DNA from: Labyrinthula sp. Ha
Taxonomy: Eukaryota > Sar > Bigyra > Labyrinthulida > Labyrinthulaceae
Direction: 5' to 3'
Length of the DNA: 64,000 bases
Assembly: GCA_015227615.1 (NCBI GenBank)
Contig: JAALGZ010000075.1
Span: 1-64,000 of the forward strand
Both the position numbers and the translations under genes were made by a program. Below, piece after piece: positions 1 to 64,000 of the stretch. The notes under the pieces are model-generated. The model had not been told where the DNA came from. It was given only the letters and a program-made list of their open reading frames with translations, and did not search any database. Within the stretch, counting starts at the first letter, position 1, and every line of letters begins with the position of its first letter.

Positions 1-314
1 GCTCGGGAGGTTGAAGGGGAATATAGATGGTGAGGTTTCCTGTTGTTTTGGGGGTGTTTTCTTGATTTTTCGAAGATTTTGCTTCTTGCAGTTGAGGTTG
101 TCGATGGTCTTAGTGAGTGCTGGGGGGCCTCCTTTGAGCTGACTTATGCTGCTTTCGTGTTATTCTATAGGTTGACTGTTCGTTGTTGCTATTCCAGGTG
201 AACGATGTTGATATTTTTGTCAGGATGGAAGAATTTCGTTTATTTGCTCCAGCAGCTGAATATAGTCCATTGGATTCATTCCTCTTCCTCCAGTTGTTAT
301 TCTCGACGTTTCTC

Positions 315-3300
315 TTAGTGCTTTAGGTGATATTCTGGTTGCTGCGTTTTCTGTGGGTTGATTGTGGATGTTGTATCTTGGTCGAAGGATGGGTGTGTTG
401 GTCTTCTTCTCGTGTCCAGGCTTCTGTTCATATTCAAGTCCAAGTCTGCGTTCCTGCTCAAGTCCAAGTTCGTGTTCCTGTTCCTGTTCGTGTCCAAGTT
501 CCTGTTCAAGCTCTGGTTCGTGTCCAAGTGTTCTTCTGGTTCCTGGTTTCCTGTGCAGTTTGAAGGTTGGTTCTCATTTTCAAGGAGGTGGGTAAAGTGG
601 GATGGTGGTGGGTCCTCAGGCGGCACTGGTTCTTCTCCTAGTAACGCAAGTGGTTCATAGTAGTATATAGGTTTTGCTGTTGGTGGTGGTGATGGGTTTT
701 GAAGTTGGTATTCTCTCAGAGCTGTCAGTTCTTTATCGACAATATCTCTTGCTGTGGATTTATGGGTTTCCTGACGTTCTTTTACTATATTGGTGAGGTC
801 CAAGTCATCCTCTTCTAGTTGAAAGTCAAAGCTATCAATCCTGTTTATGGTTCTCTTCAGCCTTCTTGATATCTTTGTTAAGGCTTTTGTTATCTTCACG
901 TTGGATGGCCAGTTCTCTACATTGTATATGGCTGGAGCTATTACTAGTGCCCTTGCCAGATTGATTCTTGTTTTCTTTTGGATGTTTGAGGAAGATAATA
1001 TGTCTCTGAACCTGTTGATATGATTGTGTGCTTCATTTAACTTCTTGGAAATAGCATCAGCATTAATACCTTGTGGGTCAAAGATAGCTCCAAGATATTT
1101 GTACTTTGTCACGGCTTCAATTGTTTCTGCTGCTACTTCAACGTTGCTTGTTTTGGGTTGGATTTTGTCGTGTATGATCGTTCTACTGTCAGTAACAGCT
1201 AAAGTCCCAGCTCTGCTTCTGTTGCGTGTTCCATCACAAAACCTCGAGCTTTTGTGACACCTTAGTGACGTTTCTGAGTGAAAGTATCTATCGCAACGTT
1301 CACAGTGAAAGTTGGTCAATATTCTATTTATATCTACGTCTGGGATTTTATCAACCAAGCTGTAGCCTTCGTTTGTGAGCATAACTTTTGTCTTGCTAAC
1401 ATTAATTTTTAGGCCTGTGAGTTGCTGAAGGTTTTGCAGTTGCGTTACAAAGCTGATTATTTCTTCGTCGTTCCTTGTTAGTATTACCAAGTCGTCTGCA
1501 AAAGCAAAGTACCTGAAGGTTTGGTTGTGTAAGCTGGTTCCTTGTAAGGTATTATTTTTTATTCTCTTCATTATAGAGTCAAGACAGAGGATAAAGATGC
1601 TTGGAGACAAACTATCTCCTTGAAGCACACCTTTTTTTATGTTTACTAAACTACTTTTTTCTCCGCTGTCTGAAACGAAAACTTTGGTCTTGTCGTAAAG
1701 GATGGTGATAAGTTTGATGAGCTTTTTTGGTACATGATGTTCTTCTAGAGCTAGCTTCATAAATTTATGCGAAATACTATCAAAAGCTTTCGCAAAGTCT
1801 ATGAAAAGAATTCGAAGATATATTTTCTGTTTCAGAGTTTCCTTTATGATTGTATCAAGTGCTTCAATTTTCTGTATCGTTGAGCGGTTGTTTCTGAATC
1901 CTGCTTGGTAATCTGGGAGTTTATTTAGTATTGGTGCTATTCTGTTATTGATGATTTTTGTGAGGAGTTTGAAGTGAGTGTTCAATAGTGAGATTGGTCT
2001 ATAATTGGAGGGATCATTTTTACTTCCTTTCTGCTTGTATAGATACACTACTTTGCCTCTGCAGATTTTCCTCATCTTTTTAGACTTGAATGCATCTAGC
2101 CTAAAGAAAGATTGGATTTCTCTAACAGCATGACTTTGAACTATTTCAACGTGCTTTAGGACTTCGTTTCTTATGTTATCTGGTCCTGGAGCTTTGTTAT
2201 TTTTTAGGGTTTTGATGCATTCTTTGATCTCTTCTGCCTTTGGAGGATGTATGTTTATGCTGTTCGAAGGAGCCGGTGCAAGTATTGGAGTTTGGTAATG
2301 TCGTATTTGGTTTTCCGTCAACAAGTTCGTTGGAAGTGGTAGGTTTTGTTGTTTCTCTAAATATTCTTTTAGTATCTGGATACGACCTGCGGTTCCCACC
2401 AACTTCCCAGCTGTATTCTTGGTTATTTTACCGAACTGTTTACGGACTGGTTTTACCTTCTTTATCAGTTGGTACCCAGTTCTCGTATTGTTGCTTTGAA
2501 ATGCAGTTTCTATTTCAGACGCTATTCTCTCCAACCAGTTGCTGTAGTCTTCCTTAGCTGATGTTTTTACTTCGTTTGTAATTCTTTTCTTCTCCTCAGA
2601 ATTCAGGTTGTTCCAGTTGGCTCGTTTGTACCGCATCATAGAAATGGTTTGTTCCGAGTTTTGGTGTTCAGGAAGGTTGTACTTGACTTCTGGGAGATGT
2701 TTCTTCATGATTGATGGAATTGAGCGGGTTAGTGTAAGGTAGGTGTCTGTGAGTGCGTCGTTTAGTTCAAGTACCTCTTTGAGTTCGCTGTTTATCTTTT
2801 GCTGTAGCGCTGCGTTGGACCTTAGTGTACTGTAGTCAAGCTGAGATGTGGTTCTCTTCCCCGGTGTATGTTTCGGATGTATGTTCACTCTTACTGTAAG
2901 AGCAAGATGGTCAAAGTTTTTCTTCATCCACAGGTTGTATGCTATGGTTGAGGATATTTTGAAGCCAGTTATTGCAGGTACATGGTTCGTGATTACATAG
3001 TCAATTTCGGATGGCCCCCCACTATTTGACCTTGGCATGAATGTAGCATGTTTCCTAGATCCTTTTTTGCCTGTAACAGCTTTATGGTTACAGATTGTTA
3101 GCTCTTTTTCTTTCAAGAACTCCACCAAGAGTTTACCATTAGAATTCGTACGATGAGAGAGTCCTAGTTTACCTTCTACATTTAATTCCTTTCTTGAAAC
3201 TTGAGCATTGAAATCACCACAAATGAGAACCAACCTTCTCTTGTTAACTTCATTCAGCTTCGACTTGAGCTCCTTCAGGTACATCTTGTACGTTTCTTGA

Positions 3301-3722
3301 CCGTGACCGCAGTGTGGCGCGTAAGTGTTAACCAAAACGAGACTTCTTTTTCCACCTAGTTTGACAACCAGCTTCAGGATCCTGTCGCTTCTTCCGTCTG
3401 TGTCCGTTACTTGACTAGCAAGCTCGTTACACAGGAAAGTCGCTACGCCCGCTGCTTTTTCAGGCAGTTTTGAGAAAAACCACCTTCCTGAAGCCGAGCT
3501 AACGTTCACCATTCGCTGCAGGCGTTGCATTCCTTGCTTGTGCAGTTCCTGTAACATTAAAATTTCAGTTTTTTTAGTAAGTTGTTGTACGTAGCTGCAC
3601 TTAAAGGCAGTTAGACCACCAACATTCACGCTCACCAGTTTAGGAAAGCGCTTCAGTCGGCTCGCTATCCCTGGGACTTCTCTCGAAGGAGTAGACAGGT
3701 CGCTACTCTGAAAACTTTGCAT
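315..3722 (-). CDS. LINE ORF: AP endonuclease - reverse transcriptase
   Basis: A 1135-residue protein that would nick target DNA and copy its own RNA (target-primed reverse transcription). Residues about 28-275 are an exonuclease-endonuclease-phosphatase domain, with motifs such as ICGDFNAQV and SEIDYVITNH. RT spans about 480-780, with IDFAKAFDSISH, GVLQGDSLSPSIF and the catalytic FADDL near residue 740. After the RT palm a C2H2 zinc finger (CERC...H, about residues 802-825) is inserted before the thumb-like region. The last ~90 residues are low-complexity Asn/Asp/Arg/Leu repeats encoded by a minisatellite. The ATG at 3722 is the natural start, since the decayed copy at 30430 begins with the same residues (MQSFQ). 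The frame is open throughout, so the copy may be recent. LINE clade not assigned. Confidence 0.9.
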   Translation of the reverse strand: MQSFQSSDLSTPSREVPGIASRLKRFPKLVSVNVGGLTAFKCSYVQQLTKKTEILMLQELHKQGMQRLQRMVNVSSASGRWFFSKLPEKAAGVATFLCNELASQVTDTDGRSDRILKLVVKLGGKRSLVLVNTYAPHCGHGQETYKMYLKELKSKLNEVNKRRLVLICGDFNAQVSRKELNVEGKLGLSHRTNSNGKLLVEFLKEKELTICNHKAVTGKKGSRKHATFMPRSNSGGPSEIDYVITNHVPAITGFKISSTIAYNLWMKKNFDHLALTVRVNIHPKHTPGKRTTSQLDYSTLRSNAALQQKINSELKEVLELNDALTDTYLTLTRSIPSIMKKHLPEVKYNLPEHQNSEQTISMMRYKRANWNNLNSEEKKRITNEVKTSAKEDYSNWLERIASEIETAFQSNNTRTGYQLIKKVKPVRKQFGKITKNTAGKLVGTAGRIQILKEYLEKQQNLPLPTNLLTENQIRHYQTPILAPAPSNSINIHPPKAEEIKECIKTLKNNKAPGPDNIRNEVLKHVEIVQSHAVREIQSFFRLDAFKSKKMRKICRGKVVYLYKQKGSKNDPSNYRPISLLNTHFKLLTKIINNRIAPILNKLPDYQAGFRNNRSTIQKIEALDTIIKETLKQKIYLRILFIDFAKAFDSISHKFMKLALEEHHVPKKLIKLITILYDKTKVFVSDSGEKSSLVNIKKGVLQGDSLSPSIFILCLDSIMKRIKNNTLQGTSLHNQTFRYFAFADDLVILTRNDEEIISFVTQLQNLQQLTGLKINVSKTKVMLTNEGYSLVDKIPDVDINRILTNFHCERCDRYFHSETSLRCHKSSRFCDGTRNRSRAGTLAVTDSRTIIHDKIQPKTSNVEVAAETIEAVTKYKYLGAIFDPQGINADAISKKLNEAHNHINRFRDILSSSNIQKKTRINLARALVIAPAIYNVENWPSNVKITKALTKISRRLKRTINRIDSFDFQLEEDDLDLTNIVKERQETHKSTARDIVDKELTALREYQLQNPSPPPTAKPIYYYEPLALLGEEPVPPEDPPPSHFTHLLENENQPSNCTGNQEPEEHLDTNQSLNRNLDTNRNRNTNLDLSRNADLDLNMNRSLDTRRRPTHPSFDQDTTSTINPQKTQQPEYHLKH
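405..545. repeat. Short-unit tandem repeat inside the LINE ORF
   Basis: Degenerate tandem copies of a roughly 6-12-base unit (variants of GTTCCTGTTC and GTCCAAGTTC on the plus strand) run through this stretch. On the coding (minus) strand they give the Asn/Asp/Arg/Leu-rich tail of the LINE protein. Units are multiples of three, so the frame is kept. It looks like minisatellite growth at the 3' end of the ORF. Confidence 0.7.
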
Positions 3723-3964
3723 TTTAGCTTCGTCCTTGACGTTGTTTTCACAAGCTTATGGCGACAATTAAGCTCTGTGTTCTGGCTATTTCAGTCAATT
3801 GGACGCTATAGACGAAATCTATGGTAACATGTTTTTGGGCAATTATTTATTATCATCTCGGAAAATTTTGACGACAGAGATCGGATTAAGTAAAAGAGAA
3901 GAACAAACTGCAAGACAAAAACGTTGTTTAGCTGGAAACTTTCTCCTTCCCCTGGCATAAAAAA

Positions 3965-4531
3965 ATGGTGAAAAATATCTGTATCCCAATATATAAAGAA
4001 TCCATATCTTCCCTTTCAAGAACAAACCTAACTTCCTCTGTTTTGCGAAGGAAATTCTTCTTTCAAACGTTACAAAAACTACAGAAACAAAACTGGTTCT
4101 TTCTTCACGTATTATTTCCACAAAACCTTCGAAAAATATTTAAACTTTTCGTTCTTTTCTTTATATTCATCTTTCAAAAGTTAAAAAAACTACTTTTTGC
4201 TTTTGAAAATATTCAGATCGAAACGAAATCTGTGTCTTCAACCAACAGCTCATTAGATGACTTTGAAGACTTTGAACAAGAAGAAACTGATTTAGAACCT
4301 CCAGATAAAGAACTCTATGAGAAATTTGCTCAAATTTTGTCAACTCATCTCAAAATAATTGATAAACAACGCCAAGAGACATTTTCTCAATGCTCAATAT
4401 GTATGAACACATCCAACTGTCAAACTTTTTCCCAAGCAAGTTGTAAACATTCATTTCACTTAAGCTGTCTGCAAACTTGGTGTACATATGGTCACAGTAC
4501 TTGTCCAATATGCAGAGAATTCTTATTATAA
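3965..4531 (+). CDS. RING-H2 finger protein with a hydrophobic segment
   Basis: A 188-residue probable E3 ubiquitin ligase. The C-terminal RING-H2 (about residues 143-186) reads C-x2-C (CSICM), then C-x-H-x2-H-x2-C (CKHSFHLSC), then C-x2-C (CPIC), which is the full set of eight zinc ligands in cross-brace order. A hydrophobic stretch near residues 60-78 (KLFVLFFIFIFQKL) could anchor it in a membrane, as in many small RING-H2 ligases. An acidic Ser-rich linker (DDFEDFEQEE) joins the two. The ATG at 3965 is the first in frame, but the basic N-terminus is not conserved with anything I recognise, so a later start is possible. The stop is 12 bp from the convergent TMEM120 stop. Confidence 0.75.
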   Translation: MVKNICIPIYKESISSLSRTNLTSSVLRRKFFFQTLQKLQKQNWFFLHVLFPQNLRKIFKLFVLFFIFIFQKLKKLLFAFENIQIETKSVSSTNSSLDDFEDFEQEETDLEPPDKELYEKFAQILSTHLKIIDKQRQETFSQCSICMNTSNCQTFSQASCKHSFHLSCLQTWCTYGHSTCPICREFLL

Positions 4532-4543
4532 CTTATTGTTGAA

Positions 4544-5563
4544 TTAATTATTTTTCTTCTCTATTCTTTTTCTCCACTTTTTCTTCAACGTCATCAAAGT
4601 CGTTGTCATATTTCCAAGCCCCATTGAAAACTGTAAAACTCCAGAAGATATTATTTGCAACTCTTCTTGCCAATCTTGCCAAACTTTTCCTTCTTTAGCA
4701 CTTGAAAACAACCCTCCAAATCCAAGCAAATATGCACCTCCACATTCCATAAACCACGTCTTCATCAAACTCAATCCAATCAAAATCTCCCACAGTTGCA
4801 CGCACATAACACAGGCTATATACACCTTAAATACGTTCTGCAGTGAAACATCCCTTGTAACTATTGTCTCCTGGTAAGTAACATCCATATTCGACCTATA
4901 CTTGCCCAATGCTCGATTTGCATACTCTCTTTTTTTGTGATAATAATTTAACAAATTTGCAACTAAACCGTTAAATAATCCAAAGCACATATAAAACGGA
5001 ACGTATGACTGATAATGCCCTCCTGGCACATTTGGCCATACTAGTAGTGCAACGGCTTGACAAGCTGCTAAATAGTGATGCGTTAACCACCATTTATGAA
5101 TATTTGAGCCGTTTAATAGTAGGATTGATTCTCTTAGAGCGGATGAGAGGTAAAAATAAAGAAGCCAAAGACCATAAAAAGTGTGTATCCAATGAGTATC
5201 TGTCCAATGATATTGTAAATAGAAGTGAAAGAATAGGACAACGAGAGGGAAGATGCAGTAGATTATGTTAGCGCGAAGTTTGAAAGAGTTGTATTCGTCT
5301 CGTAGTTTAAGCCTGTCAGATTCGAAGGAGAAACGTAGGTTGATATCCCCAAGCATGAAGCGCATGAACTTTGAAGATGCTTTGAAGGGAGGACATATGC
5401 GAACATTTTGGTTGTGAAGGTCTTTCAAGGAAGACAAGTTTTGATTCTGGTCTTGGGTTAGAGCTTTGAGTGCGTGGTCATTTTCTGTGTTTAACGTTGA
5501 AATTTCAGACTTCAACCTACAAAGTTCTCGAGTCAATCTCTCCATTTCCTTAGCTCTTAACAT
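4544..5563 (-). CDS. TMEM120/TMPIT family membrane protein
   Basis: 339 residues, close to the ~340 of animal TMEM120A/B. The N-terminus (residues 4-50) is a coiled coil, followed by a six-helix-type membrane domain from about residue 97 onward. Family hallmarks are visible: LRESILLLNGS (143-153), a Trp-Trp pair (158-159) and HHY (162-164), which match the LRE-ILR-NGS...WW-HHY block of the human proteins. TMEM120 proteins sit in the ER/nuclear envelope, have an ELOVL-like fold and bind coenzyme A in solved structures; a role in lipid metabolism is likely but the reaction is unproven. Single exon, ATG at 5563. It is convergent with the RING gene and divergent from the CRAL-TRIO gene, with 253 bp between the two starts. 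Confidence 0.9.
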   Translation of the reverse strand: MLRAKEMERLTRELCRLKSEISTLNTENDHALKALTQDQNQNLSSLKDLHNQNVRICPPFKASSKFMRFMLGDINLRFSFESDRLKLRDEYNSFKLRANIIYCIFPLVVLFFHFYLQYHWTDTHWIHTFYGLWLLYFYLSSALRESILLLNGSNIHKWWLTHHYLAACQAVALLVWPNVPGGHYQSYVPFYMCFGLFNGLVANLLNYYHKKREYANRALGKYRSNMDVTYQETIVTRDVSLQNVFKVYIACVMCVQLWEILIGLSLMKTWFMECGGAYLLGFGGLFSSAKEGKVWQDWQEELQIISSGVLQFSMGLGNMTTTLMTLKKKWRKRIEKKNN

Positions 5564-5816
5564 TAAACAAGCAGGAATGAAATTACTTTAAGGATGCCTC
5601 TCTTATCGATTTTTCCAGTTTAGTTGTATCTTTTTCATTTTCCATCTCCCTTAGTCTTTGTACTCTTAGCCGTCCAGAAAGTTCCTTAGCGAGACAAACG
5701 AGACTTTAGTGAAGGAATTTATTTTCGATATATTATTGGACGTTGAATGAGAGGTATATCTCACAATATGAATGTAATCTTGTCTCGTTTCTGGATTAAC
5801 TCGAGGGTGCATTACT
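5564..5816. promoter_or_regulatory. Short divergent intergenic region (inferred bidirectional promoter)
   Basis: These 253 bp separate the start codons of TMEM120 (leftward) and the CRAL-TRIO gene (rightward), so both core promoters and 5' UTRs must fit here. I see no clear TATA box or other named element. The function is inferred from position only. Confidence 0.4.
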
Positions 5817-6703
5817 ATGATTGTGATTAAGAAAATGGAGGAAAAATTAAGAGAAGAAGAAAAAGAGTTGTTCAGATTAACAACTATTGATCTGGGGCTG
5901 GATCCACTTCCAAAAGATAAGGAAAACATATTACTTCAGTTTGTAACACTTATTGAAATGAAAAAAGATGACTTTCTCTGTAAAGAACTTGATGCTGACA
6001 GTGAAAGCACCTTTGTTCTCGATCCTCCTTTTCTTTTGTAAACCTTTCCCCTTAAATGAACTTTAGGCGATTTTTAGCATCACGAGAATTTGATTTGAAT
6101 AAAGCTGTAGAATTTTTGAAAGCGCATTTAAAGTGGAGAGATGAAATCTTTCCAAGCTTACTGCTGTCTGACAATGTTTTCCCTCTTCTCCTGCATTCAA
6201 GCATCCTCCGCCCATTTGGAAAAACAAAAGACAATAAACCTTTAATTCTCTTTAGTCTTCCTTACTTAGATCGAATGAAAAAAACATCTAAAAATCTAGA
6301 TTTACCAACTACAGAGTACGTAAAGTACGTAGTTTACTTCATCGAGACAACGTTGGCCGAAAATAAGACTGGAAAATGTGTTTGGATATTTGATTTAAAT
6401 GGATGGGGAGTTACAACCCATGGTACTAGTATTGCTGAAGGTTCAGTAAATGATATAATTAGGCAAGTTTTGATCCTGTGTCAGAATCAGTACCCGGAAA
6501 GATTGAGTCAAGCGTTGATTTTGAACAGTCCTTGGTTGTTTTCAACTGCATGGAGTGTAATCTCTGGGTGGTTGGATAAGCAAACTCAAGGAAAAGTCAA
6601 ATTTTTGAATAAAAATAAAGACCTGTTGAAACATATTGACAAAGAAGAGTTACACGTGAGTTATGGTGGGACACATCCAGGACACCAGTTAAATTTGAGA
6701 TGA
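5817..6703 (+). CDS. CRAL-TRIO (Sec14-like) lipid-binding protein, two exons
   Basis: Exon 1 is 5817-6037, the intron 6038-6066 (29 nt, GTA...TAG) and exon 2 6067-6703. Joined, they give 285 residues. The splice restores the CRAL-TRIO N-domain motif LRFLASREFDLNKAVEFL at residues 74-91, which runs across the junction. The lipid-binding domain follows (about 110-270), with the family signature YPERLSQALILNSPWLF, then W...I..WLD..T..KV.FL and the closing ELHVSYGG. Sec14-like proteins exchange or present phosphoinositides and other hydrophobic ligands between membranes in the cytosol; the ligand cannot be told. An early helical region (EEKLREEEKELFRL) precedes the domain. Unspliced reading would stop in the intron, so a simple ORF call breaks the gene in two. 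Confidence 0.92.
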
Positions 6704-6789
6704 ATATAGGGCTAAAGTGTTAATAGATTCACATCAATGTTTTTCTCATTTAAGGTCTAATTGTTAGTCTGCAAAACTTTGCTGTACTA

Positions 6790-7250
6790 CTAACAGAATA
6801 CTAAATGCCAAACTGTTTTATTCTTTTATTTCTTATTCGGAACCTAAACTGAACACAAAGAACAGCGAGTACGCTGGACCTTAATTCTTCTTGGTTGACC
6901 TTCATAATGTTCTGTATATCTTTTTCTATGTGGTATTTCTTTTCAAGTTTTTTTAAATACTTGTATTTTGTTCTTTGTAGTTGTATTTTTATTCGAAAGA
7001 GCAAGAGAGAAAACTAACTCTGCTTTGAAACTCAAGAATTGCTCTTGATTGAAAGAAGTTTGAATATATTTGTATGATAAAAACAGAATGATGTTCAAAG
7101 CAAATAAAAAGAGGCTAATCAATGACTAAGAGAAAACCAACCTTGCAAGTGAGTCTAAAGCAAGGTAGAAAGAAAAAACATCGGTTCTAGGTGCAAATAT
7201 ATGAGTAAAACAGAGGGATTTCAAACCACTTGAGACTCAATTTTTCCTTG
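6790..7250 (-). pseudogene. Possible relic of a piggyBac-type transposase C-terminus
   Basis: The minus strand, read with frame changes and stops, shows an order of blocks like the end of piggyBac transposases. A hydrophobic helix with N-I-I-L-F-x-x-Y comes first, then FLSFKAELVFSLAL (resembling the F-R-x-x-L-x-x-x-L helix), and then a basic stretch ending R-T-R-C-S-L-C-S, like the R-R-C-x-x-C start of the cysteine-rich domain. There is no continuous ORF and no terminal repeats were seen. This is an inference from weak similarity; it may be chance. Confidence 0.3.
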
Positions 7251-8247
7251 GATATACATCTTGCTCATATTCTTCGGGATGTTATTTGAACAGAAAAAGC
7301 TGAAACACAGCTAAGTAATTGAAAAAATTTTATTAAGAAGAATTAGGCGAACTCCACTACAGATTCTAAGCTTACGGTCTCTGTGTTCGTGGAAGATAAA
7401 ATTTGACGTGTTTTATTACAGTATGTTTAAATCAACTATAATAACTCAAGCCCCTGGTGTATTAGCAGCTGCGGTTGATTTTTCCTCTGTTAATATTCTA
7501 CATCACGTGATAGTTGATCCGAAAGCTGCTAAGGCTTAGTTATTGTTTGGTAATTTTTTGTTGAAGGTTTTACAATTTAGGCACATAATAAGATCCCTAC
7601 CTAATATGAGGCAGGTATTCTTGCAGCAAATATATTAAATAAATGGGATCGCTAATTCTACGGCAATTTTGTAGATTTGAAATGATCTGTTTCCGGTTCT
7701 AGTGTAATATTATTATAAGCTGCTTCTTTGAAGGCTAGCAGTCGAAAAGAATAAAAAATCTAGACATGTATCTTAAATTAAATTCGTTAAAAACTAAAAA
7801 CAACCCAAGTAAACAAATTCTAAGCATATTGAAACTGCTCTCATCCAGGATAATATACAAATAATACTAACTCCTCAGAGAACATAGGTGTTGGTTAGGA
7901 TTATATTGTGTGTTGCGTAATAATATGTATGTACTTAGTTAAATACCTTAGCTTAGACAGTTAGTTTGGAATTAAGCAGACTTATTAAGTGATAATATTA
8001 AATACAAAATTATGTCAAGAATAAGGAAGCTTATCTGCCATTCTTTATCGTAGTGACACGTCATCAAAATCATTAACCTTGAAAATCCCAAAATTAAGAC
8101 CGAACTGCAACAACCCACAAAGACGTCTTAATAAAGTTATAGTCCGCCTCTACCCGTGATGCTGGGAAAACATATCACAAAGAAAAAAAATCTAAGCTCT
8201 ATTGAAAACATACAGAAGTTTAATTAGAACTAGAAGCACGCTAAATA
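7251..8247. other. Intergenic, no gene recognised
   Basis: AT-rich sequence with no long ORF on either strand. The last part must hold the promoter of the PT-stalk gene starting at 8248. Nothing else can be supported. Confidence 0.5.
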
Positions 8248-8886
8248 ATGAAAACAAACAATGCAAATGAAACAACTGTCTCTCTTGGACATGAAACCAA
8301 CTTGATGAACTCTCAACAAGAGAATCGAACTAAGAAGGCCATCAATATAAACTCTACATTGTTGATTGCCATTGGTTTACTATTTTCTATAGTAGTCATT
8401 TTGGCTACAACCGGAAAGGTTCAACTCGGATTAAGATCAAGCCCCAACTCAAGCGGAAAAACTATTACACCTACGATGTCACCTTCCAGCTTACCAACTC
8501 AAACTCCTACATTAACACCTACAAATCTCCCATCTCTACGCCCTACACCATTACCAACTGAAAACCCAACCTTTATGCCTACTATTTCTCCCTCACCACT
8601 CCCTTCTTATGTTCCAACTGATGAACCTTCTCGAGCTCCTTCTCTGCCCACAACTTCGCCCACTGCATCCCCTACAACCTTAGCTGACTCGTTGTGTCAA
8701 ACAGCCCCTGAAGCTTTCTTGAATCTGATGATGTGCTTGCCGGATGATAAAGTACTAGTTTGTGGAACTGATGGGGTTGGACAGTTTCATGACTGCAATA
8801 GTGGGTGCTCCTGCCCTGAGAACGTGTTTGTTTATCAGTTTCTTGCTCCTATCCCATGCGTTGAAGATGTTTGCATTGAAGCCTAA
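8248..8886 (+). CDS. PT-stalk cysteine-rich type II membrane protein (family member 1)
   Basis: 212 residues. An N-terminal hydrophilic tail (1-32, with a basic RTKK just before the helix) is followed by one transmembrane helix (about 35-56), then a stalk of Pro/Thr/Ser repeats (x-P-T-x-x-P-S/T; about 72-146), then a 65-residue C-terminal module with eight cysteines. The module spacing, with the run GCSCPENVF, is shared with six other loci in this window. There is no signal peptide, and the basic side of the helix faces the N-terminus, so the stalk and Cys module should be outside the cell or in the lumen. The stalk is probably O-glycosylated. No known domain is recognised in the module. A retrotransposon lies 73 bp after its stop codon. 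Confidence 0.8.
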   Translation: MKTNNANETTVSLGHETNLMNSQQENRTKKAININSTLLIAIGLLFSIVVILATTGKVQLGLRSSPNSSGKTITPTMSPSSLPTQTPTLTPTNLPSLRPTPLPTENPTFMPTISPSPLPSYVPTDEPSRAPSLPTTSPTASPTTLADSLCQTAPEAFLNLMMCLPDDKVLVCGTDGVGQFHDCNSGCSCPENVFVYQFLAPIPCVEDVCIEA

Positions 8887-8959
8887 AAAATCTGATAATT
8901 GTAAATTTCAAACCCTTTATGCATTTAATTTTTCTTGTATTACTAATAATTTCATTTTA

Positions 8960-9430
8960 TGGAGTGCTAGTATAGGTTTCTACCTGTTAAAATACTTCTC
9001 TGATAAGTATTCTTTGATGCTGGTTTTTCTTAAAACTTCTGTTTAAATCTTCTGATTCTTCTCTTCTAAATCGCAAGGAAAAGTCGACACGAGTTCTTTT
9101 CTATATTTTTAACTATTAAGTTAGTGTCTGCTTAATACTCCCTCTAAACTTCCCACTGAACCAAATTCTACAGCTAATTAATACGCTAAAATATTCTAGT
9201 CTTTACACTGCAACTTCCTGTATTCTCTTCTCATATCCTTACCGGTATTCTTCCAGTTAGCTATGTTTCAATTTGAAATATATATCACGAGATTTCATTC
9301 ACCATACCACGTCATCACTTTAGTTAAAAGATGTTAGATTTCAAACTTCGTAAATACAATAAATTGCGAAACGATCTTTTACCAGAAATTACGAGCGCGG
9401 ATACATACCAAACTTCCCCATATTTCTACA
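8960..9430 (-). repeat. 3' LTR of the chromodomain retrotransposon
   Basis: 471 bp, starting TGGAGTGC and ending TTTCTACA on the plus strand, and nearly identical to 16425-16895. It is the downstream LTR because the coding strand is minus. Confidence 0.95.
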
Positions 9431-9442
9431 CCGCTCTCTTCT
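9431..9442 (-). other. Polypurine tract of the LTR element
   Basis: On the minus strand this reads AGAAGAGAGCGG, lies directly against the 3' LTR and is followed by the LTR's first bases TGTAG. It has the position and composition of the plus-strand primer site used by LTR retrotransposons. Confidence 0.75.
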
Positions 9443-9458
9443 AAGGCGCGAGTTATCC

Positions 9459-12400
9459 CTATCTTACTCCCTTCTCCCAATCAAATGGCGCAGCAAATGT
9501 CCACCAACCTTTTCTACAACCCCAATACCTTCCAAAAATCTCCAACTTCCTAACTCCTGGGTTCAATCTTTCTAATACTTCATATGCTTCTCGAGGCTTT
9601 CGACTTTGTTGGAGAACAGTGGAAACGATGACATCTGAACTTCTCTGTTTGGGTAAAACTGGACTTCCTTTAAATCCTACGAGCATAATTTCTTTAGAAT
9701 GCCTCAAGTATTGGCCTTGTGATGAGTGTTGATAACCATTCTTGGTTCTTTTGCTCCAGATGACGTATTCTACTAGACGGAAACCTTGGTTGCTCATCAA
9801 CTTTCGTCCAACATCTATCTTATTATTGGTCACCCACAAACCTACAATACCATCTTCCACAAGTTGTCCAAATGATATATTAAAGAGCTCCTTATCTGCT
9901 AACGTGGGATATTTTATGGTTAGCCCTCTCGTAGGACTGGATGAGGCTTGGTTTTCCCCCGGGGGATCAATCATTAAAACCCCAAATCTGCCAAACGATG
10001 TTAGATCCTGACATCTTATATCTCCGATTTTTAACTTGCTTCCGACAGGCTGCCTCCATAGTACAAGGTCATTAAACATATCTTCTCTTTTATATTTTAT
10101 TGTAAAGTATGAATCAGCAGGTGAACCAAAGATGGACCATTCAAAACCTTCAGGATCATTTTCTAATAGATTGGACAGTTTGGAACGATATCTTCTCCTC
10201 TCAACTACCTTCGATTTTTCCTTCTCTAAAAACTCCTCCCACTTATCTAGAGCGGTTACAACTTCTACTCTCTTTAATTCTGAAACTATTTCTAATTCAC
10301 TTTGAGATCGATTTTTTAATAATTCTAGAGGACTGATCTTCATTTTCTTGAGCCAGTTATTTCCCAATATGAACTTATTTGTATTGCAACTTAGGACATA
10401 GAAATGCGTATCTGGAAGCTCTAGAAATATGCCTTCTCCTTTTAGACAACAATGAATTTTTATGTAGCCGATGATATCAATCTGAACGCCAGAAACTCCT
10501 TTACATCTCGGGGCCTTTTTATGCAGTTCATCATTCTTATATATTGTTAATCCTCCCACTAAATTTTTACCAACGCAACTTTGCCACGCTCCACTATCAA
10601 GAAGAACATTATATTTATTATTTCCAAAAATTATCTTTAAAACGGATGATCTACTATGATTTGCTTCTACTTCCAAAACATCTATCTCTTTTCTATCTTG
10701 ATTTTTAAAAAGTTTGACAATCTTGGAAATATCTTCAATACTTAGCTGGCAGTTTGAAATTTGTTCTGCCGAAAGCAGCGGTATTTCTTCTTTCTTCTTT
10801 CCAAATTTCTGATATTGATGTAGATCTGACCAAGTCTTCCTTCTTATTTTCTTTAGTTCTTCTCTGGTCAATTGGACTCCGTTATTTATTATTACACCTT
10901 TCCTTCTAAAAACTGATCTTTTCTTATCATTGTAAGCTTTTACAATTCTTAAAGATATCTTGAGTCCGTGGAATTCATAGAGACGCTGACTTCCTATTGC
11001 AACTTTTACATATTCAACTAATTGGGACCTAGTTTTTCCGGGTAAATAACCTTCTTTCAAAATGGGTTCCCATTTTCCTAAACCGAATACATAAATGCAA
11101 TATTGAAGAGTATCTTTCTCATAGCTATTCCAGCCTTTGGACCTACTCAATCCTGGATACACTTGATCATTCAAAAGTTTTAGCTGTGGAGGATATTTTA
11201 TTATTTTCCAAGCTTCACTCAACCAGTCCGAACTTCTTAGCTGCGTTGCTTCTCGGAGTAAGTTTACTTCTGTTTCTTCTACTACTGTTGATTTTCTCTT
11301 ATATATATTGTAAGCTGACGTGAAATCTTCATGATCATTCTGATGTTGATTTAGGTATTTCTGGACTACACGAGGTACATCCTCAAATAGGAGCTGCAGG
11401 TCTTGCCAATTTGCATCTTTTCTGGGGAAACCTTTCCACCAGACAAGTGCTTCAAAACCTTCAACTGATTTCCTAATGTCCAGAAGCTTGTGCACTTCAT
11501 ATACTCCCTGATTGTAGTAGAAAGCGGCCTTAACTTGATCTGATATTCTGAAATCAGTGGGCTGCGCTTCATAGAGACTGAGTCTCTGAGCATGCGCAAC
11601 ATAATTCTTGCCATCTATGCTCTTTACTCTATAGGTAGTCGTACCTAGAACATCTGTTACTATATATGGACCCAGCCATCTTAGATGCAGTTTACCTTGG
11701 GCTCTTTGAGTACCTATATTACTCATAAGTACAAAATCTCCTGGTGCAAATTGCACTTGAGAAGATTTGAACTTTCGATTTATATATTCTCTTTTTCTCC
11801 TTCTATCTTCTACTATGATTGGAAATATTTTTGTTCTCCTATTCTCTATCTCTGATAATAGTTTATGGCATAGATCAATAAAACGAGCTGGATCTTTTGG
11901 AAAAACAATTTTGTTTGCTGAATTTATTAATGGAAAAGGTTTCAATTTCCTGGCTGGTTCGGCTACCATTTCGTTTTTTCTACCGAAGATGGAAGTCAGT
12001 TCATTAGGTGTGAAGCCTTTTCGAGTTGGTGTGTTGTTTATTACATCTGTGACCAGGTCTACGAGCTCATACCATCGGTCTCGATCAAGATTGTATTCGC
12101 TGCAAAGTTGCCTGAGATACCTCAGGATATATCTATTCATCACTTCAATGGAGCCATTGCTCCATGGTGAATACACCACTGAAAAATGGTGTTGCCCACC
12201 ATAGATGGAATTAAATTCTGAAACAATCTGGTTGCAGAAATGAGAACCATTGTCAGTGGAAAGTTTAAAACCCGAAGGCATTCCGTGCTCTGCCCTCCAC
12301 CTAACTAGCCCCTTTACTACAACGTGAGCACTTGGGCTTGGGTCATATATCATAAGAACTTTCCGAGATATATCCTCGACTAAAACTAACAGGTATCCCG

Positions 12401-15400
12401 AATATACTTTCATAAAATCGGAATGCAGTAATAATTCAGAAGAATCAACTGCATGAGGTATTTCTTTATATATTCTTCTCTCCAACTTTAGGTCTTTATC
12501 GCAGTGCAAGCATAACCTCTTTAATTTGGAGGCTAACATTCTGACATCTGATTTATTAAGACCTTGAAACTTATATTTATTCAAAATACGAACCACTTCT
12601 TCTACGCTTCCATGTTTACTTATTTGATGAGCTAACACTAAAAATCTCTCTACATGCTGTGGATGTATCAAGATCTCTCCTGCTTTATTTCTGTATAATC
12701 CATCTTCAGATGAGTTTACATGCGCAGTCGATTTTATTTTATCTTGTTTTTGGAGGTTCAATAGCTCTTTAACTGAGAGGTCTTTCCATTTTATTTTATT
12801 TTTAGGAAAGTTTCTACCTACTCTGGCTTCTATGAAGGATACAGATTCTGGATCAAACCTCCATCCTTCCTGCTTATTTTCAATCAATCCTACAAATGAC
12901 TGCCCCTTCTCTTTACGAATATTCACGATTTTCTTCTTCTCCAACTCAATGTCCTTCTCCCTGACCAAAAAAGTTATTCCTTTCCAGGTGAGGGTCCAGT
13001 TGTAATCATCCGTTGTTGGCATGCTCTCAGTCTCAGTGCCCGCTGTCGATCCTAGATATCCCCAGCGCGTAAGTAAATCTGCAAGTACATTATGTTGTCC
13101 ACCTATATGGTAGACTTCAACGTCGAATTCTTGCACTGTCAAAATCCACCTCTGGATTCTGCCAAAGGAAGATTGTTTCAAGTCTCTCGGGCTGCTCATG
13201 AGGTGCTTCACATTCATGTGATCAGTAAATATTTTTATTTTTCTAGTGACATTTATTAGTAAGAAACGATATCTTCGAAGGGTGCGGATGATGGGGTATA
13301 TTTCCTTATCTGTTATTGACCAGAATCTTGACGACTGAGTAAATTCTCCGCTGACGAAGAATATTGGCTCCCACCCATCTCCCGAAAAGCTAGCTAGAAC
13401 GCTGGACCAATATTTATCGCTGGCATCAGTAAAGATGCCCATCTGGCCGTCAGCTTCAAAAATTTTCAACTTTTTCTCTTGGCATCCCTCGATTATCTGC
13501 AGAAACTTCTGGAACTCTACTTGATCTTCCTCTCTCCACCACTTCCCTATGTCTACTTTCTTTCTGGCATCCTTCCTCATCTTTTTCCCTTTTTCCAATT
13601 TGATGTTCTCTTCAATTTCCCTCATTTTTGTATTTAAATGTCCTTTATTTTTACTTAGGTTGGGCAAAGAATCTGATAACCAAGTTGATACATACACTAC
13701 GTCTTGAAGTTGGCCAAGTGTTTGTGGACGCGGCAACTTTATAATTTTAGCGAAATAACTTGAGTCATATTTCCAATGACCTTTTTCCAGGATCCTGCCA
13801 CACCATTTGGTTTTCGATTGGATTAGATCGCACTTGTCCAAGTTGAGTTTGAACTTCTTTTGGATGCAATTTTTTAGGAACGTTCCAAGTAGTTGAAGAT
13901 AACCTGCAAACGAGTTATGGTATAATAGAGTATCATCTAACCATTGCAGGGCTCCTGCTCCGAATATCGAATCTCCCTCACTATTTGTCAATACCTCGTT
14001 TACCAGCCGTTCTTGATACACCTGTGGTGTATTTCGGAACCCTTGTGGTGCCATGCGCATACAATACGTACCAAGAGGTGTCACCATTCCGAAGTATTTA
14101 TATGAAGTTTCCTCCATCTTCAAATAGTCAAATCCCGAAAGGCCGTCGAAAGAACCGAACCAACATTCATTCCCCTTTAGCCATCCAAGTTGCGCCTCAA
14201 GGTCGGGCAAGCCAAGCCCTGTTGGCAAACAGTTTTTGTTCACCTTCCTCAAATCTACAACCATCCTGTATTCCGTTGGCTTCCTTGGCTTGGGCAACAT
14301 CATCACTGGACTAGAGAAAAATGGGTTGGGTTCCCGGTAGATCATGCCCATGTCAGTGAGCTCTTGTATCTTTTTCTTTAATTCTTCTAGGATAAGTTTC
14401 TTCACTGGATATGGTTTGGATACAAAAGTGCTGCTTGATGGATTTATTTCAACCCTCATTGGAGTGAGGTTGTTGAATTCACATTTGGCTTCTTTAAAAG
14501 CAAAGGCTGCTTTGAACTCCTTCAAAACCTTTTCTAACTCTGTTGCCTGTTCTAAATTCAAAGCTTGAGCCTTCACTAGGTCTTCAACTTTCTTTTCTAT
14601 TTTATTATTTAGGAGCTGCTGCATTTTTGGAGTGTCGATGTGAGGTTTGCTGGATGACGCTCCCACCTCATATTCCTTTCTCAGAATTTCATCCGACAGC
14701 TCATCCCGATAATATGCATGCTCGGCGTAGTCCGGTACTTCTCCCTCCTCTGCTGGTCCTACTTCCTCATCACTACTATTCGAACTCACCTCCGCAACTT
14801 TCCAGTCTCCCATTTCAACCATGTACATTTCTGGAATATCGACTGGATCTACACTTTCTACTGTGGGAACTACGCTGTCACCGGTTACCCCCGATACTCC
14901 CCCGAGGTTCCCGACCTCAGATGAGTCCTTCTGGTTATCCCTTGATACTTCATTCACCTGGTGTTTCTCCGAGGTTCGGTGTTGATGCGTATTTTGCTGA
15001 TGGTTTTGTTGTTGGAAATTCGAACCCCTACCATATCCTCCTCCAGTTTCCCGCTCTTTTTCTCGTTTCTTTAGTAAAGGGCAACCTTGTGCATAGTGGC
15101 CAGTAGAAAAGCAGTATCCGCAAAGATTATTTTCTCTGGAATATGCCCTTCTTTTCTCCAATGGCCATCCTCTGGGTACAATATGTTTCTGATATCCATT
15201 AGCTAAGGTAATTATTTTTAATTCACTATTTTTAGGATAAAAGGCTGAAGAAGCTGATTTCTTTACTGCACTCTGCTGTGTGTGATCTGGTGAACTCCTT
15301 TTTGTCTTGGAAATCTTCTGATGTTGAAGGGCAGCGCTTTGGATGTCCCACGTTGAAATTGATATCGCCGCTCTTCGCAACCCTCTCTTCAACTGCTTGT

Positions 15401-16373
15401 ACGTCCTCCAACCTTCTTCCGTCTGTCTCTCTTTTGCTCTACTGCTACCAAATTCGGTTGGGAGTCTCTTGATTATTTTTAGGCACACTTCTTTTTCTAT
15501 GCTCTTATTGTCGAAATGAATTCCGCGAAGTATTTTATCTGCTGCCTTCAAGAATGCTCCCATAGAAGCTGAAGGACTTCCCAAGTTCTTCCACTGGATA
15601 CCTTCTACCTCCCTTATTACGATTTTGGACCTACTACGATCCTCGTTCTTTTTTATTTTTCTTAAATACTTTAGGATCTTGGCCTGGACTGTCATATCAA
15701 AGCCTTCCTCAACTAAATCAACCTTCACTTCATTGGTCAAACATAAGGACAGATCTGCTACCGAAAGACCAAAGCGGCGTCGCACTACCATGGCCTCGTA
15801 AATATCGTATTCTGCGATGAATTTTGAAACCACTGGGGGGTCAAGATTAGGCAAGATTGGCTTGTCCTTGTATCTTTCCTCCCTTGTTCTGCCTTTAGCT
15901 TCGTTCCTAATTAAAGTGGGTACAGGTTGGAGTTCCGTTTCTTCTTCTTCACTACTGGAGCTATCGCTTGGTGAACTTTCTTCTAGATCTGCCTGCTCAT
16001 GATGTATTCTAAATGGGGTATGAATGTTTGAAGGAGTGGTATAACCAGTTGGACTATTTGACAAAGGTGGGCTCACACCGCGTTTTAGGAGGTTCAAGCT
16101 TCGTCTTATCTCCTCCCATTCCTGCCTTGACAAAGTGACTGTATCACTCTGTACCCCCTTTTCGGGAGTAGGATTTACTGCTGCTGGACCAGTTGATATT
16201 TCACCCTCAAATGACGGGGTTTCTTCTATTGGTTGTACGTTGACTGTTACTGAAGTATTATGGGTTTCTTCTATTTTTTCTTCTGTATTTGTGGGAACGG
16301 TTTCACCAGTTCTTGGTTCACTGGCACGGGTTCCCAATCTGCTGGATCTTCTTAAGGTTCTTCTTTCGCTCAT
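9459..16373 (-). CDS. Gag-Pol polyprotein with chromodomain, Myb-like, protease and MT-A70 domains
   Basis: 2304 residues in one frame. In order (approximate residues): a Gag-like region with a CCHC zinc knuckle (417-431, C-x2-C-x4-H-x4-C); reverse transcriptase (650-860) with LDD near 811; RNase H (970-1100) starting FTDASDK; integrase (1240-1420) with an HHCC zinc site and D, D, E near 1318, 1373 and 1409; chromodomain (1620-1680, YEVHKLLDIR...WWKGF); Myb/SANT-like domain (1743-1795, GWNSYEKDTL...GKWEPIL); retropepsin-like domain (1920-2010, LLDSGA then ILGNNWL); and an MT-A70-type methyltransferase domain (2125-2290) with MIDPP, GLWVTN, HSKEIMLVGFKG and LNPGVRKLEIFGR, closely like METTL3/IME4. 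The protease after integrase and the methyltransferase are unusual. Gag and Pol appear fused, with no shift needed. The protein is presumably cut by its own protease. Confidence 0.92.
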   Translation of the reverse strand: MSERRTLRRSSRLGTRASEPRTGETVPTNTEEKIEETHNTSVTVNVQPIEETPSFEGEISTGPAAVNPTPEKGVQSDTVTLSRQEWEEIRRSLNLLKRGVSPPLSNSPTGYTTPSNIHTPFRIHHEQADLEESSPSDSSSSEEEETELQPVPTLIRNEAKGRTREERYKDKPILPNLDPPVVSKFIAEYDIYEAMVVRRRFGLSVADLSLCLTNEVKVDLVEEGFDMTVQAKILKYLRKIKKNEDRSRSKIVIREVEGIQWKNLGSPSASMGAFLKAADKILRGIHFDNKSIEKEVCLKIIKRLPTEFGSSRAKERQTEEGWRTYKQLKRGLRRAAISISTWDIQSAALQHQKISKTKRSSPDHTQQSAVKKSASSAFYPKNSELKIITLANGYQKHIVPRGWPLEKRRAYSRENNLCGYCFSTGHYAQGCPLLKKREKERETGGGYGRGSNFQQQNHQQNTHQHRTSEKHQVNEVSRDNQKDSSEVGNLGGVSGVTGDSVVPTVESVDPVDIPEMYMVEMGDWKVAEVSSNSSDEEVGPAEEGEVPDYAEHAYYRDELSDEILRKEYEVGASSSKPHIDTPKMQQLLNNKIEKKVEDLVKAQALNLEQATELEKVLKEFKAAFAFKEAKCEFNNLTPMRVEINPSSSTFVSKPYPVKKLILEELKKKIQELTDMGMIYREPNPFFSSPVMMLPKPRKPTEYRMVVDLRKVNKNCLPTGLGLPDLEAQLGWLKGNECWFGSFDGLSGFDYLKMEETSYKYFGMVTPLGTYCMRMAPQGFRNTPQVYQERLVNEVLTNSEGDSIFGAGALQWLDDTLLYHNSFAGYLQLLGTFLKNCIQKKFKLNLDKCDLIQSKTKWCGRILEKGHWKYDSSYFAKIIKLPRPQTLGQLQDVVYVSTWLSDSLPNLSKNKGHLNTKMREIEENIKLEKGKKMRKDARKKVDIGKWWREEDQVEFQKFLQIIEGCQEKKLKIFEADGQMGIFTDASDKYWSSVLASFSGDGWEPIFFVSGEFTQSSRFWSITDKEIYPIIRTLRRYRFLLINVTRKIKIFTDHMNVKHLMSSPRDLKQSSFGRIQRWILTVQEFDVEVYHIGGQHNVLADLLTRWGYLGSTAGTETESMPTTDDYNWTLTWKGITFLVREKDIELEKKKIVNIRKEKGQSFVGLIENKQEGWRFDPESVSFIEARVGRNFPKNKIKWKDLSVKELLNLQKQDKIKSTAHVNSSEDGLYRNKAGEILIHPQHVERFLVLAHQISKHGSVEEVVRILNKYKFQGLNKSDVRMLASKLKRLCLHCDKDLKLERRIYKEIPHAVDSSELLLHSDFMKVYSGYLLVLVEDISRKVLMIYDPSPSAHVVVKGLVRWRAEHGMPSGFKLSTDNGSHFCNQIVSEFNSIYGGQHHFSVVYSPWSNGSIEVMNRYILRYLRQLCSEYNLDRDRWYELVDLVTDVINNTPTRKGFTPNELTSIFGRKNEMVAEPARKLKPFPLINSANKIVFPKDPARFIDLCHKLLSEIENRRTKIFPIIVEDRRRKREYINRKFKSSQVQFAPGDFVLMSNIGTQRAQGKLHLRWLGPYIVTDVLGTTTYRVKSIDGKNYVAHAQRLSLYEAQPTDFRISDQVKAAFYYNQGVYEVHKLLDIRKSVEGFEALVWWKGFPRKDANWQDLQLLFEDVPRVVQKYLNQHQNDHEDFTSAYNIYKRKSTVVEETEVNLLREATQLRSSDWLSEAWKIIKYPPQLKLLNDQVYPGLSRSKGWNSYEKDTLQYCIYVFGLGKWEPILKEGYLPGKTRSQLVEYVKVAIGSQRLYEFHGLKISLRIVKAYNDKKRSVFRRKGVIINNGVQLTREELKKIRRKTWSDLHQYQKFGKKKEEIPLLSAEQISNCQLSIEDISKIVKLFKNQDRKEIDVLEVEANHSRSSVLKIIFGNNKYNVLLDSGAWQSCVGKNLVGGLTIYKNDELHKKAPRCKGVSGVQIDIIGYIKIHCCLKGEGIFLELPDTHFYVLSCNTNKFILGNNWLKKMKISPLELLKNRSQSELEIVSELKRVEVVTALDKWEEFLEKEKSKVVERRRYRSKLSNLLENDPEGFEWSIFGSPADSYFTIKYKREDMFNDLVLWRQPVGSKLKIGDIRCQDLTSFGRFGVLMIDPPGENQASSSPTRGLTIKYPTLADKELFNISFGQLVEDGIVGLWVTNNKIDVGRKLMSNQGFRLVEYVIWSKRTKNGYQHSSQGQYLRHSKEIMLVGFKGSPVLPKQRSSDVIVSTVLQQSRKPREAYEVLERLNPGVRKLEIFGRYWGCRKGWWTFAAPFDWEKGVR

Positions 16374-16424
16374 GATTTACTACTTTTATTATTTTTGGCA
16401 CTTCTGATCTTATTGAATTCAATA

Positions 16425-16895
16425 TGGAGTGCTAGTATAGGTTTCTACCTGTTAAAATACTTCTCTGATAAGTATTCTTTGATGCTGGTTTTTCTTAAAA
16501 CTTCTGTTTAAATCTTCTGATTCTTCTCTTCTAAATCGCAAGGAAAAGTCGACACGAGTTCTTTTCTATATTTTTAACTATTAAGTTAGTGTCTGCTTAA
16601 TACTCCCTCTAAACTTCTCACTGAACCAAATTCTACAGCTAATTAATACGCTAAAATATTCTAGTCTTTACACTGCAACTTCCTGTATTCTCTTCTCATA
16701 TCCTTACCGGTATTCTTCCAGTTAGCTATGTTTCAATTTGAAATACATATCACGAGATTTCATTCACCATACCACGTCATCACTCTAGTTAAGAGATGTT
16801 AATTTTCAAACTTCGTAAACACAATAAATTGCGAAACGATCTTTTACCAGAAATTACGAGCGCGGATACATACCAAACTTCCCCATATTTCTACA
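16425..16895 (-). repeat. 5' LTR of the chromodomain retrotransposon
   Basis: 471 bp matching 8960-9430 with about seven differences. It should carry the element's promoter (U3) and the transcript start. The polyprotein ATG lies 51 bp beyond its inner edge, leaving a very short leader. Confidence 0.95.
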
Positions 16896-17199
16896 AATTT
16901 TCATGATGATATTGTCTTCAAGATATTTTCTCCAACATTCTCTTCAACAATTTTCTGATTGCCCAAAATATAATGCCTATAAATAGTTTAATGACGTAAT
17001 CATGTATTTGTGAATAAGACTCGTATTTGTGAACAAGTATTAATTAAAGATGGCTGCACAAAATCCAAGGGACAAAAACATACATTATAATCCGTTAAAA
17101 CAAATCAAAATAAACCGACATCTTTAAAAAGAAGTTTGAGAAGTTTAGAAAAGTATCGAAGAAAGTTTATCTCGTGAAACCTTATCGAAGAAAAGAAAT

Positions 17200-18849
17200 A
17201 TGAAATCTGCTTTAGTCGCCTTGTTTGCCTCTTTTGGAATAAGTTCATCTACTGAGAGTAGTGCTAAGTTTGTTTACACTGATACAAAGATTTGCTCAGC
17301 CTTTCATCATAGCTTATGTTTATCTTATGCAACAAAGAAGAAACATCTTATGCTTTCAAGAAGTCACCACATGGAGTTTCAAGTAGAACCTGTTGAAGAT
17401 TACTTGGCTGCTGTTCGCATTTTTGCTGAGAAGGGTGACCAGAAGCTTTGTTTGATTCCAAAGATTGAGAAAGATTTGAATTACATGACCATTGACCTTG
17501 CAGAGTGCGGAGCATCTGAAACTGAACTTGTTTTGTCAGTAGAAGAAAAACATGAGGATAAATTTGTTCTAAAGTTGAGTGAAGGTGTTGCCAAATCTGA
17601 GGAATCAAAGAATTATTGCTTATCAGCAACTTATAGAAACAAAATTGCATCAAAGAAAAGCAGCATTCACTCCGGTGGATATGTTGCCCTTGCTGAATGT
17701 GAAGAATCTTCTTCTGCACAAACTTTAGAAGCTCTCTCTTATTCATCCAAGCAAGTTACTGCTGCATTAGTATCTGAAAATAGTGATGAAGCAAGATTTG
17801 GAAGATATTGTCTTGAAGCTAGACCAGACTTGTGTTTGGGGGTATCATTAACGAATGGTACAATTCTTGAAGCTGATAAGTTGATCCAAGTGAAAAATGT
17901 AACCAAGAACTCAAGAAATGGCTTCTATGACTTAAAGATGCAGTGGTATAGAGATGTTGAAAACGGCAGATTAGCAAACGCAGCTGATTTAGACTACTGT
18001 TTGAAAGCGGATTACAACGCTACTTTAGGCTTAAACAGGTTGGGACAGATGTTTTCTGATGACACTCTTCTCTTGGCTCAGTGTTCTACGCATGAAGATG
18101 AAAAGTTTGTATTTAACCAACCTAGTGCTGAAAGGGAATTTGTAGAGATTAAGTCGGAGCAAGATAATGTTTGTGCTACTGTGGTTCGATGCATCAAATA
18201 CGAAGAAAACAGCTTTTGCTCACAGTACAATTCCTTTGATGTGAAGAGTGAAGAAGATCTTGAGCAGGGTGCATATGTAAGACTGAAAACATGTGATTCT
18301 GAAGCTAACATTGCCCAAAGGTGGTTATTTACTCCAGATTACTTGGCTACTAATCCTCCTACACCAGCAACTACAGAAGCTCCAACTGGAACTGTATATG
18401 AAACAGATTTTCCTACTGCTGCACCAGTTGAACCAACTGATGCACCTACTGGAGCACCTACTGAAGTTTCACCACTAACTGAGCAACCGACCAAGTTTCC
18501 AACACTGAAACCAACTGAAGAATCTGGATCTACTGGGGAAGAAACCACTGTAGGAATTAAGGGTGAAGAAACCTCAGTTGGGTTAACTGTGGGACTTATT
18601 TTGGTTGGAGTTATGTGCATGGCTGTTATAGTTTTTGGCGCATTGTTTTATAAGAGAAGACAAGAAGAAGAAGAAAGTTTGAAGAGTCAGATCGACGCGG
18701 ATGAAGATGAAGAAAGTGGAAGTACTAGTGGAAACGACGCTGAAGAAGAAGTTGTTTCTGAAGCAGAAGTTCCACAAGAAGATTTTGCCTCCCCAACAGG
18801 ATCTGCAGCAGGACACGAAGACAATGAGAGTTTTATTGCAAGGGTCTAA
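17200..18849 (+). CDS. Type I membrane protein: Cys-containing ectodomain, PT stalk, acidic tail
   Basis: 549 residues. A likely signal peptide (1-22, hydrophobic ALVALFASFG core) is followed by a ~360-residue ectodomain. The ectodomain has repeated blocks built around YCL/LCL...L.EC or L.TC and a closing QRWLF, which recall ricin-B-type beta-trefoil lectin repeats (C-L...L..C...Q.W.F). The similarity is loose, so carbohydrate binding is only a suggestion. Then come a PT-rich stalk (about 386-440), a transmembrane helix (about 461-483) followed by KRRQ, and an acidic Glu/Asp/Ser cytoplasmic tail. The topology is opposite to the small PT-stalk proteins nearby, but the stalk chemistry is the same, suggesting a shared surface environment. 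Single exon, first ATG. The upstream side is bounded by the retrotransposon LTR about 300 bp away. Confidence 0.8.
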   Translation: MKSALVALFASFGISSSTESSAKFVYTDTKICSAFHHSLCLSYATKKKHLMLSRSHHMEFQVEPVEDYLAAVRIFAEKGDQKLCLIPKIEKDLNYMTIDLAECGASETELVLSVEEKHEDKFVLKLSEGVAKSEESKNYCLSATYRNKIASKKSSIHSGGYVALAECEESSSAQTLEALSYSSKQVTAALVSENSDEARFGRYCLEARPDLCLGVSLTNGTILEADKLIQVKNVTKNSRNGFYDLKMQWYRDVENGRLANAADLDYCLKADYNATLGLNRLGQMFSDDTLLLAQCSTHEDEKFVFNQPSAEREFVEIKSEQDNVCATVVRCIKYEENSFCSQYNSFDVKSEEDLEQGAYVRLKTCDSEANIAQRWLFTPDYLATNPPTPATTEAPTGTVYETDFPTAAPVEPTDAPTGAPTEVSPLTEQPTKFPTLKPTEESGSTGEETTVGIKGEETSVGLTVGLILVGVMCMAVIVFGALFYKRRQEEEESLKSQIDADEDEESGSTSGNDAEEEVVSEAEVPQEDFASPTGSAAGHEDNESFIARV

Positions 18850-19142
18850 GTGTTCTTTGTTTCTTCTTGTGTAAAGTAGTAGATCAAACTTATAAATGGT
18901 TAAATTCCTCAATATAAACCCTCTTTTAACGTTTTCTGTTACAAACTCATAACAGAGGTTTGCAAGAAGTCTGTATCATTGATTTAAAGGAGTCTCTGTT
19001 AACCTTTTGAGTTGGAGTTTTGGGAGATATATGCTAAAATAGGCATTGTGCGTGATGTATTTAGGTGCAAGTAAGCTTTCAACCTTAATTGTTTCTAGTA
19101 ACTGAACTTAGAGAGTTCTCTTCTATATATATTGTTTAAAAT
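18850..19142. other. Convergent intergenic spacer
   Basis: About 290 bp between the convergent stops of the type I membrane protein gene and the PT-stalk gene at 19143. I see no ORF or structured element beyond AT-rich 3' flanks. Confidence 0.5.
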
Positions 19143-19805
19143 CTACTTGCATCTGTTGTTAAGACATGGCATACAATCATTAAAATTTTGTGTGCAAAAG
19201 TCATTAGTACGTTCTATCTGGTGGAAAAAACTATCTGGACACGCACATGATGGGCAATCTACAACAAATGCGTTAATTCCAGCTGAGTTTAGGCAGACTA
19301 CAGTTTGCCCATCTGGAAGGCAGTACCTAAGATCATGCTTCGAGCTTGGTTTATTGGCGCAGATCTTATTTGCACTCGTATAAGATGTATCTAGAGGAGC
19401 TAGAGTGGGTGATGAAGTTGGATCTAGTGTAGATAAAGAAGTAGGAGATTGAGAAGGATAAATTGTTGGTGTTGCTGAAGGAAACTGTGTTGGAGAGGTA
19501 GATGGAGAAGAGGTTGGGAATGTTAAAGGGGAAACTGTTGGTAGAACGGATGGAGAAGAGGTTGGGTATGTTGAAGGGGAAATTGTTGGTAGAACGGTTG
19601 GAGAAAGTTTTGGTGCGTTTTTTTTTTTAATATCACTAGAAAAAATATAAGTGGAGAAATAGCCAAGTGACAATAGGCCTAGGATTAAGAACAGGAGAGC
19701 CAATGTAAAGATGCAAGCCGCCTTGTCTTGTGCTTTTGCTTTCGGTTGTTCAGTTGAGGTGGACAGAATTTCCTGTACTGCAAGAGTATTATTTTTGCTC
19801 ATCAT
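19143..19805 (-). CDS. PT-stalk cysteine-rich type II membrane protein (family member 2)
   Basis: 220 residues from the ATG pair at 19805/19802; a longer frame upstream lacks an ATG. The N-terminal tail contains STEQPKAKAQDKAAC. A transmembrane helix follows (about 34-56, IFTLALLFLILGLLSLGYFS), then a stalk of x-P-T/S repeats, then a C-terminal module with ten cysteines (eight in the family pattern including CPSCACPDSFF, plus two extra near the end, CMPCLNNRCK). The tail before the helix and the ten-Cys ending match the neighbour at 20168-20785, so the two are tandem duplicates. The protein is predicted to be type II with the Cys module outside. No function recognised. Confidence 0.8.
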   Translation of the reverse strand: MMSKNNTLAVQEILSTSTEQPKAKAQDKAACIFTLALLFLILGLLSLGYFSTYIFSSDIKKKNAPKLSPTVLPTISPSTYPTSSPSVLPTVSPLTFPTSSPSTSPTQFPSATPTIYPSQSPTSLSTLDPTSSPTLAPLDTSYTSANKICANKPSSKHDLRYCLPDGQTVVCLNSAGINAFVVDCPSCACPDSFFHQIERTNDFCTQNFNDCMPCLNNRCK

Positions 19806-20167
19806 ATTTATCTTTGTATTCTGTTTGAACACTCACTTGTTTCAGACATTTTTTTCAGAGGGGACTCATATTTTTTTCTTGTTATGTCATAGTTCCCGTT
19901 TCCCAGCTACAATTTAACTTGCATTTTGCATTCATTTTGGGCATGTTTTCGTTTTGCTAAGATATCATCTTTTGTTTGTGAAAAAAACTATTTTATCAAG
20001 AAAATATTCGCTGAGATATAAAGAAAAAAAGATGTAAGTATAAGCATACAAGGTCGAAAAATATTTAACTTTTTCACCCTTGTGAAGGTTGGAGTGATAT
20101 ATATATAGATACTGCGTTAAGAATTATAACTATTTCGGTGGCTGTACGAGTTTCGGGTCAATGGAGA

Positions 20168-20785
20168 CTACTTGCACTTATCGTTGTCGCAAGAAATGCA
20201 ACTAGTTTGACTACAAATATTTCCTAAAGACTCTACAGGGGTAAAAAAACTATGTGGGCAGGGACATTCATCACAAAAAAGAGCGAAACTAACAAAGCCG
20301 CTGTGTAAGCATAGCGCTAAGAAGTCATCTTCAGTGCAGTACATCAACTGAAACTTCTCAGTTGGTTTTTGTTCACAGATTGTTTCTGCACGTAGCCGAT
20401 AATTAATTGTGGGATGGAAAGTTGGAGATTCTGTGGTTGGATCGATTGTTGGGTTCAGACTCGGAGTTTCTGAAGGAGTAGCTGATGGACTATGACTGGG
20501 AACAGTGGATGGGGCAATAGTTGGATTGGCTGATGGAGTATGAGTTAGAAGAGGGGATGGGGGAAAAGTGGAAGTACCGGACGGGGAGTAGGTCATTTTC
20601 TTTACATTTTCAGATATCGACGCCATCAGATAAGTTGAAACATACCCTATTATAGTAAGGGTGAGCAAGAGTGCTAGTAAGCTCAAGCCAAGGACACATG
20701 CTGATGTGTGTTGGTTTTTCACTTTTAGTTTTTCTGTTGATGTGGATTGGCTCTCTATCAAGGCTAAGGCATCTTTTTTTCTCAT
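20168..20785 (-). CDS. PT-stalk cysteine-rich type II membrane protein (family member 3)
   Basis: 205 residues from the ATG at 20785; the frame upstream reaches a stop without another ATG. The layout is the same: cytoplasmic tail with STEKLKVKNQHTSAC, transmembrane helix (LGLSLLALLLTLTIIGYVS), a shorter PT stalk, and a ten-cysteine module with CDECPCPHSFF and the ending CISCDNDKCK. It is most similar to family member 2, lies in the same orientation 362 bp away, and looks like its tandem copy. The stalk is only about 60 residues, shorter than in member 2, as expected if stalk repeats expand and contract. Confidence 0.8.
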   Translation of the reverse strand: MRKKDALALIESQSTSTEKLKVKNQHTSACVLGLSLLALLLTLTIIGYVSTYLMASISENVKKMTYSPSGTSTFPPSPLLTHTPSANPTIAPSTVPSHSPSATPSETPSLNPTIDPTTESPTFHPTINYRLRAETICEQKPTEKFQLMYCTEDDFLALCLHSGFVSFALFCDECPCPHSFFTPVESLGNICSQTSCISCDNDKCK

Positions 20786-23700
20786 ATTTTCTTGTTGCAA
20801 AGATTTTTTTGCACCTTGTTTTTCGGATACTCGTACATAGGACTCATCTTAAGTAGTTATGTCGTTATGCCCAGCAGTTCGAGTATATGCAAAAAGCATT
20901 GATTTTGGGTAGTATTCTCGAAAAGGTCACTTTGGCGAAATGATACGTGGAATCAAAGATACCAGCTCAACCAGGGACACCAACTTCCACTCATTATTTC
21001 CTAGAAAAATACTGAAGTCTAGTTTCTCTTTTTCTTTCCTTTGGTAGGCTTAACTTTTTAGGTGAACTAGAATTTCTTGATCATTGCTTTGAAGTGTGTC
21101 CTTGGTTCAAAGAAGACTGCCTGTATTACATATAGACTTACCAAAACAAACCTTATTCAGAGCAGGGGATGAGTGAAAAGGACTCTAACGAATAATTACT
21201 ATGAATTTCTTTTTCTAGTCTAATTGGAGACAGATTCTTAGCAAAGAGGAACCGCGGTGGCTGCTTATTATATATTTGTATGGGCGGATTAAAGCTGACG
21301 TGCCAGAGAACAATTATTCTACATTATGAAATTACGTGTGAACAATATGTTAGATGCAAAAAACTATTTGCACCTTCAAAAGTATTGCATACTGATGTCT
21401 ACGATAAACTTCCATCGTTTGTAAAAGTTAGTATTTTGGAAGTAAATTGAATATAGGTAAAGTTAGGTATTAAGTGCTTGCTTTGAGCAATTGCCTATTA
21501 GCATCAAAACGCTATCAGAATAGTAATCGTAATCTTGAACAAATAAACTAATATTTAATTAGAGTTTTCTCTCTAGGATGAACACTATCAATGGTTTTGA
21601 CTTTAGCATAAGTCGAGCAAAGTGAAGTGTCGGTAATAGATTCAAAGTCTTTTCAGATTATCAAAAGCTAAACAGAATTAAGGTTGCTCTTAGACATAAT
21701 ATATAGTATACTCTGAGTTAAGTTGCATAAACCTAGAAATGATTGAAGCCAGAGAGAGCAACAGTAGGTACCCTAAGCAAGTAGCCTGAGTTAGTAATAT
21801 CCTTATAGCGAGGTTGAATCGAGCAAAATAATAATTATTCACCAGATAATGTTATCAAAGATTTTTCTGGTTTTTCATGCTAAGATAGAGTGATAATTTT
21901 GTTGAACTACGATAAAATAAAAGTCAGTAGATATATGAAGGAAAGTACCAAACGTTTCTCTACTATTTTTACTATAGTAATGAGCTCTAAGTCTTTACAG
22001 TTCCTCAACTTAAAAATCAACTGTATATCACAAATATTTGGCTTCTTAAGCCTAAATTCAATTTAATTCTCATGACCAGCCAAGCTTCGTACTAAGTAGG
22101 GTAATTTATCGTGCTGACCATTAACTATCGTAAATCACGAAACGATAAGAAACATTGGTGTTAATACTTTAGTCTATTTTAATTTCTCCCAAAGAAATTT
22201 TGTCTTTTCAAGAAATAATTCAATATTTTTAGTTGCCGATTTAATTAAGATCACATATTTCTCAACTATGGAGGTTATTATTTTGGGTCCAATTTATCTA
22301 CCTTCTATTTCGAGTCTAAATACCAGAAAACCTTTTCTTCTCGTGGTGGTAATGCTACGGAAAACTGGAGTAACCAAATAAATAATTCAATAACATTTGG
22401 GTTTATAAAATAAAGCAAATACTCTCTTAGTTGGGTTTTAGCTTCTCCTAATACATAGTATTTAGTCTGTACCGGACATCGACGACTAAATAGGGAAAAC
22501 AAGGAATAGTTTGTTTCAACCTTTTAATAACCGGTATGTAAATAGAAATAAAAAACCTTAAAAAAAATTACATTAAGCTCTAGATTTACAATAATTCAGA
22601 GGAGAAAACTTCTCTATTGTGAGTTATTAACGCTTCTACTGGATGTTTAAGTTGAACATTTTGTATATAGCCAGGGAGGAACGATGTGTCACACCCACAA
22701 TACTGGAATTTCTGTGTTAAGGCGGTTACATTACTGGAACTAACTAAAGCGACGATGTGCTTAGTGCACTTAAAGAGAGGCACCGAAACCTCATTTTATG
22801 GGAAATCAAATTTTCAACCTTAGATATATAATGTTCATGGGCTATAACCAGTAACCAACAAACTTTAGCAAAGCGAGCTAATGGTTATTTTGCATTCATG
22901 TCCCTTGCTAAAATAATCAGAATTGATGGAGGTACCAAATATTGCTGCGTTGGGTTTTTGTTTTGTTATAGGTAATTGCTTAAAATCATTGATACATCAG
23001 TAAGAATTGTCTCAAGTTCATTCGCTTTAAAAAAGGCTCCCCTTTTTTTCTTTAAGCAGAGAAGCATCACAACAAGTGTAAACATATTTTTTTCAAAACT
23101 TAGGAACTATGTTGGAGAGTGATCCATTATTTTTGTTGCAAAGTAAAGATATTTAATTAGATGCTTAACCATAGAATAGGTTTAGTTATTTTTCAATAAT
23201 AAGCATCGCATAAACGTGCTTTTGTCTTATAATTTTAATTGAATCAGCATATTGATTGGGTCTCTCTCCAATTATTTTCAAGTTCTGCCCTGTTTTTAGC
23301 GATCATAAAGGAATAAATAAATCTGATTAAACATATTGTTGTTTTCAAATCATTTAATATGTCTCTATTACATTTTATTTTATAAAATCTAAAATCTGAG
23401 CTTAATTTCACACCTCGTTAACTTTTTGAAACTAGGGATTCGATGTAGCAACATAGTTTATTGATTGATTGCTTTTCTTACGAGAGAGTCAAATCAACTG
23501 CAACGCGAACTTCCAGAAATTCTTAGAGGATTAGTTTTTATAGTTAGATGAAGTATGGGTAATAGGAAGTTCGAACTTCATAATGAAGGATATAGAACTG
23601 TAAGCTGCAATATGGAGTAACCAGATAGGGGTGTATGCGGAAGTGCCCATTGTATAACTTATTTTAACTATACAATAGATATAATTTGAAAAAAGTTGAA

Positions 23701-25425
23701 CATACTTTGCTGCTAATTTTATTTCCTCCAAACTTTGCATAAAATTTGGTATTCTATGACAGCGAAAGACATTATTGTATCATCCATAAGAACAGAGATA
23801 TATTAAGAAGCGGACGAACTGAAAAACTATTTTAAGGGTTCCATAATATGAAATTAATTTTTGGCTCATCTGACGACGGTTAAATTAGGGACATAACCTT
23901 GTTATGAGTAAAAGAAGCTTCTGTCCTGCAACTATCAAGTTGGTTGATATGGAAATATTACAATGGCCTCTATCATTTAACAAGTGATTACTTTGTATAT
24001 CCTAAAAATACTAGAATATTTTTTATTTTCCTTATGATCAGTATTCTTTACATTCGGTGTCTCCAAGATTATAGCTACATTCTTTTGTTTAGTGCATTTC
24101 TTGTTTCTTGGCTAATAAAGTTACTAGTTATTATTATCCTTCTTATTTCTGTTTTTGTTTCTTTTTTTTAAATCGTTATTTTATGTTAAATCCGAGGTAC
24201 TTGTTAATTATTGACGGAGTGTATAATGAGTAAGTAATCACTTGTCAGGAAACGAACCCTATTATTCTAAAGAAAATAGTTCAATATTTTCGACCAACCT
24301 ATCTGTTCTAGGGAAATCACTAGCCGTAATAAGGTTTAGGCCCATTTGAGTTGCTACAGCATAAAACAAACTAACTGGTATTTCTACATAGATTGCTGCA
24401 AAATGCCGCAAGTTCCTACTACTAACCATAATATGTTAATATTACATATTCTAGGTGGAGGTGAACATCTCGCTCCACTGGAGAATGAGCCGAGAGCAAT
24501 AATTTCCAAATATCTACGAAATTATTACTTCACATATAAACAGGAAAAGCTAAGGATATTCTCTTAGTTTGTGTTAGTTTATGAGCACGGGTACAGGTGA
24601 TTAAATAAACAGAAAGTATTGAAATCATTAGGTGTCACCAAGCGGTAATAACTACCTTAGTATAACTTCCCTGTAGGGTGAAGCTTAACACAAGTATAGT
24701 TACAGCTACTATAATTAAAAATTTCATTCTCAAAAATTGTTAAAGATGTAGTATTGAAGTTTCTGTTTACATTAATAAGTTGAAGTCTGTCAACAAGAAA
24801 ATCGGTGCCTTATTTAAGTTGCGTGCGGGCTTGAGTCTACAGTCTGAATTGTTCTGTCGTTGATTTGGTGCAGGGAATTCAAATGGCTTTGATTGATGAC
24901 GGAAATATACTGTAACTTTATTTTCACAAATACGAAAAACCTTAGAACACATTAGATTAAAGTTACTTGCACTCTTTAGAACTTGCTAGGAAAAAAGCGA
25001 TGTGCCTGCCTCAAGCCCACATGTTTCCGATCTTAAACTTATAAGCGGCCTCTGTTACCAAACAAGGCCTAGAAGACTAATAATAACCTCTCAATTTATC
25101 ATTATTAAATAGTAATTCTGCCATCAATATATTGTTACCCCATCAAGAAGGCTTCTAGGTATAACTTGTTATACCTTCTTAAATGGTTACCTTGCAGTGG
25201 AGAAAAGTGTTTTGCAGCAAGAAAAAAGATCTAAAACACAATCTTTCTCCCATAAAAATGTAACACAAAGATTATTCTTGAGCTAATTAGAAAAAAGAAA
25301 AAAAATTCATCTTCAAGCAGAGCACAATTTTAGCCTGATTTAGGAGTTTCGAAAAAAATTGATGTTGTATGTTCAATAACAATGTGATGTTACCACAGAT
25401 TTTACCCAGTTAAGAGCATTCCAAA
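20786..25425. other. Gene-poor AT-rich stretch
   Basis: 4.6 kb with only short chance ORFs (no more than about 75 codons, several lacking an ATG). I see no repeat array, RNA gene or transposon domain. The right end must include the promoter of the spliced coiled-coil gene. Decayed transposon DNA is likely but not demonstrable by reading. Confidence 0.5.
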
Positions 25426-26341
25426 ATGGACGAACAGGATAAACTTGAGAAGTACAAGGCCGATCTACTAGCAAGAGAATCACGCGATCAGTAGAAACTA
25501 TTAATTTTTTAAGTTTAGCTCAAGAAGCGTTGAATCTGATTCTATTTTCTCTGATTTTTTCTCTGATAAAGCAGATTCATACCCGAGACAGAAGATGAAT
25601 AACAAATCTATCTCGCCCAAAGCAAAACAATCCTCTCAAAAGTCTTTCGTAAACTCTATCTTCATTTTTACTCCATAGGAAAAATATAAGATAAATGTTT
25701 TACATCCATCCCAAGGCACAATCTCTGCTCCTGTAAAGTCAAAATCCGCCTCGAAGAGGAACCCAAACTCGCTTTATGGTTTACAAAACATTCCGAAGCG
25801 ATACACAAAGCCTCAAAACACCCAGCCCACGAATTTTCAAACACAAAATTACCTTGGACCTTCTCCAGACGCCATTAACCCGCTTCCTCCCAAGACTCCA
25901 ACCTCAATTTTCTCGAATCTAAACGGACAAGAAGTTGTAACAATATCCAAGGAAGAATTTGAATCGTTAAGTAAATTGAAAACTAAGTCACGAAAAAATA
26001 AAGTTGAGAAGAAGGATGAATATTCTGAAGAGCAAAAAGTACTATTAGAAAACTTGAAAGAAGAGATTCTCAGACTGAAAGCCGAAAAATTACATCTTCA
26101 AAAGAAAGTGGTTGCAATGACTAGTGAGAGACAGAATAATATGAAATGTATAGATCAAGTAACAAAATTAGAAGATAAGTTGAAAAAGACACAAAGATTA
26201 AATTCTTTTCTTCGAGAAAAATGTAAATTGCTGGAGGAAAAATTAGAAAGGGCTGAAAACCTTTCGGAAAAAGATTCAAAACTACGTGATTTACAAAATC
26301 TAAACAATGCTCTGGTTCAAAATATTCTACAGATTAAGTAA
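25426..26341 (+). CDS. Coiled-coil protein of unknown function, three exons
   Basis: Exons 25426-25490, 25519-25648 and 25679-26341, joined by two mini-introns (25491-25518, 28 nt; 25649-25678, 30 nt; both GTA...TAG). They give 285 residues. The ATG has a clean upstream context, and both junctions keep the frame while removing in-frame stops. Residues 1-150 are polar and low in complexity (Ser, Lys, Asn, Pro rich). From about residue 160 to the end there is a long heptad-rich coiled coil (EEQKVLLENLKEEILRLKAE and similar). I do not recognise a family; centrosomal, cytoskeletal or scaffold roles would fit such a protein but are guesses. Its stop lies 5 bp from the convergent small gene at 26347. 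Confidence 0.75.
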
Positions 26342-26346
26342 GGAGC

Positions 26347-26577
26347 TCAAATATCTGAAAGTTTCTTTTTATTCTTGTGTAAGTATTGAATAGCAACTTG
26401 TGTATTTACAACTTTTTCAGCATTTACCTTTAACGAGTCGCATAATGTATCAACTTTTTCGAATATTTCACTCAAATTTATGGAATCATTGTTTCTTGAG
26501 TTGGTCAGCTTATTTTCGAAATCATTTACAGTTTGTTTAAGTTCTCTTAACTGTAATAGATAATCCTTTGTATACAT
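26347..26577 (-). CDS. Small coiled-coil protein, 76 residues, unknown
   Basis: An ATG-initiated frame filling the space between the coiled-coil gene and the divergent eL13 gene. The protein is almost wholly helical and charged, with heptad-like Leu/Ile/Val positions (YLLQLRELKQTVNDFENKL; EKVDTLCDSLKVNAEKVV). The size and character resemble small subunits of helical complexes (for example BLOC, kinetochore or Mediator-type subunits), but no specific family is recognised. Its position with 206 bp to the eL13 start and 5 bp to the convergent stop fits the tight packing of real genes here. It could also be one exon of a longer gene. Confidence 0.6.
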   Translation of the reverse strand: MYTKDYLLQLRELKQTVNDFENKLTNSRNNDSINLSEIFEKVDTLCDSLKVNAEKVVNTQVAIQYLHKNKKKLSDI

Positions 26578-26783
26578 TCTTTTTCAACGAATCAGAATTC
26601 TTCTTTAGCCAATCAGAATTGTATATGAATAGTTTACTTGAACCGTTTAACCATAGATTTCAAATTGCTTTGAATATGATTGGTTGTATGAAGCAATAAT
26701 ATCTCGTGTTGTGATATTTGATTTGATTGGATAATTCAACGAATCAACAAACAGTAGCGAAATCCAACAAAAAAGAAGAAGAA
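26578..26783. promoter_or_regulatory. Divergent intergenic region upstream of eL13 (inferred promoter)
   Basis: 206 bp between the starts of the small coiled-coil gene (leftward) and the ribosomal protein gene (rightward). It must hold the eL13 promoter. It contains repeats of aatcagaatt and AT-rich motifs; no named element is identified. Inferred from position. Confidence 0.4.
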
Positions 26784-27383
26784 ATGGTTAAACACAATGG
26801 AATTCTTCCAAACGTGCACTTCAAAAAGCACTGGCAAGAGAGAGTCAAGGTATTTCTTGACCAGCCTATGCGTAAACGCAGACGTAAGTTAAATCGCCAG
26901 AAAAAAGCCAAAGCCCTTGCTCCTCGTCCAAGATCTCTATTAAGGCCAATTGTTCACTGCGCTTCAAGAAGATATGCATCAAAGTTACGTTTTGGACGTG
27001 GATTTACACTTCTAGAACTTAAAGAAGCTGGTATTAATGTAAATGAAGCGCCAACTATTGGTATTAGCGTTGATAAGAGAAGATATAATAAGTCTCAAGA
27101 AAGTTTAGACAGAAATGTAGAAAGGTTGAAAGAGTACAAGAGCAAGTTGATTGTATTTGGAAAGAAATCTAAGGTTGCTGCGGAAATTAAGGAGCTGAAA
27201 TTGGTTAAGGATGTTAATTCGGCAGATGACGTTGCAGTTAGTGTTGGTGACGTTGAAACTGCAGAGATTACGGAAGAGATGAAGACATTCAACGCTAGAT
27301 CATTCTTGAGGAAGGAGAAAGCTTACAACTACACTGCTGTAAGAGCTGCTCATCCAGACAGGAACAGAGATAAAGAAGATTAA
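26784..27383 (+). CDS. RPL13: Cytosolic 60S ribosomal protein eL13
   Basis: 199 residues from the ATG at 26784 ([10 protein letters not shown]), the start that aligns with eL13 of other eukaryotes. The frame stays open upstream but only to a TTG codon. The family landmarks are clear: [20 protein letters not shown], then [26 protein letters not shown], the [14 protein letters not shown] block, [20 protein letters not shown] and [15 protein letters not shown]. The protein is a component of the large ribosomal subunit near the L1-stalk/5.8S side. Length is normal for the family and no intron is seen. It is the best single locus in the window for placing the organism phylogenetically. Its stop is 11 bp from the convergent ankyrin gene's stop. 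Confidence 0.97.
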
Positions 27384-27394
27384 GCTTAACTCAA

Positions 27395-30241
27395 CTACCT
27401 CTGCATTTGACTTAGGAACTCATCCGCAAGATCATCGTTGAAACCAAGGGTAGATAAGTCATGTATATTCAGTTGTCCAACCATTTGGAGATCGAACAAT
27501 CCAGCGTCGGCAAAAATTTCACGAACGATCGCATGCTTTTTTACTTCTTCGTTTTTCACCTGGAAAAAGGTAGAAGTAGACAAGTGCTTTTCTAAGAGTT
27601 TTCTCCGTTGGATGAATTCAAGGTGTATCTCGGCTTCTTCGCTTGATCTAAATTTAAGCTGGCAGCTTTTCCATATATCAAGAATCTCTCTTGATTTAAG
27701 AGGTTTTTCAGTGTAAAAATCTTCACAACGTTTACATACACAAAAAGTGCATCTCATACAAGAAAACTTCGCGCCTGCTTCATATCTACTATGGCAAAAG
27801 TAACAAAAGTTCTGGGAGGTCGTCGGCTCTGCATCTTGATTTTTTCTGGCCTCCACGTGAAAACTAAAACAGTGCTTCTGGCCAGAGGGACATAATCCTA
27901 AACGCACATCTGGTTGATTCTCCTCAGAAAGTAACAAAGTAAGTCTTCTAAACTCATCACAACTAAATAATAAAGAAAAACAGTAAGGAGAAAAACAGGT
28001 TGTGAATATCTGTGTGGGAAACTCTTTGATTAAATCTTTTTCGTAGAGAATAAAATATCTGTACTGCTCATCGAAATCGGTTATATTAAAATAAGAAGGT
28101 TTGTACAGGCCATAAGTCAGTACAGAGAGAAAAAAATAATCCAAGATTAAAAAGCCTTTCTCTATCAGAATATCACGGTTAAACCAATGGGCAAGCTCAA
28201 AATATTCCGTAAACGTAGGTTTTTCTAAGAACGTGATGTTCTTCTTGAAAAATAGTTTAATTAACCCCCTTTGGGTGAATATATGGTTCCCTTCGTGAAT
28301 TTCATTTGCACAGAAAAAACTGAAAGCGTCTAACATTCTGTACCTAAAATTATCATTATCTGAAATAACTTTAAACAAAGTTTCAAACTCACTTTGCACT
28401 GGTTTCTTAATAAGTTTTCTAATGACAAATCCACTATTCACATTTGGTTCAACATCCCGAACTCGTGCTCCACATTCAACAAGTAAATCTAAGATTTCTT
28501 GCCGATCTGTACCCAAGTACTTGGCGAAAGCATATTCCAGTAGATTAAACTCATATGGAATACCAAAATTATTTTCTCCTTCTGCAACTGCCCAATTTAT
28601 TGTTTTATCGAAATCAAAGTCGTCATCAAGTCTTAGTAAATTCTCTATAACAACTTTGAATACAGCTATTATTTTTTTCTCTTTATCCATCCATAACTTA
28701 TGATGAGTTAAATTATCAAAACAAGTTCGCAATAATTTTCTAAGAGTTTCGTTCGAAATATCACTTTTTTGTAATTGGGAAAACAGAAGTTTAAACACTT
28801 CAGAAGAAATTTGCGTTATATTTTTTTCAAGAATGCTTGGGTCATCAAATACACATCCATGAGAGAATAAATGTTTTAATGTTGAAGTATCTTGAGAGGT
28901 TTTTCCTTTTCCTATAACCAGTTTTGGCAATTCCAGTGTAATTAAGTTTGTACCTCGACGTTTTAGAAAGTCGAATAAAAGCTGAAAGATTGCTTTATGT
29001 TTATCCTTGTAACTTGAATTTAAATCAAACACCTCAGTTACATAAAACAAGAGTGTTTCTTTCACAATGCTGTTTAAGAACGGTCTCTGCTGCTTCTCCA
29101 ACTCCACCATTAAAACCTCCAACAATTTTGAGTCTATACTCTGAATAACTTTTCCCAAAAGTGACTTTTTCCAGTCTATTCTAGACCCACTTATAACCTT
29201 TTCACTATCTTCAGTCGAATCCAAATCCTTTTCTTTTTCATCTTTCTTTTCATCGTCCTCAACGGCTACATTATAATAACTAAAGTTTGCTCCCATTTTA
29301 AACAAACACTCAAAAAGTTCATATTTCTCCTTCCTCAAGTTAATGGCTGAATATTGAAGAATAGTACCTTCATGATTATTAAGTTTTCCGTTCAAATTAA
29401 AACCATATTCTACCAAAAGCTCCATGCATTGAATGCACTCTTCAATATAAATTTTATCCAAAGAGAAAGCTTTCAAAAAAGGCTCCTCACCATCACTTGG
29501 GTTAATTAACAGAGAATTCTCATTTTTACTGAGATCAGTTGGGGATTTGGACGGAAACATTCTTTCCAATACTTCTTTCAGCATTCTTGGGTTGGGCTTA
29601 GCGACTAGTTTATGCAGAATGTTCACATTGTTGTAAGTAGCGCTTAAGCCTAGGTTATGTCTTATGAATAAGTCAAGAAAACCAAAATCATCCACGTTGG
29701 GCAAAAAAAAAATTAATCTAGAGAGTGAAATTTGGTCAGATTGTAGACTTTTTCTTAATCCATAGTCAAACAATTGCTCTAATATATCTCTTTTCTTCAA
29801 GAACAAAGCAGTTCTTCCTGTCCAATGCCCGGATTTTGTCCCAAAAAACTTTTCAATTTTTTCTTTTTTTGGCTTATCCAAAAATAAACGAATAACTTCC
29901 TCATTTCCGTTAATAATCGCAAAAGTTAACGGACAATATTTTATCTGGCCGAAAATTGTTTTTGGGCCTAAAACAAAAGCTTCAAGATCAATGTCTTCTC
30001 TTTCTAGAAGTGTTTCCACACATTCCAAGTCATTAAAACAAACTGCAAGATGTAAAGGTGTATAGCTAAAAGTTGATTTATAATTAACTTCCTCAGATTT
30101 TGCAGTGTTTACAATTTTCTTAAACTTTTGAAGTTGCGCATTAAGTACTGTTTGGTCTATTGAGTCTTTTCTCTTGAGAAGTATATCAAATAATTTATTT
30201 TTCTTCTTTGGTATTCGAGGAGGAGCGGGACAGTTTTTCAT
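27395..30241 (-). CDS. Large ankyrin-repeat protein with Cys-rich zinc module and SAM-like C-terminus
   Basis: 948 residues, single exon. Ankyrin repeats are clear near the N-terminus (about 55-130: TPLHLAVCFNDLECVETLLE; PLTFAIINGNEEVIRLFLD) and more degenerate ones recur at about 145-180, 260-330 and 430-640 (for example EILDLLVECGARV). An acidic Lys/Glu/Asp loop lies near 330-350. Around 815-845 a Cys-rich module, CYFC...C-x2-C-x2-C-x-C-x2-C (CMRCTFCVCKRCEDFY), looks like a DC1, ZZ or B-box-type zinc site. The last ~45 residues (AGLFDLQMVGQLNIHDLSTLGF...) resemble the second half of a SAM domain (L..L...DL..LGF). This is probably an intracellular scaffold; no ortholog is recognised. The zinc and SAM calls rest on motif spacing only. 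Confidence 0.82.
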   Translation of the reverse strand: MKNCPAPPRIPKKKNKLFDILLKRKDSIDQTVLNAQLQKFKKIVNTAKSEEVNYKSTFSYTPLHLAVCFNDLECVETLLEREDIDLEAFVLGPKTIFGQIKYCPLTFAIINGNEEVIRLFLDKPKKEKIEKFFGTKSGHWTGRTALFLKKRDILEQLFDYGLRKSLQSDQISLSRLIFFLPNVDDFGFLDLFIRHNLGLSATYNNVNILHKLVAKPNPRMLKEVLERMFPSKSPTDLSKNENSLLINPSDGEEPFLKAFSLDKIYIEECIQCMELLVEYGFNLNGKLNNHEGTILQYSAINLRKEKYELFECLFKMGANFSYYNVAVEDDEKKDEKEKDLDSTEDSEKVISGSRIDWKKSLLGKVIQSIDSKLLEVLMVELEKQQRPFLNSIVKETLLFYVTEVFDLNSSYKDKHKAIFQLLFDFLKRRGTNLITLELPKLVIGKGKTSQDTSTLKHLFSHGCVFDDPSILEKNITQISSEVFKLLFSQLQKSDISNETLRKLLRTCFDNLTHHKLWMDKEKKIIAVFKVVIENLLRLDDDFDFDKTINWAVAEGENNFGIPYEFNLLEYAFAKYLGTDRQEILDLLVECGARVRDVEPNVNSGFVIRKLIKKPVQSEFETLFKVISDNDNFRYRMLDAFSFFCANEIHEGNHIFTQRGLIKLFFKKNITFLEKPTFTEYFELAHWFNRDILIEKGFLILDYFFLSVLTYGLYKPSYFNITDFDEQYRYFILYEKDLIKEFPTQIFTTCFSPYCFSLLFSCDEFRRLTLLLSEENQPDVRLGLCPSGQKHCFSFHVEARKNQDAEPTTSQNFCYFCHSRYEAGAKFSCMRCTFCVCKRCEDFYTEKPLKSREILDIWKSCQLKFRSSEEAEIHLEFIQRRKLLEKHLSTSTFFQVKNEEVKKHAIVREIFADAGLFDLQMVGQLNIHDLSTLGFNDDLADEFLSQMQR

Positions 30242-30339
30242 TTCTGAATGAAAAGTTTTATTTTATCAATATACACTCTTTCTGCTTGTTCGTAACTATT
30301 TTAGTGCAGTCGAGAAGAATGAAATGCAATTTTAGTTTC

Positions 30340-33300
30340 ACGCTATGGCCAAACCAGACATTTTTGGGCTTACTATATTCACCATCAAAATTTTGGGCTT
30401 GTAAAGACAAAATCAAGAACAAAGCAAAAATGCAAAGTTTTCAGTGTAGAGATTTCACTACACCTTTGAGAGAAGTCACAGGAGCGGCGAGCTGACGGAA
30501 TCACTTACCCAAATCGTGGTGTGTGGATTTTGGTTATCTACCTGTGTTTAAAAGAAACTAAGTTCTACAATTGTCAAAGACAGTCCAAATCTTGATATTA
30601 CATGAACTGCTCAAGCAAGGAATTGAGTGCCTCAGGCGGATGTTGAGTGTTACCTCGATCTCAAGAAAGTAGATTGACTTAAAAATTCCGAAAATGCCAC
30701 GTGTGTAGTTATTTACCACACGGACGAACTTGCTAACGGGGTAACGGACGTATATGATGGTAGTGACAGGATCCTGAAGCTCGTTTTCAAACTTGATGGA
30801 AAGTGGAGGGTCGGGTTTGTAGATAGGTACACTACTCACTCTGGACATGAGGCTTTCGCGTACAAGAATTACCTGGATGACCTTAAAAGGACGATTAAAA
30901 ACCTTAACAAAAGAACGTTGGTTGTCATTTGTGGTTAATTTAAGGCTTAAGTGGGTGGACACAAGCTAAACACGAATTGAAAACTAGGTTCCTCATCACG
31001 TTCTAGCGATAAAGCAAACTTAACAGTTAATTTCTTGAAGGAAATCAGCCCGTCTACTATTAAACATTTAACAATAACAGGTAAAAACGGCACTAAAACA
31101 CGCTACTCTCACATCAAGAACGCATACAGGCGGAGCATTCAAAATGGACTATTTGTTAAAAAATGTTGTAGCTTCAGCTTTTCGCCTGAAACTATGTGCA
31201 AACACATCCTATAGCTTCTGGGGGAAGTGTAAGTTTGACCGCTTTGCCTTCTGAATAACAATCACTGCACCATGGAAGCAGGAAAAGAAGAAGAGACCCA
31301 GATCGCAGTTAGACTACAACTTTCTATCCCATAAATCAGTAGAAAAGGGAGTAGATAGAGGTATTTGTGAATTTATAGAGCAGAATGGAGATATGAAAAC
31401 ACACTACGAAACCATGGTAAAAGTAGTCAAGGGCTATTGGGTAAGATACTTAGCTTTGAATGATTCGTTCCGTGGAATATTAGTAGTTCAAGTCTTCATT
31501 GCCATGACAAGCAAATGTACCGGGGGGTTGGTTTAGTGGGTTCCCCTCCTACACGATGCAATAAAGGGCCTTGGGTCAGTTATGTCCTCCTTGTAAGGCC
31601 GAAGGGTTTCCAACCTCCGAGTAGGCCCAAGAAAATGCTAAATGGAATCCGAACTATCATGAACAAACATCTCGCCAGAATATCATGCAAAGTACCCAAA
31701 CGCACAAATTTCCACCTTAATATATCCCTCATAAGGCACAAATGCGGAAACTGGAACAACTTAAACACAAAAAACAAAAGAAGAGTTACGAAAGAACTGG
31801 AAGAAGCTGCATGTAACGGCTGTAACAGGTGGTTCAACGAAATAATTTCAAGAATCTAAGTTTCGTTTGAAAACAGAAACTCTAGAACCTGGTAAAAAAT
31901 ATTTTAAAAGTTACAGCCGGTGAAATAACTACACGGGAAAAGTTGAAGGAGTTAACTGGTAAGAAAATTGGAACAACGGGCCGCTTTATAATATTGAAAT
32001 AATATCCGCAAACCCAATGGAAAACACAACTTCCTGTAGCCCGACTAATAAACAATCAAGCAATGCAATACCAAATTTCTGTTTATGTACGAATTCCTTG
32101 GAATAGCTTCTAACTCCATCCTCCAACTAAAAATAAAATAGCCTCATTCATCAAAACCTTAAGAAACAATTAAATATCAACTACACATGAAATAAAATGA
32201 AATTAAAAAAATGCAGAAATCTAGAAACAAACAAATAGAACTCTTCAATCTATCCTAAGAACAGAAAGCCCAAATTAAGCAGAATGAACAGGATGTGCAA
32301 ATAAAAAGCTACCTGCCTGTAGAGACAAGAAGGTAGAAAAAACGAACCGTCTAACTACGTATCTTTGAGTCTCCTTAATTTAAACTTTAAACTATTAACC
32401 AAGAAAATATACAACTGACTGGAACCAATACTGGAAGCACTACCTGACTATCAAGCAGGTTTTAGACACACAGAAAAAAGATTCTAAAGATAGGAGCACT
32501 GGCTACCATCATCGAAGCGACTCATAAGCAAAAAGCCAATCTTCATATTGTTTTCGTAGACTTTGATAAAGTGCTTGACAACATCTCAGATTAGCTCACC
32601 ATTCTGGTCCTAAAACAGCACCACACTCCATAAAAGTTTGCCATTAAAACGCTTTACGAGAAAACCAAGCTATATATATCTAACAGCGGAGAAACGAGCT
32701 CTTATCCTGATGTGATGACAACAGTTCCTTATTGGGACTCACTGACCCCCAGCATATTTATTGCCTCCCTGGGTTCCAAAATGAAAATAATTAAAATATA
32801 AAACAAGGAGGAACTACTGTTCTGAACCAGAACATTAGATACTTGTTTTTGTGAATGACCTAGAAATCTTGACTAGAAAACCCTGAACTAATAAGCTTTC
32901 TCACTCAAATACAACAACTGCATTAAATAGTACACCTAAGAACAAATTAAAATAAAACTGTGCTTTCTTAGCCAAAGTAGAATATAGCATTATTGATACA
33001 ATTCTCGAAGTTGACATAAATTAATCTTTACATACTTCTGTTGTGCATGCTGTAACATATATTTGAATACTCAATTTTCTATCAACTGCTGGTCAAGTTC
33101 CCATTTTCCCGATTGAACTAAAAAGTTGAGAACAGCAAAAATCTTGGTAATAGCGAAGAGTAAACAATCACTGACCACAACTTACAGCCACAAACAAGTG
33201 ACCTCACAATAAAAAATAGCTAAATAAAAATACAAAGAAGGTACACACATGCAAAATCTATGTTTAATGACAGAAACAATGCTTTAGATGCTATAATCCA

Positions 33301-33750
33301 AAAAAAAAACAGAGAGGAAAAAAATGTATAAACAGGCTGAGAGACATTATTTCATCAGCCAATGTCTAAGAAAGAAGCAAGGAAATTCTGACAAGAGTAA
33401 CTATGTCTGTACCAATAATTTCCAACACAGAAAAGTGTTCACGGAACTCGTCAATGAATAAAATTTTATTCATAATATCCAGAAAAAAATAAGAAACTCA
33501 TTGACAAAATTTGATGACTACCAGTTTCAACTGAGAAAAAAAGATCCGGGCCTTGTAAAGACTGCTTAATCCCTGTGAGAAAATTTTGTATCAGAAAAAA
33601 CACCATTGTGGATAAATAACTCGCCACCTACACGAGTTACAAGCCATTAAATAACAAAGTCAACCTTAAGCACATAAGACCAAGATACAAACAGAAACTA
33701 GGAAATAACAATATAAAAGGAAACTGGATGAGCTAGATGAAAAAAAATGT
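30340..33750 (+). mobile_element. Decayed LINE copy (relative of the 1-3.8 kb element)
   Basis: From 30430 the reading MQSFQCRDFTTPLREV matches the start of the intact LINE ORF, and the bases just before it match that element's leader. Further blocks follow in order but in shifting frames with many stops: endonuclease (about 30.55-31.2 kb, with parallels to ELASQVTDTDGRSDRILKL), RT (YQAGFR near 32.45 kb, VFVDFDKVLDNIS near 32.55 kb) and the post-RT region (RLRDIISSAN near 33.34 kb). No open frame exceeds about 115 codons, so this is an old, dead copy. The boundaries are approximate. Confidence 0.8.
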
Positions 33751-36700
33751 CACGTCCCATACACCCGCCGAGATTTAACATGCAAAAACACCCATACACA
33801 ACATTTGCAGAAACTCACACACATAGTGATAATAATACCCGTGACAACAATTGGATGTGGCCAGGAAATAATCCTCTGAATTGTATTCAGTTTCATAAAA
33901 ATATAAACGAGGCCACAACTGTAAGAGAAGGGTATTTGAAAAATATATAACCTGGACGTCTAACACCAACCAACAGAAGAGAAAATAACAAACGAAATAC
34001 TCTCCTTGACCGGAAACCATCTTCAAAATCTAAAAGTAAAAAAAAAAACTTAAAATATGAAAGGATGTTCCGGATACCAAAAGTAAAAAATACAGAGTCC
34101 CGCCAGGAGGTATCAGACTCTTCTAGAACAAACAAGGGTACTCGCTGTTCAATCAAAGGTAAAACTTCCATAAGATAGACAAAATTTTAAATATCCCAAC
34201 CACTCCTCGACGGTAATTGGATAAGCAACTTTGATATACATTGAAGAAGAAAATCCAGATAAAGCAATAAAGTGCTTGACAAATTATGAACTCTGCCCAG
34301 AACCAATACACGACTTCAATATTAGCATATATCAATAGCAACTTTACAAAGAATATTTTGATTACTTGAAATGGGTACACGTTGGAGTCTTTCATCTTTT
34401 TGTACAATTTAGTCTTTCTCAGTGTTAATTTGGATTGCAAATTTTCAGACAGAGATTTGAGAAAACATGAAATCGGACCTGGATACGTAGATTAATCAAC
34501 CAGTTCCGTTTAATCCTGCAAACGAATAATGAGAAAATGTTACTATCGTTGATTAAAATGAAAAACTCCATAATCAAGAACGTTGATGAATTTAGTACTA
34601 ACATATGTTGTTCTGAAAATTAGTTAGACCCCACTTGATGTTTAGATTATATAGATCAGTTAATTCACTTACAAACATGAACAGTTGAACTAATTCATCA
34701 TTAATATTTAATCTGACTGTTTTTGATTTGCATTGCTTCAAAACCTCTTCTATTGAGATATGACTTGATAATATGCTATTAAACTAAGAGAAAATAACCT
34801 GTAGGGATTTACATATCATCTATTGAGTATCTGCAGGAATAATACATTCTCAAGGGTCTAGTTTTAGAATGGTGTGTTTTAAATATCATCGGCCTTGGTA
34901 AATTTCTTTTTAAGTGATGCATATAGAAATATGAAACCAGTGCATTAGCTACTTAATACAAGTAATATGGAGAACAGTTTAAATCTTGTATCAAAAGAAA
35001 TATGTTTTAGCTGATTTATCTCTTTTTGTAGACGAGAATAATTTTCTTATTGGTTCAAAGAGACTAAAAATTTGATTCTAATTAGCCGAATCTAAAGTTT
35101 TAATCTTATATATATATATTAGATTGTAGCCCACAGCCATAGTCAAAACGGAAGGGATTATAATCTTACCCGATAAAGTTCAATTAAAAAATATATTTTA
35201 CCACTAGTAGCAACCCAAAACTTAGAGCCAAAATAATATTATGTTTTTTATCATTGTTTTTAAAGTTTGAACCGTTCACCTTAAGAAAAAAATTATGGGT
35301 GCCCTAAACTTATCTCTTTTGAAATTATCAGCAGATATGGAATTAAGATATTTCTTTTATAGTCCCACCAAATATGCGTGTTGAGAATATCTAATAACTA
35401 AAACATGTTGTCTTATTTTTTTGCGAAGCATTTAGCCATACGAATGTATTAAGTCCACAAATCTGTGCTAAAACTGGATCCAATCTAGTTCTTAATTCTT
35501 GTCCAGAAGTAGGGTTCTCCCATGTTAAGATTTAAGGCGACATTTCTGCATAGAAGCAATAGGTTTTAGCAAGAAGAAATATTCCTAGAGATTGACGTTA
35601 TTCGCCACACTCTTTAAGCTCTGGGTCTTTAAATTATGCAGACCAAAAGTATTTCTCTGAAAATGGCCCTAATTGAAAGAGCATTTATCCAGAAAATTAA
35701 AGTTTTGAATATACAAGAAAAAAATATAGAGCATAATCAGAAGATAATAAAAATTTAATGATTATTATCTTAAATAAAAATGCATGCTGCAAAGTTAAAG
35801 AAGATTTGTTTATCTAAAAGACGACAAAGTTGATAGGAAAAATAGAATAAGCTTTAGCTACTAAAATTATCACCCTTGTGAAATTTTATCTAAGAATAAA
35901 TTTATTCCAATCCTCAAAAGTTAAATTCAGTAAATTTATGAGATGCAAATCTTCCAAGACTGGGTTTAATTTTACTCTATAAGATTTTTTTTTGTGACAG
36001 GGATTTGGTAGAGATGACAAAGTGTGTGAAATATACTGCTGCGAGATTGCGAATCTGGTTCCTTACTTTTCGCTAATTTCTGACATGTCGAATTGTGACA
36101 GTTTCTGGAAAAACAATTTATTTGAGACTGGTTCTTAGAAAGGTACATCAATTTGAGATTGAATAACTTAGATCCGACCATAGAGAGTGATTTTAACAGT
36201 ATCATTATTTGTTTGTAACATCTATAAGAACCATAGTAAATGGACTATTTATAATGGATTTAAATAACTTGAGACGAGAAATAAAGTGATAGAACATGAA
36301 TAGATAATTTATTTTCTCAAAATTTGAAACAATGATTGACGTATTAGCCCCCCCATATATTTCTTTCTGAATAGAAAAATGAATTTAAGGTGTTCTACAT
36401 AGGATAGGAAATGAATGTAGAAGAAAATAAAAAAAGTGGAAAGCATGAACAAATAGGTCTCTAAGTAAGTAGTTTTTTTCTATGGAGCTAATTTGAGATA
36501 TTGGGAAAGCAATTTTTATATTACTGGTTTAGAATATAAGCAAATGAGGTATGTTTTAAATAGTTTTGCATAATTTTTGCAGTATTAGAATTTGACATAA
36601 GTGTTGTTGATGATTAAGATATTACACAGATAAGAAAAGCCGTGCTTGCAGAGCTTATTGTGAGCCATAGAAAACAAATCAAGTGTTTTCTAAACGGTTT

Positions 36701-38296
36701 CCCTAATTAACGTGAATATATTCTCAGGGAAGGGTGGTATCAAGAATATTGTGTTACTGTTTTCAAGATCTCTGGGGAGGGAAGCATCTGATTCCACTAT
36801 ATATATATATGACATTAAATGAACAGAAGATATGATAACCCAGCAAGAATCACAGTCGCTGAAATGATAGAGGTTTGAAAGTTTATTTATTTCATTTCAA
36901 AACTTGTCGAAGGAGGAATAAATCTTATTTAACTATTCTTTAACATTTGCTCATTTTTAACAGTTTCTCAACTTCTTTATAAGTATTCGTAGATGTCATG
37001 ATTACTATAAAAGCTCTGGTGTTATTTTCATCTTAATAATATATATTAAGAGCGATCTAACTCCAAAAGCTTATATACATTAAGTTTGTTGGCTCAAAAG
37101 AAAAAACTGGTTCAGAATGCCACAAATACCCTCCTAACCTATTTAATGTTGACAAACCATAATTTTTGCAAACTCCAGAACAATTTTTAAATTTTTTTGA
37201 GTGCATTCATAATATTAGCTAAATAAGACACAGTCATTTACCCTATGAGAAACTTCACAGCGCTAAACAGATTTATTCCCTTTAAGTTTATATTAAAGAT
37301 TTCATTAGGGTCATTAAATGTTATCTGAATCCACATTTGTCAAATTGTTGGTTTTTGATAAATTTATGCTTGGGCAAAGTTGTACTTTAAATAGTTCCAT
37401 CAAATACACTTTTTTACGCCAACATACAACCTCTAACCCCTAGAAAAAAACTAGCTATGAACAACTGCTAGTTCTATTTTTGGGTAAGGTTTATTTAAAG
37501 TTAAAGCCAAATCAATTTCTATACCTATCTTGTATGATATTATTGAATATCACAGCAACAAAAGTTTCTCCCTATGTCACTTGGCTTAGACTCCTGGCTT
37601 CTTCTTTCTTTAAGACGGACTGCAGTTTGTCCACAGCTTTCTCTAGTTATGGCCTTGAAAATAACTTTCAAGGTCTTTGGATTCTATTGAATTTTATGCA
37701 TCTTCCTCAGCTTATGAGAATCCAATCCCCATTTCGTGAATCTTAATTAGGAATTTGAGTCAAATGAGTATCGACTTAAATTTTCCAGAGTTTGGAGAAC
37801 TTATCGTCTCGGGATTTCCAATCTACTTCATTGATTACTTCTTTATATGTAGAAGTCTATCGAATTTTGAGCACCTTGTTTTCCCCTGACATAATTATAA
37901 TAATTGGCATCAGTTTTGTACCTTTTTCACGATAACATTCTCCATCGAGAGTCAAGATAACGAGAGCTGTCTCGAATCCAAATTAGGATATATATATATA
38001 TACTGTGTGAATTCCGAGATATCTGCTATATCGAGACAAAAAGATTAATATCATAACGCTGGTAAAACTCGAACTAAAGGTCTATCGAATAATTTCATAC
38101 CAAAACCAACGAGAATCCTTTTCTTTTGATATTGAAAAATCAAAAAATAGCTCATGTACTTGAACATTCATCTCTTGAGGAGTTGTTTTACTATTCTTGA
38201 ACAAAATATTTTTTCGTTCTCTATAATGTCTAATTAGAGTGCATATAAAGATAAATTTTGAACACGAAGGAGAAAACTAAACCATTTTATCTTTAA
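33751..38296. other. Gene-poor AT-rich stretch
   Basis: About 4.5 kb with no supported gene. The first few hundred bases may still be eroded LINE sequence. Short (TA)n runs occur near 35.11, 36.80 and 37.99 kb. The right end carries the 3' flank of the PT-stalk gene that ends at 38297. Confidence 0.5.
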
Positions 38297-39091
38297 TTAT
38301 GGGGCGTCACAAGACATCTGTCCACAAAGTTGCTCCCCAGCGTAAGATCTGAAAAATTCATTGACAGAGCAATTACAACCACGTAATCCACAATTTATCT
38401 CATCAACAGAACTACTACTAGCACTAGTGCTGCACATGAATAAGAATCCATCCTCAGAGCACATCCTCCATGTATTAATATCATCTGGTTTTTCCTCGCA
38501 CGCAATTTCCGCGGTCAATCTTGTAGGCTCTTGAGTAGGCGTTGCTGTAGGTTCCGCAGTTGGAAAAACTGTAGGTGAAAATGATGGAACTCTTGTTGGA
38601 TGAATAGATGGGTTCATTGTTGGGTGCGTGGTTGGAGACGTACTGGGTGCTCCTGTTGGAGCTACTGTTGGGCTTGTGGAAGGAGCTCTGGTAGGATCAA
38701 CAGAGGGTGAGTTAGATGGAAACGTCGTTGGCGAGAATGAGGGTAACTTAGTGGGTGAAAGAGAAGGTGATGATGTAGTTGGGGATGTAGATGGAGACAT
38801 TGTAGGAGAAGTTGATGGTGAATGGGATGGTGTTACAATAGGGGTCGTGCTGGGGGAGATTGTCGGGAAAAAGGTCAATTCTTCATTTCTTCCGGCTGTT
38901 AGATCTGCTGATCCAGTTGCTGCAAAGGAAACTAAATAAATTATTAGTGTCAAACCAAGGCATCCCAAAATTAGGGTAGGTGTTGACAGTCCTAGAAGCT
39001 TCTTTTTCAACTCAGTCACCCTGTTCTTGCTCACTTCATTTTCAATTTTTTTCTCAGTGATGGTTAGTTGTAATTCTGGATCTTTTTCCAT
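38297..39091 (-). CDS. PT-stalk cysteine-rich type II membrane protein (family member 4)
   Basis: 264 residues from the ATG at 39091. A charged N-terminal tail with KKIENEVSKNRVTELKKK is followed by a transmembrane helix (about 36-58, TLILGCLGLTLIIYLVSFAATG), then a long and very regular PT stalk (about 74-192, unit S-P-T-x-x-P-S), then the eight-cysteine module starting ACEEKPDD and containing GCNCSVNEFF. The start of the module (CEEKPDD) and the ATGS/AATG motif after the helix are shared with the member at 62481-63335, so these two form a sub-branch. It is predicted to lie at the cell surface or in the lumen. Function unknown. Confidence 0.82.
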   Translation of the reverse strand: MEKDPELQLTITEKKIENEVSKNRVTELKKKLLGLSTPTLILGCLGLTLIIYLVSFAATGSADLTAGRNEELTFFPTISPSTTPIVTPSHSPSTSPTMSPSTSPTTSSPSLSPTKLPSFSPTTFPSNSPSVDPTRAPSTSPTVAPTGAPSTSPTTHPTMNPSIHPTRVPSFSPTVFPTAEPTATPTQEPTRLTAEIACEEKPDDINTWRMCSEDGFLFMCSTSASSSSVDEINCGLRGCNCSVNEFFRSYAGEQLCGQMSCDAP

Positions 39092-39793
39092 TTCTTTAGA
39101 TAAGTTTTTAAGTATCTTTTATTTTTTTGTTAGAGTTCTTTTTGATGAAATGTTTTGTTATTTTTTATTATTATGTGTCATACGCAGTTTTATCTACTCC
39201 GGGTATTATATTAAATAACAATTGGGCATTACCAGAAAAAAATACGGACAATAAATTTCCCAAGAATAAATAAATGAACAATACTGAAAACTATTATGGA
39301 GTCAGAAAATGCAGTTTCTACATATATTGGATAAATTTTTATATAAATATGTTTTTTTCCCAGCTTTCTTGCGAATCTATGGACAAGTAGAATTAAGAAC
39401 TGGGGTCCACACCCATGCCCTTTGATACTGTTGAAGGATAATAGCTGTGTGAGGCCAACACATCTATCAAAAGTCCATACTTTTCTTTTATGGATATTAT
39501 ATAGATATATAGTAACATACATAATTAAGTCAACTAGTTTTTTTCTAGAAAAAGGTTATTTGTTTTTACTAGAAACCAGGAATTAGAGCTAAGAATCTGT
39601 TTTCAAGTAACTATGCTTTCTCAAGAATAGAAGAAAATATAATCTAGAAAATTTACAATGTTTTAATTTTTTTCTATTGTCTAGCAGAATTTGGAATTCT
39701 CTAATTAATTCTTAACGTATCCGCTCTCCTTGAAAATAGTTCTTTTTAGTGCAGTATGAAAACAGTATTTAAAAAATATTTTATCTATTTAGT
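39092..39793. other. Intergenic, nothing recognised
   Basis: About 700 bp of AT-rich sequence between two PT-stalk loci in the same orientation. It should contain the promoter of the 38297-39091 gene. No ORF or RNA is supported. Confidence 0.5.
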
Positions 39794-40773
39794 TCAAGCC
39801 TCAATGCAGAATAAATCATTACAACGAGCTGAGAAAATATAAAAAAATATATTTTCTGGACATCGACATGGACTGCTACATTCTTCAATATATGGCGAAG
39901 AGTCTATACAAACAGCTGCTCTATTCTCAGAAAGACAAATTGCCACTTATTGGGTTAGATCTGGTAAGTCTGTACAAACTTCTTCAGCTGTTACAATAGT
40001 TGGAGATATGGATGGAGAATAAGATGGTGCAACAGAGGGTGTAGCAGCTGGAGAGTCTGTATAATTTGCTTTTGGCTCAACAGTAGGGCTAAAAGTAGGG
40101 GAAAATGTTGGAGTGGTGGATGGAGAAACTGTAGGCTTTAAGCTAGGAAAAAAAAAGATGGTAAAAAAGTAGGAGCAGTAGATGGGGTAAGTGTTGGCTT
40201 TTGAGTTGGACTAGAAGTTGGTGAAAGAAAGGTAGGTGTTGTAGGAAATTGAGTTGGTGTTTCTATAGGAGAAAGTGAAGGTAAAAAATTAGGAGCGAAT
40301 GAAGGTAAGTTTATCTGTTTCTTAGGAGATTGAGTTGATTCAGTAGTTGGAGAGAGTGATGGTGAAATAGTTGGGTTGTTGAATGGAGATGAAGTTGATA
40401 AATTAGTTGGAGAAAGAGTTAAAAACTTGGATGGTGAGAAACTTGGAGTTTTTGAAGGTATTAGAGTTTGTTCTGCTGTTGGCGATATTGATGGAGGTTC
40501 CAGAGAAAGTGATGTTGGAGAAAAAGTAGGTTTTTCTGTGGATGGAGATAAACTTGGTGATGAAAAAGATTCAGTAGCTTCTCCTAATCCTAAACTTGCA
40601 GATTGAGCTATAATAACTGCAATGCCATATATTCCAAATGCAAGTAGAGTCAGTAGAAACAGAAATATCACTGGTGGAAGTTGAAGATAAACTCCATTGG
40701 TTTCTTTTCCAGCAGTGATTTGAGAATTAACATAATGTTTTGGTGTTTGTACAGATATTTTATTGCTTTTCAT
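39794..40773 (-). pseudogene. PT-stalk cysteine-rich membrane protein pseudogene (family member 5)
   Basis: An intact start (ATG at 40773), cytoplasmic tail, transmembrane helix (PPVIFLFLLTLLAFGIYGIAVI) and long PT stalk read for 211 codons and then stop. The stalk and the whole Cys module continue in another frame. The shift coincides with a run of nine A on the plus strand (40148-40156). In the continued frame the module reads EEVCTDLPDLTQ, an in-frame TAA (plus 39947-39949), then VAICLSENRAAVC...CSSPCRCPENIFF and ends CNDLFCIEA, matching the ending CVEDVCIEA of family member 1. So there are two lesions, one a homopolymer shift that could also be a sequencing error. The second stop makes loss of the module likely even then. 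A truncated stalk-only protein is possible but unproven. Confidence 0.8.
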
Positions 40774-41696
40774 TTTTGTTTTTTTTATTTTTTAGATTAC
40801 TTTAAGAATATATTTATGTCTTACGCATTATTTTATATTGTCGTATTATTATATATATTTCAGTTGGGCATTCAATAATAAAAATTGTGACTTTAAAAGA
40901 ATATTTTATTAATAAAAAAATATATTTTGGACACCCAACCAATTGAACTCTATATTTCAGGATCTGAAAGTGGAATATACAATTCTATTTCGAAAAAAGA
41001 ATAAAGTTTTCTACTGTTTTTTTTCTCTACTCGCTCTTTTGTCGACTGTGAAATGTTTTGAAATAGTTTTTTTCTTGAACAGAAAGTGGTAACTGAGTCA
41101 ATATATAACAAATATAATTCAAATAAATAATATATTTTAACAAATTTATGGCGATGTAAACGCTTTTCTAAGAGTACTAGTTTCTACCAAGAATTGTTGC
41201 ATTTTATATACCCATCTCTCTTCATAAACTCTATATTGATCAGTCATAATCTCACCTTCCTTCAGACACATCTAAGTATCTTTCAGGTATTAGTATATAT
41301 TTCTTTCTCGCTTGTTTATGCTCACTATTGATTTGTTATAATAGGCATTTTAATATTTCTCGATAGTTGTTCAGGAGTTGTAGATCTTTTTTCTTGGTAC
41401 TTCAACATCATATGTTAATCTTAAACAGATAAAGTCTTAAAAAACAATTTTCTAATTAATACTTTGCTGAGATTATTTGGTGTTTTTCTTTTTCTTGGTA
41501 TTCTGTAGAATGACTCTAATCTTCTAGTTTCTTACTTGAGATGTCTCTGCTTAAATTGACTATTAATATCTATATTCATTCCAAAAAAAGAATACATTTT
41601 ACAAAAATTAGGTTTAACTTCTCATCCTCAATATTCTGTTTCCAAATATTTACCAAAAAAAAATGTATTCATTATCATTAAAGTCAAGCCAACATG
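40774..41696. other. Intergenic, nothing recognised
   Basis: About 920 bp of AT-rich sequence with no ORF of note. It lies between two PT-stalk loci and should include the former promoter of the pseudogene and the 3' flank of the next gene. Confidence 0.5.
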
Positions 41697-42495
41697 TTAT
41701 ACTTTTAATTGTGGAACTTCCACACAATTTGTGGTTGCGCAAAGATCAAATATATCATCAGGCACAACAAACACGTCATCTGGGCAGGCACAGTTTTCAC
41801 AAGTAGCAACAACACCATTCCCATTTCTTTGACAGGCCAGTACACTGGTTGTGCTCAAGCAGCGTGAAACAATGCTGTTGCCATCGAATACTACATCCTC
41901 ACACAAAAATTCAGCCAAAGAGGTAGGTGACGGAGTAGGGGAAATAGTGGGAGAGTCTATAGGAGGAACTGTTGGAGAAAAACTTGGCTTAGAAGTAGGT
42001 GACGGATTAGGGGAAATACTTGGAGAGCTTGTCGGAACAAATACCTCAGGATTAGTTGTTTCTGTTTCTTTCGTCTCATTTGATTTTGAAATTTTTTCCC
42101 AGTTTAAGTCTACTATAGTCCCTAATAGAAACACACTAACCAAGACAATTATGCCCAAGATCACACCAAAGAAAGAAGTGACTCTACTTCTTTTTTCTTG
42201 CTTACTGTGCACTTGCATAACTCTTTCTCCTCGGAAAAATCTATGAAGAATTCCTTTTCTAGCTACATTAATTTCTAGAAAACCTGAAAGGTTTCTATTT
42301 TGATTGCCATTTTGCTCTTCAAAAAACTTGGTGTCAACTAAAGACAGTCAACAACAAATGTAATTTACCAGACAACACTGAGGCTGTTGTTTGAACTGGT
42401 TGAAAGGAAGCAACAGCTAAAGAATTATGCATATCTTCATCCAAGATCAAATTTTCATCTGCATTATTACCAGAATCTGTCTTGGGTAGTTTCAT
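41697..42495 (-). CDS. PT-stalk cysteine-rich type II membrane protein, two exons (family member 6)
   Basis: Exon 1 is 42369-42495, the intron 42338-42368 (31 nt, GTA...TAG) and exon 2 41697-42337. Joined, they give 255 residues. The first exon (MKLPKTDSGNNADENLILDE) extends the cytoplasmic tail to about 100 residues. The frame runs without a stop from the junction through to the previously obvious ATG at 42218, which supports the splice. A basic stretch (SKQEKRSR) precedes the transmembrane helix (about 101-123, FFGVILGIIVLVSVFLLG). A short PT stalk (about 145-180) and an eight-Cys module with CENCACPDDVF follow. Use of the downstream ATG would give 173 residues, so two forms are possible. 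The long tail distinguishes this member and may have intracellular partners. Confidence 0.78.
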
Positions 42496-45400
42496 TTCTC
42501 TTACCTTCACTTTTTGGAATCGTTTTGTTTTATGGGATTGAACAGATTTAGAAATTTTGGGAACTCATAATTTGGTATTATATTATCATATATCCGTTAA
42601 CTGTTTAATTGTGTTCTGATACCGTTAACTTCCAATTACTTAAAGTTAGTAATTCACAATTGGTATCCCTACGAAGTTAAACTAACGCTAGCATTTTTTC
42701 TTTGCTCAGAAAATGTTATAGAGACTGTGAGATACCTCGCTAAAAGTCTAGGGAATAAACTACGAACGTCAGTTTGATAACTAAGGTAATTGAGACGTAC
42801 TTTGAACCTAAGTGCATAACACACTTTTAAAGCTACTTCAGACCGTTTCGGTATGATGCAACCCTTTTTTGAGTATTGACTTCTGATCGCCTTCGAAGAC
42901 GCTAAGGATTTCTTTTTTACTTGGATATCTTTATCCAAGGCAACCCTCTCAACTAAGTGCTTTATGTAACATTTATGATTATATTATTATGTTTGTAAAT
43001 CGTTTTAACTAATTTCATAAAACTTTTCTTCTTCTATCGATACATTTTTGATAACTGACATGGATTTTTACAACCCATTATTTTCTATTTGGCGCATAAT
43101 ATATAACTATGTTTCATTAGACACTAATATACACACCTTACACACTTTACTTGAGTTACATGTTGTTAAGGTTAGAATCCACCTACGAAAACCAAATGAG
43201 GATAGTTTTATGCTAGCTGTAAAGAGCAGTTGAAGAGAACCTGGGGGCATAGACAAATCAATGGGCCGTGGTGACTGTTTTTAGTATATTTGGTTCCCCG
43301 TTTTATGTATCATTTTGCTTTCTGGGACTGTTGTGAGCTAAACTTGACTGAAAAATTACAGCTGAGTATTAAATTTTTACGCCTCCTAAAATAGAAGAAC
43401 TAAAAAAATAGCGCTTCAATGATAACAAACGATAAATTGGCATTAAATTTAACTCTTAAAATTTATTGAATTTTTGTATATATATGGGAGTTTATTCCAG
43501 TACCTTAGAGATATGTCTTAGGTAAGCCATATGATAGAAAGCCCGGGGTGGGCACTTATCCCTCTCAATCATATACCTAGAGGTAAGCATTATCAATAAC
43601 TGCATTATAAGACATAATCAAAAGTCTTAGAAACAGTAGAATTTGCACCTTTTCCTGGTAGAGCTACAATGTTGCTTAAGACGTTGTACAGAAAAGTATA
43701 TTCAAATATTTGTATTGAAATTTGACATACAGAGAACTATTACTAGCCCTAGGCTTCAGAGATTAATATTCAGGCAATTCAATCAGCCAGGTGACCAATG
43801 CAAAACAACAGACATTGACAGGCTCATTTATCAGATATTAGCTGAAATTAAGGGTATTAATTATATCAAAACATTTAAAAAGTACATTGAATTTATTCAT
43901 GAACGAGTAAATTAGTTTAATTCTATTCTTTCCTGGCAGAAGAACTCCAGTACTCTTGAATTTATAAAGTTATTTGGTTAAAAGTGGTTGAAAATAAACC
44001 AACAAAAAAATAGCATTGGCTCTATAATAATACCAAAAGATAATTCATTAACGTTAGGAAATAGTTCTTTATACGATTTCCCATTGATAAGAAATAATTT
44101 TTGATATACTAGTGGGCTAACCCAGAAAAAACTGAGAAAAAAATCAATTGTAAACGATTCTTTGCAGATGGCTCCAAATCCTCTTAACAATACAGTTCCT
44201 TAAATAAACTGCGCTTTATTAAAAATTATGGTGAGATCCGTGTATTTACTTTTGTATAAATTTAAAGGATAGGGCGTTCCTGTGGGAAGTACTGCAAGAT
44301 TTTGTTCAAAACATGTGTTGCTTCTAGCTAAATTCGTATTATGTTAAATAATTTTGTCGATAATTCTAACCATTTAAATTAGAAGAAATAGATAATAATC
44401 AGCCAATTCTCGCTAAATCAACAACTAAGCAATTTATTACAACCATTCTAAGGGTTCTATATAGGGATTTGGTAAATCTCAAAATTGGATTTCGTCATGT
44501 TAATGCTCGACAAGCAGTTCATGTCTACCATCCACCCTCTAACTCATATCTTATCTTGTTAAAATACCGAATAATGAACAATGAGCCCTAATAGATTAAA
44601 TAGTGCAGTTTCAAACTCAGAATGTATTGTTTTTCTTGAAGTATGAAACTAAAACGATTACCCGGAAAAAATATATATCAAATGATATTATAGGTATATA
44701 CTCTTAATTAAAGCTGTGCCAAATATATGATGGAATATGATTTAGCTATAGGGGAAAAAGACAAAAAATGATTATAAATATTCTAAATTAGCTAATAGCT
44801 CACTTAATTAATTGTCTGAGATGTTCAAAAGTGCGGGATAGTTCCTCAATAAAATCAAATCTATACGGAAATAAAAATTTGATTTTGATTAATATAATAA
44901 ATTGCTTGCATTTTATTGCTTTCAATTTCAGAAAAGCTCAAATATTTAAGTATGATACCTTTTGCAGAAGGTTTTCCTCTTTGCTCACGGAATTATCTAA
45001 TTGGTCACTTCATTTCAGAACTAAGTGCACTTCTAAAACTGATAAATAACTTAACTCTTTCTTGTGTTTATTCTAAGAAAACTTTCTCAAATTCAATAAA
45101 ACATCATGTATATACCAATATAATAACCCTATAATGGTAATATCAGATATTCTTAAGAAATCAGAAGTTATTAACAGGATAATTAAGAAAAAATAAATAA
45201 AACGTAATATTGAAACTAGTTTTGACTCAGCTTTTCTGAAAGTCACTAGAAACTTCCTTTGAAAAGCGGCCGAACTTCAGTTTTCCTAACTTTACATTGT
45301 ACGAATGGTGATCGAATAACTCTATAAAGCGAAATAAGCCATGAGTACTATTGAAATCACGGTTTACTTCATTTTGTTATCCAATTTTAGCATAGTTTAG

Positions 45401-48400
45401 TATGAAAATATATTTTTGAATGTGTTTGACAAGTCAAACACGGTCGAAAATACCACATTTTGTGTATATCTTCAGATATGATCAGGAGGAAAGATTCTGT
45501 TCTAGATGAGAACGCTTGTGTGAGCTAAGAAGTCATATCAATTATCCCGGCCTGAAAGAACATTAAGTAGTTCATTCTAAATTTTACTCGGGGAAATACC
45601 TTTTGGGGTTGGTGCCCGCGTTAAAATTCTAACTATCAATACACGAAAATATTCTTTATACAACAAAACTTCAAACTCAAAAGCCAAAAAATACAGGTTT
45701 TTAGAAAATATATTTGATTTCATAAGTATACACGCAGTATTAGTTTAGGCTCAAACGTCAGAAATATTTGCTTAGCGAATACTCAGCTTAGTCTCTTTTC
45801 AAAACTTTGAACACGACCCACATGGAAACAATTTCTTTTTGACAGTTTTACGAGGTTTGGTTATATAATACTAAGTTTACACTGCAATAGAAAAACGAAA
45901 ACTTTAGAATTCTTATGAATATAAGTTTTTAAAGCTGCTATTAATCTTGCGTAGTAAACGGTCTCTAACAACGAAGAATAAATTTCTATTTTGAGTTGAA
46001 AAATGCATATTCTCACAGATATATGAAAAGATAAAGCAATCTTCTATGAAAAAAATAAGCATTCTAGTGATTTTTAGCTACACAATATTGTATCGTAATA
46101 TCGCACAACTTTAAGCACCGCCTAACAATTAACGAATCAACCAAAGATAATAATTAGCTATTTAGTTCACGAATCATAGCTTAATAAATACTATGGGTTA
46201 AATTAAAATATTTATTTCGATATAAGAGTCTTAAACTGATATTTAAGCTGTTGCAATTCCTTCGACGTATATCTACATCTTTGTTTCAGAAGAATCGTTT
46301 TTTTTGCTAAGTGTTTATGTACAAATTGATGTTAATATGAATTATTAAAACAACTATCAGATACTCATGGATAATGACACCCGCCAAGTCTGTTTATAAA
46401 CATTTTGACTGTGTAGTGAGGAGTATTCAATAAGAGATTGTGTAAAACATCGCTACATGAAAATAACCTTAGATATATTTAAGTTCCAACATTTCTTGTC
46501 ACAATACTATGATAGAATGGAGGAAGAAAAGTAGCCATTTATCAAATATATATGGGAGCAATTGGTTCATCTAACCATAAATATTAATAAATGAGTATTA
46601 TGTCGAAGAGAAATATTTATAAAATAGCAGATATGATACCCAAAATACATAATACCCCAAGACAATTCAAGTTTTGTCATGAAAATACAACGATAAGTTT
46701 CATAAATTATTTCCTAAAAAATAAATAAAAATTTCAAAATATTTGTATAAGAAGACAAGGTAGCATGTAAAATATGTTTGAAGTGGTTGGTTTTAATATA
46801 TATATATATGCTCATTAAATACCATAGGAAATGAGTAACACATGGATTGGATATATCATTATTCTAACAGAAAGTAAAAATAGATATATTTTGTCAAATT
46901 TAAATTACATATTAGAAAGGGTTAATAGATATAAACAAACACAATATTTCAGAAAACGGCACTAACAATATATTTCTATGTTGCATAAAATTTCGGAACA
47001 TCTAATAATAAGAAGTTTAACCTAAATTATAGTTCTAACCCCATTTTATCCAAAGTTAAGTTCTCACAAAACCATCTTCAAACTATCAAATATATACGAT
47101 TTTCTTGTTGAGAAGCTAAACTTAATAATCTATATAATCTAGTAAACAATATTCTTCAGCTAGAGTGGTAGTTACATTTTTTAATAGAAACTAAATTAAA
47201 TCAAAATTTTGTATCAAGATAAAAACGGTAAACTTATTGAAATAGAGCAAATGCTCGTGCACGATTTAAAACTATGATCACTTAATCATTAAGTGTTTCA
47301 GAGATATTTCATTTCTATAAAATTATAAGCCTAGATGGAGAGATTCCATGTATTGCTCGAAATATTACCTCCTTAAAGTAAGAACTAGAGAACAATTGTT
47401 GTGTATCACGAGGCGAATAAGTTCGACAGCACAAACCAAGGATTAATTCAAGTAAAATAACCAAAACTTCGAAGTGCAGATAGAACTTCTTTATTAATAT
47501 AATTTCAAGTCAACAAGTTCTAATGTAGTTCAAGAAAACTTATATCTCTCTCGGACCAATTTATCAAAGTAAAATCAGTAAAGTACACATAATTGATATA
47601 AATATATGACGAATTAAAACAAAAAGAAAAAACAGAACTTATGGATTCAATTATATCAAAACAATAATCAGGATAACGATGCTTTAAGATGTTAACCTTG
47701 TTATTGCAAGATATAATGGCGCGTAAACTGCAGAAATTGTCTACTTTTAAGAAAATTATACACAGTGTACAAGCATCAGGAGCTCAGCAGAAACATGAAT
47801 AAAAATATGAATTTATTTATAAAAATAACTTCAAAAGTCTCTAACACTAAATATTGAGTAAATAAGTAAGACCCCTCTTTATTCAAAAAGTCATTAATTA
47901 TTCTCCGAATAATATTATAATTCATTATATAAGCTTTTTTTCAACACCCAAGAAAATATAGCTATGACACATATCAAAAACAGTAATCGAATAGAACAAT
48001 GATCAACAACGAGAAAAATAAAATATGTTACTTCCTGCTGACATACTATGTAGCTTAACACAAAATGCAACTACCTAATTTCTTTATGTAACCTCTATAA
48101 CTTAAATACAATAAAATAAGAAAAAATTAATACCATATAAGATTTTTAATATTAGGAAATTAAATGTGTTCTATTATTATAGTTCATAACCTGATATAAT
48201 TCTATCTAACAATTAACAAATAATCTAAGAATTTAAATACGTTTTTATCATTCTGAAACTCTCAGTTGATTAGCAAGATTAATATATTATTGAGGAACTG
48301 AAATCACATAATGAATTCCTTATTGAGTCATTTTGCTTTTCAGTTAAATAAAACATCGATCGAAAGGTGCTGGTTTCCAAAAATACAATTATAAAGATCA

Positions 48401-51400
48401 TAGGAAACATGAAAGAGTAGAAAAAGTTATCAAAAATATGAGATCAGTGGAATGAAAACTGAGATATCTTTTAATACAAAGAAATATATGGCCTATGCAC
48501 AATTTAATACTCAGTATTATATTTCATACCAATTATTTAATGAAATCAACTAATATAATAGGCATTGAAGTTGTGATGCAGTTTCAATACAGAGATTCCA
48601 CGTGTGTAAGTAACAGAACCGATGGCATTAATCCATCAGACCGTTACACTCTAATTGATTCATATTATAGGTGTAATCAGCTCCAATAACCACGCTTATT
48701 TGATATTTGCCAAATTCCCTGACCATAACCAAATTTCATCATAGTATAACACCATTTCTACAATAAGAGTGAAATATGGGTAAAGTCTCTTTATCTTATA
48801 TTGATTAATCATCTTAAATAAATATATTCCAATAATTTTTTAATTATGAATAATTAGAGAATATAGCTATAGACTGCAGAAAAATTGCCCACAAATAAGA
48901 AATAACAAGTTCACATAACTGTCTTAAACTAAATTTAGCCCCTTCAAGTTCGCCTCATTAAGCCAATACTAATGTAATATGAATTATCCCTTAGAGGTCT
49001 TTAAAAGAGTTTTTGCAATCACGGTTATCTCCTTTAAACATGATTAGTTTCATTTATTTGTGGACGTCTAAGAATTACATATATTATATTAAAGTTTGGG
49101 AGAAATAATTTTGTTCCTTGCTCTTGCAGATACTATTTCCCAATATTGTTTTTCTAAAACAGTACGATATTCAGTTATACGAGAGCTATAGGTGATGAAT
49201 CTCAGTTTCATGAAAAATGGGAACATTATATTCTAAGAGAACGAGACCCAAGTAGGACTTCTTACTATTCCAATATTTGATTATTGCTCCATATTTTTTG
49301 TCTCATCTGAAAAATCGAAATATGTGAAATCATTTATTATAATTTTTTATTCAACTTGAGTTATATATGTATATATTTCATATGTAGATTGGGTTAGTAT
49401 TGATGATATTATGAGTATAATTTACACTATTTGCGGCGCGATGTAAGTTCTAATGATACTTTGAGTTTTTCACATTTTTTGGAATTGTAGCTTCTTTGCA
49501 CGTTTTTGATAATCCTAGTCCTACTTGTATTTTTGATCAATTTATTCTGATTAAATTTACTACATCCTTCTCGGTATCAGTTGTCTTAGTAAACGTCATA
49601 AATATTAGTGATGAGAGGTGTAAGAAATTTGAAATCTCAAATAGTTTATATCTGGAATTAGTTATTATACAACATTCTTGTACTAATTGATCTGTTTCTT
49701 GAGGTTTTTCGTAATATCCAAGAAATAGGTGAAACCTTTTGGTGATTTGCACAGCTGCCCGTGTAGAAAATTCCCACTTGGATTATTATGATGTATCAAA
49801 AATATATAAGATATCATTTTAAGAGTCGAAGAAATCGTGTAGAAAATGTAATAATTCTCAGCTGTTGTCTAGAGTATAAGTACTTGATTATTTATCATAT
49901 TAGAAAATGTCTATGCAAAACTATATTAACAACTTGATTTAAATGTTAACAGGAGATTATAGCTCGTTTGTAGCCCTTAAGAGTTATTTGAAATACAATG
50001 TGACTCCGCAAGCTTGTGCAGGTTCTATAATATTACTCTGTCTTATGTAAATCAATTCCAACGTCCTTCAGTTATGGAATTTAAATTATGTTCTCATTTT
50101 GCCTCTTGGTCTCGAGGAATATCGTGGTACTGAATTCTTTTCTTTGTAATATTTTCCTAGAATATAATTCTTTTATTGACAAAACTTAGTGATCTGGTTG
50201 GCCCGGTTTATCAGTCTGTTGGAACTTGTATATTGAAGTGGGAGGTCCCCAAATCAATCATTTTCCGAATCTGATTGAAATTAAAACACAAATCAAAATA
50301 TCACCAAGAATCAATCCAAATCACCAGACTGGCAGATCGTACCAAAAAAATATGAAAGTCCAAGAAGTTTTGTTCATATTAATAGGGGGTTATATCTCAA
50401 ACATTTTTGAAGCTTTGAACCCACTGCGGTCATTTAAAGTTGATTTTCTAAAGGTAAGGGTTATTTGTGCTAATCATGAGAATAGTGGTGTATGGGATGA
50501 GATTGAGTTAGGGGAAGAGTCTTTGGCATTAAATAATGGTTGGTTTTTATTGTTGTGTATCATTCCGTTCCTGGTTATTATTGTTTCTGTAGTTATGTTT
50601 GGAGTATTATTCTTTCATGGATTGTTTCTAGTTCTTCATTACTTCATATAGATGTAGTCATGAGGGATAAGAATAAGATTATTTGAATCAAGGCTTATAG
50701 TAGCTCTTTGAGAGATGCTTTGGGGTTAGAAGGGAGACTTCGGAAGATATTCATTGGGTATTTTATAAGTCTGTGTTGTGTTCTGGAGGATAATGATTGA
50801 ATGGCTCTCATAGTTTTTATATTGCTCAGAATTTTCCAGTCACTATTCTAAACTGTATGACTCCTCACTTAAATTCAGGATTTTGAGTATATATTGGAGA
50901 AGGGAAGTCAAGCTTCTGTGCCTGATATTATCTAGATGTTGTATTACTTCAGGAGGAATCCTTCTTCTTGGCGCTTGAAGGTTTCGTAGGATAGAAATGA
51001 CGGTTCATTTGGAACTCCATGGCGAGGTGAGAGAGGATGGTGGGTAGATTCAGTCCATTCAAAGCTTGTAGATATTCGGGTTAAACTTATTACTTTGATT
51101 TTTGAAGTATTTAGAGGTAGTTAGTGCTCTGGCATTGATGGCGTATCTTCGAACTCTAGGATTTTCTTTGCCTCCTCATATGTTACAGCCTCGTTTTTCT
51201 TGGAAGGAGCTGGATTTCATTGGATACGTTCTTTTAGCTGCTTTGCTTATTCGTTCAATATAGTTTGTGCTACATCGATATATTTTTTTGTTGGTTGAGA
51301 AGTTTCAAAGCGATGAAGCTTTACGTTTCTATCTTAGAGCTATTGGTTTGGCTATTTTCAACTATTCCTCGGTACTTCTGGAGAGTGATTTAAGCTTGGC

Positions 51401-51559
51401 AATTACATTTTAATTTTAGCTCCAGCTTCAAATGTTATACAAAGATGATACAAGAGCATTACCTATTATAAGACTCAATTTACCTTTTATATAGAAAGAG
51501 ATAAAAGAACACTTCTATATTTATGTTTTCTCTCCTGACAAAAAAAAACAATTTCTGTG
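42496..51559. other. Nine-kilobase gene desert
   Basis: Very AT-rich DNA with only short, mostly ATG-less ORFs. No PT-stalk gene, RNA gene or intact transposon is visible. The part from about 50.2 to 51.4 kb is less AT-rich and has a 141-codon frame (50226-50651) plus out-of-frame protein-like blocks, which suggests an eroded mobile element of a type I cannot name. The rest shows nothing I can support. Confidence 0.5.
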
Positions 51560-54150
51560 TTCCAACACAAGAGAAATTATATCATAGCTGTTGAATTTAG
51601 CACCAAGATAATTATATCTTCTTGCAGGTCAAAATTTCCCCTTTTAACCATATGAAGTTTGCTTGGAGTTACAGCTTTGTCTGAATTATCATTTTTACAT
51701 GTTTCACAGCCAAAACTCCCTACCGAATCATATTTGGAATACCGTCGCAAAACCTTGAACGTTGATGACACTTTTCGAACCGCTCAGTATCAAAGTAAAT
51801 GTTGAAATTTTCGTAAGAAGCTTGTTCCAGAATATTATTTGTATATCCATCTCATACCTTGTTCGAAACTTCGAGTCCGGGGTCAATAAGAAGTATCTTT
51901 GTTTCATAAATACTTATTTAAAGTTCAGAGATATTTTCTAGTTATCATATTTGAGATTTGAAGTTGGATATGCGTTAATCTTCTCTACATATGACGACAA
52001 TATTGTTAGCAAAAGAAAAATAATCAAACTTTCTGTTATTGGTCTCTAGGCTGTAGAATACGCTGTGTTGGGTATGTCTTATAATGAAGATGATGCAGAG
52101 AATATATATTTATACCTGGAGATAGAGAGTCAACTTGAAGATCTCTGGACAAAAGTTTAACAGGGTTAGAAAATTCTTTTCACCCAGTCGCTTTGGCTGT
52201 TGCCATTTCTTATAGACTTCCTATTATCAATTTTATCTTTTTAGGTAAGTTCTGCTCATAGAGTGAGTGTTGAATAAAATTAGGGTCTATACTGTCAAAG
52301 GCTTTTCTAAATTGAATAAACATGGTTTTGAGTTTAGTATCATCCTTGAGAATATTTTTGATAAGTTTTTGGAGTACTTATATCTTGTTTGCAGTTGACC
52401 TGTTCTCCCTGAAACTAACCTGATATGCTAGAAGCAACTGGATAATTGCCTTTCATCTGTTGTCATTTATTTTTTTTGAGAAGTTTAAATATACAGCTTA
52501 ACAAAGTAGTGAGGCAATAGGAGCTAGGATTATTGTTTAATGCTTTCTGTTTGTATATATGAATTATATTCTCTGAAGAAGCTTTCCTTAGGACCTCTGT
52601 GGCATTTCACCTGTTCCAAAGACGTTTTTTATAGTTTGAGTTGCAACTTCTAGAAGTACTTAAGAATATTCCGGTATTTCATTCTACATCTCATTTTATC
52701 CAGGTACTCTTTTTTTTATCTAATATTGGGTTAGGTATTTTAGTAAAGACAGACATATATCCAGGTCGTTTCTAAGACCATTTTCAAGATTAGACTGATG
52801 AGAATGGACCCTTCGTTTCAAAATATTTAAATTGGTGGAATAGAAATTTGTTCATCTTTTTCAATGTATTCTCTCAGAATGTCAAGTCCTTGCTATTTGT
52901 TAATTATAATTCTAGCTTTATTTTGTCTTACTGGTGCATTGTTTATATATACTACCTTTACTAACTTGATAAGCTTGCATGCTCTTCTAATGCTATGTTG
53001 GGGAAATCTTGATGCATTTCTGTTACTTCAATTTAAATCCAGGTATTGATTTGTGCTTTCTCGGGTCTCTTGTATTATAACTTTTCTATTTTTCAATGCT
53101 GTTGCATTCCATTAATTACAATTTCTTGTCCAAAGTTCAGCCTTATCCGTATATTTTATCTCTCTTGCAGGCTTGTGAATGATTGAAGGGTGGTATTCTT
53201 CTGAACCCTAGAAACTTCTTTGGTTATCTTAAGTTTGTCTTGTTTGTGCCCGGACATAGTTTGTAGGTACTTCATAATCTCAACAACGACTAGTTTTACA
53301 AATGTAGAGCTATTCGTGAAGATAGCAAGATTAGTAGTAGATTGGTGAGCAGGCGAAGGTGTACTGTTGAGGATTGTTGCAGAGAGTTCAAATTAAATAG
53401 CGGCATGGCTGTGTTACTCTTCGCCCAATGACTTTCAGAGTTGTCTAATCTCGGCTTAGGTCCGCACACCGTAGGAACATAATTTTTAATTAACAGGTCA
53501 AATTGAAATGAATTGAACTTAGTTTTTACTTAGAATGTATATTATGAGGTTCTGAGAGCCCTTCTTTACTTTGACTATTGTGTAATCATTGATAGATAGT
53601 TTGTAGGTTCTTAGTAGATTCGACCTTAAATTTCGTAGGATATTATCTATGTTAGAATATCGAACTTTATTTTTATATCTAACTCTTTTATAGCTACTTG
53701 GGTGTTAAAATCACCAAAAGAATTACTGACTTTGCTCTTTATTAATCTGCCAGGTGCTGATAGAAATTTTAGGCACTGTTCAATTTCTAACTTGGACTGA
53801 GATGTGTAGCAGTTATAAAGGGAGATAATTAGTTTCTGGCCAAACTTCAAAGCCAGGCCTAAGATTCTTTCGCTAAGTTCTCTGGCTTCAGAAACTCGGC
53901 CAGCAAGTTTTTCCGCCATGAACGTCGCTACGCCTGCAAACTTCATAATAGTTATGAAAAGGACCATCTATCTACTTCTCGGCTGATTTTACCGGCTACT
54001 GGAGTCTCGTGAAGTCTTTTATTTGTGGCTCTGGGAGAAACAGGATATATTTTTCTCCGCCCCTGTTAATTTTGGTTATTAGATAAGAGCTTAAACATGA
54101 TAAAACCTCCAACATTCATAAAAATACAATTAAATCTCTGTTTCTGAGAA
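51560..54150 (-). mobile_element. Decayed LINE copy, minus strand
   Basis: Endonuclease blocks parallel to the intact LINE are readable in a 106-codon frame (53647-53967: FAGVATFMAEKLAGRVSEA, then FGDFNTQVAIKELD). Toward lower coordinates, RT-region blocks in shifting frames follow, such as the counterpart of the region encoding GDSLSPSIF near 52.1 kb, and near 51.6 kb the counterpart of the post-RT segment around KYLGAIFD. Order and strand agree with one element inserted in minus orientation. Many stops and shifts mark it as old. The ends are approximate. Confidence 0.75.
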
Positions 54151-57100
54151 CTAAAATAGCATGGATGTCTTTTTGGGTAGACAATTAGGACGTGTTTCGT
54201 TAAATATGATATTTTGGTCTTATGATTCTCAGATTCAAAATCTAGCGGTTCTCTTATAATCCAATAATAAATATCGTCATATCTTATTACTCAAGGTATT
54301 ATTAGTTTGTAATCGATTAGGTTTGGATCTTTAGTTGACTATATGACATAAATTCATGAGAAATGATAATTTATGCAACTCTTGCTAACTTGATTAAATC
54401 TAAATCAGATTTTAATTCCACATTGACTAGTGATATTCCATCATTATAATGTATCTGAATCGGGATATAAATTATACTGCTCTTTACCAACAATAAGCTC
54501 TGAGTACAAATTTTGCTCTCTCTGCAGTCTTCTATGAATTTTTATTTCTTAACTACAATTTCCTATAAGGATCGAACACATGTAATTACTATATTAACTA
54601 TTAATACAATGTATATAAAACAATTAATAATAATAAGTTACTAGATTAGCCTCTCACACAAGAGTCAAAATTAATGATAATATAATTCAAATTTTCAGAA
54701 AGATTTAGAAAATAGTACCAATACTATTCTCCCTTGTCGACATTTCTTGGAGCCTGGAGCAACTAGTTTTTTCTTCGATTCCTGCTCGAAAACAAACTAA
54801 GTGGAGGTATTTTTTTCTTATATATTGAAAACTCAATAAGAAATTCTTGAGTCCACTTAAATCCGGTAATTTGATTTTTTAAGAAATTGACATATTAGAT
54901 CTTGCTGAAAAACAGTTATTTAGGCATTATTCCATTAACAAATTAGCCCACTAGTATTTTCTACTAACAAAAAATATAACTAAACACCAATATCTATTAT
55001 GCCGGATATAAATATAAGATGAACCTCGGCTCTATAGCTATTCAAAGTAAATTTATTGATGTGAAAACTATAATACCACTGTTTTGAAAGATTCTGCTAA
55101 ATAAATGGTAGTGAAGGGAATCAATATTAGTAGCAATATATTTCCAAGTTTAATATTTCCGGACTACAGTTTTTAATCTATGGAGTTTAATACGCCAAAA
55201 AACCAGATTGGTTGGAACATATTTTGAGAAATTTAAATATTCATGTTTTGGCTGGATTTTCAACTAGGACAGACAGAATTCCCGTAATTGGACGAAAACT
55301 TGAATGAGCAGAACAATTATTGGACAAATTCTGAGTCACAAGATGGAAATTTAGAACATAAAACTCCAAGAATAAATAAGAAAATACAAAAAACAAAGAA
55401 ACAATAAACTTATATGACATATGGACCCTATATAGTACAATTTCAACTAAATAGATAATAGAAACATCGAAAAAGTCTGTTGCAGGATAAATTAAGGTGG
55501 TTAAACGTAGTTCACACTACTTTACTTAGGCATAAGCACATAACAATCCCAATTCAGAGAAAAGAAAGCTTCAAAGATCTAAAGATACATGTGGAAGTTG
55601 CAAATTTTGTTCTTTTGAGGTAACCGTTAAGTTTGTTTTGACAAGAAAAGTTTACGGTTTTTTTAATTCAGCTCAATCATAGTTCATATGAGCTTAAGAC
55701 AGATCTTAACATAATGAATACACTTTAGGGCCGAGTGGCTGTCAAAGAATCCCCATCAAAACTCTTCAAAAGGGACAACCTACTTTCAGTCACGTGGAGT
55801 TTGCAATTTCTCGAGAATTCCTGGAATTTCATTGAAAAGGAGTCGATTGAAAAATAAGTAAAAAGAGCTGAAGATAAAAAAGTAGACATAGCAGATAAAA
55901 ATACACGAGTCTTAATGCAATTTACTAAAAATATGCTTAGCAATAGGTGATGCATTTAAGATTCGCCTTATCAAACTTAAAACTGTTTAGATCAATTGAA
56001 ACGAGTAATGACCCAAGATATTCTTTCGAAAATGATGACAATTGTGTATTTGGAATGTATACAGATGGATAGATAGTATACACGATATTTCGAATTTCAA
56101 TTGTTTTCGTCATGTTACCAGTTGGGGTTGTTTTCTTTATAAGCACAATGTCTTTTGGGTACATATTTATGAAAAAAACGACCTAGATGTTATAACAGGT
56201 CGTCAAGATCTACGCCTTTCAGGCACAGGAGTAAGCACTGCCAATTTCTCTAAAGCTATAGCACGAGTTGTCAAGCAATTGCATGCAATATATATATATA
56301 CAACGTGTTAGACATGCGCTTGCGTCTCTATATTCTTTATGTAATACTTTGTCTGATGAAGAGAAGAGCAAATATCGGATTGACATAAGCAGGGCGTGAT
56401 TCGAGAACTTTGAGCACCCATTCACCTTGGCACATTTTGTACAGGAACGATTGCTAAAATTTCCATGCAGTGCACAACAGAACTTCCAAAGAAAATTAAT
56501 AGAAAAAATAACTATATATTGGATTTTGCTTAGAAGATTTAGACTTTTGAAAACAAAACTACTCAGCGAGTAGAATCTATCCAAAGTAAGTTTAATCTTT
56601 TGGAAATATAATAAAAATCTTAGAAGAAGTGAACTTTAGATAAGGTTGTCACATATCTTGATAGTTTAGTACCAAAATATCAAATTAAAACGTTGCGTAA
56701 GTTTAAGAAATTGATTCGTAAGGATGTACCATTATTATACGAGATTAAGCAATACCTTCAAAATTAAATGCATGATTTATACCGGTGCACTATTGCAATA
56801 AAGATAACAGAGATGTATGAATCAATTCTTGATGATGAAGACAAGAGGAGCTATATTGCGAGAATCTTATATGGAAGAAAGGTAAAAATTGTACCAAGTT
56901 ATTCATGTTCAAGTTTGAGCAATATGCGTCTTCCATGCAGACACATTGGCTGAATCTGTATCAATAAATATTAGTCCATTCATGAAAAGAGTTTTATTTT
57001 CCCCAGATGGAGATATTACGAGTTGCCTCTCTATGAAGTTAGTCTACAAAACCTTGGGAGACTTCTTGTTTCAAGGCCCAACAGTATAGAGATCAAGGTT

Positions 57101-58040
57101 CAGGTTACTAACTTAGGAAGTTTATAAGCTCCAGAGAAATCTTCGTCGAATTAATCAAAACTGATGACAGAGTACAAGGCACTTCGCCAGAAAACTTATG
57201 TTTTGATGAAGGATGGAGAAAGACCTTCGCTTCAGTAGGCATGATGCGTAAGTCTTTGCGTGTCAATCTAGATGGTTTGTTTGTAACTAATTAAAATATT
57301 AAAGAACCTCTATCCAAGGAATCTGTATTGATTTTGGAATCGACAATACGAAAAAATGAGGGATTTAAGGGTGTGGGCGAGAGTAAGCTTTCTCGCTTGA
57401 ATTTGGCCTTAACTTGAACTACTTTTTATCATTGTCTTGATCTCATCCTGTGCTGGTGCCTAGCGTTAGATCTTTCTTCAAAATCAAACCCTGGCCCTGT
57501 TCCCTAGTCCCTTCGTGAAAATCCATTGAACACGATGCCTTTTTTTTAATTGTGATAAAGAATCTTGAGCTGCATGTCTTTTATTGTATTGATTAACCGC
57601 CCACCTCCCGTTTAGGCTATTGAAAATAAACTGGAGGTTGACAACCCACAACCTCATACTTAAGATATTGATAACAGATTCAGTAAGCGGTAACTTTATA
57701 AACCTTCTAAAATGCAGTCTTCATTTACGAAAATCATTTTCAAAAAGTGTTTACCTTTTGAATTTTCACCCTCAATTTGTATTTACATTGGCTTTGTCGT
57801 GCAAACTGTTGACTAAAATAAATGAAATACATGTTTACTTCTGAATTCCACTTCTTTAAGTAGATTTTCGTATTATTGTTTTTATGTTTGTTGTCCTGGA
57901 AGTCTCTTGGACTCAAAGCTAAAAATAATTAAACAGCTCTGCACTCGGAGAACTCCCTCCCTTCACACAACCATGAAATTACCAATAGATCTGTAGTTGT
58001 CTATGATATCTGAAGCTGGGGTCTTTATTTGATATCAAAC
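54151..58040. other. Gene-poor AT-rich stretch with transposon debris
   Basis: No host gene is supported. Apart from the SWIM-like relic listed separately, only short ORFs in conflicting frames are present. Confidence 0.5.
56640..57250 (+). pseudogene. Possible MULE/FAR1-type transposase relic (SWIM-like finger)
   Basis: A 61-codon frame (56768-56953) ends with SCSSLSNMRLPCRHIG, which resembles the SWIM zinc finger C-x-C-x(n)-C-x-H found near the C-terminus of Mutator-like and FAR1-related transposases (the typical ending is GLPCRHI). Protein-like stretches in other frames lie on both sides (a basic YQIKTLRKFKKLIRKDVPLL before; SINISPFMKRVLFSPDGD after). No intact catalytic domain or terminal inverted repeats are seen. 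Attribution rests on one short motif. Confidence 0.35.
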
Positions 58041-58613
58041 CTAGAATGTTTCTCCTTCATTCACATTTGCCTGATCAAAGCTTGAACCCTTGAAATAAAA
58101 AATATTTTTGTATATTTGAGCATTGTTGTGGTAGAAAAACATGTATTTGTAGTGTTTCACAGGTTTTCCAGCTACATGAACAGCTTTCACCATAAACACA
58201 AAGGAATCTTCAGAGTTTCTAATCATATCTCTAAAATGTGAAGTTAAAATCTTGACACAAAGTTGGGTTTAGTAGTCTAAAGTGAAAAAAAGATGTGAAA
58301 ATGTACCTTGACTTAATTGATGACAGCTTTCATCTTTTCTCCCTTTTTCCCTGGGTTTAACTCTAGCTTCTGTGAAGTTTGAACCTTTTTCTCTTATACT
58401 TTTTCTTACTTCTGAGTTTGGATTAATATTTTGGGAAATTTGAAATTTAGCCAAAGAGAAGTCGGGGTGGGAAAGTCCGACGTGCAAAAGCACTCTCCTT
58501 AAGTTTCTTAATTGCTGGAATAATACAGTAATATAACATTGTAATTCAGTATAATAAACGCTACAAACACATATACAATACGATACAAATACACTAGAGG
58601 TGAGCGATTTCAT
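58041..58613 (-). CDS. Possible minus-strand gene with unresolved exons
   Basis: Two adjoining frames look protein-like. A 114-codon ATG frame at 58269-58613 contains LRNLRRVLLHVGLSHPDFSL and a Lys/Arg/Glu-rich part. A 61-codon frame at 58041-58226 reads VKAVHVAGKPVKHYKYMFFY. Between them lies an intron-like GTA...TAG segment of 30 nt (58277-58306), or 75 nt if the later TAG at 58232 is used. I could not find a splice combination that links both frames without a stop. Position supports a gene: the 58613 ATG is 196 bp from the divergent LRR-ROCO start, like the other divergent pairs here. No family recognised. It may be two pieces of one gene or chance frames. Confidence 0.35.
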
Positions 58614-58809
58614 TCCAGAAAAACAGCAAACGACAAATCTTTAATTGAGAATAAAATCATATCCAAGCTATAATTATTATCCCTTTCTTCTACTTTCTTG
58701 TATTCCCTTTATATTCTACTAGTTCGTTTAATCTCAAGAAACATTCTCATACTCTTAACGTGTTTATCTGTTTTCTTAGAGAAATTTAGTTAAACAAAAA
58801 CTTTTAAAT
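58614..58809. promoter_or_regulatory. Region upstream of the LRR-ROCO gene (inferred promoter)
   Basis: 196 bp between the ROCO start and a possible divergent gene. It has pyrimidine-rich tracts (ccctttcttctactttcttg) on the plus strand before the ATG. No named motif is seen. Inferred from position. Confidence 0.35.
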
Positions 58810-61667
58810 ATGTATGGCAAATTGGATAAGCGTGTAGCTCGTCTTCTTGAAAAAAACTCTCTAATTAATCAATATGAGAGACAAAAGTTTGAAACATCTG
58901 TTCGCTTACACAGGTATGCTTAGTGTTGTGTTGAAATTTAGAGGTACTTGGTCACAGCCACAAAATCGAAAGAAAAAGATTAAGGTGATTGAACAGGATG
59001 TTGAAAACTTTGTTGAGAAAGTTAAGGTAAATCCAGGGGTTACAAGACTAATGTAATTTATGTATTTTCGTTTAACCCTAGGTTAGTCGCATTTAACCTG
59101 CTTGAGATTCACTCCCTGTTAAAAAATATGGACCGCATTTTCCCTTCACTCTTTTCTCTTGAGTACAACTTTATTTTTTTTATGTTAGGCTGTGTGGTTG
59201 CTATGGTCAAAAATCGATAAAATGGAAAAGCTTCAAATTCTCTTCAAATGTCAGAACTTTGTAGTACTTCTTTTGTCTTGTAATTACCACATAGTATTGG
59301 CCCTAAGGAAATGGAAACAATACGAACATTTTTCTGGAAGAAGAAAAACATAAATAGGTTGTTAACATGTTTCCCTTATTTATCAATGCTACAGTATTCT
59401 TATCTTCTTCATTAACTTAGGATAACACCAATGTCCGTTCCGATAGAGAAGCAGTTGAAGATTTTCCAGTCGTTGATTTTTCCTAACACTCTTCGTGTTC
59501 TTATGTAAATTTCATATTTAAATGAATTTTAGATTTGATAAAGGGTTTGACGGTAGAGCAATGGATCCTGATATTGAAAGATTAAAGCTAAACCAGAAGG
59601 CTGAGTTAATGGCAATTTCTACGAAATTAAGAATGTTAAGTAATCTGAGAACTCTCATGTAAATAATTTTTTCTTATTATCAATAGATTTTATTTAAGAG
59701 GTGGAGGAATATCTGATTTCTCAGAGATTGAAGAAGTATGTAAAACTCATCCAAACCTAATGTATCTTGAAATAGATGAAATACGTAATGTACTGGAACA
59801 TTGTTATAAAGCTAATACAAGACGAATTATAAAGGCGCAATTACGTAGTGAGTATAGTGTATTTAAGCAAATTGCTGAAACTCGAATTGTCTTTATTGGG
59901 GATGGCAGATCTGGAAAAACATCTACCATAAAAAATATGGTAGGATTGGATTTTCACGTAAAGGAGCGTTCAACTTTGCTGCTTGATCTGAAGTACATAA
60001 TAGAAATAGAAAATTTGATAGAGATTCCTTTAAACCCAACACAACTAACAAGACGTGATATTTCTTTACGCAGAATCTGGCGAAGCGTCCCAGGACGCAT
60101 TCAACTAGAAGATGATGAAGAGAAACCGAATAACTATGTCTTTAGTTTCGAAGATGAATTAGTTGATACTGTCTCGGAGATACATGTTCAACCGGGGCAT
60201 TATTGGAATCACGCAAGAAAAAATTTTTTTGAAAAAGCCTCTGTAAATTATCTTCTCGTATCTGATTTCGGTGGACAAGAGAGCTTTTATGCGGCTCATC
60301 ATCTATTTTTATCTTCATTTGGTGTGTTTTGCGTTGTCTTTGACGCTTCTAAACTAGATGAAAACCATCTAGAAAGATTCAAATTTTGGTGCGATAGTTT
60401 GTTGGAAAATGCAAATGGAGCTACTATTTTTGTCATTGCTACGCATTGGGAAAAAGCAAAAAAAACATTTGGGGCCAAAGTCTATGAAATTGTAAACACT
60501 TATCTTTCGCAAGTAGTTAAGAAATTGAGGGCAAAGGTTGGAATAGTTATGAATGAAAACTTTTTGTTTTTTCCCGTGGAAAATTCAGAGAGTAAAGAAA
60601 AGAAAGAGCTGCTTGTAAACCTAAAACAAAAGCTGCACTCAGAAGTAATGGAAAACAAGTACACGATGAAGAAGCAGTTCATGAAAACTGTTCCATTGGC
60701 TCATATAGTTTTCATGGATAACTTAGAGCAAGAGCATACTCATGTTTCATTGGCCGTGTTTGAACAGAAAGCTTTGAAATCTGGTTTTACCTCTGACGAA
60801 ATATCTTCTCTGCTGATCGCATATTCTGATTCAGGACTTATATTATTTGAAGAACGAGTGAAAAATCTCCCCAGCAACACTAATCTAGTTATTTTGTCGC
60901 CTTCTTGGCTGGCAAAAGCTATTTCTAGGTTTATCCATGATCCAGAATTGCACAACTTTGCTTTGCAAATATCCAAATCTAGTTATTCTGAATATCAGAA
61001 ATATATTTCAACTGGAGTTCTATCTTTGCATTTACTTGAAGACACACTAAAGAGATATACTTCACTTGAAAGGAAGTTCATCATTGAGTTATGCTTACAA
61101 ATGCACATTTTCATCAAACATCCTAAATCTGAAGTTGGTGAAGTAAGTTTTATTGTGCCAACAATTATCCCAAAGCTAACTAAAAAGGAAGTAAAAGATT
61201 TGAAAATACAGAAAAAATACAACTTCAAAATATTATCTCAGAAAACGTTTTCCAACTATGATTTTGTATCATTTATACTTGTTGTTTGGATGAAAACAGA
61301 GAATGAAAGTTTTTCGGATGAGAATTTAGTTTCAAGGTATTTTGCTCGAATCATTATTTCAAACAACTTACAGATTAGTATCACCTTCTTAAAAGAGGAA
61401 AATAGTTTTGGGGTTGGTGCTCATGGATACCTTGGTTTTAACAAAATTAAACAAGAATGTTTACTATGGAAACAAGATTCCCTTCTCAAAAACTCTGCAG
61501 TAGAATCTGCTAATAACGTTGCGGTAGAAAGTTCACTGAGAAGTTCTGAGGACTACATTTCAACTGAAGGACCTATGAGCGAGAACGATGAACTGAACCT
61601 AACTGAAATACAGAATGGCAATGGTCCGGTTTTTTTCAGAAAGAAAACCGTTTGTATAGTGTCATGA
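58810..61667 (+). CDS. LRR-ROC-COR (ROCO family) GTPase with C-terminal CAAX box, eight exons
   Basis: Exons 58810-58913, 58942-59052, 59082-59162, 59189-59263, 59295-59393, 59421-59504, 59533-59658 and 59687-61667. The seven introns are 26-31 nt, all GTA...TAG; every junction keeps the frame, giving 886 residues. Residues 1-260 have Leu-rich blocks fitting degenerate leucine-rich repeats (for example LSNLRTLIFYL and THPNLMYLEI). The ROC GTPase domain (about 290-500) shows the P-loop GDGRSGKT (298-305), the switch II motif DFGGQE (420-425) and ATHWEKA near 478 in the G4 position. COR follows (about 520-760, with LSPSWLAKAISRFI). No kinase domain follows. The protein ends RKKTVCIVS: a basic stretch plus Cys-Ile-Val-Ser, a canonical CAAX prenylation site. 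ROCO proteins are dimeric GTPases in signalling; here membrane anchoring is predicted. Confidence 0.9.
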
Positions 61668-62480
61668 AGAGAGTATTTTTTCCTTAATACAACTGTATTT
61701 CTAAATTGACTTTCAGCGACTGTGGATGGAATTAATATCTTGCTAGTGTCATAGGGACTCTGCAAGAGTGTACAAAGCAAAGACGTTGGAGAAAATATTC
61801 TGAACTGGTGTTAATGTTTCTACCGAAAAATGAGGTTCTGTCTTTGAAAGGTTCATATTAGCTTTATGAATGGATAGTCCTTCGGCTTCAACTAAGTACT
61901 CGATTCAATGAAGCTTATGCTTCTTTATAATTTTAGTGTTTCAGTTGCAAAAGTTAATTTTTTACACTAAAGCTATGCGTAAACGTTGCTCTAACTTCAT
62001 AGAATTAAATTGTTCTTTTATTAAGAAAATATAAGGAACAAGAACTATGCTTTTGTTTCTTAGTAGCAAGTTGCTAAATATTTAGAGAAGATCAATAAAT
62101 ATAAAATGTGGCAACTGTTTAAGAATTAACAATCCAGTATAATACTGCTAATTCTTTAATAAAATAATATCTCATGAGTTAATTAATTATCTGAATATAA
62201 TTCAATAACATCAAGCAGCGTTTTTAATGCAAAAGAACAACGATCACTATATGGCAGGTGCTGAAACATCGAAAACGTAACCTTCTTTTTTCAGTCTCAA
62301 AACGAACTCCCAATATAACAGAGAGAATACTCATGAGGAAAAATTATTTAGAAAAACTAGAGCACTCATATGTGTACCAAATTTCCAGACAAAGTTATAA
62401 AAAAAGTTAAAATAAAGACCATTTATGCTTAATCTAATAAAGACCTTCAAATACAAACCAAACTTGACTTTAAAATTAAT
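61668..62480. other. Convergent intergenic region
   Basis: About 810 bp between the ROCO stop and the convergent PT-stalk gene's stop. It is AT-rich; no ORF, repeat or RNA is supported. Confidence 0.5.
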
Positions 62481-63335
62481 TTAGGCTGGACAACTCGAGT
62501 CAGAACATAGGTCAAAAATATTCTCAACTTCAAAAAACTGCTCATCAGGACAATTACATCCTCCGGAACATTCATTGAGATTAGCTGCTCCATTCGGTTG
62601 GCAAGCAACCACAAAATTATCCGGGGTACAAAATATGTAAATCGCAGAATCATCTGGTTTATCTTCACAAACTATTTGTGCGAAGGATGTTGGAGATTGA
62701 GTAGGATTTGCAGTAGGAGAAACCGTCGGACTTGTTGTGGGTGAAACACTTGGTGATGCAGTTGGAAAAAACGTTGGACTTAATGTAGGGGATGTGGAAG
62801 GACTGTTTGTAGGTGTTGGCGATGGAGCTACAGATGGTGCAAATGTTGGTGATGTTGTTGGGGAGGTGGTTGGAGAAGAAGTCGGGTGTGTAGAAGGACT
62901 ATTGGTAGGTAGTGGTGTTGGTGATATAGATGGAGCAGCGGATGGGGAAACAGTTGGGGAAGTGGAAGGTGCTTTACTAGGGGAGACTGTTGGAGCGTCG
63001 GATGGAGCAAGTGTTGGGGTTGTAGATGGGCTTAATGTAGGTTCTAAGGTTGGAGAAGCAGTAGGAAGAGGAAATGTTGGTGCTCCTGTAGGTCTTGAAG
63101 TAGTTGATCCAAGTCCTAAGTTTGTCGATCCGGTTGCTGCAACTGCTACTCCGTACGATCCAGCACTGAAGATAACGAATATAAGAAGCAAGGTTGCAGC
63201 TGAGAGACCAAGACAAACTCCTTTAGTTGGTGTAGCTGCATTGACTTCTTCTTCTTCAGCTTTCTTTTCAGCGGCGTCTTCGGTTATTGGATTTTTTACT
63301 GCGACTTGTGCTTCTGGATCAAGATTTTCAGACAT
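62481..63335 (-). CDS. PT-stalk cysteine-rich type II membrane protein (family member 7)
   Basis: 284 residues from the ATG at 63335 (MSENLDPEAQ); the frame upstream is open only to a TTG codon. An acidic cytoplasmic tail (1-46) is followed by a transmembrane helix (about 53-78, LGLSAATLLLIFVIFSAGSYGVAVAATG), then the longest PT stalk of the family (about 90-218, nearly perfect S-P-T/S-x-x-P-T units), then an eight-Cys module starting VCEDKPDDSAIYIFC with GCNCPDEQFF and ending CSDSSCPA. It shares the CE(D/E)KPDD start and the Ala-Thr-Gly after the helix with the member at 38297. On the opposite strand the repeat gives a Val-Gly-Asp-rich open frame, which is only its antisense shadow. Surface or luminal location is predicted; function unknown. 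Confidence 0.85.
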   Translation of the reverse strand: MSENLDPEAQVAVKNPITEDAAEKKAEEEEVNAATPTKGVCLGLSAATLLLIFVIFSAGSYGVAVAATGSTNLGLGSTTSRPTGAPTFPLPTASPTLEPTLSPSTTPTLAPSDAPTVSPSKAPSTSPTVSPSAAPSISPTPLPTNSPSTHPTSSPTTSPTTSPTFAPSVAPSPTPTNSPSTSPTLSPTFFPTASPSVSPTTSPTVSPTANPTQSPTSFAQIVCEDKPDDSAIYIFCTPDNFVVACQPNGAANLNECSGGCNCPDEQFFEVENIFDLCSDSSCPA

Positions 63336-64000
63336 TGTTTTTTCAGTTATGTTTATTGGGTTTAGTTTAATTCTACACAATTATTTATCGCCAGTTTTTT
63401 TGGAAGTTATGAGAAGTTGAATTCACTGAATGTCATGAATATGATGGAACACTTGTCGCATATTATAAGAACATAAACGAAATTTCAGCGTACAATTGAT
63501 ACACGATGCACCATTTTTGGGGAAATTACCAGATTGTTTGCCTGTCCCAATACTGGTATAATTTATACAGCATATTTGCACTGTATATTATATTCTAAGA
63601 AATATGTAAAGTATAGAGCTGGGCGTGTCAGCTTAAAAGAACCCGAAGTCGAAGTCCAAGGGCATGAACTAGGGTCTTGCTTCATGAATATGTACAAGGC
63701 TGAACTAGTGAAGAATTACAAAGCAACTTAACTTTGTCTAAGTGTCAATAGCTATATTCCCGTCTTATCTTGGGGTTTCTTTTCCTTCGTACAACTTTAA
63801 TATTGTTGTAGTCTGAAAGATATAAAGAGGTAAGTCAAGGTTGTGAATTAGGTCTATCCGATGAAATATTTGACCAGAAAAACGTTTCTGGATATACAGA
63901 ACGACCAACTAATCGCATTTAAGAAAACCACTAGTGTCTTTCAAGAAACTGAGATAAACTGTGTGGAGGTATATTCATTAAAATAACAGCTGACAAATGG
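63336..64000. other. Upstream flank, no gene recognised
   Basis: The first 100-200 bp should be the promoter and 5' UTR of the PT-stalk gene. A 65-codon plus-strand frame (63534-63731, containing RVSLKEPEVEVQGHELGSCF) is somewhat protein-like but has no family match, and it could be an exon of a gene continuing beyond the window or chance. Confidence 0.4.

Follow-up and report, generated by a model that had tools for sequence, protein, structure and literature searches.

Ty3-like retrotransposons of Labyrinthula sp. Ha encode a putative AMT1-type adenine methyltransferase and a p1-like domain behind integrase and chromodomain

Background

DIRS elements are tyrosine-recombinase elements whose methyltransferase is of the bacterial Dam-like kind, not MT-A70, and to our knowledge they carry no p1. 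With the elements studied here they share the possession of an N6-adenine methyltransferase by a retroelement (cited in PMC5890265 and PMC6338049). Cytosine DNA methyltransferases (DNMTs) are found in the retrotransposons SymbioLINE-Dnmt, SymbioDIRS-Dnmt3 and KnitGypsy-Dnmt3 (PMC5890265). In these retroelements, too, a DNA methyltransferase has been acquired, and in the Gypsy element among them the DNMT is in Pol and has a Ka/Ks below 0.2; their enzyme belongs, however, to an unrelated family, and the parts of that report that describe them mention no second subunit. Ty3/Gypsy elements of orchids also encode an enzyme of nucleic-acid methylation, the AlkB RNA demethylase, but this is an RNA m6A eraser in a separate ORF and not a writer (PMC9289625).

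The closest known system for the enzyme itself is the ciliate AMT1 pathway, which writes 6mA on DNA and in which MTA1, MTA9, p1 and p2 are four separate proteins of one complex, MTA1c (PMC9174199, PMC12695648). Among the MTA1 residues named are Asp209, the catalytic Pro211 and the SAM-binding Asn360, and the substitution Asn360Ala abolishes MTA1c activity; MTA1 needs p2 to bind SAM, while MTA9 has a structural role (PMC9174199). p1 and p2 are described as co-occurring only with AMT1, and AMT1-dependent 6mA as accompanying transcribed chromatin in 6mA-bearing protists (PMC12695648). The elements reported here have catalytic and p1 domains homologous to those of ciliates, and most of the elements sampled retain the residues of the active site, but the two subunits are fused in a mobile polyprotein. 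Retrotransposons bearing a methyltransferase are known; what would be new here is a different enzyme family together with a captured partner subunit. Among the titles and abstract beginnings listed from the open-access literature no retroelement with an MT-A70 domain was found, and a description elsewhere (e.g., in Repbase reports) is possible.

Results and discussion

Organization of the element

The window, i.e., the whole stretch of 64,000 nucleotides analysed, contains an element with the following features:

8960-16895, minus strand: LTR retrotransposon, Ty3-like and chromodomain-bearing, with LTRs at both ends
16425-16895, minus strand: 5' LTR, 471 bp, identical to the 3' LTR at 464 of 471 positions
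8960-9430, minus strand: 3' LTR, 471 bp, with a purine-rich stretch directly inside
9459-16373, minus strand: single stop-free ORF, polyprotein of 2304 aa
15054-15866, minus strand: gag-like region, residues 170-440, with a CCHC zinc-knuckle pattern at its end (15081-15122)
13797-14294, minus strand: reverse transcriptase (RT), PF00078 (RVT_1), E 1.3e-12, above the Pfam cut-off
13125-13445, minus strand: RNase H, PF17917, E 7e-20; two RNase H models above the Pfam cut-offs
12165-12422, minus strand: integrase core, PF00665 (rve), E 5.4e-6, 27.0 bits, below the cut-off of 32.6
11349-11501, minus strand: chromodomain, PF00385 (Chromo), E 3e-6, above the cut-off
10848-11144, minus strand: p1-like Myb/HTH domain, residues 1744-1842, best PDB match p1
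10335-10646, minus strand: aspartic protease, residues 1910-2013, RVP below the cut-off
9498-9986, minus strand: MT-A70 methyltransferase domain (PF05063), AMT1/MTA1-like, residues 2130-2292
9957-9968, minus strand: catalytic motif, DPPG in this copy
9516-9533, minus strand: GRYWGC, where MTA1 has its SAM-binding Asn360

The first-pass annotation had proposed an MT-A70 domain in frame with the polyprotein of a Ty3-like element, and this was borne out: the paired LTRs enclose a stop-free frame whose C-terminus matched PF05063 strongly (E 1.8e-28; 100.1 bits against a Pfam cut-off of 23.9). LTRs, RT, RNase H, integrase and chromodomain are shared with the chromoviruses, and the order RT-RNase H-integrase followed by the chromodomain was seen in the window and in the other elements examined. 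Unlike in chromoviruses, p1 and MT-A70 are added after the chromodomain, and the protease has moved in the window clade. Chromo was above its cut-off in the window ORF and in all four further element ORFs scanned, and rve scored 35.4, 32.4, 29.7 and 32.3 bits in four other elements, i.e., above the cut-off of 32.6 in one of the four. MT-A70 was the only methyltransferase among the Pfam matches of five element polyproteins, which included neither a DNMT or Dam domain nor a CCCH zinc finger. The Pfam scan gave no gag match for the gag-like region, and similar stretches were present in some other elements of the genome. Both LTR flanks of the window element were read for a target-site duplication and showed no clear match.

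In the window element the protease comes after the p1-like domain and ahead of MT-A70, not before RT. Its RVP match, with the segment scanned alone, was below the cut-off (E 0.0077), and the motifs LLDSGA ... ILGNNWL were as expected. The protease was also found between p1 and MT-A70 in the elements L035, L039 and L050, and before RT in L034 and L037; it has moved within one group of elements.

The surroundings of the element comprise ordinary-looking host genes: TMEM120 (4544-5563, minus strand), CRAL/TRIO (6056-6703, plus strand) and a RING finger gene (3965-4531, plus strand). Farther away are an ankyrin-repeat protein (27395-30241, minus strand) and a protein with Roc (above the cut-off) and COR-A-like (below the cut-off) domains (59760-61667, plus strand). 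At 315-3722 (minus strand) there is a LINE-like ORF, 1135 aa long, that encodes an endonuclease and an RT; many RVT_1 matches of like score occur in the genome, and the top one among the candidates scored was C49:6683-7465, inside an open frame of 2901 aa. The GC content of the window was 27-44% in 2-kb blocks, mostly 30-40%.

Copies in the genome

We searched the genome (50.8 Mb in 153 contigs) by scoring in each search the best 146-150 of 318-660 candidates, so that all counts are lower bounds. The union of searches gave at least 267 distinct MT-A70 places, one of them the host AMT1 gene and not each shown within an element; they were spread over many contigs, lay in many cases in frames of at least 2000 aa and were 25-96% identical to the window domain. 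RT places most like that of the window had an MT-A70 domain downstream on the same strand in 126 of 140 cases (merged, among the matches listed); three of the other 14 were inspected and turned out to be a contig end, a place with MT-A70 present after all, and a truncated copy. Similarly, 126 of the 150 p1-like places among the matches listed had MT-A70 0.2-2.6 kb downstream, and two of the remaining 24 were host p1 genes. Other copies with the same fusion, which the earlier annotation had suggested looking for, were therefore abundant, with at least 126 p1-MT-A70 pairs. A one-off host capture, a chimeric assembly or chance was rejected on the number of MT-A70 places, their spread over many contigs, their frequent long frames and varied identity, and the low dN/dS at family level (see below); we regard the probability of such an origin as vanishingly small.

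Twenty elements (L032-L051), picked for divergence and mostly for long frames, some of them clipped at one end, were compared domain by domain. Each of them had RT, RNase H, integrase, a chromodomain and MT-A70, and 19 of the 20 also had the p1-like domain; RT to MT-A70 formed one open frame in 18, the frame being broken in L045 and L050.

Four pairs of MT-A70 places on one strand were separated by about 6.8-7.2 kb (C132:835181/842421, C62:563447/570262, C1:1636122/1643108 and C132:959619/966595), with equal or near-equal scores within each pair and a spacing of about one element; perhaps these are tandem elements sharing one LTR, or local duplications. Protein searches with the window, which were restricted by length and word limits and are silent on the fusion in other species, matched only EukProt proteins (two in one search and four in another), probably from the same organism since the host AMT1 is present there at 100% (P0008). 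The single proteins tried had no relative in IMG/VR and GTDB contigs.

The p1-like domain and the identity of the methyltransferase

The p1-like domain, missed by the first-pass annotation, which had noticed MT-A70, is the strongest clue to a DNA target. In the window its sole PDB match at E≤0.1 was p1 of the Tetrahymena MTA1 complex (1.2e-16 over 99 residues). A profile of 19 element p1-like domains scored 80 bits with p1, 48 with the next protein, SNAPC4 (a Myb protein), and 27 with p2. The general Myb Pfam model matched 11 of the 19 (best 1e-6), and gave no match with the window domain at E up to 1. In the window clade the likeness to the two host p1 genes extended beyond the Myb fold; the structure model of the domain had a mean pLDDT of 48. 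By these comparisons the element would encode two of the four subunits of a 6mA complex, fused behind integrase and chromodomain.

PF05063 matched all 20 elements sampled, and the profile of their MT-A70 domains scored 219 bits with MTA1, 148 with METTL3, 84 with METTL14 and 65 with METTL4, whereas the window sequence alone was near a tie (MTA1 107.8 vs METTL3 102.6 bits). AMT1 and all 20 elements share the pattern P-[TSVI]-R, with P219 and R221 of the P-T/S-R-G motif present in every element; in the alignment METTL3 was without this AMT1-type stretch. The model of the window MT-A70 domain (mean pLDDT 73) gave its best Foldseek E-values to METTL3, and among the 50 matches listed the TM-scores (query length) were 0.64-0.69 for METTL3 and 0.65-0.73 for MTA1. 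In an MT-A70 tree with a single METTL3 (22 of 120 listed host-AMT1 relatives, midpoint root, with a long-branch warning), METTL3 fell among the AMT1 rows, and the tree did not distinguish between descent from AMT1 and from METTL3. As to the question which METHYLTRANSFERASE, the comparisons make descent of the element MT-A70 from AMT1 rather than METTL3 likely, mainly because of the p1 domain upstream. The earlier assignment to METTL3/IME4 was right about the MT-A70 family, but the family profile, the P-T-R motif and p1 point to AMT1/MTA1.

The host genome has its own AMT1 gene (L052, 327 aa, 58% identical to MTA1), whose best named matches were in Mucochytrium and Hondaea (65%) and which grouped weakly with both (84/83). 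It also has two free-standing p1 paralogues, L053 and L054, whose open frames are 227 and 384 aa long. No METTL3 orthologue was seen among the best-scored candidates, where introns could hide one; the best match of human METTL3 was the host AMT1, at 44%.

Active site

Among the 20 divergent elements Asp209 and Lys334 were kept in all, Arg357 in 19 and Asn360 in 18, while His297 of the MTA9-contact loop was kept in 13 and the column taken for Asp182, via alignment to the host AMT1, had D in 13. Position 212 was aromatic in 19 (W in 17 and Y in two), and only the window copy had G there. In two elements Pro211 was replaced by A, giving DPAW. By these residues most of the other elements sampled look catalytically able.

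The window copy has kept Asp209 and has lost W212 and N360. Its DPPG is private to it, the last motif residue being W in the other 29 of 30 loci compared, whereas Asn360 was lost in all eight window-family copies compared. The first reading had noted the DPP motif; the loss of two active-site residues had escaped it, and because of that loss the window copy is probably a weak or dead enzyme. Most puzzling, the window family has lost Asn360 in all eight copies and yet shows low dN/dS over its longer, older branches, so catalysis may not be what is kept. A non-catalytic role of the window-family MT-A70, as for METTL14 or MTA9, may be one explanation.

History and selection

A supported branch (97/95; present in 99% of 200 bootstrap trees) had the element MT-A70 domains together on a single side. 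The same was true of the element p1 domains (100/97), in a tree with five of 19 inner branches well supported. The same four element groups, some weakly supported, appeared in the MT-A70 and p1 trees. Pairwise distances were correlated with those of RT at 0.84 for MT-A70, 0.84 for integrase, 0.86 for RNase H and 0.74 for p1 (permutation p 0.001 each). This co-variation of MT-A70 and p1 with RT is as expected from one old capture followed by vertical descent, although there may have been several captures.

Median dN/dS values, taken over pairs with dS 0.05-1.5 only, were low for MT-A70 in the window family (0.11; 21 of 28 pairs) and its sister family (0.06; four of 15 pairs). The corresponding medians for RT were 0.15 (13 of 21 pairs) and 0.05 (four of 15 pairs), and those for p1 were 0.09 and 0.11 and for protease 0.14 and 0.17 (4-21 usable pairs). 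Against its nearest copies the MT-A70 dN/dS of the window copy was about 0.8 (C78), 0.65 (C88), 0.3 (C106) and 1.0 (C140), three of these four pairs having dS below 0.05 and falling outside the filter for the family medians. Young copies look unconstrained, as expected after insertion. The end repeats of L035, L037, L039 and L040 were 99-100% identical; therefore such elements moved recently.

A proposed role and its alternatives

We propose that Ty3-like elements long ago took up AMT1/MTA1, the catalytic subunit, and p1, the DNA-binding subunit, at the end of Gag-Pol. The p1 module would bind DNA and the AMT1 module would transfer the methyl group; made together with integrase, they would accompany the cDNA inside the particle or the pre-integration complex, or be active where the element inserts, and from their place behind integrase they would for that reason reach the element cDNA or the insertion site. 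There ApT sites of the element's own DNA would be methylated, probably with help from host proteins, for instance p2 and MTA9/AMT7, the supply of p2 and MTA9 by the host being assumed. The 6mA mark might cause new copies to be read as active host DNA and expressed again, since AMT1-type 6mA goes with transcribed, H3K4me3-linked chromatin, and the mark could afterwards be preserved by the host AMT1, which is a maintenance enzyme. The window copy, with its two active-site losses, would probably be a poor enzyme of the AMT1 kind. We regard as evenly poised the claim that the element marks its own DNA as permissive chromatin through the captured AMT1-p1 pair; a point against self-marking is that 6mA is reported as not enriched on transposable elements in the species of PMC12695648.

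Chromodomains steer insertion, and p1 and MT-A70 are placed behind integrase and chromodomain, which fits a role as guide or scaffold: p1 with a weakened or non-catalytic MT-A70 would join the host AMT1 complex or bind linker DNA near promoters, and would steer integration or compete with the host AMT1. The window family lacks active-site residues, and some other elements have them altered; this, the low family-level dN/dS and the His297 retained in 13 of 20 elements agree with such a role, but the conservation of Asp209, Lys334 and, nearly so, of Asn360 suggests that catalysis is kept in most elements, and we hold this explanation to be rather unlikely. An enzyme that methylates the element's genomic RNA as an m6A writer seems improbable to us. 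The MT-A70 fold is common to METTL3, the near-equal window scores and the Foldseek E-values leave room for it, and in orchids an RNA m6A demethylase is encoded by Ty3 elements (PMC9289625); a METTL3-type enzyme was nevertheless rejected as first choice on the profile scores, the AMT1-type motif and the p1 partner domain, which speak against RNA as substrate together with the missing CCCH zinc finger and with a genome in which no METTL3 gene was seen (introns or unscored candidates could hide one). For Dam and DNMT retroelements a part in defence or competition has been proposed (PMC5890265, PMC6338049), and 6mA could accordingly shield the cDNA against sensors or enzymes of the host, or be directed at rival elements or DNA viruses; nothing in the present data is specific to this, which we consider quite improbable. 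We favour self-marking through AMT1-p1.

Conclusions

Extended to the whole radiation of these retrotransposons, self-marking would amount to epigenetic self-licensing: the cis-fused AMT1-p1 would stamp insertions with the mark of active host promoters, 6mA would be in part a tool of the parasite, and in some families the enzyme would have become a partner without catalytic activity. We put this wider reading forward tentatively, leaning slightly against it. To judge from the open-access papers listed, no mobile element with the AMT1-type 6mA writer of eukaryotes, or with two subunits of it, would have been described before. MT-A70 families have been called relatively static in eukaryotic evolution, and 6mA has been tied to active host genes (PMC12695648); a single genome with at least 126 pairs of p1 and MT-A70 would be a counter-example. 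The elements would also offer a natural test of whether 6mA causes open chromatin or follows it, in which element-written and host sites may be compared in the same cell.
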